NCBI RefSeq assembly: GCF_036669915.1
Contig: NC_089325.1
Coordinates: 9,944,231 to 10,008,230 of the forward strand
Direction of reading: 5' to 3'
From: Pocillopora verrucosa
Lineage: Eukaryota > Cnidaria > Anthozoa > Scleractinia > Pocilloporidae
Length of the DNA stretch: 64,000 nucleotides
The translations under genes and the position numbers were made by a program. The notes under the pieces were generated by a model. The model saw only the letters and a list, made by a program, of their open reading frames with translations, ran no database searches and had not been told where the DNA came from. Numbering within the stretch: position 1 is the stretch's first letter; each line of letters starts with the position of its first letter. Below are positions 1-64,000 of this stretch, piece after piece.

Positions 1-312
1 CTTAATTCAATTAAAGTCTATTGAACGGTTGCGATACTCTTAGGAAACTCGAAACGTGGTATAAGCGAAAATTCATATCCTTTTTAAAGATGGAGATAGA
101 GATCTAAATGGTTTCTGCAGTATGGTCTCTGGGATGGGCTGATACGGTAACTGGTTTTAAAAATCGATACAAGACCGAGTATACTGCTGACTTTTCTCTC
201 CGATATCGATCTGTGACGTCACTGACTAAACTGGTCTGTCACATGACTTGTTTGGAAGTGAACTGATTGATTATTTTATTATCCTCCGTAGTCAAACCCA
301 GTCTTCACTCAG

Positions 313-3300
313 GTGTCGAGTAAGACAAGGCGGTTGCAGCGTCAAGCATCGTTTTCTGGAGTCGCCAGTAAACTGATGGACGCCAGGAGCGAAACCTCCA
401 GAAAGCTGAGCCGACAGATCAGTAAAATGGCAAGAGCACAGGAGGAGAAGGAACGACAGAAAATGAGAGAGAAGGAAGAAGCCGCTGAGGAAGAGAAGAA
501 GAAGAAAGAGCAGGAGTTTGATCGTTCTACCATCACGCGCAAGTTGTCAATTTTCGGCTCATACCGCAGAATGTCGTTTAATCAAAAAGGGAAACTTTCT
601 GAAGAGGTGAGTGATTGACAGATCAATTAGTTCACCTCTGTAATCGCATCGAGCCATTGAGCACCGTCTTTTCCAGTCCAAGCTCCTATATCGTATTTTC
701 CTGCATCTTTTCCCCTTTTGATGTTTCCTCGGGTGTTATTTTTTATCTAATGTCATCTCGTTCCTTGATCGGAGCATTTATGCTCCTGCTTACAGCTGAG
801 AAATATGTTATTGACTCAGCGAATAACTTCAGCTGTCCTCAGTTCAAATACAAAGCTCTGTCTAAAACTGACAACCCTGAATAAATCTGTGGATATAACC
901 ATGGCACCTACCTCAACCGATTCACCACAGCTCTTGACGGCAAACCATCGGACCAATTTTTTTTAGAGACAATAATGACGTAATGGCTGGGAAAAGGACG
1001 CAGTGACTCCGACAGTTGCGTCGAGGAACATAAAAGCTCAGCCCTAATATTGGCTTGTAGACCTAAGGTACACGTTCTGTCTTCAAGCACTTGTTGATCG
1101 TGTTAATGCTGATTTCTATTCTTTTGAATTAAAAAACGCTGCTCCTGCTCCCAGCCTACACAAGCTGGTTAACTTGCAAAGAAAAGCTTGCGGTAAAGAC
1201 ACCAGTTTTTAAAGATATGTCTCAAATAGTCTTCTGGTGATTGTTTAAATGATCTCTGCTAGATCATAGAGGCTTGACTCTTAATCACAACGCGCATGCG
1301 TTTTATTTCTTTTTTAAAAATAACCTCTGATCAGCGAGCAACCTATTTGACCAAGCAAAAAGCATTCAATTAAAAACTTGTTTCCAGGGACTTCTCGGCT
1401 TTGAAGTCCAAAATGGCGGACATTCAACATCAACTACGGAAAATTCAACCGATTGCTATCGCTTGAAAAATCAAAAAATACAATTAATTATGCTGACTTC
1501 ATTAGTAAGATTGATAGCTCTGCCTTGGATTTGTTTCCGTGGGCATAAGTAAATAGTTCTGAATTCCTCTCTATAGCCTCAATGCAAATTTCTTTAATGG
1601 GTTTCCCACTGTTAATTGCAACCCCATGCGACTTCGTATAAAAACTTACGTGACGCAATTTGAATTACAAGTAACTGCGGACAACAGAGCAAACTGTGCG
1701 CATCCAATCGAGTGGCTCGTTAAATGGGTTTTAACAAAAATAGATTCTATCGCTGCCTCCTGAGGGAGCAATGATGCATGTAGTGCACCCGTTAAGCAGA
1801 ATATCAAACCCTCAGGGTTACAAAATAACAAAGATATGCCTATCAGTGTACATACCTTGAAAGCTTCGTCACTTTACGATTTTGAATTATTTACGTGATT
1901 GATACAAAAATTAGCAAACAAACTGTTTATTTTTCAAAAGATTTAGGTCGATTTAAAAACTTTGTTCAGTGACAGATTATCTCGTATAAAACAGAGATAG
2001 AACAGTACCTGATATGGCGACACAAAAATTGTCGAATTTTGATGACGAATGAACCTCACCCTTCCCTGTAGAACCAATAACAACCGACCCCGAATGAAAC
2101 GAATCATCTGTCAAGCATGGTAATTCACGTTTTCTTTTGACAAATCCCGTTGAACTGAAACCGTCAATCGTTTGGCTTATTGACGGCGATTTCGACGCAA
2201 AGGTTAAATCTGTACTGAACTGTTGACCGCTTGTTTGTTTCAAAAGTTCCAATCTTTTGTTTGCGTAGTTATGGATAGTGCATTTTGATGCAAACCAGAC
2301 AAATCGTGTTTACAGAGAGAGTCTTATGAATTTTCAATTAAGCAGCCAAGCATTAGATCGGATTCTGCTTGCAAGGAGTAATTTGACAAGAAGATTAATC
2401 GATGATTTGGAATTTTTGTGTTAGTGATACCGATTGCAGTGGAGACATTAGTTTCAATTTAGGTTTAGGCCTGATTTAACGATGTAAGAAGCAGTGCTGA
2501 AGCACAAACTTCAGTTGTGCCATTTACTAAAAGATTGCTGCATATTGCTACGCAACGCACGCGAAAAGTTGAGAAGTTTAACAGTTGAGTTAAAAAATCC
2601 TGAACCACAGCAACTGGTGAAGAATACTAACTTATGGTTTAACCTGGTGAATTCTGTTTCAAAGAGGACATGACGAAGCAGGAGTATGTCACCTTCCGCT
2701 TCCAGAGAAGCTAGTTAAGTATCTGTCCGATTTAACACAACTGAAACACTACAACCTACAAATGGCGATTATGTTAGGAGGTAAAGGAGACAACCAACTA
2801 ACAAAAGAATGCTGGGATGAAACGAAATCAAGAAACTCTTTTTTCCGAAGTCAATCGGAAAGCCCTCACGCGAACGGACATGAAGCTAACAATGAAACAA
2901 GCAGAGAGAATATGTCTAACTTAACTGGAAGAACTCAGTCAGAGAGAGAGTCGAAGGAAATCACGAGTTCAGGAGGCTTTCCTCGTATTTCTTCTGATCC
3001 TTATTCTCTTGTTGATATTTCATTAATTTCTGACGAAGAGCAAGGTAGCACAAAACTCAGAAAAACAGTTTCATCCGATGCAGCTGGCCTGGAAAAACTA
3101 GTTCATATTGACGGCGTACTACGTAAAATTTCATCGAAGCCCAAACAAGACCAGAAGTGGCTTCCAAATCAAGTTTCAAAGAAAGGAAGACTTTCTAGAC
3201 GGGCTTCCCTCCCGCCAACTTATTTAGGAAATTTCCTGTCTGTAAACAACATCAGGAAGCGAGCAATAAGCAGCGCTGCGGACGATGCAGACGATGGGGT

Positions 3301-6300
3301 CATATCTACACACATAGACGATCGACTTCCTTCGCAAAATTCAACGCGGAAAGCTAAAAATGCTGGACGAAAGAAAGTAAGACCAATCATAAACGAAGAG
3401 CATCTTGTTTCAGAGAAAGAAGAAACAGAAGTAGTTCTGCCCGCAGTCGAAGTAGACGTTTTGAGTGAAGAGGTAGTTGAAGAAGAGAATGACGGCTCGG
3501 AGGTAGCGGTAGGTTTCGTGGCAAGCTAAATTTTCGTTACGGTCGAGTTATTACCTCGCGTGAGCCAAATTTTATTATTTGGATTCAAGAGACGTGTGTT
3601 TCACAACAAGTACCTTTTAAGTCAAACTAAATTGCGGTTCCGCTTTGGTTTAACCAAATTATGATCGAGTGTCTAAATCAACGGCCTTATAAACTTTACG
3701 CAATATCCCCTGTAGATCTAAAGACTATTGACTTTTTGACGGAATCAGACAATGTACTAAACCACAAATTTAACTTTGGAAATAATCAAATCTCTGATCT
3801 TTTTCTCTTTCAAGATTTGAATATTACACTAGATAATATCTTAATTATGTTTTGGACCCGAACACGGAACTTTTTTGAACATTTTGAAAATGTTCAAAAA
3901 GTTCCGTGATGGCGGTTTGGTATATTAGAATAATTACCAATAGTAAAAATAGTTTGCTAATGTAAGTAAACCCTCTCAAAACCCAGAGGCTGGTGACGTC
4001 AATGGATCGATGGGAAGTCAAAATGAAGAAAACTTTTTTTTTCTTCCAAGAAAGAGTGAAGTAGCTCTGTTTGCCGGAAATTGAGCAGACTTGGAGCCAA
4101 ATTTTTTGGAAAAAGAAAACCAACAGATGTAACAAATCCAGAAGCAAAAAAAAAAAGTTAAAATTAATTATCAGACGATGGCTGGTATGTAATTCGATCG
4201 CTGAAGTGCAGGCAACTCTCTCGAGGCACATTTCCGTGCCGGAGGTAGCAAATTCAAAACGGATGTATTTTTCCTTTGCACAAAAGACGCTCTCGTTTCT
4301 CATTCAGCACAAATTACGTGAGGTTTCAGGGCCACGCAATGTCTTCTTCATCCATGTTGGCTTCTTTAATTACTGGCCCCCTGCCTTGCATCTATTATTT
4401 TCCGACCGATTTTTTTTTCTCGCTTTTCAGCCTATCGAGAGATTTCGAAAAATTGTTCAACTTCTTTGTTTCCTGCTGAAAATGAAGACTTCTATGGACA
4501 GGTATGTGTTGTGGTTGTAATTTTCTTAAGCGGAAATTTAAGGCATTTGATACTAGCTAGAACCAGGAGGGCATGAAATTTCTGATCCTCTCTCGTCAGA
4601 ACTGAGCACATAGCCACGCCAGTCTGCACTTATTCCACTTAAAGAGAAATACGTTACTGATAAGAACTGCTTCTTCTCCAGATCAGTCAATTATTTGGGT
4701 GTAAAACTAACCTGTCATAAGTTTTCGCGGGCGTTTGTCTGCCCTCGCATTCTAGGAGCTAATAACTTCCTCTCATTCATCAAGTACTGTCTAAGTTTTA
4801 ATTGGTATGATAACTGTGATATTATGTCGTAAAGATTGCTACCTACAGACACATTCAGATGACGTCACCTCGGGCTAATGCCGAGCCAATCAAGATTCAA
4901 ATGCTAATTTGTCCAATTAACTCTGTGAAGCTGAATTTCTGACGCAATCAATTTTCGGTGACATAAAATGTATACCTAATGGACAAGTTACTTAAAGCAA
5001 CGCATCTAGAAAGCAATTTCAACTTCAAGAAGATACAATGACCATTTGATTTGATACGCGGTACCTTTGAATTGAAAGTACATGTACTTGGCTCGGATAA
5101 TAACTTCCGCTGAGGAAGTCAAAACGTCTGAGTCATAGCCATCGGCAACACATCCTTTCACAGTTCACGATCAAATCACTTTTGGACCATTTTTTTTTTT
5201 TTTTGGCCGGGGGTGGCTGAAATGAGATTATGAGCATTTCATACGTTTCTTTTAAAAAATATGCATTTCATCCACGTTTCTTTCACACGGCGTTTTGTTT
5301 TTGGAATTTTATTGAATGCACGCTTGGAAACTTCTTCGCTCACAGCGCTGCTGTCTCCCTTCAAAAATGAGGCATTGACTTTTGACCTTTTTTTTTTAAT
5401 CGTAGGAAATACCGCTCTCAAAACACAAATGTGTTCGCTGAACTGGACGCGGAGACTGTAACCAGCGTGGATTGTGATGGCATGATTTTTGATCCAACTA
5501 CCTTTAAGGCGGTGCGAGAGGTAAGCTGTTGATTTAAAGTCACATGACATCATCTCAATACTCTTTATACCCACACGTTTGAAACGAATGGCGCGAGAGC
5601 TGGGTACAAGAGAGAGACAGAGAGAGCTTGAGAGAGTGAGAGAGAGAGCTGCTTTTGTTGACATTTGCTTTGGTTTTTATATTGAGCTAAGGATTAGAGT
5701 GTCAATCAGTTTAAAATAAATTCAATTCGGATCAAAGTTATCTCGAGGCTATTTCTCATAGTTTTACGATTTGGTTTTGCCAAGAGAAAATAATGGTCTC
5801 CTTATAAAGCGATGTGCGTCATGTCTTTATGAACGATTCGTAAGAATTGTTACATGAATTGACATTGAACCAAAAGATAACAGGTTTACTGTGATTAAAT
5901 TATTTTGATTTATATCCAACAGGTACAGTTAAGTCAAGAAGCCATTCACATCCTCTCTCTGAGTCCCAGATCAAGAACGGAGGAACAGCTTCAAATTGTA
6001 AGTATATTGCCTAATATTCCATTTTTGAGCGCAAATTTTCTTGATGTCTCCCTGCTCTTCCTATTTATCAAGAGTTTCAATTGGGTTGGAACAGAATCAA
6101 TTTTCTTTCTTCAGTAGAAGCTCTAGTATTATGACAAAAAACTCTGTGTAAACATTTGTTCTGTCTCCATTTGTTTCCAGGCCTTAGTTGCGCTGAAAAC
6201 CAGTGTTGCTGCCTTCGGCGAGTATCCGCTGAAGATGCAGCGACGGTTGGTGTCTGTTGGCTGGTATGAAAGGTGAGGGGAATTTATAACATCATCAAAC

Positions 6301-9300
6301 AAAAGAAATGATCCGTTATGCGTTAAAACACCTGAGCTTTGAGCTAAGTTCTCAGGTAAAATACATTGATCAAAAGTAGAACTTGCTAAAAAACAATGAT
6401 AAAAAATCGTGCAATCCTAAAGGAGTAACTTTAGGACTTTTATGAAGCTTCAAAACAGTCGGAATACGTACCAATTCTTAGATTTTGGAAAGAGGAACGT
6501 TCAAGGATATTTAGTTCAATTTACGCGAAACATAGCTGCTTTTTTGTCCTAAAGAACCTAATTCAATATGGATTTTTTGCCTATTTTTGAGAAAAACTTC
6601 AGCTCTAAAGATAATTTAATGACTGAGTCTTAAGACTCACTAAGCTAATAAAATAATAATTTGAATACGTGCTGTTATGGGTGTTCTTCGCACTTAGGAG
6701 TTATCTCAACTTGTGTCATGACCATCTCAGTCTTTCTGTTGTTTTTTTCTGTCATGTTCACATTGTATCATTCCTTGTGGACCTTATGAATTAAAGATAT
6801 GAGCTCTTTTGTTTTTAAGATTTGAGGCCAAGAGAGTTATAATTCGCCAAGGCCACAAAGCGGAAAACTTCTATTTCATTCTGTCTGGGACAGGTAATTA
6901 AGCTTGCTTTGTTAGATCTTTTTAGAATGCTAAAAAGACAAATTTTCTTTGGAAGCCGTCAGCTTCGAGTGGCGCAGCCCACCCAAATGACGGCTGGGAA
7001 GGAGGGTTCGTACAAAAAGAAAACAAACAAACAAACAAACAAACGAATAGAAAAACGATTGAATAAATACTACCCCTCGTTTGATTTGATGGGAGTAAGC
7101 GCGCTGGATCTCTGAGAGGCCTGGGTTCAAACCCTGACCAGGTAACTGTGTTGTGGTCACACACTGTGCCTCTTGTCACCCGCAAGTATAATTGGTTACC
7201 GGTAAACTGGCAAAGAGACTTGATCTAATTCTGGTGGGGAGGGAGAATGGATCAGTAGCATCAATACCTTTATTCGCATTTTCTACTGAACTTGAGAGAA
7301 GCGCTGGATGGATTAAACCCCCCCTCTCCCCTTGGCTCTTACACTGATTGTACCATTATTATGCAGCACTTGTTACGCTATTAGTCAACGATGCGAAGTC
7401 CAGAGAACAGAGAAACACAACAGTTGCAGTTCTGGGGAAAGGAAGCAGCTTTGGGGTACGTAACCAGCCGTAATGAACAAAGAGTGTCCAAAGCCGGATT
7501 GAAATAACATAACCCGCATGTTATCTTGAAATAATTTGACATTTGTGGAGGGTAACACATTGGAAAACAGATATTTATGTTTGGTCTAAAACTGTTGACT
7601 AAAGGAGAAAAGGTTTCTCAAAACAACTTTATTACCGTTAGGTCCTTTCTTGGTTACAGTTTAATTTGTAATAACCAACATATGCTTTTGCATGTGCTTT
7701 ATTAAACTTTAGTGAAGATCTCTAAGTGCAATGCGCAAAACTTGAAAAATTACCCATATTTTCTCTTAATCTTTCAGGAACTGGCCCTGCTTCATCACAA
7801 AACGAGGAGTGCGACAGTTTTATGCAAGGATGAAGTTTCTCTCTTAGCGGTTTGCAGAGAGGTGGGTTCAGTCTCTTCGTGAGTTCAAAAATCTCTTCCA
7901 AAACACAACAATTAATTTCATTAAGGAGCGCTTGATAGTTCTCGTGAGGAAACAACTTGGAGCATCACGGGAACAAGATCACTTTTGACTGATTTTCAAA
8001 TTAAGGTCTGTGACATCATGTTAGGCCGGGTTTGCAGGATAACAACTTTAAAATGTCTAGAGTATATTCAACAAAACAATTTTCAGTTTCCTGAGCTTCT
8101 CTCGCACCATTTATTTTAGGATTTTCGGGATATTTTTATGAGTTACGAGGACGGCAGAGAACCAGAACATATCCGATTTTTAAGGTGAGAATTTTTCTTG
8201 TTAAATGTTCATTCAGTTTCAAGGTATATTAAAAGTTATAACTTAGGGAAAGATGTTTTTCCTCTTGCCACGAGCGTGGGACAAAGAAAACTAATTCTGA
8301 GTCCCCAGGAGGAATCGATGCTCAGACCTTCGGATTTCGCGCTCCGATGCTCTACCACTGAGGCCCGGTTCAGACGCCGTACTTAAGCCGCGCCGAATCG
8401 AATTCAACGATAGGCCGACCTAAATTAGTTAATCCTGGCTGAATTGATTCAAACGCCGAAATTCATTCGGCCGAAATTAATTAATTGAAGAAATTTTTTA
8501 AAATTATTTTTCAAATAAAAACTTGTGAGCAGTACATAGCAACAGATCTTGTCAACTTTGTTTATTATCCGACCGGTTTCGTCTGATCACAACGACTTCA
8601 TCAGGGATTTAACAAAATTCACAAATGAACTACTAATATGCTAGACGTTTACGGTATAAATCACGTTCAAATTGGGGTGTGAACAGCAAAAGCACCCACA
8701 AATGGGAATTGTTACGCAAATCCAGCGTAACAAATTGGAAATGTAACGCAAATCCTGTGTAACAAATTAAGCAATGTTTATTTTTGGGGCTCACGATTTA
8801 TCGTTAAATCGTGAGCCCAAAAAATAAACATTTATTGCAAATTGGGCTTTTACATTTCAAGCAAGTATATTTGGTCGTGCCGAAACACGAACAACACATG
8901 TCACCATCGTCTAGTTTAGCCCGCCAAGCCGCCATTTTTCTCCTTCAAAATAATGCTTTGCGCATGCTCTCGAGTAAAAATAGCATGAAAAGTACATTAA
9001 TATAATTTATGCATTTGGTTCGGCTCAGTTGAAGTACGGCGTCTGAATCAAAGCCGTCTTTTAACCGTTCTTCGCGGCTGAGCCAGGTGGGATTAATTGA
9101 CTGAGCTGATCTAAATTAAATCAGCCGTTCCGAATTGATTTAGACGCCATATTTCTACTTCGCATGAACTTAATTCGTTGAATTTGATTCGGCTCGGCTG
9201 AAGTACGGCGTCTGAACCGGGCCTGAGCCACAAAGACTCTACAGCGAGCGCTCCATAAGGACTCAGAATTTTTCCTTTGTCCCACGCTCGTGACAAGACG

Positions 9301-12300
9301 AAAAACATCTTTCGTTATTTCTTTGCCGAGCTCAAAACTTACAGTCTCTCTTATTTTATTTACAAGCTATAATTTGGTTTGTCAAATCGTTCGCTTTTTC
9401 TTCACAGAGGCGTCCCGTATTTGAAGGATCTTCCACTCGACGACTTAACGACCAAGCATGACGTCTGCATATTTCATTACTTCAGGTAACCAAAATTGAT
9501 GGGAAGTATGAGCAAGTGGGAGAAAGTATAAAAAAAATGCTCAGTTACAGGCGCGCTGAGAAGGTTATCTTCAATGGATCAATTTTTACCGCCGTTTGAG
9601 ATCAATTTTCCTTGGCATTCTTCTCGTGTTCGTAAGCATCGTAGGAAAATTTATTTATTTAGTTGAAATTATTTTTCCTGACAAGATGAAATATTATTCA
9701 TGAGTCGTTATGCTTTGATTTAATTTTTTTTCCCCAATTTATGACAGCTAAAGAAAAGTATAAAGGCATTGCACTTTACTAAATTTTAAGAAATAGTCAA
9801 AAGTCCATAAGTCTGAGGATCACCTGTTGTTGTTCTACGTAAACATAGGGAAATATAATTTACTTTTGATCTGTATTTTTTTTCATAGGCGTGGAGTTGT
9901 TATAGTTAACGAAAGTAAGACGAAATGGATATACGTCGTGAAAACGGTGAGTAATTAGAGGGCTACGTTTCAGAAGAAAAAAACTGTGACGTAAGTAGTC
10001 GCACGTTGCTATAGAGACCGTTCATAGAAAAAAGAACGAAATCAAACCCAAGAATTCATTATCGTGTTTTGTCACTCTGAATTTTTAATCGCTTTTCAAA
10101 ACGTTGTTAAGACAGTTCCGGTCCCATTGTTTTACTGTGTAACGTATTCTGCCTGTATATACACGAATATACCGGCAGTAGTTCAATGATTAATTGTGTT
10201 TCCAGGGATCTTGTCGAGTCCTAACTCATTTGTCCAAAAAGACAGCAAAGTTAAAGCGGTCAGCCGGCAGTCCAGAGAAAACAAACGCAGTCCTTCCCGT
10301 GATACCTGTGGACGAGGCAGACAGGAGGAAAGCGCTGTATACAGGTATCGTCCCGCCTTAGTTTCTGTTTATAAGCACTGTGTATTTTTATAAGATGCAA
10401 AAAAATTGAAATTATTTTTATCACTTTACCACTTTTGTTTTAGCTGCGCAAACTAATTCTGGTTGATATTCACCGTGGAATTTTGTGTCACGTATCTTTT
10501 CCTGAGTTTGTCAGCCGATGAATCTCTACTTTCTATTATATAAATCTTCGAGGATTTCGTCGCATAAGTAATTTGAGCTTGGCTCCAAATGGCCATCTTT
10601 GGAGCTTATGACAAATGGTGTGTTGGGCAAAGACGACGCCCAGATGTGTTATTATTTTTATTGATTTATCTGCTAAAATAATTATCCTTTCGGCAAGCAT
10701 TCGTGCATGTTAATGTGTACAGACAAGTTGTTAACATGGCAACCCTGCAGGGCGACAGCAATCTGATAATCAGATACTAACGCTGAGCACGTTATAAATT
10801 GAAACCGTCTCAAGTTACTGTAGATTAGAATTTAAAATTAAAAAGAAATAAATTCAATTAGAGCTATTGAGTTCGTTTCAATGTCAGTTCTTCTTGCTTC
10901 ATTGCTCGTTGACCACCGATTCTTCTTCGTAGCGTGCCTAGAGAAAAATAAAAGCAGATTAGATGAAAAAGCTAAGGATAATATTCGCTTTTGGCAACCG
11001 TTCGCTTTTTCACCGGCATTGCGTGGATTTTGGTTTTAAACTATCTTTTTGCGGTAAATAAAGAAATTCGGGCGGATTGCATTTCTATGAGAACTCGATC
11101 GCAGATCTTGGATCGAGTTTGATTTGACTATGTAAACGAATTTCTACCGCTTTGTACCATCATTCTCAAGCGTGTTGCTCTTCACGTTATGAATTTGATC
11201 ACAGATTTGTTTCTATTTTGCATTTCAGTCATGAAATTTATGGTTTCTCTTATGTAGACGATAATGATAAATACAGCGAAAAGGAAACAAAGCCAGTATA
11301 TAAAAGACTTGAAAGATATGACTTTTTTTAAGAATAGAAGATCAGAGACGGGTAGTTTAGGTGAGAAAATAAATTCTTACCGTCTGTCAGAAAGGCTCGT
11401 CGTTTTCCTGCGGCCTCGGACGCTGTCGCAGCAATGAGTTGTTGGCGAAGTTTTCTCTTGCAGGCCAATCAGTACTTCTTCTTTGTTTTCCTCTTTTCTG
11501 ACGGTGGTTTTCAGCAAAACGCTCACCTTGATGGCCACGCATCATTTTGGCGACATACAGAAAAGCAGCCACTGCCGTAACGCATACACACAGTGCTATG
11601 ATAACTTGTTCAAAGTCGAGCTTCATTTTGGCCACGATATTGAGGAAGAGCACCATGTTGTAATTTCAACTTCTACCGAAAAGCGATTTTGAAACTATTT
11701 AGCGTGACTAAAGGAACCACGAAGATTACTTCTAGTTATGAAGTGAACGTTATTATATCTGTTCCTTACTGCACATGTCTGCACCTGAAAGTAATTTTAC
11801 TGTACGCGTCACTGGTTGCTGAACTTTCGGTTTCGACCGTATTAATAATTCAATAGGGAGTTTAAGAAACGATGAAGGCGACGCTGTGGACAACGTAGGT
11901 TAAAATATGAACTTATATTTTACCCTACGAATCTCGCACGCTCTAAAGTTATTTAGTTTGTTTCTCGCTGTCAAAACTATTTCGAAACTGAATATGGAAC
12001 ACAGCATCAAATTAGAGAAAGAAATTTAAAAAATTAGCCATCACCGAGTACGTTGTTCAGACAACGCAAGGTTTTGTCATTTTACGTTGTCATTTTGCAG
12101 AGGACGCAAAAAAATTCACAAAGATTTGTAACGCACGTCCACAGCCATTGTTCTGCTCATTAAAACGTTTTGTTAAGTGACATTCCCGTTGCAGTTGCCG
12201 CCATGGTTTTCTTAAATTCCCAGATATGATTTCATAGACCTACATGCACTCCAATACCAGAAAATACGCCTACTACGTAGGCTGATAGAAAACTGAGGCA

Positions 12301-14773
12301 GTTAACCTCGGCGTTATTTCGTCCATTTTTAGCTGCTGGTGATCGTATCCGACCGATCTTATGGTCACCAGAAATTAAACGGCCTAAGACTGAACCTTCC
12401 TTATCCTCAAAGAACAACAATGATCTAACACTGCCTGCCTTGGTTGGTGAACCGGAAAAATTCAGGGTAAGAGATGAACGAGGAATCCATCTTCATTATT
12501 TATTCATGATATGTGGTCCTGTCCAAAACACAGCGGTCGAACGTCGGGCATGTGCGCGGGGATCAATTCTCTCGCCCACGCGCCAATTTCTCGCGCAAAA
12601 TCTCAAAGAAAACATCGCAAACAACCGCTGTCTCGCAAAATAACCTTGAAATAGTTGAAATAACATTAACATTTAACATTTTTTTACTCCTCAGAAAACC
12701 GCTAAAAACGTGACTTGGATGGGACGTCTGAGCGCATTATCTCGAGATAGTGAGTTTATTTAAACGTTTAAGTTGATTTCGAAGGAGTCAACTGGTCATT
12801 CTTCAAAATTTTTCGAGTTCGTCACTTGTCATACTTGTAAATTTTTTCAAATCCAGTCATTGCTGTTGTCCTTCTTTGTTCAGTTTTGCCTGTTTTGTCT
12901 CTGTCTTTCCAATCAAACTTATACTTCGCAGTTCCTTCCAGGCTGAGGCACAAGAAAAAAACATTATTTCATCGTAGAGTCCCCTTATGAACATTTCAGA
13001 GTATTTTAGTGAAAGCCTAAAAAAAAATTAATAATTTTTCCAATGCTTTTTTTATCATGCAGTCAGAGATAGCGAAGAACATCGGCAGAAAATTGAACGC
13101 CTCCACAAACGGATTAGTAATGTGGAAAAACCCCGAAATAAAACTCCTTCGGTGAGTACTAAAAGCTCGTATTTTTCCTCCCATGACAGTCATGACAGTT
13201 TCTAGCCTGGTTAGGGTCAGTGATTGTCACTCCGAATAAAGGGCGTGGCTAAGATAGGGGAGGACTTCAAGTAATCCCGTCCCTCTCTTTGCCAAGAAAA
13301 AAGTGATAGGTCAGAACTCTAAGAGAATTTTCATACTCTCAAGTGTCTGTAACACGTAAGTATCGATATTAGAATCGTCATCATCGCTGTCATGGTAAAT
13401 TTTCTTAACGGCTAAGCCCAGATGGAAGAAGGACAAAAGAAATTCAAGCGTAGGTTTTGGTTCTTATCCGTAAAAAGGAATTCACCCTAAAAAAAACATT
13501 TGTATCATTGTTATTCCAGAATAACAAAAGACAACTTGAGACACCAGAGGCGGACTCAAAAAACGAGCAAGTGGTGGTGCAGATAGAATTACTTAAACCC
13601 AAGGATCAGTTTGTAAGTGATTCTATTATAAACTACAGCAAGAGAAAATCAGACTCAGAGAGTGACTCTCTTACATAGGCCTTACTCTTAGGGGAGTCTT
13701 TCAGGAGGGATCTTGGAATAACTAAGTTTGCTCTAATTTAGGGATAATAATCTCATGCGGCTTCTCCTGGTTGCTGTCCACCCATACAGACAAACGACTC
13801 GCAATGTAAATGCAAAATCATTCCGTGCGTTTAAGACTTTTATTCTTTAAACTAAAACCTTTTAGGTCAACTTATAGCATATAATCTCATCTCTCATCCC
13901 TACCGTGTCCAAAACTCACAACTGTCAAGTTCCATCGCCGTCACAACCTTGTGATAGTTACAATTTTTTGTTTCCCTTCTAGGGTCTTTCGATGCTGCTT
14001 TTCGATAATCCTGCCGTCAAATGCCATTTGGTAAGAACATGTGATAGCAATTTTAGTTGCACCGTGTTAAAATCGTTTTGTTTCACTTCCTACCTTATGG
14101 TATTTCGTTCCTCTTGCCTTTGTATGATATGAGAGACAAACCTCTTCAACTCAATATGGGCCTCTTGGATCCCAAAGCAAATCTGGAGTTATCATGACGG
14201 AGAGGAACTCTTTGGACCCTCCAAAGCCCCTTTAATGGGACTTTGAAGAAGAATACGGGTGATAGCAAATTCCGTCTTAAGCTATGTGTTATGTACTGTG
14301 CATTTTCAGGTTAGCAATGGAGCGGAATGTGTTTTGATAAAGAAAAGTTGGTTCCTGCAGCATGCTACAGAAGCAACATTGCGAAAACTTAGAAATCAGG
14401 TGATTAGCTTACAATTTGTTTCTTGAAGCAGCTTAACGGTAGCAAGTGCATGCTTTGTGATATCCGTGCTTACAACTCTGAAGCCATGTAATAATGCTGT
14501 GTGGGTATGAGCATGGGTAGAAATTTATTTTTCACTTTTTTTTGTGAGATAATTTAGATGTGTTGCAAAAACTGACTCAGGAATTTCCACTCAGAAACAC
14601 ACTGATGTCAGAAATTAACGGTAATGTCATGTGTCGATCAACTTTACTTTTTTCATCAGATTCCTCCATACCCAAGTCAAGCCACTCTCGAACAGAAAAT
14701 GCAAGATCAGGCTAACTGGGACTCGTTTAAAACACAAACAATCAATTCTCTTCTAGATACACTTCATTTATGA
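313..14773 (+). CDS. CNBD2: CNBD2-like cyclic nucleotide-binding domain protein, 3' 19 exons
   Basis: Exons: 313-606, 4431-4501, 5406-5520, 5923-5997, 6181-6272, 6820-6893, 7367-7455, 7778-7861, 8120-8184, 9408-9485, 9889-9946, 10206-10344, 12333-12466, 12695-12749, 13063-13151, 13520-13612, 13983-14030, 14310-14399, 14660-14773 (TGA). All junctions are GT-AG and phases fit, giving 618 codons; the first exon follows an AG acceptor, so the start lies upstream or in an alternative exon. Residues about 40-75 are a Lys/Glu-rich coiled coil. A cyclic-nucleotide-binding fold covers about 185-320, with VIIRQGHKAENFYFILSG and the phosphate-binding cassette FGELALLHHKTRSATV, which keeps the Glu and Arg expected for cAMP/cGMP contact. 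A second, partial CNB-like stretch (FHYFRRGVVIVNESKTKWIY) follows at about 340-380. The order of these blocks matches CNBD2, a cAMP-binding protein linked to sperm function in mammals; the role here is inferred. A candidate poly(A) signal AATAAA lies at 15201. Confidence 0.85.
607..2761. other. Intron/intergenic stretch with no supported gene
   Basis: AT-rich DNA between the first CNBD2-like exon and the 255-codon frame. Short frames occur on both strands, but none has a domain, consistent splice signals or a duplicated counterpart. It may contain a promoter for the frame starting at 2762. Confidence 0.4.
2762..3529 (+). CDS. Possible alternative first exon of the CNBD2-like gene (basic, low-complexity N terminus)
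   Basis: An open frame of 255 codons from ATG 2762 to TAA lies in the intron between the first two CNBD2-like exons, on the same strand. It is hydrophilic and rich in Ser, Glu and Lys, with RxxS-like sites (KGRLSRRASLPP) and an acidic Val/Glu-rich end. No domain is recognised. Two GT donors near the end (GAG|GTAGCG about 3504, GCG|GTAGGT about 3510) leave phase 0, which is also the entry phase of the next CNBD2-like exon at 4431. It could therefore be an alternative N terminus with its own promoter, an internal exon, or a separate intronless gene ending at 3529. A 768-nt frame is long for chance in AT-rich DNA, and the composition is protein-like. Confidence 0.5.
   Translation: MAIMLGGKGDNQLTKECWDETKSRNSFFRSQSESPHANGHEANNETSRENMSNLTGRTQSERESKEITSSGGFPRISSDPYSLVDISLISDEEQGSTKLRKTVSSDAAGLEKLVHIDGVLRKISSKPKQDQKWLPNQVSKKGRLSRRASLPPTYLGNFLSVNNIRKRAISSAADDADDGVISTHIDDRLPSQNSTRKAKNAGRKKVRPIINEEHLVSEKEETEVVLPAVEVDVLSEEVVEEENDGSEVAVGFVAS
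3863..3908. repeat. Near-perfect short palindrome (hairpin)
   Basis: About 21-22 bp arms (starting CACGGAACTTTTTTGAACAT) are followed almost at once by their reverse complement, ending GTTCCGTG, in the intron before the exon at 4431. It could be a tiny foldback or MITE remnant, or a structured intronic RNA. Confidence 0.7.
5592..5652. repeat. GA-rich simple repeat
   Basis: An interrupted (GA)n tract sits in the intron after the exon ending at 5520. Its antisense translation is Ser/Leu-rich and is only a by-product of the repeat. Confidence 0.7.
6945..7300 (+). repeat. Probable tRNA-derived SINE-like repeat
   Basis: The block lies in the intron between the exons ending at 6893 and starting at 7367. 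It contains a good RNA polymerase III B-box (GGGTTCAAACCCTGACC, about 7121), an (AAAC)n tract near 7020 and a non-coding tail. The A-box is less clear, so assignment as a SINE is tentative. Confidence 0.4.
8250..8361 (-). repeat. tRNA-derived SINE, minus orientation, split by a TIR element
   Basis: Read on the minus strand, the block starts with a tRNA-like head (CTCAGTGGTAGAGCATCGGA, A-box), then a B-box-like GATTCC segment, then a tail ending in GAGCGTGGGACAAAG and the run to 8250. The missing 5' end of the head reappears on the far side of the inserted element (about 9224-9248). A second SINE tail in the opposite orientation abuts at 9250-9312. The paralogous intron at 16798-16898 has neither SINE, so insertion probably followed the local duplication. 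Confidence 0.65.
8563..8612 (-). ncRNA. Hammerhead-ribozyme-like motif
   Basis: On the minus strand: CTGATGA (8604-8598), a short stem-loop with GTC/GAC arms, then GAAAC and a minimal stem III ACCGGT (8577-8572), followed by the cleavage triplet GTC. Stem I is formed by ATCC (8608-8605) and GGAT (8570-8567). This is the layout of minimal type I hammerheads known from Penelope-like and related retroelements. An extra A beside stem II makes it slightly irregular. Confidence 0.5.
8774..8829. repeat. 26-bp-arm hairpin inside the composite TIR element
   Basis: The arm TGTTTATTTTTGGGGCTCAC (continuing to GATTTA) is followed after a few bases by its reverse complement with one mismatch. It probably represents the end or a foldback of a nested element. 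Confidence 0.65.
9250..9312 (+). repeat. SINE 3' tail fragment, plus orientation
   Basis: The sequence GGACTCAGAATTTTTCCTTT through CACGCTCGTGACAAGACG is the inverted counterpart of the SINE tail at 8250-8310, so it is a second truncated copy in the opposite direction. Confidence 0.6.
11387..11626 (-). CDS. Single-pass membrane microprotein nested antisense in a CNBD2-like intron
   Basis: A 79-aa frame on the minus strand sits wholly within the intron 10345-12332 of the plus-strand CNBD2-like gene. The start is taken at the ATG in a strong context (GCCAAAATGA) that is shared by all three copies. Residues about 5-28 form one hydrophobic helix (VIIALCVCVTAVAAFLYVA). The tail is basic (RQKRGKQRR) and ends in a conserved block, ENFANNSLLRQRPRPQENDE. 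The segmental duplication carries two relatives (21087-21353 and 22202-22468) with the same layout. No known family is recognised. The hydrophobic helix followed by a basic tail predicts a cytosolic C terminus. Confidence 0.6.
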   Translation of the reverse strand: MKLDFEQVIIALCVCVTAVAAFLYVAKMMRGHQGERFAENHRQKRGKQRRSTDWPARENFANNSLLRQRPRPQENDEPF

Positions 14774-16151
14774 TACATTCCCAGACAGTTTAGAAATATT
14801 TCCAGTTATAATTTCGCCAACTCTTCAGATCAGTGATCACAAGAACCAGCTGGTGGCCACTATTATTGTATGACATTGTTTCGGTCACGAACTGATTTGC
14901 TTCTGTAAGTCTGCTCCACGCAATTTTTTTCCTGAGCGGGATCAAAGCGGACAAACCCGTGCGGGCAGATGGGCCCATGTTGCCCGCTCATGTAGCCAAT
15001 CAGAACACAGGATATTCCCATTTTAAGTAATATGGATACCATCAAACTGCTTGAAACGCGGTAAAAAAATTTGTGACCAAGCGCGAATGGTCAAACACGA
15101 TCATTTAATTCGATAATTGTAAAAGAAAAATTAAGCTTTGATATTTTTCGGTTATGGTAGAAAAAGTGGACTACTTTTCTAAACAAGAAGAATAAGGCGA
15201 AATAAAATGAGCGAAAAACTTCGAGAAGGTTAAATGCATTAGGAAAAAAAAACAGAAGCAAGAGACTTATGATGTGTAGTGCTTTGCATGTCGATTTTAC
15301 AAATAAAAAAAACGTAGTGTATTTATACGAATACTTATTTTTGAGACAAAGAAGGCTTCGTTCTATTTATTTTTGTAATTATTAAAATGTTATAATACCT
15401 ATGCTTATATTTATGTATTTAAAGCAAATAAAAGAACTATTTTTTAAACCCAAAATTTCGGAGAATTTTTCTTATTGGCTCACAAACTCTTTCAATTTTA
15501 AATCATCTGCATCTGCGAACTCCGAGGGTGAAACTAGAAAGGAAACACTTTTCACTTTCAGCCCGACCGACACATCGATTTAATGTGTTTTACATATTAC
15601 GTCTACGATGTTTCTCATGTTAATGAAAATCTTTAGAGAGAATAAAGTCATTTATGATTAAAACCAAACCGCGTAAACAAAAAACCACTTAAGATGAAGT
15701 TGGCGAAGCAATTGTAAACAAAATAAACATTAGTTATTTTTAAAAATCAACGGAAAAGGTTTTTTTTTAGTTGAAAATACAGCAGTTTTTTGTTGTAACT
15801 GGTCGGGTTTAGATTCGAAATCAGTTTGTTCATACCCATCAGCCTGCATGAAACAGTAGCCTCCTTGTACAGAGAAAAAAAAATACGAACTAAGATAAAA
15901 TGTTATTGTTCTGTATCATCATCGTTAACAAAGAAAATTTTATCAAAATTCGTCAAATGGGCATCTGTATTTGTGTTTCACTGGCCGGGTGTTTTACTGT
16001 TAATTCATAATGCGCAATGATTAATGTTACATTTTGCCAACAGTGAAAACAAGACTGGAAGTGAACCGGTCTCTGTTTGAAGTTGCGTCAAGATCATGTA
16101 AGGAAAAAAAACACAATTTTCCCTATTGTAAGGTCTCTAGTTTGAGGTACA
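14774..16151. other. Intergenic region between CNBD2-like gene and orphan first exon
   Basis: This is the 3' flank of the CNBD2-like gene (AATAAA at 15201), then about 0.8 kb also found at 28260-29490 upstream of the secreted-Ig gene, so it probably contains a duplicated copy of that gene's promoter. No further gene is seen. Confidence 0.6.
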
Positions 16152-16218
16152 ATGCGGTCTGGGATAATTTTAAGACTGCCTTTGTTTTTCAAGGTCATTC
16201 TGCTGTTCGTAGTACAAG
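16152..16218 (+). pseudogene. Orphan copy of the signal-peptide exon of the secreted-Ig gene
   Basis: ATG at 16152 opens MRSGIILRLPLFFKVILLFV followed by VQ and a GTAAGC donor at 16219. It differs at two residues from the functional-looking exon at 29491-29557 (MRSETILRL...). No body exons follow: the next sequence is a decayed CNBD2 intron. It was carried by the tandem duplication. It could still be transcribed and spliced into other acceptors. Confidence 0.75.
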
Positions 16219-18452
16219 GTAAGCGGTTAGATTGCCGTTTCAATGAATTTAGAAATGATTAGAAATCGCATCTTAATGCTTTCATAGTTTTCCTGTACAG
16301 AGCTGTCTAAGGAAACTGCCTATTTTTGTCAAAGGAAAACGAATTTTCATATTCCACGACTCTTTTGCGTAACGTCTCTTATTCCAAGTCTCTTTTCCTA
16401 GCATAAGCTTGAATACGCGCAAAATGTTCCTGTGTCTGTTTATTGACTTTTCATTAGCGGAGCAGATGAGACTATTCAAAATGTTATCTGGAAAAAAACA
16501 ATTTATAGAGTTTCACGGCGAGATCAGCCCATTTTTATTCCTCAGATATGCATTCGTAGCTGATTTAGCTACTGTGCTGACGCGGAATTGAAGATTGCTC
16601 TTAATGAAGTACTTGATTAAAGGAGAGGCTGTCATTTGGGCCAATGAACTGATTAAAAATTGATATTACTATTAGCTCAACATCCAGACTCAAAAAGACA
16701 TGCGAAAAAAATACAAAAAAGGTCCATTACATAGGTCTGATTCAATCTTGTAAAAGATACTCGCTATAAAATACGAAAGGATACAAGAAATCTTCAATTA
16801 AAGGTGAGAACATTTTTCTTGTTAAATGTTCATTCAGGTTCAAGATATATTAAGAAGCTGTAGCTTAGTTTGTTAAATCGTTTATTTCTTCTTCACAGAG
16901 GCCTCTCGGATTTGAAGGATCTCCCACTCGACGACTCTGAACGACCAAACATGTGCAGGTCTGCATATTTCATTACTTCAGTTAACCAAAATTGACATAA
17001 AGTATGAGCAAGCGAGAGAAAGCATAAAAAATGCTGAGTTGCTGGCGCGCCGAGAAGGTTATCTTAATTGGATCAAATTTTAACATCGTTTGAGATCAAC
17101 TTTCCTTGGCATTATTCTCCTGTTTGTAAGAATCGTAAGAAAATTTAATTATTTGGTTGAGGATATTTTTTTTCTGACAAGATGAAATATTATTTATGAG
17201 TCGTTTAGCTTTAATTCATTTTTTGGCCAATTTATGAAAGCCAGAGAAAAGAACAAAGGTTTTGCACTTTATTAAATTTTAGGAAATAGTCAGATGTCCT
17301 AAAGCCGGAGGATTACCTGTAGTTGTTCGACGTAAACATAGGGAAATGTAAGTTACTTTTGATTAAATTTTTTAATGGGCGTAGGGTTGTTATAGTTTAT
17401 GAAAGTAAGACCAAATGTATATACGTCGTGAAAACGGTGAGTAGTTAGCGGACTACGTTTCAGAAGAAAAATGCTGTGACGTGAACTAGTCGCACGCTAC
17501 AGGCGTTGAATTCAAAGATTTAGTTTTGCCATGGTGACTGTTCATCAAAAGAAGAAAGAAAGGAATACCGTCTCAAACCCCTAAAAAATTTCCTCCACAA
17601 GGTAGATAAACTGTCCGTTATATTCTCTCTGAACAATCCCATTTTAAAGCTTGACTACAACAGCTACAATCTCATTATTATTCTAAATGGCGTAATAATA
17701 GCCTCCATTTGGCGCGAGAATATACACGGATATTTGTTCCCGAACGTTATCTGTTCCGAGATGCAAACAATTTTCCGAGAGTGAAGCTCGAAGAAAACTG
17801 TAAGAGTCGGGGAACAGATTATGTCCAAGGAAAATATTCGAGCATATTTTTGGGCTAAAAGGAGGTTACTGTGTTTATTATCCTTCAAATTTTCTAAACA
17901 CAGTTGTTAAGTGTTTATGAACAACCTACCGTTTGCTGCGCGTAGCATGATTAATTTTCAGTGTTCTCTGGTACGACTTCATAAACAAACAAAACATGTC
18001 CCTCCTCTGTAACAATAAAAATGGGTAATCACATGGGATATATCCTCGGATATTCCCCACTTTTAAGTGAAGCATATTCAATAATGTGATGAGTTTAGAT
18101 CAATCGCGTGCGAGCAAAAATAATCGAGGGATTATCAACACCTTTAACCTGGTAGTACTTAAGTGATTACTTTTGTTTCCAGGGATCTTGTCGAGTCCTA
18201 ACCCATTTGTCGGAAAAGACAGCAAAATTAAAGGTCCATTTTCAACCTTAATGCAACGCGCGCCGCGACCCAATTTCCTGTAACACGAAATTCCCAGATC
18301 ACTGAAAACCTTCTAAAACCGTCTTTCTCAAGAGCCATCCTGGACATATAGTCAACTGCTTTACGGTAAATACATTCGCCGTTCGTCATTTTATAGTTTC
18401 CTTACAGTATTTTTAGTTTTGTCAGCAAGAATCCGAAGAAATTTTTGTCACG

Positions 18453-19045
18453 CTTGGATCTCTTCGTACTCTGTGAACAGAGTCGGCGAAAAGGACAACG
18501 TTCAAATTTTTCCACTTTCTAGAAGCGCTTGAGGATTCTAGACGAAGATAAAATATTTCCAATAGAAATTGATATTTTTCGAAGAGAAATATGGAAAAAT
18601 ATCAGACTGCCGGACGTTTAATTATTCGAAAACCGTGTCTGGTAGTGTCCGGTTAAAATGTTCTTTGTGTCACGCTTGGATCTCTTCGCACTCTGTGTAC
18701 AAGGTCAGCGAAACGGATAACGTTGGCATTTTTTCACTTTCTAGAAGCGCTTAAGGATTGTAAATGAAGGTAGAATATTTTCCAACGAAAAATTTGTATA
18801 TCTCAAAGAAAAATATGGAGTTTTTTGAGTACCGTGTCCAAGAATAGTTTTAAAGTGTAAAGCTTGGATGGCTTCGTACTCAGTATACAGGGTTAGCGAA
18901 AAACATTAAGTTCGAAATTTTAGGCTGCCTGGAAGCGCTTGAGGGCTGTAAATAAAGGTAAAACATTTTCGTATAAATATTTTTTGGATTTCGAAGAGAA
19001 ATATGGAAAAATATCGGACTGCTAGACGTTTAATTATTTTAAGTT
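18453..19045. repeat. Three diverged tandem repeats inside the TTAA transposon
   Basis: Repeats begin at 18453, 18675 and 18863, each with a CTTGGATCTCTTCG-like start, an AGAAGCGCTT block and an AAGAGAAATATGGA-like block. Subterminal repeats of this kind often serve as transposase binding sites. Confidence 0.65.
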
Positions 19046-19228
19046 AAGTCACTTCATTGGAGGAACGTCAGCGACACTGACAGTTTGCGTTACAATTCTT
19101 ATTTCCTGCTTTACATGGACAGCAACCTCAACCACTCTTTCGAGTGCAAGCTCCTCTCCACGGGCAGAGAACTTCAACTGACCCTTGGTTCTATTTAACA
19201 AGGATGACAAACTTCAATTAAAAAAAAA

Positions 19229-19375
19229 TTATGAATGAATGAAAACGTGGTGGATGAACATTTTCACCTTCTTCGAAATGCTCGCAAGGATTCTCGCGTT
19301 CCTCTTTAGCAACAACCGACCATAAGCATTTACTGCCTCGGAATCTACTAAATCAATGGATTCATCTGATTCCAT
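19229..19375 (-). CDS. Small minus-strand frame in the TTAA transposon, possible first exon of a lost transposase
   Basis: The frame MESDESIDLVDSEAVNAYGR runs on to RNARILASISKK, then a GT donor (AAG|GTGAAA) and a stop after 48 codons. It is the only protein-like frame of the element. It may be the 5' exon of a transposase whose body was deleted, or an accessory exon. Family not recognised. Confidence 0.35.
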   Translation of the reverse strand: MESDESIDLVDSEAVNAYGRLLLKRNARILASISKKVKMFIHHVFIHS

Positions 19376-19799
19376 ACCGGATTAAAACGTATAGAACTGT
19401 TTTAAACAGAATTATTTTGATAAGCTCTTCAAATTCATCAGAGAAAACGCCGAAGGTATTTTGAGACGTGACAAGGTAAAAATAACTGACCAATCAGAGG
19501 CGCTATTTAAACAAAAGCGGTGGTTCAAAACAAAAGCAAACAACCGCGTTGCACCAAGGTTGGAAATGGGCATTTTTTAAAGCGGTCAGTTGGCAGTGCA
19601 GACAAAACAAACGCAGTCATTCCCATGATGCCTGTGGACGAGGCAGACAGGAAGAAAGCGCTGTCTACAGGTATCGTCTCGCCTTAGTTTTCGATAGTTT
19701 CTGTTTATAAATACTGCGTATTGTTTTTTTAAGACGCAAAACGCTTCAATGAGTTGAAGTTATTTTTATCACAATCGTTAATAACTACGTTTACTCATT

Positions 19800-20050
19800 A
19801 ACAATTGGTTCATAAGTCAGCGTGCGTTCATCGAGATATGAAGCACGCGGGAAGTTTGGAGAGCACGAAAGATGCGTAACTTCTTGAGTTTATTTATGAG
19901 TTTTATAACATTTTCGACCCGATGGAAAATTATTTTTCGCGAAGGATTTGTTTGCTGACGTCATGAGCGTGCACAATAGGAATATGAAGCACGCTCGCGC
20001 AATTGAATTTGATTAGACAAATTTACTAGCTGTGTTGCGCGGAGTAACCG
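19800..20050. repeat. Repeat related to the long inverted repeat at 23587
   Basis: The segment GAAGCACGCGGGAAG ... GAGCACGAAAGATG resembles the arm of the inverted repeat at 23587-23662. It is absent from the unit A intron, so it is probably another copy of the same insertion family. Confidence 0.4.
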
Positions 20051-21086
20051 ATGGATTTAGTCAATCGTGGAAATTTATGCGACGCATCTTTTTCTAACTA
20101 TTTGTAGTCTCTAAGGCTTTCGTCGCATTAGTCATTTCAGCTTTGCTCCATATTGGCCATCTTTGGAGCAAATGACAAATGTTGCGACCTGGACGTACAC
20201 ACCCATCCGCTTTGAACCATAAACGTATCGCATATCTCGGTGGTATTTTTAAATAAGTCAGAAGGAACACTTGTTTCCTTGTGGTGCATAAAACCCGCAT
20301 TAAATTGTCGCTCAATACTTCGAACGAACGAAGCAAGAAAAAATGTACATAGACCTATGCTTTAAGACTACACCGAAGCCGGGATAGATTTGTCGCAATT
20401 TTTATTATTTTATCTAAGCAACTCTAGCTTGAGGAATATAATGCAAATTTGTTATCGCGGCGCAAGCCCAGTTTCAGTAAGAAACTGCTGATGTCAACAG
20501 GTCACATAATTCTTTCTCATACTTTAATTACTATATAAAACAATCAAGAAATTAAATCATTTGACCCATGAGATCTACTAGGATTCTCCCTCAAAAACAC
20601 ATATGGGCAAGTCACTTCTTCTTGCTGAACTGAACGTTAACCAGCGAAGCGTTCTAAGGAAAAATAGAAACGGATTACATGAAGAAGCTAACGATTGTAG
20701 GAACCATTCGCTTTGAAAATACTCCGATTAGTGACTTTCGCGTGTATTTTGATTTAACACATTTTTTGGCGGTGAACAATGGTCGCCTTGACATCGTGAA
20801 CGAATTTCAACCGCTGTGTACCATCATACTCAAGCGTGTTGCTCTTGTTTTGGTCAGGTGCTGAATTCAACCAGTTTGTTTTGTTGCATTCCGGCCATGA
20901 ATTTTATGATTTCTCCTATATATGTACGCGAAAGTAATAAATACAACGAAAAGAAAATAAAGCTAGTATATTAAAATGTAAAAGAAATGATTCATTTTAA
21001 ATATAAAATTAGGGAGGTGGTAAAAACAATTTAATTGGTTTTGACCACACGAGCGCGAGAGTAAATTTCTAAATGCCTACTTTTTG

Positions 21087-21353
21087 TCAGAGAGGCTCGT
21101 CGTGCTCCTGAGGCTTCGGACGCTGTCGCAGCGGTGAATTAGCGGTGAAGTTTTCATTTATGGGGCTGTCAGTACCTATCCCTCGTCCTCTTCTTCTGTT
21201 TCTTTGCTGACGGTCGTTGTCAAGTGCTCGCTCTTCTGGGCGATCCTCCCCCAAGCTACGGTACAGGTTGGTATCACAGAAAAAATACATAAATCCAGCC
21301 GCTGTAACGCACAGACCCAATGCTATCGTAGCTAGTTGAAAGCTCAGCTTCAT
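21087..21353 (-). CDS. Membrane microprotein paralogue 2
   Basis: This 88-codon frame starts at the ATG aligned with that of the copy at 11626. It has the same hydrophobic helix (LATIALGLCVTAAGFMYFF), a tail with DRQQRNRRRGRG, and the conserved end ENFTANSPLRQRPKPQEHDE. The frame is intact although the CNBD2 exons around it have decayed. That supports it being a gene in its own right, not an accident of the CNBD2 intron. Confidence 0.6.
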   Translation of the reverse strand: MKLSFQLATIALGLCVTAAGFMYFFCDTNLYRSLGEDRPEERALDNDRQQRNRRRGRGIGTDSPINENFTANSPLRQRPKPQEHDEPL

Positions 21354-22201
21354 TTCGGCCACAATAACAAAAGAGAGCACACTTTGATACACCGAGTTAG
21401 AGAAAATCTGAAACGACTCAGCAGGGGCAAGTGAAGAAACCAAAGAGGCAATGAGGTGTATATGTGATTGGTGCCCTTGACTGCACGTGCTTGCGCGGAC
21501 TAAACTTTAACCCACATGCCAGAAAATACGCTTGCTATATTTGACAATTATTATTTGACAATTTATATTTGATCCATTATGATTGCTTAAACTGAACTTT
21601 AACCCGCATGCCAGAAAATACGCCTGCTATATAGGCTAATAGAAAACTGAGGCAGCTGACCTCAGTGTTATTTCGTCTATTTTTAGCTGCTGGTGATCGT
21701 ATCCGACCGATCTTATGGTCGCCAGAAATTAAACGGCCAAAGACTGAACCTTCCTTTTCCAAGGAAAATATTCGAGCATATTTTTGGGCTAAAGAGAGGT
21801 TACTGTGTTTATTATCCTTCAAATTTTCTAAACACAGTTGTTAAGTTTTTTTTTGAAAAGCCTACCGTTTGCTGCGCGTAGCATGATTCATTTTCAGTGT
21901 TCTCTGGTACGACTTAATACGACTTCTGCGTACCATCATACTCAAGCGTGTTACTCTTATTTTGGTCAGGTGCTGAGGTCAGTCAATTGTTGTGTAGCAT
22001 TCCAGCCGTGAATTTTATGGTTTCTCCAATAAATGTACGCGAAAGTGATAAATACAACAAAAAGAAAACAAAGCCAGTATATCAAAAACGTAAAAGAAAT
22101 GTTTCATTTTTAAATAGAAGATGAGGGAAGGTAGTAAAAATAATTTAATTGGTTTTTGACCACACGTGCGCGAGAAAAAATTCCTAAATGCCTACCGTTT
22201 G

Positions 22202-22468
22202 TTAGAGAGGCTTGTCGTTCTCCTGAGGCTTCGGCCGCTGTCGCAGCGGTGAATTGGCGGTGAAGTTTTCATTTATGGGGCTTTCAGTACCTATCCCTCG
22301 TCCTCTTCTTCTGTTTCTTTACTGACTGTGGTTATCAAATGCTCGCTCTTCTGGTTGATCCTCCTTTAAGCCACGGTACAGGTTGGCATCATAGAAAAAA
22401 TACAGAAATCCAGCCGCTGTAACGGACAGACCCAATGCTATCACAGCTAGTTGAAAACCCAGCTCCAT
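22202..22468 (-). pseudogene. Membrane microprotein paralogue 3, one in-frame stop
   Basis: Colinear with paralogue 2 over 88 codons, including the helix LAVIALGLSVTAAGFLYFF and the end ENFTANSPLRQRPKPQENDK. One codon at 22319-22321 is TAA where paralogue 2 has CAA, truncating the product after the helix and acidic linker. Otherwise there is no frameshift, so the loss is recent, polymorphic or a sequencing error. Confidence 0.65.
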
Positions 22469-23006
22469 TTTGGCCACGATAACAAAAGAGAGCACACTTT
22501 GAAACAATGAGTTAGCGTGACGAGAAGCAGATTTAAAACGACTCAGCAAGAGTAAATGAAGAAACGAAAGATTAACTTTTTTGTTTTTAATGCAGCGTGT
22601 GTGTTGTAAGATTGGTGCCCTTGACTGCGCGTGGTTGCACGGACTGCCCAATCGTCACTCTCACCGGTCTGCCGTTGTCACTTAGAATACTTTCTTAGCC
22701 GTTCTGGAATTTTCGGTCACGACCTTATCAATCCATTACGATCGCTTAGACTAAACTTAAACACACATGCCAGAAAATACGCCTGCTACATGGGCTACTA
22801 GAAAATTGAAGCAGCTAACCTCAGTGTTATTTCGTCTATTTTCAGCTGCTGGTGATCGTATCCGACCGATCTTATGGTCGCCAGAAATTAAACGGCCAAA
22901 GACTGAACCTTCCTTATCCTCAAAGAACAACAATAATTCAACACTGCCGGCCTTGGTCAGTGAACCGGAAAAATTCACAGAATGTCAGTGAACCATTCAA
23001 TCCGGT

Positions 23007-23200
23007 TATGTTGGTATACCCTCTAGGCCATGTACTCTCATATTTTTCTCAGAATTGTGACGGAAATCGTTGGTTACGACATCAAATCCGTCAACTGATG
23101 CAGTGTTTTGCATTGTTATGTTGGTATACCTTCCAACTTACCCTCATATTTTTCTAAGAATTGTGACGGAAACCGTCAACTAATACAATGTTTTGCATTG
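23007..23200. repeat. Two-copy tandem repeat of about 110 bp
   Basis: The block ATGTTGGTATACC ... AATTGTGACGGAAA ... CAGTGTTTTGCATTG occurs at about 23007-23117 and again, shortened, at 23118-23200. Confidence 0.65.
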
Positions 23201-23586
23201 TTTATCTGTTCGATATTTGTATTGGCTCAAGTCCAAAATTCTGTTAAGTGAACATACTGTCTGGCAGCAAAGCCACTCAATAGAATTTCTTTTTACAGTG
23301 TCCCAGTTAAATGGCAACATGACTTAACACACAAAAATCTGTAACGAGCGGGTGAATTGTCAATGTCAATGTGTTATTCTAGGAATCTAATCATCATTGA
23401 AAATATGGATCAGGATCATTGTCATGTTATGCAACTGTTCCAATATCAGAGCATAACTTCATTTCGAATTGTTAGATAATTGTTATACATTATTTTATAA
23501 TTCATGTTGTATGATTAAGTTGATATCACGCTGAAAGTTGAGCGTCTCGGCTTATAGCCGAGATCAGCTTACAGCCGAGTATATTT

Positions 23587-23775
23587 AACAAATAGAGAAG
23601 CCTTGACTGTGCTCTGTTCTGTTATAAAGCACGCAGGAAGCGGCTAGAGCACGAAAGAAGTGTAGGTAGAAACACGAGACGTAGTCGAGTGTTTTTTCCC
23701 ACTTCTTAAGTGCTCTAGCCGCTTCCTAAGTGCTTTATAACAGAACAGAGCACAGTCAAGGCTTCTCTATTTGTT
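23587..23775. repeat. Long inverted repeat, 76-bp arms with 37-bp spacer
   Basis: Arm 23587-23662 (starts AACAAATAGAGAAGCCTTGA) and arm 23700-23775 are reverse complements with about four mismatches. It lies in a 2 kb insertion specific to unit B. It is either a foldback transposon or two head-to-head element ends. Confidence 0.8.
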
Positions 23776-25204
23776 TTATAATAAAGAATCCGTTAAATTA
23801 CCCAAGCATTACTTTCAATTTTCAAAACAAACTTTATTTCCAAAGCGAACAACAATGTCGTCAGCATGCTCTATACTCTCATAAAGCACGCTACAATAAG
23901 CCAATAAGAATCCTTGTTAGAATGGTTCAAATAATTTGATTGGCTGTACAAGACTAAAGCTGTCAAAAGTGTCAAACCATCAAAGTTCAAAAACCATCAA
24001 AGTTCACATTCTACGATAGTTTACAAACTAAAATAGTTCGGCAAGTCGAATTTAACACTTTTGCCTGAAGTTTTTAAGTCTCTAATACAGAATCTTGAAG
24101 TGAAATGTTCGGTGAACTTCAGCCGAATTATGGCTCATAAAAACACGCGAGTTTTTTCACATGACAAGGTAGAAAACAAACTGTTCAAGGCGAGTGTTTT
24201 TTGAATGAACGACAGCCGAATTCACCGGAACATGAAGATCGCTCGTAATGACAGCGCCGCAAAACTCGGCTGAAGTGACTGATATGACTTTCCACTCAAC
24301 GTATCGGAAAGGATATCAGAACAAGCTCTTATTTTTTCACTCGAAGGGTGGCCGATGTAGTTTCTGAGGCTTGCTTTACTGTGATGATCGGAGATCGCCA
24401 TGATGAGCGAGCCGCGATGAACTTAGCATGATATATCATATTCGCTCAGACACCGTCATGGTTAGTACGAATTTTAACAATTATGCCAGTTTGGTTATAT
24501 TTGTCATCATTTCTGTTTTGTTCTGTTTTGTTTTTGAACACTGAACTTTATATACTTTTCGAATGTTAGCTGTGTTTGATTTTTATTACCGTACGTAAGC
24601 TTGCAATTTAACTGAGCGTGAAAATCTTTAAAACTCGGAATGTTTATTGTTTTTCCTTTGAGGATTTTCGTATCTGCTCACGTTTTAATAACGTAAATTA
24701 CGGCGCCCAGTATGTTTACAAACCTTTGTTTGATTCTTCTGTTGCTACTTGCCGGCTCGCTTCAGTTCCGAAATTTCACTTTCAATTATCGGAAAAAAGA
24801 TAAAAAGAAGTCCCGGAAAAGCTCGAACACGGTACAATTGGCAGATGGCGTGACAGCTTTAGCTCAGCTCTATGCTCTATACTCTCATAGAGCACGATCT
24901 TTCAACCAATGACAGCGCGCGTTATATCCGAACTTTATTATAAACGTAAACATTCAATGCTTCTTCACTAATTTAAAGCTTTTAAAACTAAATAAAGATA
25001 CTTGTTACCATCATCTCCTACAGAAAGTAATACGCAATATTCTAGGAACTCAAATCAATCGGTAATTGCCACAATAAATTTTTTTTCACCCCAGAAAAAA
25101 GCGAAAAATGTGACTTTAATGGGACGCCTGAGCGCATTATCTCGAGATGGTGAGTTTATCAAAATGTTTAGGTGGATTTTTAAGGAGTCAGGAGTTTTTC
25201 TCAC

Positions 25205-26160
25205 AATTTTGGCTGAGTCATTCTTCACAATTGGCTGAGTCATTCTTCTCAATTTTGGCTGAGTCATTCTGCACAATTTTTGCTGAGTCATTCTGCACAA
25301 TTTTTGCTGAGTCATTCTTCACAAATTTTTGCTGAGTCATTCTTCTCAATTTTGGCTGAGTCATTCTGCACAATTTTGGCTGAGTCATTCTGCACAATTT
25401 TGGCTGAGTCATTCTTCACAATTTTGGCTGAGTCATTCTTCACAATTTTGGCTGAGTCATTCTTCATAATTTTGGCTGAGTCATTCTGCACAATTTTGGC
25501 TGAGTCATTCTTCACAATTTTGGCTGAGTCATTCTGTACAATTTTGGCTGAGTCATTCTTCACAATTTTGGCTGAGTCATTCTTCATAATTTTGGCTGAG
25601 TCATTCTTCACAATTTTGGCTGAGTCATTCTTCATAATTTTGGCTGAGTCATTCTGTACAATTTTGGCTGAGTCATTCTTCACAATTTTGGCTGAGTCAT
25701 TCTTCATAATTTTGGCTGAGTCATTCTGTACAATTTTGGCTGAGTCATTCTTCACAATTTTGGCTGAGTCATTCTTCATAATTTTGGCTGAGTCATTCTG
25801 CACAATTTTGGCTGAGTCATTCTGCACAATTTTGGCTGAGTCATTCTTCACAATTTTGGCTGAGTCATTCTGTACAATTTTGGCTGAGTCATTCTTCACA
25901 ATTTTGGCTGAGTCATTCTTCATAATTTTGGCTGAGTCATTCTTCACAATTTTGGCTGAGTCATTCTTCATAATTTTGGCTGAGTCATTCTGTACAATTT
26001 TGGCTGAGTCATTCTTCACAATTTTGGCTGAGTCATTCTTCATAATTTTGGCTGAGTCATTCTTCACAATTTTGGCTGAGTCATTCTTCATAATTTTGGC
26101 TGAGTCATTCTTCATAATTTTGGCTGAGTCATTCTTCACAATTTTGGCTGAGTCAGTCAC
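25205..26160. repeat. 24-bp minisatellite, about 40 units, each with a TGAGTCA (AP-1/NF-E2-type) site
   Basis: The unit is GGCTGAGTCATTCTTCACAA plus TTTT. Variants differ at the TTCTTCACA/TTCTGCACA/TTCTGTACA/TTCTTCATA positions; units near the 5' edge read TTTTTGCTGAGTCA. The ten-unit variant pattern of units 7-16 (numbered from about 25336) recurs exactly at units 21-30, so a 336-bp higher-order duplication occurred. The array follows the intact pseudo-exon donor at 25149. In unit A the same intron place (about 12783-12835) has only one degenerate unit. The period is a multiple of three without stops, which creates long spurious frames on both strands. Confidence 0.95.
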
Positions 26161-29100
26161 TTGTTATACTTGTAAATCTTCTTTATATTCAGCCCCTTTT
26201 GTTCCTTTTTTGTTCAACTTCGCCTTTCGTCTAAGAGCCTTCTAAAACCGGTTATGATTTATTGCCTTGGGATGGGGATTTCGTTTGAGTAAGAATAAAA
26301 TTTACCTGTTCCCTCAACCCCTCCAACCCAACCCCCCTTCCCCTACTAAGGCACTGTAATACTCTAATTATCTCTCTCATTAGCATTCGATTTTTCATAA
26401 TGTCCCCTTTGAACTCTACTAGAGACGACTAAGTTCCCTTCCATTCCCCCTGAAAACCATGTGACCCTCCCCCAAATTCTCAACCCCCCGCGATAAAAAA
26501 TGAGTAACATTTCAGAGCATTTTAGTCAGTGAAAGCCTCTACTGCATTCTGCGTTCTATCGAGAAGTAGTTAAACAGGAGAGAACAGGAAGCCAACTTAT
26601 TACCATCTTTTACGGACGTCGCTAAAAAGTAATTTTTTTGTTGCTTTTCATCATGCAGTCAGAGGTAAAGAAAAACATGGGCAGGAAATTGAACGCCTCC
26701 ACAAACGGATTAATAATGTGGAAATCCCCGAAATAAAACTCTTTCGGTGAGTACTGAGAGCTCTTTTTTTTCCTCTCCTGCATGAAATCACGACAGTTAA
26801 TAGCCTGGTTAGGGTTGATGATTGTTACTCCGATGAAAGGGCGTGGCTAAGATAGGGGTGGAGTCCATGTAACCCTCTCCCTCTCTTTCTCAGGAAAAAA
26901 GGTGATAGGTCAGAACGCTAAGGGAATTTTCATACTCTCAAGTGCCTGTAACATATAATTATCGATACCAGCATCATCGTCATCGCTATCATGGTAAATT
27001 CTCTTAACGGCTAAGCCCAGGTTGAAGAAGGACAAAACACATTCTAGCGTAGGTTTTGGTTGTTATCAGTAAAAGGAAATTCACCCTAAAAGAAAAAAAT
27101 GATAGAAGCTTGTATCATTGTTATTCCAAAACAACAAAAGACAATTAGAGACACTAGAGGCGGAGTCAAAGACGGGCAAGTGGTTGTGCAGATAGAATTA
27201 CTTAAACCCAAGGATCAGTTTGTAAGTGATTCTATTATAAACTATAATGAGAAAGAATCAGACTCAAAGAGTGACTCTCTCACATAGGCCAAACTCTAAG
27301 GGGAGTCCTTCTTACGTTATTTTTTTATCATTTCGGAGAGTACTTGGAAAAAGTGATCTTTAGTCGTGGAGTTTGTTCTCAGAGACAATAATCCCACACG
27401 GCTTAGCTTCCCTCGGTTGCTCTCCATCCACACAGAAAATGACTCGCTTTCCACATGTAAAATTATTCCGTGAGTTCAAAGACTTTTAGCCCTATTTAGA
27501 ATTTAACCTTTTAGGTCAAAATGGGACACATAGTATCACTCCCTCGTCCCAAAACTTCTTAACCTCCAAGTATATTTTAAGTATTATTTACAATATTTCA
27601 TTTTTCCTCTTCTAGGGTCTGTCGATGCTACTTTTCGATAATCCTGCCGTCAAATGCCATTTGTTAAGAACATCTGATAGCAATTTTAATTTCTACCTGT
27701 TAGTTTTACTTCCTACTCTGAGGTAGTTCATCTCTTTTGACTCTATATGTAGGAGAGACAAACATCTTTAACTCAAGCTGTACTTCTTGCATCCCAACAC
27801 AAATTTGAAGCTAGAGCTGTTTTTCTCTTTGTCCCTCTAATGTGCACTTTGAAGGAGACTGATGAAAGCGTATTTCGTCTTAAGGTAACTGTTATGTTTT
27901 GTGAATTTTTCAGCTCAGTAATGGAGCGGAATGTGTTCTGATAAAGAAAAGTTGGTTCCCGCAGCATGCTACAGAAGCAACACTGCGAAAACTTAGAAAT
28001 CAAATAATTAGCTTACGATTTGTTTCTTAAAGCAGCTTAATGGTAGCAAGTGCATGCTTTGTGATATCCGTGTTTACAATTCTGAAGCCATGTAATAATG
28101 CTGTGTGGGTATGAGCATGGGCATGGGTAGAAATTTAGTTTTCACTTCTTTTTGCAAGATAATTTAGATGTGTTGCAAAAACTGACTCAGAAACTTCCAA
28201 CCAGAGAGGCAAATTGATACCAGACATTGACGGTAATGTCATGTGTCGGTCAACTTAGTAGGTAGTGTATTTACATGAATACTTATTTTTGAGAAAAAGA
28301 AGGCTTTGTTCTATTTATTTTTGTAATTATTACAATGTTATAATACCTGTGCTTATATTTATGTATTTAGAGCAAATAAAAGAAATATTTTTAATACCAA
28401 AATTTTGGAGAATTTTTCTCATTGGCTTACAAACTCTCTCAATTTTAAAGCATCTGCACCTGCAAACTCCGAGGGTGAACCTAGAAAGGAAACACTTTTC
28501 ACTTTCAGCCTGACCGACACATCAATTTAATGCGTTTTACACATTACGTCTACGATATTTCTTATCTTGATGAAAATCTTTGTTGAGTACTTATTCTGTT
28601 ATTCTTTTTTTCCTTTTTTCTACAAATTTTTCAGTATATCTCCATACAGGATAGCAAGACTCCTCTGTGTTTTTAAGCCTTCCATGCATGGATATTTAAA
28701 ACGAACAATTTGAAATTTTAAATCATTTTTATTTTGTAGTTTCTGTTTGATACTTCTGGCTTCCGCTCGAAGATAATTCTGTTAAACTTGGCGTTACTCG
28801 GGATATTTGAACAATACGTGAGAAATACCTGATACCCATTGTTTTTCGTGATACATATTACTTTCATCACGGTTCGAGCGATATGCCGTACTTTATACTA
28901 TTTCTTATTTTCCAGGCTTAATTCATGACGTTTTCATGACGTTACTCAAACTTTCCAAACAAGTTTAAGCTCGTCAGGCAAGAAGTCATTTATGATTAAA
29001 AGAAAACCGCGTAAACAAAAGGCCGCCAAAGATGAAGTTGGCAGAGCAATTGTAGAACAAAGTAAACATGAGTTATTTTTAAAAATCAACGAAAAAAGGT

Positions 29101-29490
29101 TTTTTTTTAGTTGAAAATACAGCGGTTTTTTTGTTTTAACCGGTCGAGTTTAGATTCGAAATCAGTTTGTTCGTTAACGAGCCTGCATGAAACAGTAGCC
29201 TCCTTTTGCAGAGAAGAAAAACACGAACTAAGATAGAATCTTATTGTTCTGTATCATCATCGTTTACAAAGAAAATTTCATTAAAATTCGTCAAATGCGC
29301 ATCTGTGTTTGTGTTTCACTGGCCGGGTGTTTTATTGTTAATTCATAATGCGCAATGATTCATATTACATTTTGTCAACAGTGGAAACAAGACTGGAAGT
29401 GAACCGGTCTCTGTTTGAAGTTGCGTCAAGAGCATGTAAGGAAAAGAAAAACCAATTTTCCCTATTGTAAGCTCTCTAGTTTGAGGTACA

Positions 29491-32400
29491 ATGCGGTCTG
29501 AGACAATTTTAAGACTGCCTTTGTTTTTCAAGGTCATTCTGCTGTTCGTAGTACAAGGTAAGCGGTTAGATTGCCGTTTGAATGAATTTTAAAATGATTA
29601 GAAATCGCATCTTAATGCTTTCATAGTTTTTCTATACAGAGCTGTCTAAGGAAACTGCCTATTTTTGTCAAAGGAAAACGAATTTTCATATTCCACGTCT
29701 CTTTTGCGTCACGTCTCTTATTCCACGTCTCTTTTCCTAGCATAAGCCTGAATACGTGCAAAATGTTCCTGTGTCTGTTTATTGACTTTTCATTAGCGGA
29801 GCAGATGAGACAATTCAAAATGCCATCTGGAAAAAAACATAATTTATAGGGTTTCACAGCGAGATCGGTACATTTTTATTTATCGGAACAATAGATGTGC
29901 ATTCGTAACTGATTTGGCCACTGTGCTAAAGTAGAATTGAAGATTTCTCTTAACGAAGTACTTTATTAAAGGAGAGGCTGTCATTTGGGCTAATAAACTG
30001 ATTAAAAGTTGAAATTATTTTTGGCTTAACATCCAGACTAAAAAAGACATCGAAAAAATACAAAAAGATCCATTGTTTAGGTTTGGTTCAATCTTGCAAA
30101 AGATACTCGCCACAAAATACGAAAGGATAAAAGATTTTTTTCAATGAAATCCTTAATGCATATAGGATTTATCTGAGATTAATGCATGGTGACTACTCCT
30201 TCGTTCACAGGGACGTGTGATAAGGAATTTGCATTAACAGGTACAACTTTTCTTCAAGCACAGCGCGGAGAGTTGATTACAATTAAAGGTACGTCGGTTT
30301 TTTTTCCCATCAATCTGGCATAAGAGGGTCATCAGGTTTTCAAGACTTTCAAATCTTTGAATAAGTTCATTTCTAACCTTGTTGATGCACCTGAGAAGTT
30401 TGGGAAACGCAAGAGAAGGGTTAAAGTTGTCCAAGACGCTTTCGGCTTGTTTAATGCTCTCCAAATTTCCCATGCGCTTTCATATTAGATCTTGATATAT
30501 TCAGTTAAAAACACAAACTATTTATTAATAACATAGAGGGGACAGTGTGTATACAAAAAAATGCGTTTTGTACGTGCATGACTGCAGAGTTCTGACGATA
30601 CAGGCTGAAGAGAGTATAATGACGGAAAAAGGATCCTACTGGCAGGTGAAAACGACGTTAAAAGAGTTTTCGCAAGCGAAAAAATGCTCTTTGGTTTGTG
30701 CTAAAATAGCGAAGAATTTTTTTCCTTTAGTAACAAGCTTGAGCTCGCATTGAAACTCGATTTAAACTTTGCAGTCAAAACCTGATAATACTAATATTAA
30801 TTTTCCCAGGTTATTACAAATATTGTCTTACACCTTCGTTCTATTGTCCGTCCTGCGTACGACAAGTGTATCTGAATCTCTTCAACAAAAGCATCTGTCT
30901 TGCGTCCTTTGGAAAAGCGCAGCTGGACTGTCAGGAAAAACATTTCTCTCAGCCATTTACTGCTCCCAATTCTGGTGGTACCTATGAAATTAAGGTAATT
31001 TTAGCTTAATACAATATGACCCCGCTAACATGTAAGGGAAATAGAAAAAAAAAAGCAATTGGAGTCGTCAAGAACATCCAGGTTGAACTAGGTGATAAAT
31101 GAACCTAAAAAGGACAGGCCTCTGCTTTGATTTTGTGGGGCACTTTGTGGATAATCCAAATCTTTCCATAGACATTAAATTTGTCGGAAACGAAAATGCC
31201 CGAGAGTACTATTGTTCTAAAGGTGATTTCCTTTTTGAATTGTCTGGAGGGGCGACGAGCGGGAAACAGATTCTGCCATTTCTGATCTGCAGTTTACCTT
31301 ACTCCTCGTTAAATTATGATTGGTTGCATTTTATTGGTGATCATGTGGCGTTGAATAGATTTATTTAAATCCCACCAGCGATGCATTTTAAACAAATGTT
31401 TCCTCGCGGAATAAATGTTACTGAAAGTGAAAGTGCGTGATCAGCACGTGGCAAAGGCCAGTGGTCAGACGCCCATTTTGCTGGACCAAATTTTTTTGCT
31501 CGAGACTATTTTATGTATTTTAAATGCCGTCCATCATGACCTACCCGAATATTTATTTTCAGATGGAAGAAATACTGGATTTTAGCTGTGTACTAAGCCG
31601 AAAATCAAACACCGGCCTATCGCTTGGTACAGTTTTAGTTACAGGTTGGTTGACGACAGACTTATGAGGAGTTTTGACGGTAACATTGCAGTTCATAGTT
31701 GTATCCAGTTATTTTTCGATGAAAATACTTGTTTGGTGACAGAAAGTCATGTGACAGTGTATTATAGGGTGGTGTGTAAATTGCATGAGAACAATGCGGA
31801 AAAGATTTAGTTCAAGACGACGACACTCGGAAATGAGATTAAATTAAAGTAACTCATTGCTTCGTGAGGATAATTATGAAGCGACGGAAAGGAGAAGTTA
31901 TGATCTTAAAGGGTTTTGTGCTTTTTTCCCTGAGGACGATACATGTACTGTAATAATGCTTTTGCAACCCTTGTAGAAGGAATCTATTGACAAGTTATTG
32001 CGACATAAAATTTCATTCGTTTCTCAGAACCACCCACCACCATCAACGTCTCCAGTTTTCTATTTGAAGTTGTCACAGGAGATTCCTTGACACTTCAATG
32101 CTCCGCGCGCGGCTATCCTTCACCAGCAGTCCGCTGGTACAAAGACAGTAAACTGGTCCATAATGATACAAGTCTTGAGCTCTCCTCGATCAAACAGTCC
32201 GATGCAGGACTCTATGCTTGTAATGCGTCAAACGTCGCTGGGAGTGACTCTCGTGTTGTGGAGGTCCTGGTGAGAGGTGGGTGTTCACGAGGATTTTCAC
32301 ATGACTCATACGGCTCCGCGCGCGATTCCATTGAAAAGAATTGAAAAAAGAAAGCATTCCCGTGTAAAAGCCGGGGGTGATGGTGCATAAAGGGCCCTAC

Positions 32401-34930
32401 CTACAGGCCATAAGTCCCAGCTCAAGGCCTTGCGAGAAGCACGGCGAAAAAATCGGGTGCAAAGAAAGGAAGAAGGAGTAAAATCGGCAGCCATAAATTG
32501 CTGTTGACCGAGAATTAGGGGAAAAAGATCCCAGGAGTTTAAAGTTTAAGGTTTATTTGTAAACTCTTTAAACCGTGAAATTAAGCATTAATTTTCTTTT
32601 TGCAGCAAGGAGACCTACAGTACACCAGACCGTATCAACATACGATGCCAACAATTTGTTTCAAAAGTGAGTGAAAACTGAACTAATTTTTTGCTCACAG
32701 ATTACATCGTTTTCCTACAACCAACAACTTATTAAGTTTTCTCCATAATGAGTTATTAATTTCTGTGCTTACATCCTTTTATAGTGATTCAGTAACATTT
32801 ACAGTAATTTTATCGCACGACTTGTGGTCGCGTGACACTGCCTTTAATACAATATTGGTTTGGACTCTTCCTTACTACGCGAGTATGCTGAATCACGTGC
32901 CTTTGACAAATGTGTCTAGTCCTTACCCTGGAGAGTATAATTTTAAGGTGAGCCCATGAAAAAAATACGTAAGGCTCATTTACCTTAGGCTTCATTTCCT
33001 GCTGTTCGATGCATAGTTTTGTTGCATGCCAAGGAGGTAACCTCTCAATTGTCCGTTGATTAATAAAAAGTTCGAAAGCTTAGGGCCAACTGAAAGCGTT
33101 TTTGCAAGACAACGTCTTTTCCAGCACGCAGTGCCTTTTAAAAAGCCAATTGACTGAAGTTCTGAGACTTAAGTCATGACCGTCTCAGTGAGAAGAAGAA
33201 GAGTCGTTAACTTTCGGCAGATGTTCAATTCAGCTCGGGGCATTTGCCTCACACGACTGTACTGCATAAGGAAAGCCTATACAATGCTTATTTAATCAAA
33301 GCCAATAGTGGTTTCTTACGGCTAACAGCTTCGACAATAGTTTTCAGTTATCTTTCTCTAGGTTAATGGTATCGTCATGAATTGTTATTCAAGCGAGGCG
33401 CGCAGACGCCATAAGACAATCAAATGCAAATGACATTTTTAACTCAATCCTACTTTTGTAATTTTTTATGTTTGTTAGATTGGAGAAATTCAGCCCGGGT
33501 CATCAAAGCAAATTAACATCACGGTCCAAATTGATCCTAAACGTGTGCTTTCTGTTGGAAAATACTTCCTGTCTGTACCAAGCTTCATTCTGTATGAACA
33601 ACGCATGGCAAGTAATGCTGCCAAGTTGTTCGTGGGCTCAATAGAGTCCGTAACGCTTAACTTTACAGTGAGAGAAGGTAATTAAATATGGCGGACAACG
33701 AGAGAATTTGGACCTCGATTTAACCTCAAAAATCAATTATTTAAATTTTCAGGGGATAATATGCGAAGCTAACTTAAAGATTTCAATTTTGTCAGTAATA
33801 GATATGGTAGTAACGAATTCGAATATTTGAAAGAAAGTAGTGAGTTGTTAGATTTGTAAAATTATGTTTGGTAGATCTTAAAGAATATTTTTCTATATCT
33901 TGTTAGATGCTCAGAGAGGATTTCTGTTGAATCCATTGTTTGACGAAGTATACCTCTGCCAAGAGAAGAAAAGGTCATTAAATTATTTGCAAGGGAGCAT
34001 GATTTCTTGCTTAGTAGTTAAAATTATATGAGATCTTCGTAAAATTACAGTTAAAAAGGATAGCGCTCTCGTACTGCCCCTGGCGGTAGAGACGAATAAC
34101 GACGAGTCAACAATTAACCGCTAAAAAATAGGAATGTTCACCTAAAAAAACATAAGCATTGTAAGTGATCGGCGTTAGTAATCCACTGATTTCGTAATTT
34201 TTGCGGTTTGTAATCTTTACTTTATTGTCATCCTCTTCTATAGTGATTTGAAACCTTCCTGTTACTTTTCAAATGATGGTGTTCAATGGATTGGTATGTA
34301 TAAGTAATGCTTTCTCGTTAAAGTTGTCCAATGTATTTTATTTCAATGCCGCTATGAAGCAAAGACTGGCATCTTTTTACCCATAGGGCTAGATCCGCGA
34401 GTGAAAACGATTTTTGGGATGACTGTTCGTGGATCGTACAAAAGGATTTTTGGCTTGGGAACAGATAGTCGATGTCACGCAGTCAGTAGGGATGGCGTTA
34501 CTTGGAGTTGCATTTTGCCTGAGAAATGGAAACGGGAATCGTCTTCTAGGGATTTCGTACCTGCTATTTCAGTTCCTGAAAGGCTCAAGTCTGATCTGCC
34601 CGAAAGCAATTACATTGCTACGAAAACTGATGGAACAGTCTCATATGGAGGTAAAGTATGATATTTCATTGTTATTGTCAATGGCGACTGGGTGTCTTAT
34701 AGGATAGTGCAATGTAATCGGGATTAAATATCAGATTTCGTATCTTAGGGAAAGTCTTGACTCCAGTGTTGATTGTCTGCACCAAGGAGTACTTATGGGT
34801 TGATATGTCTGGGAAATGTTACAAGTATTTGAGGGTAACTAGCTGCGATGAGCTATGTACAGCATTTTACCCCTGGAGAATAGCAACACCCCTTATGACC
34901 TCTTTCCTTAGAAATCAGAATATTTTATAG
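29491..34930 (+). CDS. Secreted immunoglobulin-domain protein, 10 exons, 509 aa
   Basis: Exons: 29491-29557, 30211-30288, 30810-30994, 31563-31644, 32028-32276, 32606-32666, 32785-32947, 33479-33677, 34387-34650, 34749-34930 (TAG). All junctions are GT-AG and phases match. Exon 1 is a signal peptide (MRSETILRLPLFFKVILLFV). Residues about 23-137 are Cys-rich (CLTPSFYCPSCVRQVY) and unrecognised. Residues 138-220 are an I-set Ig domain with LQCSARGYP, VRWYKD and DAGLYACNASN. Residues about 240-361 look like a beta-sandwich (VTFTVILSHDLWSRDTAFNT). The remainder (FGLGTDSRCHAVSRDGVTWS) is possibly propeller-like. Several NxS/T sites are present and no membrane helix, so it is probably secreted. The last exon could instead splice at a GT near 34835. 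Function unknown; recognition or adhesion is an inference from the Ig fold. Confidence 0.75.
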
Positions 34931-37359
34931 TAGTTGCAGTCTACAAGCTGCTTGAATTTTTCTTTTGTTTTGTTACTCTCCTTCTATCATTTTATGAAAC
35001 AGAGTGTTCAAAGCAGGCATGTATCTCTTGCCTTTGCAATCACGGTATCACTGGCTTTTAGTTTTAGTGTTATTATTTTTGCCTTTCGTTTCAGCATCAG
35101 CGAAAGGTTTACACATGAAGATCAGATCAGGAGTATGGAACTTAGTAGCCTCTTGGGAGTGTCCATAACAGTCGTATCGTAGAAACTGTAATGGAAATGA
35201 GAAACTTGTTCATGACCTCTACATAACGTCGTAGGTTTCATATTGTTTCTGCTGACCCTATGTCTGGCATTACATGCACACCACTGTAAGTAGAAAGTGA
35301 ACTCCAAGCAAGTCCCTTTTCGCTTTGCCCGGTGAGACAAATTCCTTTTGAATTGGGCACACTTAGCATAACATTGTTAAATCCTGCCACCTTAAATTCT
35401 CGTTGGTGCATCACAGTCCAACGATGTTGGACCTATATTGGACCATTGTTAGGGTATAATTTCACCTACGGAAAAATACGTTGTAAAGGTATCTTATATG
35501 GCCATTTATTTATGTAACCTTACTTCATAGGGTAATCGTTACAGCAGAGTGACTTCTAAGCAACACAATCTATCACGGACTGAGCTAAGCCCACGGCTAA
35601 GGGTTCAGTCGCCATTGACAAAAAACTTACAGCAATCTCTCCTAGAACCTTTAGGGTGTATAAAACTTTCTAGGCATACAGAAGTAGTGCTCCATAGCTT
35701 CTCCAAACAGTCGGTCTCCGCTCTGCCGATAACAACAAAGCTATGTGGATGACTGATGCCATAAGTACACTTACGACGCATTCTATAAAAACTAGAATAA
35801 ACACAAAACAGACTGTTCCACGGCGTGATGACATGTAAAATACTTTACCAGATTAAATTTCGTCAGAAATTGAAGCATAAAATAATTTTATCTACGAATT
35901 TGACAATAGGAAGTATCTTGTAACTGTCCTGTAAAATCTTTAAAAATAATTCATATTTACAGTACAGTTTGTCGTGCATATTCATCTGAGACATCCACCA
36001 ATTTCCTTAAAAACATTATCAATCAAACAAATTGCAAAATCTAATATAGACAAGCTTTTGACCAGATTGTTTACTTTGGCAGTTTGACATGAGGTGTCAA
36101 ACTGTCGATCTTCGGGCCTAGAAATAGCCAGTTCAATTTCGTTCAAACGGTGCTTTTCAAACGAAATAACTGACTTTGCATTTTCGTTTATGTCCAAGCG
36201 TTGCTTTAAAAAGACTATTATTTTGCCTTTAGAGAGCTTAGAGAGGCTGAAACATACAAATATAAATTTGTTTGCAACTACAAACTAATTTTCTTTCTTG
36301 TTGAATTATGGAATACGCCAATTAAAATGTGCGGTAATTGACTATCAGGAAAAGGAGATCACAATGATGTAGTTTTTGTGGAGACAGACTTAGATTAAGC
36401 AGGCTTCCGCTCATATTTTCCCTTGCCTCGGTTTTGCATTAGTAAGAAGAATAAAAAGTAAATTACCTCGACATCAATATAAATGATTACTATTTTTTTA
36501 TCAATAATTTTCATTGTTGCACCTTTATGAGAAAATATCTGCAAACATGGAACTACGAAAGGGCCCATTTTATATTGGTGAAGTTTTGTCTTGGAATTTT
36601 GCAATATTCTAGAAAAAACTTAAAATGAGCTAATTTAGTGATCAAAACTGCCATTAAAAATTGCTTATCCGTTCCTATTTTTTGTCCTTTTAAGCCACCT
36701 TCCTTTAGTACTTAATATTGCCTCTTCATCTTTAAGTTTTCCATCTTTTTTTATTAATGTCCTGTGACTATACCTTTGTTTTTTTACTGAGCACATAAAA
36801 TTGGTCATTTCAATATTTTTCATTAAGACTAATGAATTATGTGTTGGCTCAGAATATTGCTGGTGTACTTATGACAGCTGAAACAATATATTTCCCAAAT
36901 AATAAAAATTAATTTAAGAATGTGCCACCTTGGCGACTGTAGCGTTTTCGCAAACAAAATCATATCTAAAGTGTTTAGTACCCGTAGACCTCATTTCTTT
37001 TCTGGAGTGGCTGTTGTACTCACCACAAATAAAACTTTTTATCGAAACGTTTATCATTGTAAGACTTTTGAGGCCATCTTTTACTAGCTATCAGCACAAT
37101 CCTCCCACATGATAAGCAATTTATTTGAATTTATTCAAAAATTAACATGACATTAACATCAGAATCGATATTTGCTTTGGTGTTCCATTTGACGCCAAAG
37201 TTGATGTATGCAGTTTTTAAAATTGTTGGTAAGCGATTTTAATTTCAAAGACGACAAACCTCGTAAAGACAACATCTACAACTTTGTTCCGAGAATTAAA
37301 CAAGAAACGCAAATCTGAACGGTAGGAACGAAATATTTCATTTTGACTCTTACATCGGA
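34931..37359. other. Intergenic region without supported gene
   Basis: 3' flank of the secreted-Ig gene (an AATAAA occurs near 35791) and 5' flank of the first GPCR. Only short frames are seen, none with a recognisable domain or splice structure. Confidence 0.5.
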
Positions 37360-38397
37360 ATGGAAAACAGCACTAACTCCTCAACTGGAGGCTCTCAGGG
37401 AGAAAGCTTTGAGTTCAGACTCACAAAGGCAACAATTTGCATGTTTGTTCTCGTCATGTCCTTAATTGAAAACATGTTGGTGCTAGTGATTCTTAAGAAG
37501 AACCATCAAAACCGTATGAGAACAGCTAATACCTTTTTCATCGCAAACATGTCAGTGGCCGACGTTCTGTTCGCTTTACAGAACATACCCCATGCTTATA
37601 ACAATTATTTACTGAAAGAACGATGGAATCTTCAAGGATGGGTTGGAATTGCATTATGCAAGGTCGACATGTTCTTTTCTCTTATAACTATAGTTACTGG
37701 AAATCTTACTATCTTAGCCATTGCCGTGGATCGAGTGTTTGCAGTGTACGTTCCGCTCAAGAAGATCATTACCCGAAGAATCTGTTTTATGATCATATTT
37801 GTGACATGGTTAATACCCACGCTTTTCGCTTCACCCCTATTGTACTACGGTGACTTAATAATTAGAAACGGTGTCACCTCGTGTAATCTCACAGATAGAA
37901 GGATTCTGAAAACGTGGTACATGGTTTTGGCGGGAATTTTAGCCACAACTCTCGCCACCATCCTGGCGTTGTATACAGCCATTGGTTTCAAGCTTTCGGG
38001 TCGAAAATTTCCTGGCAATGCAAGTCAAAAAAATCGCGAGCGCAGATTGAAAAGAAACCGCGATATTTTTAAGATGCTCATTACTTTGATTGTCGTGTTT
38101 TACATCTGTTCCTTGCCAATTCTGAGTTTACATGTGTCTTTGGTCCTTGGTTTCTACGAATTGTTAAAAATAAACCACATCCGGTTTATTGCATTTTTGT
38201 TATACTTCTCGAACGGTGCCATTAATCCAATTATTTACCTCATTTTCAATGAGAGCTTTCGTGATGGGATCAAGGCTGCTCTGTCTCATTGCAAATGCTC
38301 TAGGAGTCTTGCTTATTCTGTTGAAACTAAGGCTGCTGCAAGGAAAAAAAGCACAGATGATGGAAATGATGGACTGAGATCCTCGACTCAGTTGTAA
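37360..38397 (+). CDS. Class A (rhodopsin-like) GPCR 1, intronless
   Basis: The 345-aa frame starts MENSTNSSTGG, with two N-glycosylation sites before TM1. Seven hydrophobic helices are visible. TM1 has EN in place of the usual GN. TM2 has ANMSVADVLFALQ. The TM3 start has the disulphide Cys (ALCKVDMFF), and its end reads AIAVDRVFAVYVPL, a DRV version of DRY. TM6 has CSLPI where CWxP is usual. TM7 has NGAINPIIYLIF. The tail has Cys residues (CKCSRS) that may be palmitoylated. The ligand cannot be inferred. It is closely similar to the GPCR at 43434 and more distantly to that at 39633, so the three form a local family. Confidence 0.9.
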   Translation: MENSTNSSTGGSQGESFEFRLTKATICMFVLVMSLIENMLVLVILKKNHQNRMRTANTFFIANMSVADVLFALQNIPHAYNNYLLKERWNLQGWVGIALCKVDMFFSLITIVTGNLTILAIAVDRVFAVYVPLKKIITRRICFMIIFVTWLIPTLFASPLLYYGDLIIRNGVTSCNLTDRRILKTWYMVLAGILATTLATILALYTAIGFKLSGRKFPGNASQKNRERRLKRNRDIFKMLITLIVVFYICSLPILSLHVSLVLGFYELLKINHIRFIAFLLYFSNGAINPIIYLIFNESFRDGIKAALSHCKCSRSLAYSVETKAAARKKSTDDGNDGLRSSTQL

Positions 38398-39632
38398 ATT
38401 CAGAAGCAGGGAGCGAGGAATCCTTACTCACGCTGGAACTTCGACGTGTATGAACAAGAAAACTTCTCTATGAAAACCAATTAAACATATGAATCGGCAA
38501 AGAACTTGGCTTGTCATCAACAACTGTCGACGAGGAGTCACTCTCAGTATTATGATTATCAAAATTCACCTTATACTTCTTACCAGATTTGCCGTGAGAA
38601 TGTCTCCGTTTCCTTATGAAAAATCATCGTAACTTCACACATAAACTGTCAAGAGAAGTCGTCAAGGGACGTCTTAGCCATTTTAGGTGGGGCCATTACA
38701 AAACATTGCCAAATGGACTCCATACTTAACGAGAATTATTCAATCGTTTTTTCGTTTGCTGCATGTAAATGACCTGTTTATCTACTACAATCTTTAAAAT
38801 TTTTTAAATGTAAGCCAGAAAAGTTTGAATACCAACGACTGATCGAAAATATATGATATGGAAGAAAAAAAATGACAAACACTGAACTTACTTGAGAAAT
38901 TTATTACACACCATCTAAATATTTCATCAGGCACGAGTAGTGACAATCCTCCTAAAGTCGCGGATGTGGTTTATTGCATAGTAAGACCCGTGATTGTACA
39001 TGTCAGACTTATCAAGTTGCATCTATTGATAACAGAAGTCGTTTAAAATGTCTACGTTTTCGTTCTAAAAGGCAGTCACCTGCGATCAAAAAGATGATAT
39101 TGATATCTCCGTACAAATACTAACGACAATAAAAAGCCTGTTTCTGCGGGTGTTACTCTGGTCTCTTACACTTTATTTGAAAACGGGTCTGGCATTTGCT
39201 CGTTAAATAAATTGACATGTCCGTGACGGTTTTTTGGTTTAAATTTTCAATTATTTAGTTTGAGTAGTTTGCTCGGAGAGAGATCGAGAGCTTGGGAGGT
39301 AGTGGTGAACATTTAGAAAACGTTTTAATGAAATGCGGCCATTACCAATGATGCCAGTTTGTTTGTTTTAATGTGAGTAACGATTTTGTAATGAAAATAT
39401 TCATATGCAATGAAAACTGAAATATGATTTGAATTAGGGAGCGACACAAAAAAATTATTCCAATGTTGCAAAAAGCGAATTTTGTGCAACCAAAAGACAA
39501 CCAATTGACTCTCGAGATGAAATTAACGTTAATGGCTTTTTTTTAAAAAGTTCGCTTAAATTAGGCATGTACTTGTCCTTTGTTTAAACATCTGAAAGCT
39601 GACGCCTATGAGCAGAAGCGTCGTGTAAAATA
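38398..39632. other. Intergenic region between GPCR 1 and GPCR 2
   Basis: AT-rich; no supported gene, RNA or clear repeat seen. Confidence 0.5.
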
Positions 39633-40757
39633 GTGCAATGTAGAATGATTCTCGAGAACGCAACAAATTTGAGCGATTGCTCCACTGCATTGTCTGAGCC
39701 AAATGAAGATTCACAGATTACAGGGCTTGCAACTGGAAGGTTTTTCCTAGTATCCGCATATTACCTTACAGCTTTTCTCTCCCTGGTTGGAAATGCAGTC
39801 GTCATCAGGATATTTAGACGAATTGGGAGCAAGTCGCGAAGAAGAGTCCATCATCTTTTCATAATGAACTTGTCCCTAGCCGACTTGTTGTTTTCGATAG
39901 AAAATATCCCAATAATCTATACTCACTTGATACTGGACGGAGCATGGCAAATTCGTGGCCGTTCTGGAAATTATCTCTGCCAGCTTGATATGTTCTTCTC
40001 AGCGCTCTTAATTCTGACCTCGAATCTGACCATTTTAGCTACCGCCGTGGAGAAGTTTTTGGCGATATTTTTCCCATTGAAGGCATTAATTTCCACGAAA
40101 CGGGCATATTTTATAATCTTATCTACTTGGCTTGTCAGCGGTATTTATTGTGCACCATTATTTTCCTTTGCGTACCTTGAGAAAGACAATGAAGATCCCG
40201 ATGGAAAGGTAACATGTACTGCCTGCCTCAGCTGCGAAAAAGTTATCCGCTGGTTTATTTTTCAAACTGTGCTATTAGCAGCCGGATTTGTCGTCACACT
40301 GGCTCTTTATTCTGCCATTCTGTTAAAGATATGGCTTCGGAAAGTACCGGGGATTCAACTTTACGACGTTAAGGGAAAGAAACCAGCCAAGAAACATAAA
40401 GCTTTGAAGTTACTGGCGACTTTAGTTTTTGTATTTTATATTTCCTTTATTCCATTTTGGATTTATCAGCTTTCTCTTCACTTCAACTTCTACAAAAAAC
40501 TTGGTTCGTACTACAGCATAATTTCAGCTTTCTTAATGCTTTGTAATGGAGCAATAAATCCTGTGATCTACTATACATTTAACTCTGATATTCGCCGTGA
40601 ATTTAAAGTTTTATATACATGCAAATCGCCCAGTTCAGCGATCACACTGCAATCGTATAGCAACAGGAGGCAACTCAATGGAAAAAAGCAGTTTAGTACC
40701 GAAAGGAACGCGCCCTGTGTTAACAATGATACCCTATATGAAGACTCGCGCTTATAA
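39633..40757 (+). CDS. Class A (rhodopsin-like) GPCR 2, intronless
   Basis: A 374-aa frame starts MQCRMILENATNLSDCS; a second ATG lies at codon 5. The N terminus has N-glycosylation sites. TM1 has LVGNAVVIRIF, TM2 NLSLADLLFSIENIP, the TM3 start LCQLDMFFSALL with the disulphide Cys, and the TM3 end ATAVEKFLAIFFPL, so the E/DRY motif is EKF with the Arg replaced by Lys. TM7 is NGAINPVIYYTFN. The second extracellular loop carries several Cys (CTACLSC). The tail is about 55 residues and Ser/Asn-rich. The Arg-to-Lys change at the G-protein-contacting position is unusual and may alter coupling. Confidence 0.9.
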   Translation: MQCRMILENATNLSDCSTALSEPNEDSQITGLATGRFFLVSAYYLTAFLSLVGNAVVIRIFRRIGSKSRRRVHHLFIMNLSLADLLFSIENIPIIYTHLILDGAWQIRGRSGNYLCQLDMFFSALLILTSNLTILATAVEKFLAIFFPLKALISTKRAYFIILSTWLVSGIYCAPLFSFAYLEKDNEDPDGKVTCTACLSCEKVIRWFIFQTVLLAAGFVVTLALYSAILLKIWLRKVPGIQLYDVKGKKPAKKHKALKLLATLVFVFYISFIPFWIYQLSLHFNFYKKLGSYYSIISAFLMLCNGAINPVIYYTFNSDIRREFKVLYTCKSPSSAITLQSYSNRRQLNGKKQFSTERNAPCVNNDTLYEDSRL

Positions 40758-43433
40758 CAGCTAACGCTACGTTAATACAACATAATAGACGCAACATTAT
40801 TCTAGCTTTAAAGGTGCGAAACAAAGTGTACGGAAATTAATTGTTCCATGGCTATCTTGTCGTTAGTGACAAGCAAAAATGAAATGTTTGAAGTTATTTC
40901 CGATTCATTGGTCAGTAGAAAAACAGACATTTATAGTTGTCTTTAGTTTAACTCTATTAAAAATATTGTCCATAATAGTTTTTCGAAAATTAAAATTGAT
41001 TAAAGCGGAGACAGACCAACTAAAGTGTCAATTTTACGAATTTTGTAAGCTTGACTAAATCAATCGTCAGAATTACCCTAAAATTGCTTAAAACCAAGCT
41101 ACTGTCAAATGAGATAGGAAATGATCTAGCGTCTCACTTCAAGACTCTCCCGTGCCCCCTCCCTTGAGTAAAGCGGAGGCACCTGTAATAAAGCGCTTAT
41201 TCCTTGTATTTACGCTTATGGAGCTGCGCTCCTTTCGGTCAGCGCCAAGGATTGAAATGAGTTTAGTATGTGTTTTCCTTGGCCACATGACCACCTGAAA
41301 AAGTTGTAATTTGTTAAGTCATCTAAGTCTGATGTCTCCTGTTAATGGTTTTGCTCAGAACTAGCTTCAGGTTGTTGACATACCTGCCAACGTCATGTCC
41401 ATATACCACGAAAAAATGATTCATTATGTAAAAAGGATCATGATTATTAAAAATTTATTTTATTCAAGTATCTTCTGGGCTATTTTCCGGTAATTTTCAT
41501 CTTTATTATCAGTCAACTTTTATCATTGATCTTAGTGACGAAATCGATCACTTCAACAGAATATAAATCTTATTGGAAAGGACGGAAAGAAGTGATTCTA
41601 TAAAAGCTTCCGTGGGCGAGTCTGCAAGTCGTTATATTACATGATATCTGGGTTAAAAAAAGGGACTCTTTTGAGGGAATAAAGACGAATACTTCCATTT
41701 TTGATAGCTGATCCATCTTTCCTCCTATTTTTTAGCATCTGTCAGTGAAAGGCAATATTGCAGACAGTGTTTTTTCACTGGTCAGCTGACAAACCTAATT
41801 CGACCATTTAAAATAAAACTTTCGAGTAAATTAAACTTTTGAGCAAATACTTAGTTCGCGTTAAAATATACTGGTAATTTCTATTTACTGTTTTGTTTTA
41901 AAAATTTGAGTTCAGTAATAAATCATTATGGGTATTTAGATGCAATCTTGCATGGATTTTCACCTTAAATGATTGTGCTTGCGCTCAAAGGCAGAATTGT
42001 TCCTGTTTCGTGCTTTATTACATTTTCACGAGCAAGGGCATATATAATAGCGCTTCTCTCTACTGATCTTCTTTTTCTGCGTAATTGATGCAATCTTACG
42101 TGGAGTTTCACCTTAACTGATGTGTGCGTGTTCAACAGGGCAAAATGATTGTTCCGCGAGTGCAAAGGTTTATCTGACAGGACTCTCTCCAAATACTGTT
42201 CCACAAGACATTATAACGAACGCAAAAGGTGGAGAATTTGGTGAAGATAAAAATAAAAAGCACTTGTAGATAACATCTTGGATCACCATAGATAAATACT
42301 CGTCGTGATATTGTGTCTCGTGTCTTGCTAGAAATGCTTGCTAAAAATAACCTTCCAAAAACATTTTCGGCGACAGAATTCTGCTCTGAACAGCAGCTGA
42401 TTTTTTATTTAATGTCGCAGTTTCCGCTAAGTCCTCTTTTCTATCAACTTTCATTGTCTAGTGCATGGACACTGTCGTCATCATTTTTTTATGGTTTGTT
42501 TTTCAATTCTAGGATTCTGCATGCAGCTATTATGCCCTCAAGAGTAAATGATTATCTTATATTGTGTACGCACGTACCGTTGTTAGCCCGTCCAACGTCC
42601 GTTTTGTTTGATGCAAGCTGCAGTCCACACCATTATCACAAAGACTTTTCAATTCGTTCTACGATTTTTCGGTTTTATTTGTCTATCTATGCCTTTGCTC
42701 CAACTGTCTAGATCCTCTTTTGAAGTTAACTTGAACGTGAATCCCAGCGATACCGCCGAAAGTCATTCTAAAAGTATCACAACATGTTTTATTGAAATAT
42801 TCTGTCAACTTCCTGTGACCTAAAATATATTATACAACAATATTACTTCTCGGTTTTGTAACTTGGCTCATAATAGCGCCAACATTATGATAAAACAAAT
42901 ATAAAAAATAATTAACCGCGAAAGTACGTCACACGTGGGAACTCAACAAACGGAAAAGCTTGTAATGGATCACGTCCTTGAGTCAAAAGCTTTCAATCCC
43001 TTAAAACTTCCCAATCCCAATTGCCTATCGTTTTCAGTGATAAGATACGCTTCATGCGGTGAATTTGCTATATTCGTCCTGAAAATGGCCGGGTAAAGAT
43101 TCTTCCTGTTCAGCTTGCTGTAATTGTCTTTTCTGACAGATTCTTAATAAACTGAACTCCAAACAAAAGGAAATCTTACTTTAGAGCGACTACCACTTCG
43201 GTTCAAAATTCCTTTTTACTTAAAAACAATGGCTGTCTTTGTCCTCGTGCTATAGAACTTATGGAAATGAAGTGAAAATGCAGGAGTGACTTTTCGGTTA
43301 TGTAAATCAATATTTAGACAGCCGCAGGCGCCCTCAAAAAGGGTTTGTATGCGCTTGCACGTTTCACTCCTAACCAAATCTCATTTCATGACCTAGTTTC
43401 GACGGGAAAACTAAAGCGTTTAACAAATATTTC
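40758..43433. other. Intergenic region between GPCR 2 and GPCR 3
   Basis: No supported gene. A diverged pair of about 50-bp repeats (GATGCAATCTTGCATGG / GATGCAATCTTACGTGG, each followed by TTTCACCTTAA) lies near 41939 and 42088. A 132-codon frame at 42313 has no ATG start and no domain. Confidence 0.45.
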
Positions 43434-44393
43434 TTGGAAATGGAAAACGCTAGTGATTCATCGCCTGTTCATGAAAGAAAAACCGAAGCAATAGCGAAAG
43501 CCACACTTTGCATGTCTGTTCTTGCGGTATCTCTCCTTGAAAACGTTATGGTTGTGCTCGTTCTGAAAAAGAATTTCAGACGAAGTCCCATGAGGAATGC
43601 CAACAGCTTATTCATTGCAAATATTTCTGTGGCGGATATTTTCTTTGCTATTCAAAATATCCCGCATGCGTACAATAATCTAGTGCTGAACGGCCACTGG
43701 ATTCTACAGGGAAACTTTGGAACAGTTCTTTGTAAGATAGACATGTTCCTTTCTGTCATTACCATGGTAACTGCAAACCTGACAATTCTGGCTATCGCAA
43801 TTTATCGTCTTTGTGTGGTGTTCTTTCCTCTACGAAAAATTATCACGCGGAAGACCTGCTTCTTTATTATTTTTCTGACATGGCTGGTACCAGCTCTGTT
43901 TGCTTTGCCGATATTTTATTTCGCAAAATTCATCAGCAACGAGGGCATCACAATCTGTAGTCTCAAGGATCAAGTCAGAAAAATTTTCTATGCAGGTTTC
44001 GCCGTAATTCTCTTCATGACGCTTCTTGCTATGCTCGTTTTGTACGCAGCCATCGGATTCAAGCTTTGGCGTCGAAACTTCCCCAACAACATTAGTGAAA
44101 GAGCTCGTGCATTGAGAGAGAAGCGAAATCGTGAGATTTTCAAGATGTTAATAACTCTAATAGTCGCATTTTATGCCTGTTCCTTGCCGATTCTAACCCT
44201 TCAATTGTCTTTCGCGCTTGACTTCTATGTGGTTTACAGTGAAACTCGACATTTCCGTTTCATTGCTCTTCTAATGCTGTTCTTAAATGGTGTCATTAAT
44301 CCGATAATCTATATAGTTTTCAACAGGAGTTTTCGCAGTTGTGTTAAGGAAGTTTTGTCTAAGCGCTATTGTTGTCAACCTGTGTTTGCTTGA
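43434..44393 (+). CDS. Class A (rhodopsin-like) GPCR 3, intronless
   Basis: The 319-aa frame starts MEMENASDSS; the second Met at codon 3 is equally possible. TM1 has EN (SLLENVMVVLVL), TM2 ANISVADIFFAIQNIPHAYN, TM3 starts LCKIDMFLSVI and ends AIAIYRLCVVFFPL: the acidic residue of E/DRY is Tyr. TM6 is CSLPI and TM7 NGVINPIIYIVFN. A short tail ends CCQPVFA. It is clearly paralogous to GPCR 1 (shared NIPHAYNN, IITR, IGFKL and KRNR-IFKMLITLIV blocks). The 3' half was copied into the start of the second HYR unit (55008-55206). Confidence 0.9.
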   Translation: MEMENASDSSPVHERKTEAIAKATLCMSVLAVSLLENVMVVLVLKKNFRRSPMRNANSLFIANISVADIFFAIQNIPHAYNNLVLNGHWILQGNFGTVLCKIDMFLSVITMVTANLTILAIAIYRLCVVFFPLRKIITRKTCFFIIFLTWLVPALFALPIFYFAKFISNEGITICSLKDQVRKIFYAGFAVILFMTLLAMLVLYAAIGFKLWRRNFPNNISERARALREKRNREIFKMLITLIVAFYACSLPILTLQLSFALDFYVVYSETRHFRFIALLMLFLNGVINPIIYIVFNRSFRSCVKEVLSKRYCCQPVFA

Positions 44394-45806
44394 CTTTAAT
44401 TACATAGTGGAGACCAGTTCAAATGTAAAATTGGTTTCAGCGGACTGTCCAATGTCTTTAGTTAGTGAGAATATGCTAAGTCTTGTCACTCCAACTGGTG
44501 GCTGCTACAAAGGACGCTAAAGAATCCTTTACTTAGGTTTAGAAAATTTGATGTATTGCTAAAGAAGTCTTTTCCTAGAATTTTCTCTTAAATAAAGAGC
44601 TTTTTTATGAATAGATAAATGCGTCTGTTCTGTAATAGATCTCAGATGTCTTCAATAAATAAATAATGACCTGAATAAGAATAAAGGGGCAACTGTTTTA
44701 AATAGAAAGCATCATCTATGCGTGCGACCTCCTATAGATAATAACAGAGCACCAATCACAATGCTTGTATAATTTAGGTTATCATGTAAAAAAAAAAAAC
44801 TTCGTTCTGATCCCTTGTAACCCTATTCAAAAGCTAACATCCCAGTCTTATCAGCCAAGAGGTCTGTTCAACAAAGAGCCAAGGACGAACTGGGAATTTG
44901 CTGATGTAGATGACCCGACAGGACACTTCCAGGGAAATTGCCGACGCAGACCAATGATGATGATTGTTTTTCTACCTCATAAAGAGGCAGCGAAGCGCTT
45001 TGACCCATGATAATAAAGAAAGAGGGGCAAAAATAACGACACTGATTTCCCAATCGATATGTGAGAGGGCTTTGCGAATTTTACCCACATCAAAACATTA
45101 AAACAAGAGTAGTAAGAAAAAAACAAACAATAAAAACAAAGCAAATTAAAATTGTAACACGTCTTAGCAACAGATATCCAGACACCCTTCCTCCTTATCA
45201 TAAGGGCTATGTTATTTTTTTTTTCTGACACAGACCGGAGTTAAATATTTTTCTTTTTTCTGCATCATTTTTCGGAAAGTTATAGGTATTCAATGTTGCC
45301 TTTAAAGACGATTAAGCCCAACGTTTATCCATGTTAACAATAACAGCTGTGTTTAACTAAGAGGTTTAGCCTTAAAAATGAAATAATTGGGTTATTAACT
45401 ACTTTCAGATTCTGCCAACGTGGCTGACTTCCCTTCCGTGAAGTTTAAAATATTTTAGTGGCGTTTCTCATCAGTCCGATTCCTTGCTGCTATCAATTTT
45501 ATGCGTTCATTATTTTGCAAAAATGGATGACGCATAATCTGAAACATATCAGTCTACTTTCGTGAAATTGGTAATCGATATATAGTTAATTCATTTCTTG
45601 CCATTGATTGAGTTTACTTTATTCCCCTAAATTGAAGGATCGACGGAAAAATCGCACCTGTGACCAAATCAGGCAAAGACAGCTGCGTAAACAATCCCAC
45701 AATCCTATAGTTCCTCTAACATCGCTTCCCGACTGCCTTTTTCCTGAAGCGTTAATTTGCTTGAGCATCTCACCGCAATCGTATCACTTAGAGACGTCTC
45801 TACGCC
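44394..45806. other. Intergenic region between GPCR 3 and HYR gene copy 1
   Basis: 3' flank of GPCR 3, about 0.9 kb present only in unit 1 (about 44480-45385), then the 5' flank of the HYR gene, which is shared with unit 2 (55295-55700) and probably carries its promoter. No gene seen. Confidence 0.5.
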
Positions 45807-48238
45807 ATGATTTTCCAGTATTTCATTTTGAATGCTATTCTCGCTTCACTTACGATAGCATCAGTGGGTAAGAGATCTCCATCTCGTCATCTTGAATAAA
45901 GAAGATGGGAGAAGCGCATTACAACTTATTATACAAAAAGTTGTTTTTCAAGAATATTTATGTAGTTGTTGAACCTTATGAAGACGTTAATTTAAGACGT
46001 TTTGAGTTGTTCTAGAACTGTCGATGAGGGGCTAAAACTATCATATGAAATGCTGACTCCCACTCATCGCTAATTACAAACGTTATATTTTGTTCATATC
46101 ATCGTTTCAGACCATCAAGCGCCGGTTTTTACGTATTGCCCAAAGTGCATCACAATGAAAGAAATCACAGAGCACGAGATCCACGTTGACTGGTCTAGAC
46201 CTAAAGCAACTGACGATTCTGGTGAGGAGCCCGAAATAATATGCAGCAGGCCAAGTGGAGACTTATTCCCTGTTCCCAGTACAACTGAAGTTGTTTGTAC
46301 GGCGAGAGATTCCGCTGGTAATAGAGCCACTTGCAGCTTCAGGATCACTCTAAAACGTAAGCTGAAGCTCTTGCATTTTAATAAACAATTTCTCAAGATG
46401 ATCTTATCAAGTAAAAGAAAAGGTTAGAATTTGGAAGTAACAGTTGATTGCGTGCTTTCGTTGTCCAGGTGAATATATTCCCGATATGGCTGTTCTCGGT
46501 AACAATACCTGACAACGAGAAGCTTAGCTGAAGTCTAATGTAACCCTTGACTCTAATGATGGTTTCTGCTAACGATGTCATAACATCAATCACCGTTGCC
46601 AACAGCAGTCCTTTTTAGGTTTACTCGAACCCAGGCCATTAGAATTCATGATCAACAGATTCAGTAACTGAAATATATAAGAGAGAAAAAACCGCTTTTG
46701 TGCAGCATTATGCTGTCTGTTATCGAAGTATGAGTTATACCTTGACTAACCGAAAATCTAAAAAAATTCGACATCTTTACTATATTTTACATCTATCAAT
46801 TATCTCTGCAATTCGAAAATAGAAGGTAAAGAAAATATGAAATTTTCTACTTACTGGACAGGCAGGGCGGCATTTTAAAGGTCGGCGTCTTCTTTGCAAC
46901 AATGATTTTAAAGTTTTTCTATCTTTTTTTTGTCAACAGGAAAGGAGTGCCCCATTTTCGATCCTCCTCAAAACGGGGCTCTGGCGTGCAACAAGATTGG
47001 TGTAGAATATTTTTGCGCTGCGATGTGTCAAAATGACTTCGACTTCACTTTCAACCCCCCCGTACTGTACTTCTGTTCAAGTGGCCAATGGAATTTTTTT
47101 GGAATCCCCGGCTTACCGTACAACACACAACTTCCATGGCCTAATTGTTCAAGTAAGTTTGTTGCCAAAGGACTGACCTGACGTTTCCGGGGTATTTAAA
47201 AACCCTTTAAATTGATAAACGTGGAAGTACGAACAAGTAAAGGTTATCAGCTGAGAAGGGGGAGATTCATATCATAAAGAGCTGTACGCGGGTACGAAAC
47301 CAAAAAAGTGCAAAATCTTTGATAGTGTCAAGAAGCCCAGAGAATGAGTAATATTTTTGCAAAAAAAGAGGGTATTGCAATTACTAATTCAAGTCATATA
47401 TTCACAACAAAACCCCCTGTCTATATTTCCGCTGTAAATATGAAATATCTTAGGGACAAATTTTACTCAAGGGATATAAAAAACGAGTCGAATATGAATC
47501 ATGTTCTATAAAGTAGACGTTAAAGTCTTGGATCCTAGACTGGAGAAACTGCTACACATTTTGGTTGTGCACCCGTCCTCCAAGAATCGGCTGTAAACAA
47601 CACTAAGGCTCACTTGTTTGATGTATCAACAATTTTCAGGGATTGTCAATTCATTAAGAAACACTGAAAAAACATATTCATATCTCAAAAAAAGTATTCC
47701 ACATTGTTTGATTGCCAATTTTCCCTTGTTCATTCTCACAAAAGTTAATAAACCATAACGACATGCAAAGAATTTTCTTAATCATTGCTATGTTTACAAA
47801 CAGTATTAAAATACCATGACTGTTGAAGCACCTCTCCTAAATAAGTCAAAGCAGTTTCTATCAGATGCCTGATGACAAAAAGCATACACAAAATATATGT
47901 ATTGCTTTGTTTGCTTCTCTACAAAATAACAAGGTATCCCTTCATTCTGAAAGTTAATATACTACCAATGTTTTCGGAAATGATAATAGCTACAGAGTCA
48001 ATTTCACTTCAATTTCTTTCCTCCTTGTTTATTTGCAGGGACAGCAAATCCATCCATATTGAAGTTATATAATCTCCCTGGTTATTTCTTTGATGGTGAC
48101 ATCAACGATCCCAATGTCCTGCAAAGCGTTAAAGTAAATTTCATGACTTTGGCAACCTCACACTTCATCCCTCCGTTTTTTTGTAAAGAGAAACCGGACG
48201 AGTGCAACGTTAAAACAGTTGAGGTGTATCATAAATAG
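45807..48238 (+). CDS. Secreted HYR plus sushi-like protein, copy 1 (239 aa)
   Basis: Exons: 45807-45867, 46111-46356, 46940-47152, 48039-48238 (TAG); GT-AG, phase 1 throughout. Exon 1 is a signal peptide (MIFQYFILNAILASLTIASV). Exon 2 is a single HYR domain (APVFTYCPKC at its start, TTEVVCTARDSAGNRATCSF at its end; phase 1-1 exon as usual for shuffled modules). Exon 3 is a Cys-rich sushi-like module (CPIFDPPQNGALACN ... FCSSGQWNF ... PWPNCS). Exon 4 encodes LYNLPGYFFDGDINDPNVLQ to CNVKTVEVYHK. The module order recalls parts of SVEP1-type extracellular proteins, but this one is short. No membrane segment; expected to be secreted. AATAAA at 48397. Conserved pieces at about 48425-48494 and 48655-48758 may be extra 3' exons. 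Confidence 0.8.
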
Positions 48239-49633
48239 GGCCGCTCAAAGTAAGAAAAATAACATGCACATATATGTTACAACCCCTTTAAGGAGAAGTA
48301 TGTAGTAATCTGAATGGTTACGTTACGCTAAATATGTTCCGTGATAAAAAGTGAGGGAAGGAGTGGCCTTAGAGTGTGCAGTTGTAAACTAAAGAAAATA
48401 AAAACATTAAACTGTCTTGTTGTTGACTGTTTTGAACGACTGTTAGATTTAAACTATAACAGTTACCTTATTCGTTTTTCGATTTCTATGCGAGGTAAGT
48501 GATGTCAAACAATTGTTAGCCAAACATTTCAGCTCAAAATTCCGCGACGAAAGAGATTTAAGATGAAATGACGGATAAATTGGAAAAAGACGTTTGGGAG
48601 AACTAACCAAAATAAAATTGAAAATAATCTCTGATTTTACTTTCTATTTACAGGCTCACAAGAAAACTTGGGTAATTTCAAGAACACGACCTCATGTTCA
48701 TGTTCAATAAAGATAAAACTTATGTCAAATGGAGAATCTGTACTTTATTTACATATATGATATCAGTCGTCCAGTCTAAAAGAGAGCGGATTGATGACGA
48801 GAGTGACTAAGTCGCTATGGGTTTTAGCATTTCTTTTGATTGGTTAAGAATGACGCAAGTTTCCTGGACTAATTACAGAGGGAAGTTGAGCAGAAGCAAT
48901 GTTATCGTGAATTACTATCGACGTTCACTATAAATTACTCTGTCGTTATTAACCCCTGAGTGACCAAGACAGAATTCTCCTTTCAAAATTGAGGAAATAA
49001 TGATTAAGCAGACGAGTCATGCATGAGAAGAGGAATAAATATCAATTAGGGAATCACTCCTTGATCCAATATTAAAGTTTTCGAACTAACAATGAAAGAA
49101 TTGTATGAAAAACAGCAAGGAGAATTACTAATTAGATCTTGGGAGTAAATGGGTCCACCAAATTTTCCTTACAGTTAGAATAACTGAAGTCACAAAGGAC
49201 GGAAATATTGAAATTCCTTGAAAAAAGGTCGTTACATGAGAAATCTTTTTTCAAAATGAAGAATCATACATATGAAATGTAAATAATATTATCATCAGAT
49301 GGTTTAGTCAAACACAAGCGATCGGCTGAGAAAATAACGTCAAAGCCGAGAAGTTAATTTGATTTATGAATCAATCATTAGTACTTATAAACAGGGCTGC
49401 AAAAATTTGGGATTGAATGCTCCAAAAAAAATTTCACAGACTTACGTACAAATTTTGAACATTAAACTTATCTATCAAACTATCAGCCTGTGCCAAAAGG
49501 GTAAATAGTCCTCTCATACAAAAACCATCGTAACATCTAAAGGGATTTCTGACCAAACGATATGGGCCTGAAAATATTTTTCGCGGCATATTTGTAGCCT
49601 CAAAATTTACTTCTGGGCGATTTATTATCTTAA
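48239..49633. other. 3' flank of HYR copy 1; possible extra exons
   Basis: A stretch ending RFSISMRG before a GTAAGT donor (about 48494) and a stretch SQENLGNFKNTTSCSCS up to a TGA at about 48758 join in phase and are kept in unit 2. No clear acceptor links them to exon 4, so they may be exons of a longer isoform. AATAAA near 48706. The rest shows no gene. Confidence 0.3.
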
Positions 49634-51644
49634 GGCGGGGGTAAACCTGAAAAAATGCCCATTTTTCACTCATTTTTCACAGCTAGGACTTAATTCAAAA
49701 CTTAGGCAAACTATATATCCCTGGAAAGCTTATGACTTGAAGATCATGAAAAAAAATATTTCAGACTCAACATGTCAATTGTAATAGGATACCACTCATT
49801 TAATTGAGCCACCTGCTGGGTTCTACCAGGGGTTACTTCAGAAAAGATAACTCCTTCTGGAATTAATGAAAAATAACGTTTTTAGTATCAATTCAAAGAA
49901 GACATGTTGCTTATTGTTATAAGCAGAGGGATTTCTAATATGTTGAAAACATTTTAAATGATGATCAATTAAATTTGACATGGAAAATCAGAGGGGTGTT
50001 TCACTTCATAACTTTAAGTACATACATCATATGGAAAATTGCTCTGCTTATAACACAAAACTTATCAAAAGGAACAAATGCTGAAAATTTCAGATCAATT
50101 GGATAAATTGTTGTCAAGATATCCTTTCTGGAAGACAAAATTATTGCGTAATGAGAAAATGGCCTTTAAACTTACAGATAGCAATCAAACTTAATTTTTT
50201 ACAATATGTAACCACTATAGTGGCCCAAGTGTCCATATTTTGTCCACAGGAGTATCTAAAAGTAATTTAAAAACATCCTGGTTCATAAGTAACTCCTTCA
50301 GCTTCTCGAAGGGCTTCCTCTCGACGAGTCCTCAGAAGTCGCTCCCCTTTACGCCGTCTCTTTTCCTTCTGCATAACCTGCAAATCGGACTTAGCCTATC
50401 TTTTACTGTCTTTTGCATGTGTTGCCACTCTTGTACAAACACCACCAGGGATACAAAGCCTCTCCATGATTTTTAGCCTACTAAAAGACTCGGCGGTTAA
50501 TGTCATATGATTTCCCTAACTGGGTCACACCACTGGATGGTGGAAGTGGACTGGATTCCTCACAGGAACTACACTGAAGGGAAAACTGTAACCCCCACTC
50601 TTGCACTTTTATCTTCCTCAAGAGTTAAGGTGCCTAAAGACAAATCAAGTGAAAATTGTTAGATAAATCGGGCAATTTTGTTATAAGCAAAGTAAAGACC
50701 TCAAGTCAGAAATACACATTCTGTGATTTTTCCCCATAATTTTTTGTTTACAGTGTATATGCACAATACCTAAAAATCTTTCTCTTACCCAATCCAAGAT
50801 TTAATAGATAAATCAGTGTATTTAGCAGGGAAAAACTGGAACTATGGGTCGATATGATATGGGAAATAAGTCATAATCGAGAACAGAGAAAGACAGAGAT
50901 TTAAAAAAATTTCTCACCTTTCTCACACACGTGTGCCTTTGAGACGGCCGTGGATAAATTTTTCTCATTTATTAATCTAAATCCCTCGCTTTCCTCGGTA
51001 TTGAAGGTATACTCTTCATCAGAGCTGTCTAAAAGAAGCGGCATATTTCATTTTCTTTCTGGAGGAACCAACGGTTTCTTTAGAGTCCGAGTCAGAGAGC
51101 TGATTTTCATCCAGCGAAGTGCTCGGAGTTGAGGCGGCGATTTCGTCAACATCGGGAGCTGTTTCTTCAGACTCTTGTTTTGTTTTCGCCTTCCAGAAAA
51201 ACTTCTCTTTCTTTTCTTCCTGTAGACAGATCTACTTTTCTTTCCGACCATTTTCGATATAACTTTTCCTTTGATTGCTCCGAGTACATCGAGTGTCACA
51301 TTCGACAAAAACTGCCTCTAAATCTATCCCATAATGGGTTTGACCCTAGAAAACCCTTCAGATAAGACTACATAAAGTATCTCTCGTTAAATCCTGCCCG
51401 TTTGGGAGCTTGGTTGCCAGAATAACACATCATAAACAACTGAAAAATCAAAAAATGCTCTTCTCGTTGCCATGGTAACCACACCATTAACCAGAGCGGG
51501 AATTTTGAAATCGCTCAAAAAGGCAAAAATAGTGAAAATAAATAGAAAATTATTTTTCCACAGCGAAGTTGAATACCCAAAGCTGCAAATTCCGAGGAAA
51601 ACAAAAAACTCAGTTTTTGAGCAAATTTCAGGTTTACCCCCGCC
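49634..51644 (-). mobile_element. Kolobok-like TTAA DNA transposon, internally deleted
   Basis: The 2011-bp insertion has perfect 19-bp terminal inverted repeats (GGCGGGGGTAAACCTGAAA) and a TTAA duplication (49630-49633, 51645-51648). Unit 2 keeps the empty site with one TTAA at about 59412. Minus-strand remnants: an Arg/Lys-rich N terminus (MVGKKSRSVYRKKRKRSFSG) within 51048-51308, and a C terminus with KRRRKGERLLRTRREEA ending EGVTYEPGCF at 50267-50500. From memory these resemble both ends of the Mutator-like/Kolobok transposases common in cnidarians. The catalytic middle is missing, so it is non-autonomous. Confidence 0.8.
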
Positions 51645-51649
51645 TTAAC

Positions 51650-51990
51650 TTGGCTGAAACAATGTGTTGATGAGGAGTTACTCATATGTAGGAACCGTTG
51701 AAAACGTTTTAATGATTTAAACATCAGTCAAATATCAGTCAAATCCTCCTCTCGCACGTGCATGACTTACAGGAATTTTACTTAGCTTTAGATTGGAATA
51801 CGTGATTCGTGCGTTGGCTAAAACAATGTGTTGATGAGGAGTTACTCACATGACGGAACCGTTGAAAAAGTTTTAATGATTTAAACATCAGTCAAATATC
51901 AGTCAAATCCTCCTCTCGCACATGCATGACTTACAGGAATTTTACTTAGCTTTAGATTGGAAATACGTGATTTGTGCGTTGTTCTTTTTA
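51650..51990. repeat. Two-copy tandem repeat of about 165 bp
   Basis: Two head-to-tail copies begin TTGGCTGAAACAATGTGTTG and TTGGCTAAAACAATGTGTTG. The same pair is present in unit 2 (59415-59750), so it predates the unit duplication. Confidence 0.8.
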
Positions 51991-53262
51991 AGAAAATATG
52001 ATGCCACGAAAAAAGGGAAATAGTTGTTTAGTTTTCCGGGACTTTTGTTCTTTTCCAAATGCAAGTTGAAAATTATTCGTTAGGAAATAAAGTTCAATCA
52101 TCCGACGAAGAACTGTTTGTAATATTGCACCTTTGACAAAGACAGTTGCAAAAAGTCTGATTTCTCGGTCTCTTGTAAGAACTTTCCACAGCTAACAAAC
52201 TGCAACTCCTATTGGTCAAATCTTTTAGAAGAGTTACATCTCCATTAAGATGATTCCACGATTCATCATTTCGCCATTCTTCTTGCCAACGTTGTTATGG
52301 CGGCAGTACAAGGTAAGCAAGCTTTCAGCAAAAATTACACAGTTCATGAGGTCTCAAGTGTCTATGACACAACATTTTTTAGCGTCTTCTTGTTGATAGC
52401 TGTATTCAGAATTTAAAATAATCGACCTTAGCGCTAAGTGACTTTTCCTTGACCATTTTTTACGCATTGAAAGTATCCCATTCAACGTGCGGCTCAAACG
52501 ATCAAGCATGTTACACAGCTGTGACGGCAGAAAACTGTGAAGACATGTCGGCAACTATGGTAGTAAAGGAAAAATAAAGAGGAGAGGACGAACGTATTGC
52601 GTGGCAGGAGCGCCAAATGATGTAAGCTACAGGAATAATACATATACACTGGGGTTATTCTATACACTACTTTCCAAAGGATGTAGCTATACGGCCAAAA
52701 TGGACGCATTTCGATCGTCGACATCGGGGACATTTTACTCTTCAAAGTCCGCGTCGGCCTTATACTCCATCTCGGCTTCGAAAATGGCTGTTACAAAGGG
52801 TAACCAACCCTAGATAATAATACCGAAAAAAACTGGAGAAGTGTAAGAACGTATCTTAATAAACACTCTGATATATCGCATAACATTTACGTCGCATCGT
52901 AATTCCTTCCATATTCCTGTCCTTTATTGCATTCCACTGTACTGCTACCGTAACTCGCTACAGCTGGAGAAAGGCTCCAAATCTTTACTAAGAATTGCAA
53001 ATAATATAACTTAAGTCTAAAACGGTTTTCAGCCGGGGAAAGTTTCCAAGTCTTCACTAAAAATTACACATAATATAACTAAAAGTCCACAACGTTTTAT
53101 GCTCACTCGAGCTCTTGATCAATGACTGATCTTGAGCCCAAAAATTCTCACCCTAACAAGCTTTTTTAAAAAAATATTAAGCAGTTTTTTCAATCAACTT
53201 TAAAACAGCAATCTAGTGCTGATTGTTTCTTTTAACCAAACACGACAGATTGTGTGCATTAC
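51991..53262. other. Unit 1 spacer without supported gene
   Basis: Mostly shared with unit 2 (to about 60660). Small frames near 52500-52810 on both strands are not convincing. The part from about 52915 is missing in unit 2. Confidence 0.4.
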
Positions 53263-54660
53263 TTAGATCTTTGTTTCGTCAACATTCTCTACACGAATGT
53301 GATCTACATTGATCACTTGAGCTGATTGTTCCCTCAGAAATTCAGCAGCTTTTGCCTCCAAACATGCGCGATAGCCTTCTCTATGATAAGCAGCAAACAT
53401 TACTGGCGTGTAGAATTGATTCGAAGTAGAATGCTGCGGAAATGCTCCACAAATCCCCACTGAAAAACCCCAAACCTACAAGCGTCACCATGACAACACT
53501 CGCAGCAACAGAACGTCAGCCTGTCGACCTCCTTGGCATGAAGCTCTGGTCCAGTTCCCCGATGCCCCTCATCAAGATTCTCCTTCCAAGCCTCCTTCCA
53601 CGTCATAGATTGCGTCATCTTAATTCCCTTATTGGGGTGTCTAGGAGCAATGAAAAGCACCTCTGCCTCACCGACCATGTGGTCGCCGTCTCCTTCTGGA
53701 TCTCTGTCAAAGTATTGGACTTTGAACCTTGGGATAATAAAATCTTTCCTTTAAATATTAATAGACTGTCTGACTTTTAAGACGAGCAAGCTTCTTTCCA
53801 GATTTAACTGTAGGTTTTACGAATTGCCTAGAGTGTTTCTTTAATCGTGCAAACTTAAGAGTGCGTTTCGATTGTGGGATGTTGGACAAAACTTAACAAA
53901 GGTGCGGAGGAACAATTTGAAAAAGTGTCAGGTGGGGGGGACTTATCATAAACTAAGCCAAACGCATATCTTAGGAGCCAATTGGAACTCAAACGTACAA
54001 ACTGTTTGAAGCGCGGAAAGAGGCAAGGGACCTAGTAGGTCGCCATTGTTTTTAGTTTTGCATCTGAATGACCGGAGGAATGGCGCGCACATTCCTCGCC
54101 AAGAGCAGAGGGGTAGTAAAACACCAGTCCCAGTCACTGTTAAGTCTCAATGAAAAAAACCGCTTGACTACATTTTTCGGATTGGTCCAAAAACTTTGTT
54201 CAGCTAATACTAAGTATTTCCAACTAAATTGAAATGAGACGTTTGTGCGCAGCACCTTAAATGAAAGCGGTTAAACAACACTTCATATTAGTGAGTTTTC
54301 GTGCAACATACAAGTTAGCTGAACCTTAAAAACTAAGTCACAAACCTGTAACTCCTAGGTTGGTTTCCGGGACTTCTCTCCACAAAGTTTATTCGAATGT
54401 CTTCATTGATGTCTCGACCATCCATTCCTGTAAATGAACATCTCAGTTTTTTCCTGGCCATTTCGAGCGCGTTCATCAAGGTGTTACAAAACGCTTGTTC
54501 TGAAGCCGCACATCCACCATAAACAGAGATGATCCTTTTCAGTCTGAGTCTCAGAAGAGGCAAGATTCCAAGGTTTTCAACATGACCACCATCATTTAGA
54601 CGCAACACAGGAGGGGGACTGGGCCCAAGGTTTAGTATCCCGAGTGTTTACCGAACATAA
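53263..54660 (-). pseudogene. Patatin-like acyl hydrolase, 3' fragment 1
   Basis: Two minus-strand exons: 54660-54346 and 53748-53263 (TAA), joined in phase 2 across a GT-AG intron. The first has LRLNDGGHVENLGILPLLRL, the DGG block that supplies the catalytic Asp of patatin-type lipid acyl hydrolases; the second has IIPRFKVQYFDRDPEGDGDH, a Cys cluster (FCCCECCHGD) and SNQFYTPVMFAAYHREGY near the end. The nucleophile-elbow half (GxSxG) is absent: the block ends at a duplication junction near 54940. A frame break occurs after the Cys cluster and a stop precedes the DGG block, so this copy is a broken 3' fragment. Family assignment rests on the DGG motif. Confidence 0.6.
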
Positions 54661-54942
54661 CTGATGTAAGGTATGTGGACAGCAAAACATCTGACGAAAA
54701 AAAAACAGCACTGATCACAAAACGACTTTCCTCTCCATAAAAAATTTTGAAAATTTTCATCGAAACTTTTCTAGAAATCAGATGCGACAAATCTTTCACC
54801 TGTGGTGTGTATGGCTTTTAGTGTAAAAGGCTAGCCAGTATTAGCTGTTCAACTTATTGGTTAGGGTCAAAGCGCACTAAAAGCAAGTGTATACGTGCGT
54901 GCCTTTCGGTCATCACTGCGCCAGCAGTGTTCGTTCCCTCCT

Positions 54943-54976
54943 TTTGAACCTTGGGATAATAAAATCTTTCCTTTTT
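54943..54976 (-). repeat. Short copied piece of the patatin-like exon at the unit 1/unit 2 junction
   Basis: The string TTGAACCTTGGGATAATAAA plus ATCTTTCC matches 53719-53748, the start of the patatin-like second exon, and sits between the end of unit 1 and the GPCR fragment. It looks like templated filler DNA. Confidence 0.65.
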
Positions 54977-55007
54977 TTCTCCGTTCCGCTCTTCGCATTC
55001 TGGGACT

Positions 55008-55206
55008 GTTTTACTATGCAGGTTTTGACGTAATTCTGATCATCACGAAGCGAAATCGTGAGATTTTCAAGATGTTAATAACTCTGATAGTTGCATTTTA
55101 TGCCTGTTCCTTGCCGATAATCTATATAGTTTTCAACAGGAGTTTTCGCAGTTGTGTTAAGGAAGTTTTGTCGAAGCGCTATTGTTGTCAACTTGTGTCT
55201 GCTTGA
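55008..55206 (+). pseudogene. GPCR 3 fragment with two internal deletions
   Basis: It starts within TM5 sequence, then jumps to KRNREIFKMLITLIVAFYAC, then from CSLP directly to IIYIVFNRSFRSCVKEV and the stop. Compared with 43434-44393 it lacks the third intracellular loop and the segment from TM6 end to TM7. The second deletion is bounded by CCGAT in both parents. It cannot encode a receptor. Confidence 0.85.
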
Positions 55207-55700
55207 CTTAAATTACAAAGTGGAGACCAGTTTAAATGTAAAATTGGTTTCAGCGGACTGTCAAATTTCTTTAGTTAGTGAGAATACACTAAGTCTAAGT
55301 TGGGTTATTAACTACTTTCAGATTCTGCCAACGCGACTGGCTTCCTGTCCGTGAAGTTTAAAATATTTTAATAGCGTTTCTAATCAGTCCGATTCCTTGC
55401 TGCTATCAATTTTATGCGTTCATTATTTTGCATAATCTGAAAAGTCTCAGTTTACTCTCGTGAAATTGGTAATCGATAGTTAATTTGTTTCTTGCCATTG
55501 ATTGAGTTTACTTTATTCCCCTAAATTGAAGGGTCGACGGAAAAATCGCACCTGTGACCAAATCAGGCAAAGACAGCTGCGTAAACAATCCCATAATCCC
55601 ATAGTTCCTTTAACATCGCTACACGACTGTCTTTTTCCTGAAGCGTTAATTTCCTTGAGCATCTCACCGCAATCGTATCACTTAGAGACGTCTCTACGCC

Positions 55701-58019
55701 ATGATTTTCCAGTATTTCATTTTGAATGCTATTCTCGCTTCACTTACGATAGCATCAGTGGGTAAGAGATCTCCATCTCGTCATCTTGAATAAAGAAGAT
55801 GGGAGAAGCGCATTACAACTTATTGTACAAAAAGTTGTTTTTCAAGAATATTTATGTAGTTGTTGAACCTTTTGAAGACGTTAATTTAAGACGTTTTGAG
55901 TTGTTCTAGAACTGTCGATGAGGGGCTAAAACTATCATATGAAATGCTGACTCCCACTCATCGCTAATTACAAACGTTATATTTTGTTCTTATCATCGTT
56001 TCAGACCATCAAGCGCCGGTTTTTACGTATTGCCCAAAGTGCATCACAATGAAAGAAATCACAGAGCATGAGACCCGCGTTGACTGGTCTAGACCTAAAG
56101 CAACTGACGATTCTGGTGAGGAGCCCGAAATAATATGCAGCAGGCCAAGTGGAGACTTATTCCCTGTTCCCAGTACAACTGAAGTTGTTTGTACGGCGAG
56201 AGATTCCGCTGGTAATAGAGCCACTTGTAGCTTCAGGATCACTCTAAAACGTAAGCTGAAGCTCTTGCATTTGAATAAACAATTTCTCAAGATGATCTAA
56301 TTATGTAAAAGAAAAGGTTAGAATTTGGAAGTAACAGTTGATTGCGTGCTTTCGTTGTCCAGGTGAAAGTATTCCCGATAAGGGTGTTCTCGGTAACAAT
56401 AGCTGACAACGAGAAGCTTAGCTGAAGTCTAATAGTAACCCTTGACTCTAATGATGGTTTCTGCTTACGATGTCATAACATCAATCACCGTTGCCAACAG
56501 CAGTTCTTTTTAGGTTTACTCGAACCCAGGCCATTAGAATTTAAGATCAACAGGTTCAGTTTATACTGAAATATATAAGAGAGAAAACCACTTTTGTGCA
56601 GCATTATGCTGCCTGCTATCGAAGTATGAGTTATACCTTGACTAACCGAAAAATCTAAAATTCGACATCTTTACTACATTTTATATCTGTTAATTATGTC
56701 TACAATTCGAAAATAGAAGGTTAAGAAAATACGAAATTTCTACTTACTGGACTGGCAGGGCGGCATTTTAAAGGTCGGCGTCTTCTTTGCTACAATGATT
56801 TTATATTTTTTCTATCTTTTGTTGTCAACAGGAAAGGAGTGCTCCATTTTCGATCCTCCTCAAAACGGAGCTTTGGCGTGCAACAAGATTGGTGTAGAAT
56901 ATGTTTGCGCTGCGATGTGTCAAAATGACTTCGACTTCACTTTCAACCCCCCTTTACTGTACTTCTGTTCAAGTGGCCAATGGAATTTTTATGGACTCCC
57001 CAGCTTCCCGTACAGTACACAACTTCCGTGGCCTAATTGCACAAGTAAGTTTGTTGCCAAAGGACTGACCTGACGTTTCTGGGGTATTTTAAAACCCTTT
57101 GAATTGATAAACGTGGAAGTATGAACAAGAAAAGGTTATCAAATGAGAAGGGGGAGATTCATGTCATAAGGAGCTGTACGCGGGTACAAAACCCAAAAAG
57201 TGTAAAATCTTTGAGAGTGTCAAGAAGCCCGGAGAATGAGTAATATTTTTACAAAAAAATAGGGTATTACTATTACTAATTCAAGCCATATATTCACAAC
57301 AGAATCCCCTGTCTATATTTCCGCTCTCAATATGAAATATCTTAGGGACAAATTTTACTCAAGGGATATAAAAAACGAGTCGAATATGAATCATGCTATA
57401 TAAAGTAAGGTTAAAGTTTTGGATCCTAGACTGGAGAAACTGCTACACATTTTGGTTGTGCACCCCAGTCCTCCAAGAATCGGCTGTAAACAACACTAAG
57501 GCTCACTTGTTCGATGTATCAACAATTTTCAGGGATTGTCAATTCATTAAGAAACACTGAAAAAACATATTCAATAAAAACAATGTCAAAATAAACATGA
57601 CTGTTGAAGCACCTCTCCTAAATAAGTCAAAGCAGTTTCTATCAGATGCCTGATGACAAAAAGCATACACAAAATATATGTATTGCTTTGTTTGCTTCTC
57701 CACAAAATAACAAGGTATCCCTTCATTCTGAAAGTTAATATACTACCAATGTTTTCGGAAATGATAACAGCTACAGAGTCAATTTCACTTCAATCTCTTT
57801 CCTCCTTGTTTATTTGCAGGGACAGCAAATCCATCCACATTGAAGTTATATAATCTCCCTGGTTATTTCTTTGACGGTGACATCAACAATCCCAATGTCC
57901 TGCAAAGCGTTAAAGTAAATTTCATAAATTTGGCAACCTCGCCCTACATCCTTCCGTTTTTTTGTCAAGAGAAACCGGACGAGTGCAACGTTAAAACAGT
58001 TGAGGTGTATCATAAATAG
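55701..58019 (+). CDS. Secreted HYR plus sushi-like protein, copy 2 (239 aa)
   Basis: Exons: 55701-55761, 56005-56250, 56832-57044, 57820-58019 (TAG); same phases and lengths as copy 1, with no lesion. The signal peptide and HYR exon are nearly identical to copy 1. Exon 3 changes several residues (NFYGLPSFPYSTQ against NFFGIPGLPYNTQ). Exon 4 changes a cluster (FINLATSPYILPFFCQ against FMTLATSHFIPPFFCK), while adjoining introns differ little. The two look like active, diverging duplicates. The third sequence at 62163 shares some residues with each. Confidence 0.8.
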
Positions 58020-60660
58020 GGCCGCTCAAAGTAAGAAAAATAACATGCACATATATGTTACAACCCCTTTAAGGAGAAGTATGTAGTAATCTGAATGGTT
58101 ACGTTACGCTTCATATATTCCGTGATAAAAAGTGAGGGAAGGAGTGGCCGTAGACTGTGCGTTTGTAAACTAAAGAAAATAAAAACATTGACCTGTCTTG
58201 TTGTTGACTGTTTTGAACGACTGATAGATTTAAACTATAACAGTTATCTTGTTCGTTTTTCGATTTCTATGCGAGGTAAGTGATGTCAAACAATTGTTAG
58301 CCAAACATTTCAGCTCAAAATTCCGCGACGAAAGAGATTTAAGATGAAATGACGGATAACTTGGAAAAAGACGTTTGGGAGAACTAACCAAAATAAAATT
58401 GAAAATAATCTCTGATTTTACTTTCTATTTACAGGCTCACAAGAAAACTTGGGTAATTTCAAGAACACGACCTCCTGTCCATGTTCAATAAAGATAAATC
58501 TAATGTCAAATGGAGAATCTGTACTTTATTTACATATATGATATCAGTCGTCCAGTCTAAAAGAGAGCGGATTGATGACGAGCGCGACCAAGTCGCTATG
58601 GGTTTTTAGCATTTCTTTTGATTGGTTAAGAATGACACAAGTTTCCTGGACTAGTTACAGAGGGAAGTTGAGCAGAAGCAATGTTATCGTGAATTACTTT
58701 CGACATTCACTATAAATTACTCTGTCGTAATTAACCCCTGAGTGACCAAGACAGAATTTTCCTTTCAAAATAGGGGAAATAATGATTAAGCAGACGAGTC
58801 ATGCATGAGAAGAGGAATAAATATCAATTAGGGAATCACTCCTTGATCCAATATCAAAGTCTTCGAACTAACAATCAAAGAATTGTATGAAAAAAAGTGA
58901 GGAGAATTACTAATTAAATTTTGGGAGTGAATGGGTCCTCCAAATTTTCCTTACAGTTAGAATAACTGAAATCACAGAGGACGGAAATATTGAAATTCCT
59001 TTAAAAAAGGTCCTTACACGAGAAATCTTTTTTTAAAATGAAGAATAATACATATGAAATGTATATAATATTATCATCAGATGGTTTAGTCAAACACAAG
59101 CGATCGGCTGAGAAAATAACGTCAAAGCCGAGAAGTTATTTTGATTTATGAATCAATCATTAGTACTTATAAACAGGGCTGCAAAAATTTGGGATTGAAT
59201 GCTCCAAAAAAAATTTCACAGACTTACGTACCAATTTTGAACATTAAACTTATCTATCAAACTATCAGCCTGTGCCAAAAGGGTAAATAGTCCTCTCATA
59301 CAAAAACCATCGTAACATCTAAAGGGATTTCTGACCAAACGATATGGGCCTGAAAATATTTTTCGTGGCATATTTGTAGCCTCAAAATTTACTTCTAGGC
59401 GAATTATTATCTTAACTTGGCTAAAACAATGTGTTGATGAGAAGTTACTCATATGACGGAACCGTTGAAAACGTTTTAATGATTTAAACATCAGTCAAAT
59501 ATCAGTCAAATCCTCCTCTCGCACGTGCATGACTTACAGGAATTTTACTTAGCTTTAGATTGGAAATACGTGATTCGTGCGTTGGCTAAAACAGTGTGTT
59601 GATGAGGAGTTACTCATATGACGGAACCGTTGAAAAAGTTTTAATGATTTAAACATCAGTCAAATATCAGTCAAATCCTCCTCTCGCACATGCATGACTT
59701 ACAGGAATTTTACTTAGCTTTAGATTGGAAATACGTGATTTGTGCGTTGTTCTTTTCAAGAAAATATGATGCCACGAAAATAGGGAAATAGTTATTTAGT
59801 CTTCCGGGACTTTTGTTCTTTTCCAAATGCAAGTTGAAAATTATTTGTTAGGAAATAAAGTTCACTCATCCGACGAAGAACTGTTTGTAATATTGCACCT
59901 TTGACAAAGACAGCTGCAAAAAGTCTGATTTCTCGGTCTCTTGTAAGAACTTTCCACAGCTAAACTGCAACTCCTATTGGTCAAATCTTTTAGAAGAGTT
60001 ACATCTCCATTAAGATGATTCCACGATTCATCATTTCGCCATTCTTCTTGCCAACGTTGTTATACGGGCAGTACAAGGTAAGCAAGCTTTCAGCAAGAAT
60101 TACACAGTTTATGAGGTCTTAAGTGTCTATGACACAACATTTTTTAGCGTCTTCTTGTTGATAGCTGTATTCAGAATTTAAAATAATCGACCTTAGCGCC
60201 AAGTGACTTTTCATTGACCATTGAAAGTATCCCATTCAACGTGCGGCTCAAACGATCAAGCATGTTACACAGCTGTGACGGCAGAAAACTGTGAAGACAT
60301 GTCGGCAACTATGGTAGTAAAGGAGAAATCAAGAGGAGAGCACGAACGTATTGCGTGGCAGGAGCGCCAAATGATGTAAGCTACAGGAATAATACACATA
60401 CACTGGGTTTTTCTATATACTACTTTCCAAAGGATGTAGCTATACGGCCATAATGGACGCATTTCGATCGTCGACATCGGGGAGATTTTACTCTTCAAAG
60501 TCGTCGGCCTTATACTCCGTCTTGGCTTCGAAGACGGCTGTTACAAAGGGTAACCAACCCTAGATAATAATACCGAAAAAAATGGAGAAGTATAAGAACG
60601 CATCTTAAAAAAACACTCTGATATATCGCATAACATTTACGTTGCATGGTAATTCTTTCC
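58020..60660. other. Unit 2 spacer, without supported gene
   Basis: Counterpart of 48239-52915 without the transposon. Contains the possible extra HYR 3' exons (to about 58540), the empty TTAA site (about 59412) and the 165-bp repeat pair (59415-59750). Confidence 0.5.
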
Positions 60661-60671
60661 ATAAACCTGTC

Positions 60672-61875
60672 CTGGAAATGCTCCACAAATCCCCTCTGGA
60701 AAACACCTACAAGGGTCACCATGACAACACTCGCAGCAGCAGAACGTCAGCCTGTCGACCTCCTTGGCATGAAGCTCTGGTCCAGTTCCCCGATGCTCCT
60801 CGTCAAGATTTTCGTTAATGTCACTTAATGCCTCCTTCCACGTCATAGGTTACGTCATCTTAATTCCCTTATTAGGGTGTCTAGGAGCAATGAAAAGCAC
60901 CCCTGCCTCACCGACCACGTGGTCGCCGTCTCCTTCTGGATCTTTGTCAAAGTATTGGACTTTGAACCTTGGGATAATAAAATCTTTCCTTTAAATATTG
61001 GTAGACTGTCAGACTTGTAAGACAAGCAAGCTTCTTTCCGGATTTAACAGTAGGTTTTACGAATTGCCTAAGAGTGCGTTTCGATGGTGGGATGTTGGGC
61101 AAAACTTAACAAAGGCGCAGAGGAACAATTTGAAAAAGTGTCAGGTGGGGGGGACTTATCATAAACTAAGCCAAACGCATATCTTAGGAGCCAATTGGAA
61201 CTCAAACGTACAAACTGTTTGAAGCGCGGAAAGAGGCAAGGGACTTAGCAGGTCACCATTGTTTTTAGTTTTGCATCTGAATGGCCGGAGGAATGGCGCG
61301 CACATTCCTCGCCAAGAGCAGAGGGGTAGTAAAACACCAGTCCCAATCACTGTTAAGTCTCAATGAAAAAAAAACCGCTTGACTACATTTTGCTGATTGG
61401 TCCAAAAGCTTTGTTCAGCTAATACTAAGTATTTCCAACTAGTTTGAAATGAGACGTTTGTGCGCAGCATCTCAAATGAAAGCGGTTAAACATCACTTCA
61501 TATTACTAAGTTTTCGTGCAACATATAACACAGCTGAACCTAAAAACTAAGTCACCAACCTTTAACTCCTAGATTGGTTTCCGGGACTTCTCTCCACAAA
61601 GTTTATTTGAATATCTTCATTGATGTCTCGACCATCCATTCCTGTAAATGAACATCTCAGTTTTTTCCTGGCCATTTCGAGCGCGTTCATCAAGGTGTTA
61701 CCAAACGCTTGTTCTGAAGCCGCACATCCACCATAAACAGAGATGATCCTTTTCAGTCTGAGTCTCAGAAGAGGCAAGATTCCAAGGTTTTCAACATGGC
61801 CGCCATCACTCAGACGCAACACAGGAGGAGGACTGGGCCCAAGGTTTAGTATCCCGAGTGTTTTCCCAACATAAC
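60672..61875 (-). pseudogene. Patatin-like acyl hydrolase, 3' fragment 2
   Basis: Two minus-strand exons, about 61875-61560 (LRLSDGGHVENLGILPLLRL; also GPSPPPV upstream) and 60988-60672. The frame through FCCCECCHGDPCRCFPEGIC is continuous here, unlike fragment 1. However, a stop sits 2 nt before the donor of the first exon, and the C-terminal part (SNQFYTPVMF...) has been deleted. The 5' half with the nucleophile is missing as in fragment 1. Confidence 0.6.
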
Positions 61876-62162
61876 TGTGATGTAAGGATGTAAGGTATGT
61901 GGACAGCAAAATATCTGACGAAAAAAAAAACAGCACTCATCACAAAACGACTTTCCTCTCCATAACAAATTTTGAAAATCTTCATCGAAACTTTTCTAGA
62001 ACTCAGAGGCTTAGGGTCAAAGCGCACTAAAAGCAAGTGCATATGTGCGTGCCTTTCGCTCATTAGGGAACAGGACCATAGACGTCTTTAGATGCGGATG
62101 GTACCCAGACGTTGAAAGTTCTTCTTGCTGTCGCTTATTACGAGTAATTTGTTACCAAGGTG

Positions 62163-64000
62163 ATCACAATGAAAGAAATCACAGAGCCTCAGACCCGCGT
62201 TGACTGGTCTAGACCTAAAGCAATTGACGATTCTGGTGAGGAGCCCCGAATAATATGCAGCAGGCCAAGTGGAGACTTATTCCCTGTTCCCAGTACAACT
62301 GAAGTTGTTTGTACGGCGACAGATTCCGCTGGTAATAGAGCCACTTGTAGCTTCAGGATCACTCTAAAACGTAAGCTGAAGCTCTTGCATTTTAATAAAC
62401 AATTTCTCAAGATGATCTAATTAAGTAAAAGAAAAGGTTAGAATTTGGAAGTAACAGTTGATTGCGTGCTTTCGTTGTCCAGGTGAAAGTATTCCCGATA
62501 TGTCTGTTCTCGGTAACAATAGCTGACAACGAGAAGCTTAGCTGAAGTCTAATAGTAACCCTTGACTCTAATGATGGTTTCTGCTAACGATGTCATAACA
62601 TCAATCACCGTTCCCAACATCAGTCCTTTTTAGGTTTACTCGAACCCAGGCCATTAGAATTCATGATCAACAGATTCAGTAACTGAAAATATATGAGAGA
62701 AAAACCGCTTTTGTGCAGCATTATGCTGCCTGCTATCGAAGTATGAGTTACACCTTGACTAACCAAAAAATCTAAAATTCGACATCTTTACTATATTTTA
62801 CATCCATCAATTATGTCTACAATTCGAAAATAGAAGGTTAAGAAAATACGAAATTTCTACTTACTGGACTGGAAGGGCGACATTTTAAAGTCGGCGTCTT
62901 CTTTGCTACAATGATTTTATATTTTTTCTTTCTTTTGTTGTCAACAGGAAAGGAGTGTCCCATGTTCGATCCTCCTCAAAACGGAGCTCTGGCGTGCAAC
63001 AAGATTGGTGTAGAATATGTTTGCGCTGCGATGTGCCAAAATGACTTCGACTTCACTTTCAACCCCCCTTTACTGTACTTCTGTTCAAGTGGCCAATGGA
63101 ATTTTTTTGGAATCGGCTTACCGTACAGCACACAACTTCCATGGCCTAATTGCTCAAGTAAGTTTGTTGCCAAAGGACTGACCTGACGTTTCCGGGGTAT
63201 TTTAAAAACCCTTTAAATTGATAAACGTAGAAGTACGAACAAGAAAAGGTTATCAGCTGAGAAGGGGGAGATTCATATCATAAAGAGTTGTACGCGGGTA
63301 CAAAACCCAAAAAGTGCAAAATCTTTGAGAGTGTCAAGAAGCCCGGAGAATGAGTAATATTTTTACAAAAAAAATAGGGTATTACTATTACTAATTCAAG
63401 TCATATATTCACAACAGAATCCCCTGTCTATATTTCCGCTCTCAATATGAAATATCTTAGGGACAAATTTTACTCAAGGGATATAAAAATAGGGGTCGAA
63501 TATGAATCATGTTATATAAAGTAAGGTTAAAGTCTTGGATCCTAGACTGGAGAAACTGCTACACATTTTGGTTGTGCACCCCAGTCCTCCAAGAATCGGC
63601 TGTAAACAACACTAAGGCTCACTTGTTCGATGTATCAACAATTTTCAGGGATTGTCAATTCATTAAGAAACACTGAAAAAACATATTCAATAAAAACAAT
63701 GTTAAAATACCATGACTGTTTAAGCACCTCTCCTAAATAAGTCAAAGCAGTTTCTATCAGATGCCTGATGACAAAAAGCATACACAAAATATATGTATTG
63801 CTTTGTTTGCTTCTCCACAAAATAACAAGGTATCCCTTCATTCTGAAAGTGAATATACTACCAAGGTTTTCGGAAATGATAACAGCTACAGAGTCAATTT
63901 CACTTCAATTTCTTTCCTCCTTGTTTATTTGCAGGGACAGCAAATCCATCCATATTGAAGTTATATAATCTCCCTGGTTATTTCTTTGATGGTGACATCA
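62163..64000 (+). pseudogene. HYR plus sushi-like gene copy 3, 5'-truncated, runs off the window
   Basis: Homology starts inside the HYR exon (62163-62370), so the signal-peptide exon, the acceptor and the first HYR Cys pair are absent. Exon 3 (62948-63157) is open with one codon fewer than the other copies (NFFGIGLPYST). Exon 4 starts at 63935 and continues past the window. No lesion is seen in what remains, so it could be used if an upstream exon supplies a start, but an N-terminal signal is not visible in the window. Confidence 0.65.

Follow-up and report, generated by a model that had tools for sequence, protein, structure and literature searches.

Nested genes, transcribed from inside a single intron of another gene, are common in animals, with 2357 reported from the ctenophore Hormiphora californensis (PMC8527503). 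Furthermore, coral genomes carry many dark gene families that have been expanded by duplication, according to PMC13044578. The locus described here lies in a 64-kb stretch of the Pocillopora verrucosa genome (hereafter the window; contig NC_089325.1, positions 9,944,231 to 10,008,230). It resembles the nested intronic genes of Metazoa (PMC8527503) in that its predicted transcript would fall within a single intron of a presumed host gene, here on the opposite strand; it is known from sequence alone. Like the dark lineage-restricted families of stony corals (PMC13044578), it combines duplication with no match in family libraries, whereas the coral set was drawn from annotated proteins. In architecture alone, the predicted product is comparable to SMIM-type small membrane proteins and secreted propeptide precursors, being shorter than 90 aa with one N-terminal hydrophobic helix, a basic middle and a conserved C-terminus. 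We consider it somewhat probable that the locus holds an orphan gene, nested and antisense, whose small product would be ER-routed.

Three homologous frames in duplicated DNA

The frames and the duplicated segments that contain them are as follows.

11387-11626, minus strand: copy A coding frame, 79 aa, open, with an N-terminal hydrophobic stretch, RQKR and KQRR basic sites and C-terminal ENFANNSLLRQRPRPQENDEPF (translation, alignments)
21087-21353, minus strand: copy B1 coding frame, 88 aa, open (translation)
22202-22468, minus strand: copy B2, a pseudogene with TAG at codon 50; donor ACG/GTAGGC kept at 22195, without a second exon of its own (translation, splice scoring, ends of the inner duplication)
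11627-11720, minus strand: presumed 5' leader of copy A; ~95 nt can be aligned with B1 and B2, with weak conservation (divergence 0.40; alignments)
9357-16788: unit A of the segmental duplication (block matching)
16848-30134: unit B of the segmental duplication, longer owing to insertions and an inner duplication (block matching)
20814-21760: left copy of the inner duplication, holding B1, 82% identical to 21926-22919
21926-22919: right copy of the inner duplication, holding B2

The initial annotation had described three homologous minus-strand frames with a common start and C-terminal motif, two of them open, and translations, tblastn and alignments confirmed this. All three share the start ATG, the stop, the N-terminal hydrophobic stretch, a basic middle and a C-terminal block of the form ENF-x-x-N-S-x-LRQRP-x-PQE-x-D-x-P, which is the best-conserved part of the protein. 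Homology was established by tblastn from copy A within the window (B2, E=4e-15; B1, E=1e-12), and the same search across all 64 kb yielded no fourth copy. The earlier term "triplicated" fits three homologous copies but is overstated, since B2 is broken and without a 3' exon. An in-frame upstream ATG of copy A at 11656 was considered as the true start and dropped, being absent from B1 and B2. A lone frame of ~79-88 aa is unremarkable here, since the window contains 74 ORFs of at least 70 aa.

Blocks of unit A match unit B in order at 66 to 92% identity, which identifies a segmental duplication. This event and the inner duplication in unit B indicate that an ancestral frame gave rise to A and B, and B in turn to B1 and B2; the three frames are not three independent events. 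The inner repeat copied the first exon and upstream sequence and left out the predicted second exon, and B2 is both the nonsense-bearing copy and the copy without a second exon.

Several other features were observed in the window. In unit B, at a place where unit A has short continuous sequence (12790/12795), a tandem array of ~35 or more 24-nt units (25180-26245) can be read through in either direction (321 aa on the plus strand, 282 aa on the minus), with the plus-strand repeat LAESFFTI/LAESFCTI. An inverted repeat at 23582-23780, with 81-nt arms, 93% complementarity and a 37-nt loop, is MITE-like or a hairpin, and inverted repeats at 8248-9313 (arms of 43 and 53 nt, ~0.8-1.0 kb apart) look like the terminal repeats of a short transposon. 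A row of three rhodopsin-family GPCR genes lacks introns (37360-38397, 39633-40757 and 43434-44393; Pfam 7tm_1, E 1e-30 to 4e-34), and an Ig-domain exon is also present, both in keeping with an animal genome. Large direct repeats at 45582-63990, with segments ~9.9 kb and ~6.1 kb apart and mostly 91-99% identity, represent a tandem duplication of recent date with about three units.

Predicted splice anatomy and the presumed host

A minus-strand arrangement of donor, acceptor and AATAAA, new relative to the initial annotation, was predicted for copies A and B1, alongside an exon of the presumed host.

10938-11380, minus strand: predicted intron of the copy A gene; donor ACG/GTAAGA 6 nt past the stop, acceptor TTTTTCTCTAG/GCA; both score among the best 1% of minus-strand sites, with sites at the same places in B1
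10640-10937, minus strand: predicted non-coding second exon of copy A; AATAAA at 10662-10657, 3' end approximate
20654-21080, minus strand: predicted intron of copy B1; donor AAA/GTAGGC (weaker), acceptor TTTTTCCTTAG/AAC (splice scoring, conservation test)
20385-20653, minus strand: predicted non-coding second exon of copy B1; AATAAA at 20406-20401, 3' end approximate
12333-12464, plus strand: presumed host exon (AAGDRIRPILWSPEIKRPKTEPSLSSKNNNDLTLPALVGEPEKF..); acceptor TTTTTAG, donor CAG/GGTAA or nearby; 12254-12464 is 90-92% identical to unit B

Using splice-site weights that approximate textbook frequencies, each of the three copies was found to have a GT donor 6 nt beyond its stop (11380, 21080 and 22195), scoring 9.0 in A, a weak 5.3 in B1 and 7.5 in B2. 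The best minus-strand acceptor of both A and B1 lies ~430-440 nt past the donor (scores 6.5 in A and 6.3 in B1, top 1%; the exons would begin at 10937 and 20653), in each case with a pyrimidine tract and a plausible branch site upstream. In BLAST alignments the two acceptors stand exactly opposite each other. The minus-strand donor (11380/21080) and acceptor (10938/20654) are conserved in the right order within a diverged intron, in which the same test detected no conserved plus-strand splice site. A version of the splice test built on one long alignment recovered the donor and not the acceptor. AATAAA occurs ~250-275 nt into the predicted second exon of both A and B1, with a chance expectation of ~once per kb. 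The strongest donor in A falls inside the frame (11526, AAG/GTGAGC, score 11.1); it is absent from B and, if used, would truncate the copy A product. A stop codon 6 nt before a junction is not expected to trigger nonsense-mediated decay. A conserved stretch at 11100-11289 was considered as coding and dropped on account of gaps of 4, 2 and 19 nt. Elsewhere in the otherwise diverged intron, a 70-nt island (10551-10620) is 86% identical to 20114-20184 and has no Rfam match; it is not obviously coding, given a 1-nt gap.

Exon-like plus-strand segments with splice sites, presumed to belong to the host, flank copy A at ~10206-10345 and ~12333-12464. In unit B a 1.34-kb insertion (18234-19576) interrupts the first of these, and the second is cut off at 21760 beside B1, a longer copy remaining beside B2, so the host-exon damage noted in the initial annotation is real. 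That annotation had named the host as CNBD2. Hand-joined pieces of the presumed host exons gave no cyclic-nucleotide-binding match, a result from short, hand-picked pieces with which a CNBD2 host is still compatible, and literature searches for coral CNBD2 and for nested coral genes returned nothing specific. The insertion, which is absent from unit A, is flanked by a TTAAAG repeat and contains a 151-nt repeat in three diverged copies (18442-19002). The segment 12254-12464, comprising the presumed host exon and ~75 nt of upstream intron, retains 90-92% identity between units next to unalignable intron; gene conversion or a constrained intronic element is possible.

Frame retention and competing explanations

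Nei-Gojobori dN/dS was 0.73 for A-B1, 0.78 for A-B2 and 1.02 for B1-B2, near-1 values of the kind that the initial annotation had itself named as refuting its proposal. On these short sequences, with their low power, dN/dS was not significantly below 1, and a codon model with free parameters gained 0.8 lnL over omega=1, kappa=2, so that omega = 1 is not rejected. The frame has a nucleotide divergence (0.29-0.31 for A-B1) no lower than that of the adjacent intron (0.27-0.40), inside the range of the wider surrounding intron (0.27-0.47) and far above that of the adjoining presumed host exon (0.09).

Copies A and B1 have nevertheless kept their frame beyond neutral expectation, as seen in simulation and in an internal control. 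In neutral simulations at the observed divergence (~0.31), both copies kept start, frame and stop with a probability of ~0.004 (4.5e-3) without indels and 0.00005-0.0003 with an assumed indel rate, on which the result depends; these retention tests assume an open ancestor and correct only in part for the frame having been picked out of many in the initial annotation. An earlier, stricter estimate of 0.00005 assumed independent gaps all divisible by three. The net A-B1 length difference is 27 nt, placed by MAFFT in gaps of 6, 12 and 9 nt, whereas alternative alignment scoring gives gaps in the variable middle that are not divisible by three. Since gap placement there varies with the aligner, the simulation without the gap-multiple assumption is preferred. 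The internal control traced the 11 ATG frames of unit A with 50 codons or more across to unit B, where the copy A frame alone (1/11) survives from start to stop; several of the ten lost frames sit in blocks 79-92% identical to unit B. By BLOSUM62 score, the coding frame was the best of the six frames in all three comparisons (A-B1, 209 against 173 for the next). The earlier suggestion of independent selection is supported in part, by frame retention, the single surviving frame and the kept minus-strand splice signals and AATAAA; strong purifying selection is not supported, with dN/dS at 0.73-1.02 and omega = 1 unrejected.

These observations bear on three other explanations. It is unlikely, in our judgement, that the frames descend from a real coding frame that predated the A/B duplication and is now decaying, with A and B1 open only for want of time to break, or with just one of the two still working. 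Such decay would be in keeping with the dN/dS of 1.02 between B1 and B2 and the nonsense codon in B2, with A-B ratios not significantly below 1, and with the weak donor in B1 and the new strong donor inside the A frame, but with A and B diverged by 0.3, neutral change should by now have destroyed the frame in A, B1 or both. Quite unlikely is a chance open frame in ordinary intron DNA that was carried along by the segmental duplication, with no minus-strand gene present. The low neutral probability that two copies keep start, frame and stop (5e-5 to 4.5e-3), the sole survivor among 11 unit-A frames and the conserved, correctly ordered minus-strand donor and acceptor argue against it, even though the window holds many ORFs of like length, divergence resembles that of flanking intron, dN/dS is near 1 and the frame had been selected among many.

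A non-coding antisense RNA gene, spliced and polyadenylated, with its promoter, splice sites and some exon sequence conserved, would act on the host through antisense transcription and leave the frame incidental. Conserved splice sites and AATAAA together with weak protein-level selection are consistent with this, and antisense competition by nested genes has been discussed (PMC8527503); the kept start, frame and stop, the best substitution score in the coding frame and the lack of an Rfam match make it very unlikely.

The nested coding gene draws its support from frame retention, the six-frame score, the 1/11 survivor, ordered minus-strand splice sites, AATAAA, a stop placed where decay would not be expected, the lack of a second exon in the one broken copy, signal scores and the modelled helix. 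It is weakened by the dN/dS values, intron-like divergence, aligner-dependent gaps, the donor at 11526, the weak B1 donor, the acceptor missed in the long-alignment splice test and the likelihood of AATAAA by chance. On this explanation, a small protein-coding gene would be transcribed from the minus strand inside an intron of a plus-strand host gene, with one coding exon whose stop codon stands 6 nt before the splice donor, followed by one non-coding 3' exon. The gene would have been copied along with its host in the segmental duplication, yielding A and B1, after which a local duplication may have taken the first exon and presumed promoter region alone to form B2, and this partial copy would then have acquired its nonsense mutation.

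Predicted product and biological meaning

The absence of a described family, as stated in the initial annotation, held in Pfam, NCBIfam, PDB sequences and IMG/VR, the last searched with both proteins. A Pfam search at E up to 10 gave a sub-threshold Ctr match (0.16) as its sole result, Foldseek on a low-confidence AlphaFold2 model was empty, and Rfam gave no match in the window. Because the sequence changes fast, the protein is probably lineage-restricted.

The first 20-25 residues are hydrophobic and long enough also for a membrane anchor, with maximum 19-residue hydropathy of 2.8 in A and 1.9 in B1. Signal-peptide scores at residues 19-21, from a weight matrix, were 6.5 (A), 3.5 (B1) and 5.2 (B2); the usual cut-off of this matrix is 3.5. 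The earlier designation as a membrane protein is one possible reading of this stretch, and a cleavable signal peptide fits about equally. AlphaFold2, run from two sequences, gave a fairly confident helix at residues 2-34, a weak second helix at 39-56 and a disordered tail (mean pLDDT 63). Convertase-like basic sites occur in both open copies (RQKR and KQRR in A, RNRR in B1), at positions that are not identical.

The likeliest product is a small protein that, once translated, would most likely enter the ER by means of the hydrophobic stretch at its N-terminus. It may then stay in the membrane, signal-anchored by a single pass and with a basic, disordered tail, or be cut, as a secreted propeptide, at the signal site and the basic block (RQKR/KQRR or RNRR), which would free a C-terminal peptide of ~29-34 residues. 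A more elaborate and doubtful version is a lineage-specific, fast-evolving secreted peptide gene, antisense in a host intron and missed by annotation, whose C-terminal peptide would be freed by a convertase and which would have outlived the decay of its host around B1.

Small antisense genes inside introns readily escape notice. If real, this locus would be a natural experiment in which a nested gene and its host were duplicated together and one host copy has since been damaged, while the B1 frame is still open. The joint duplication, damaged host copy and open B1 frame would make the independence of a nested gene and its host directly testable.
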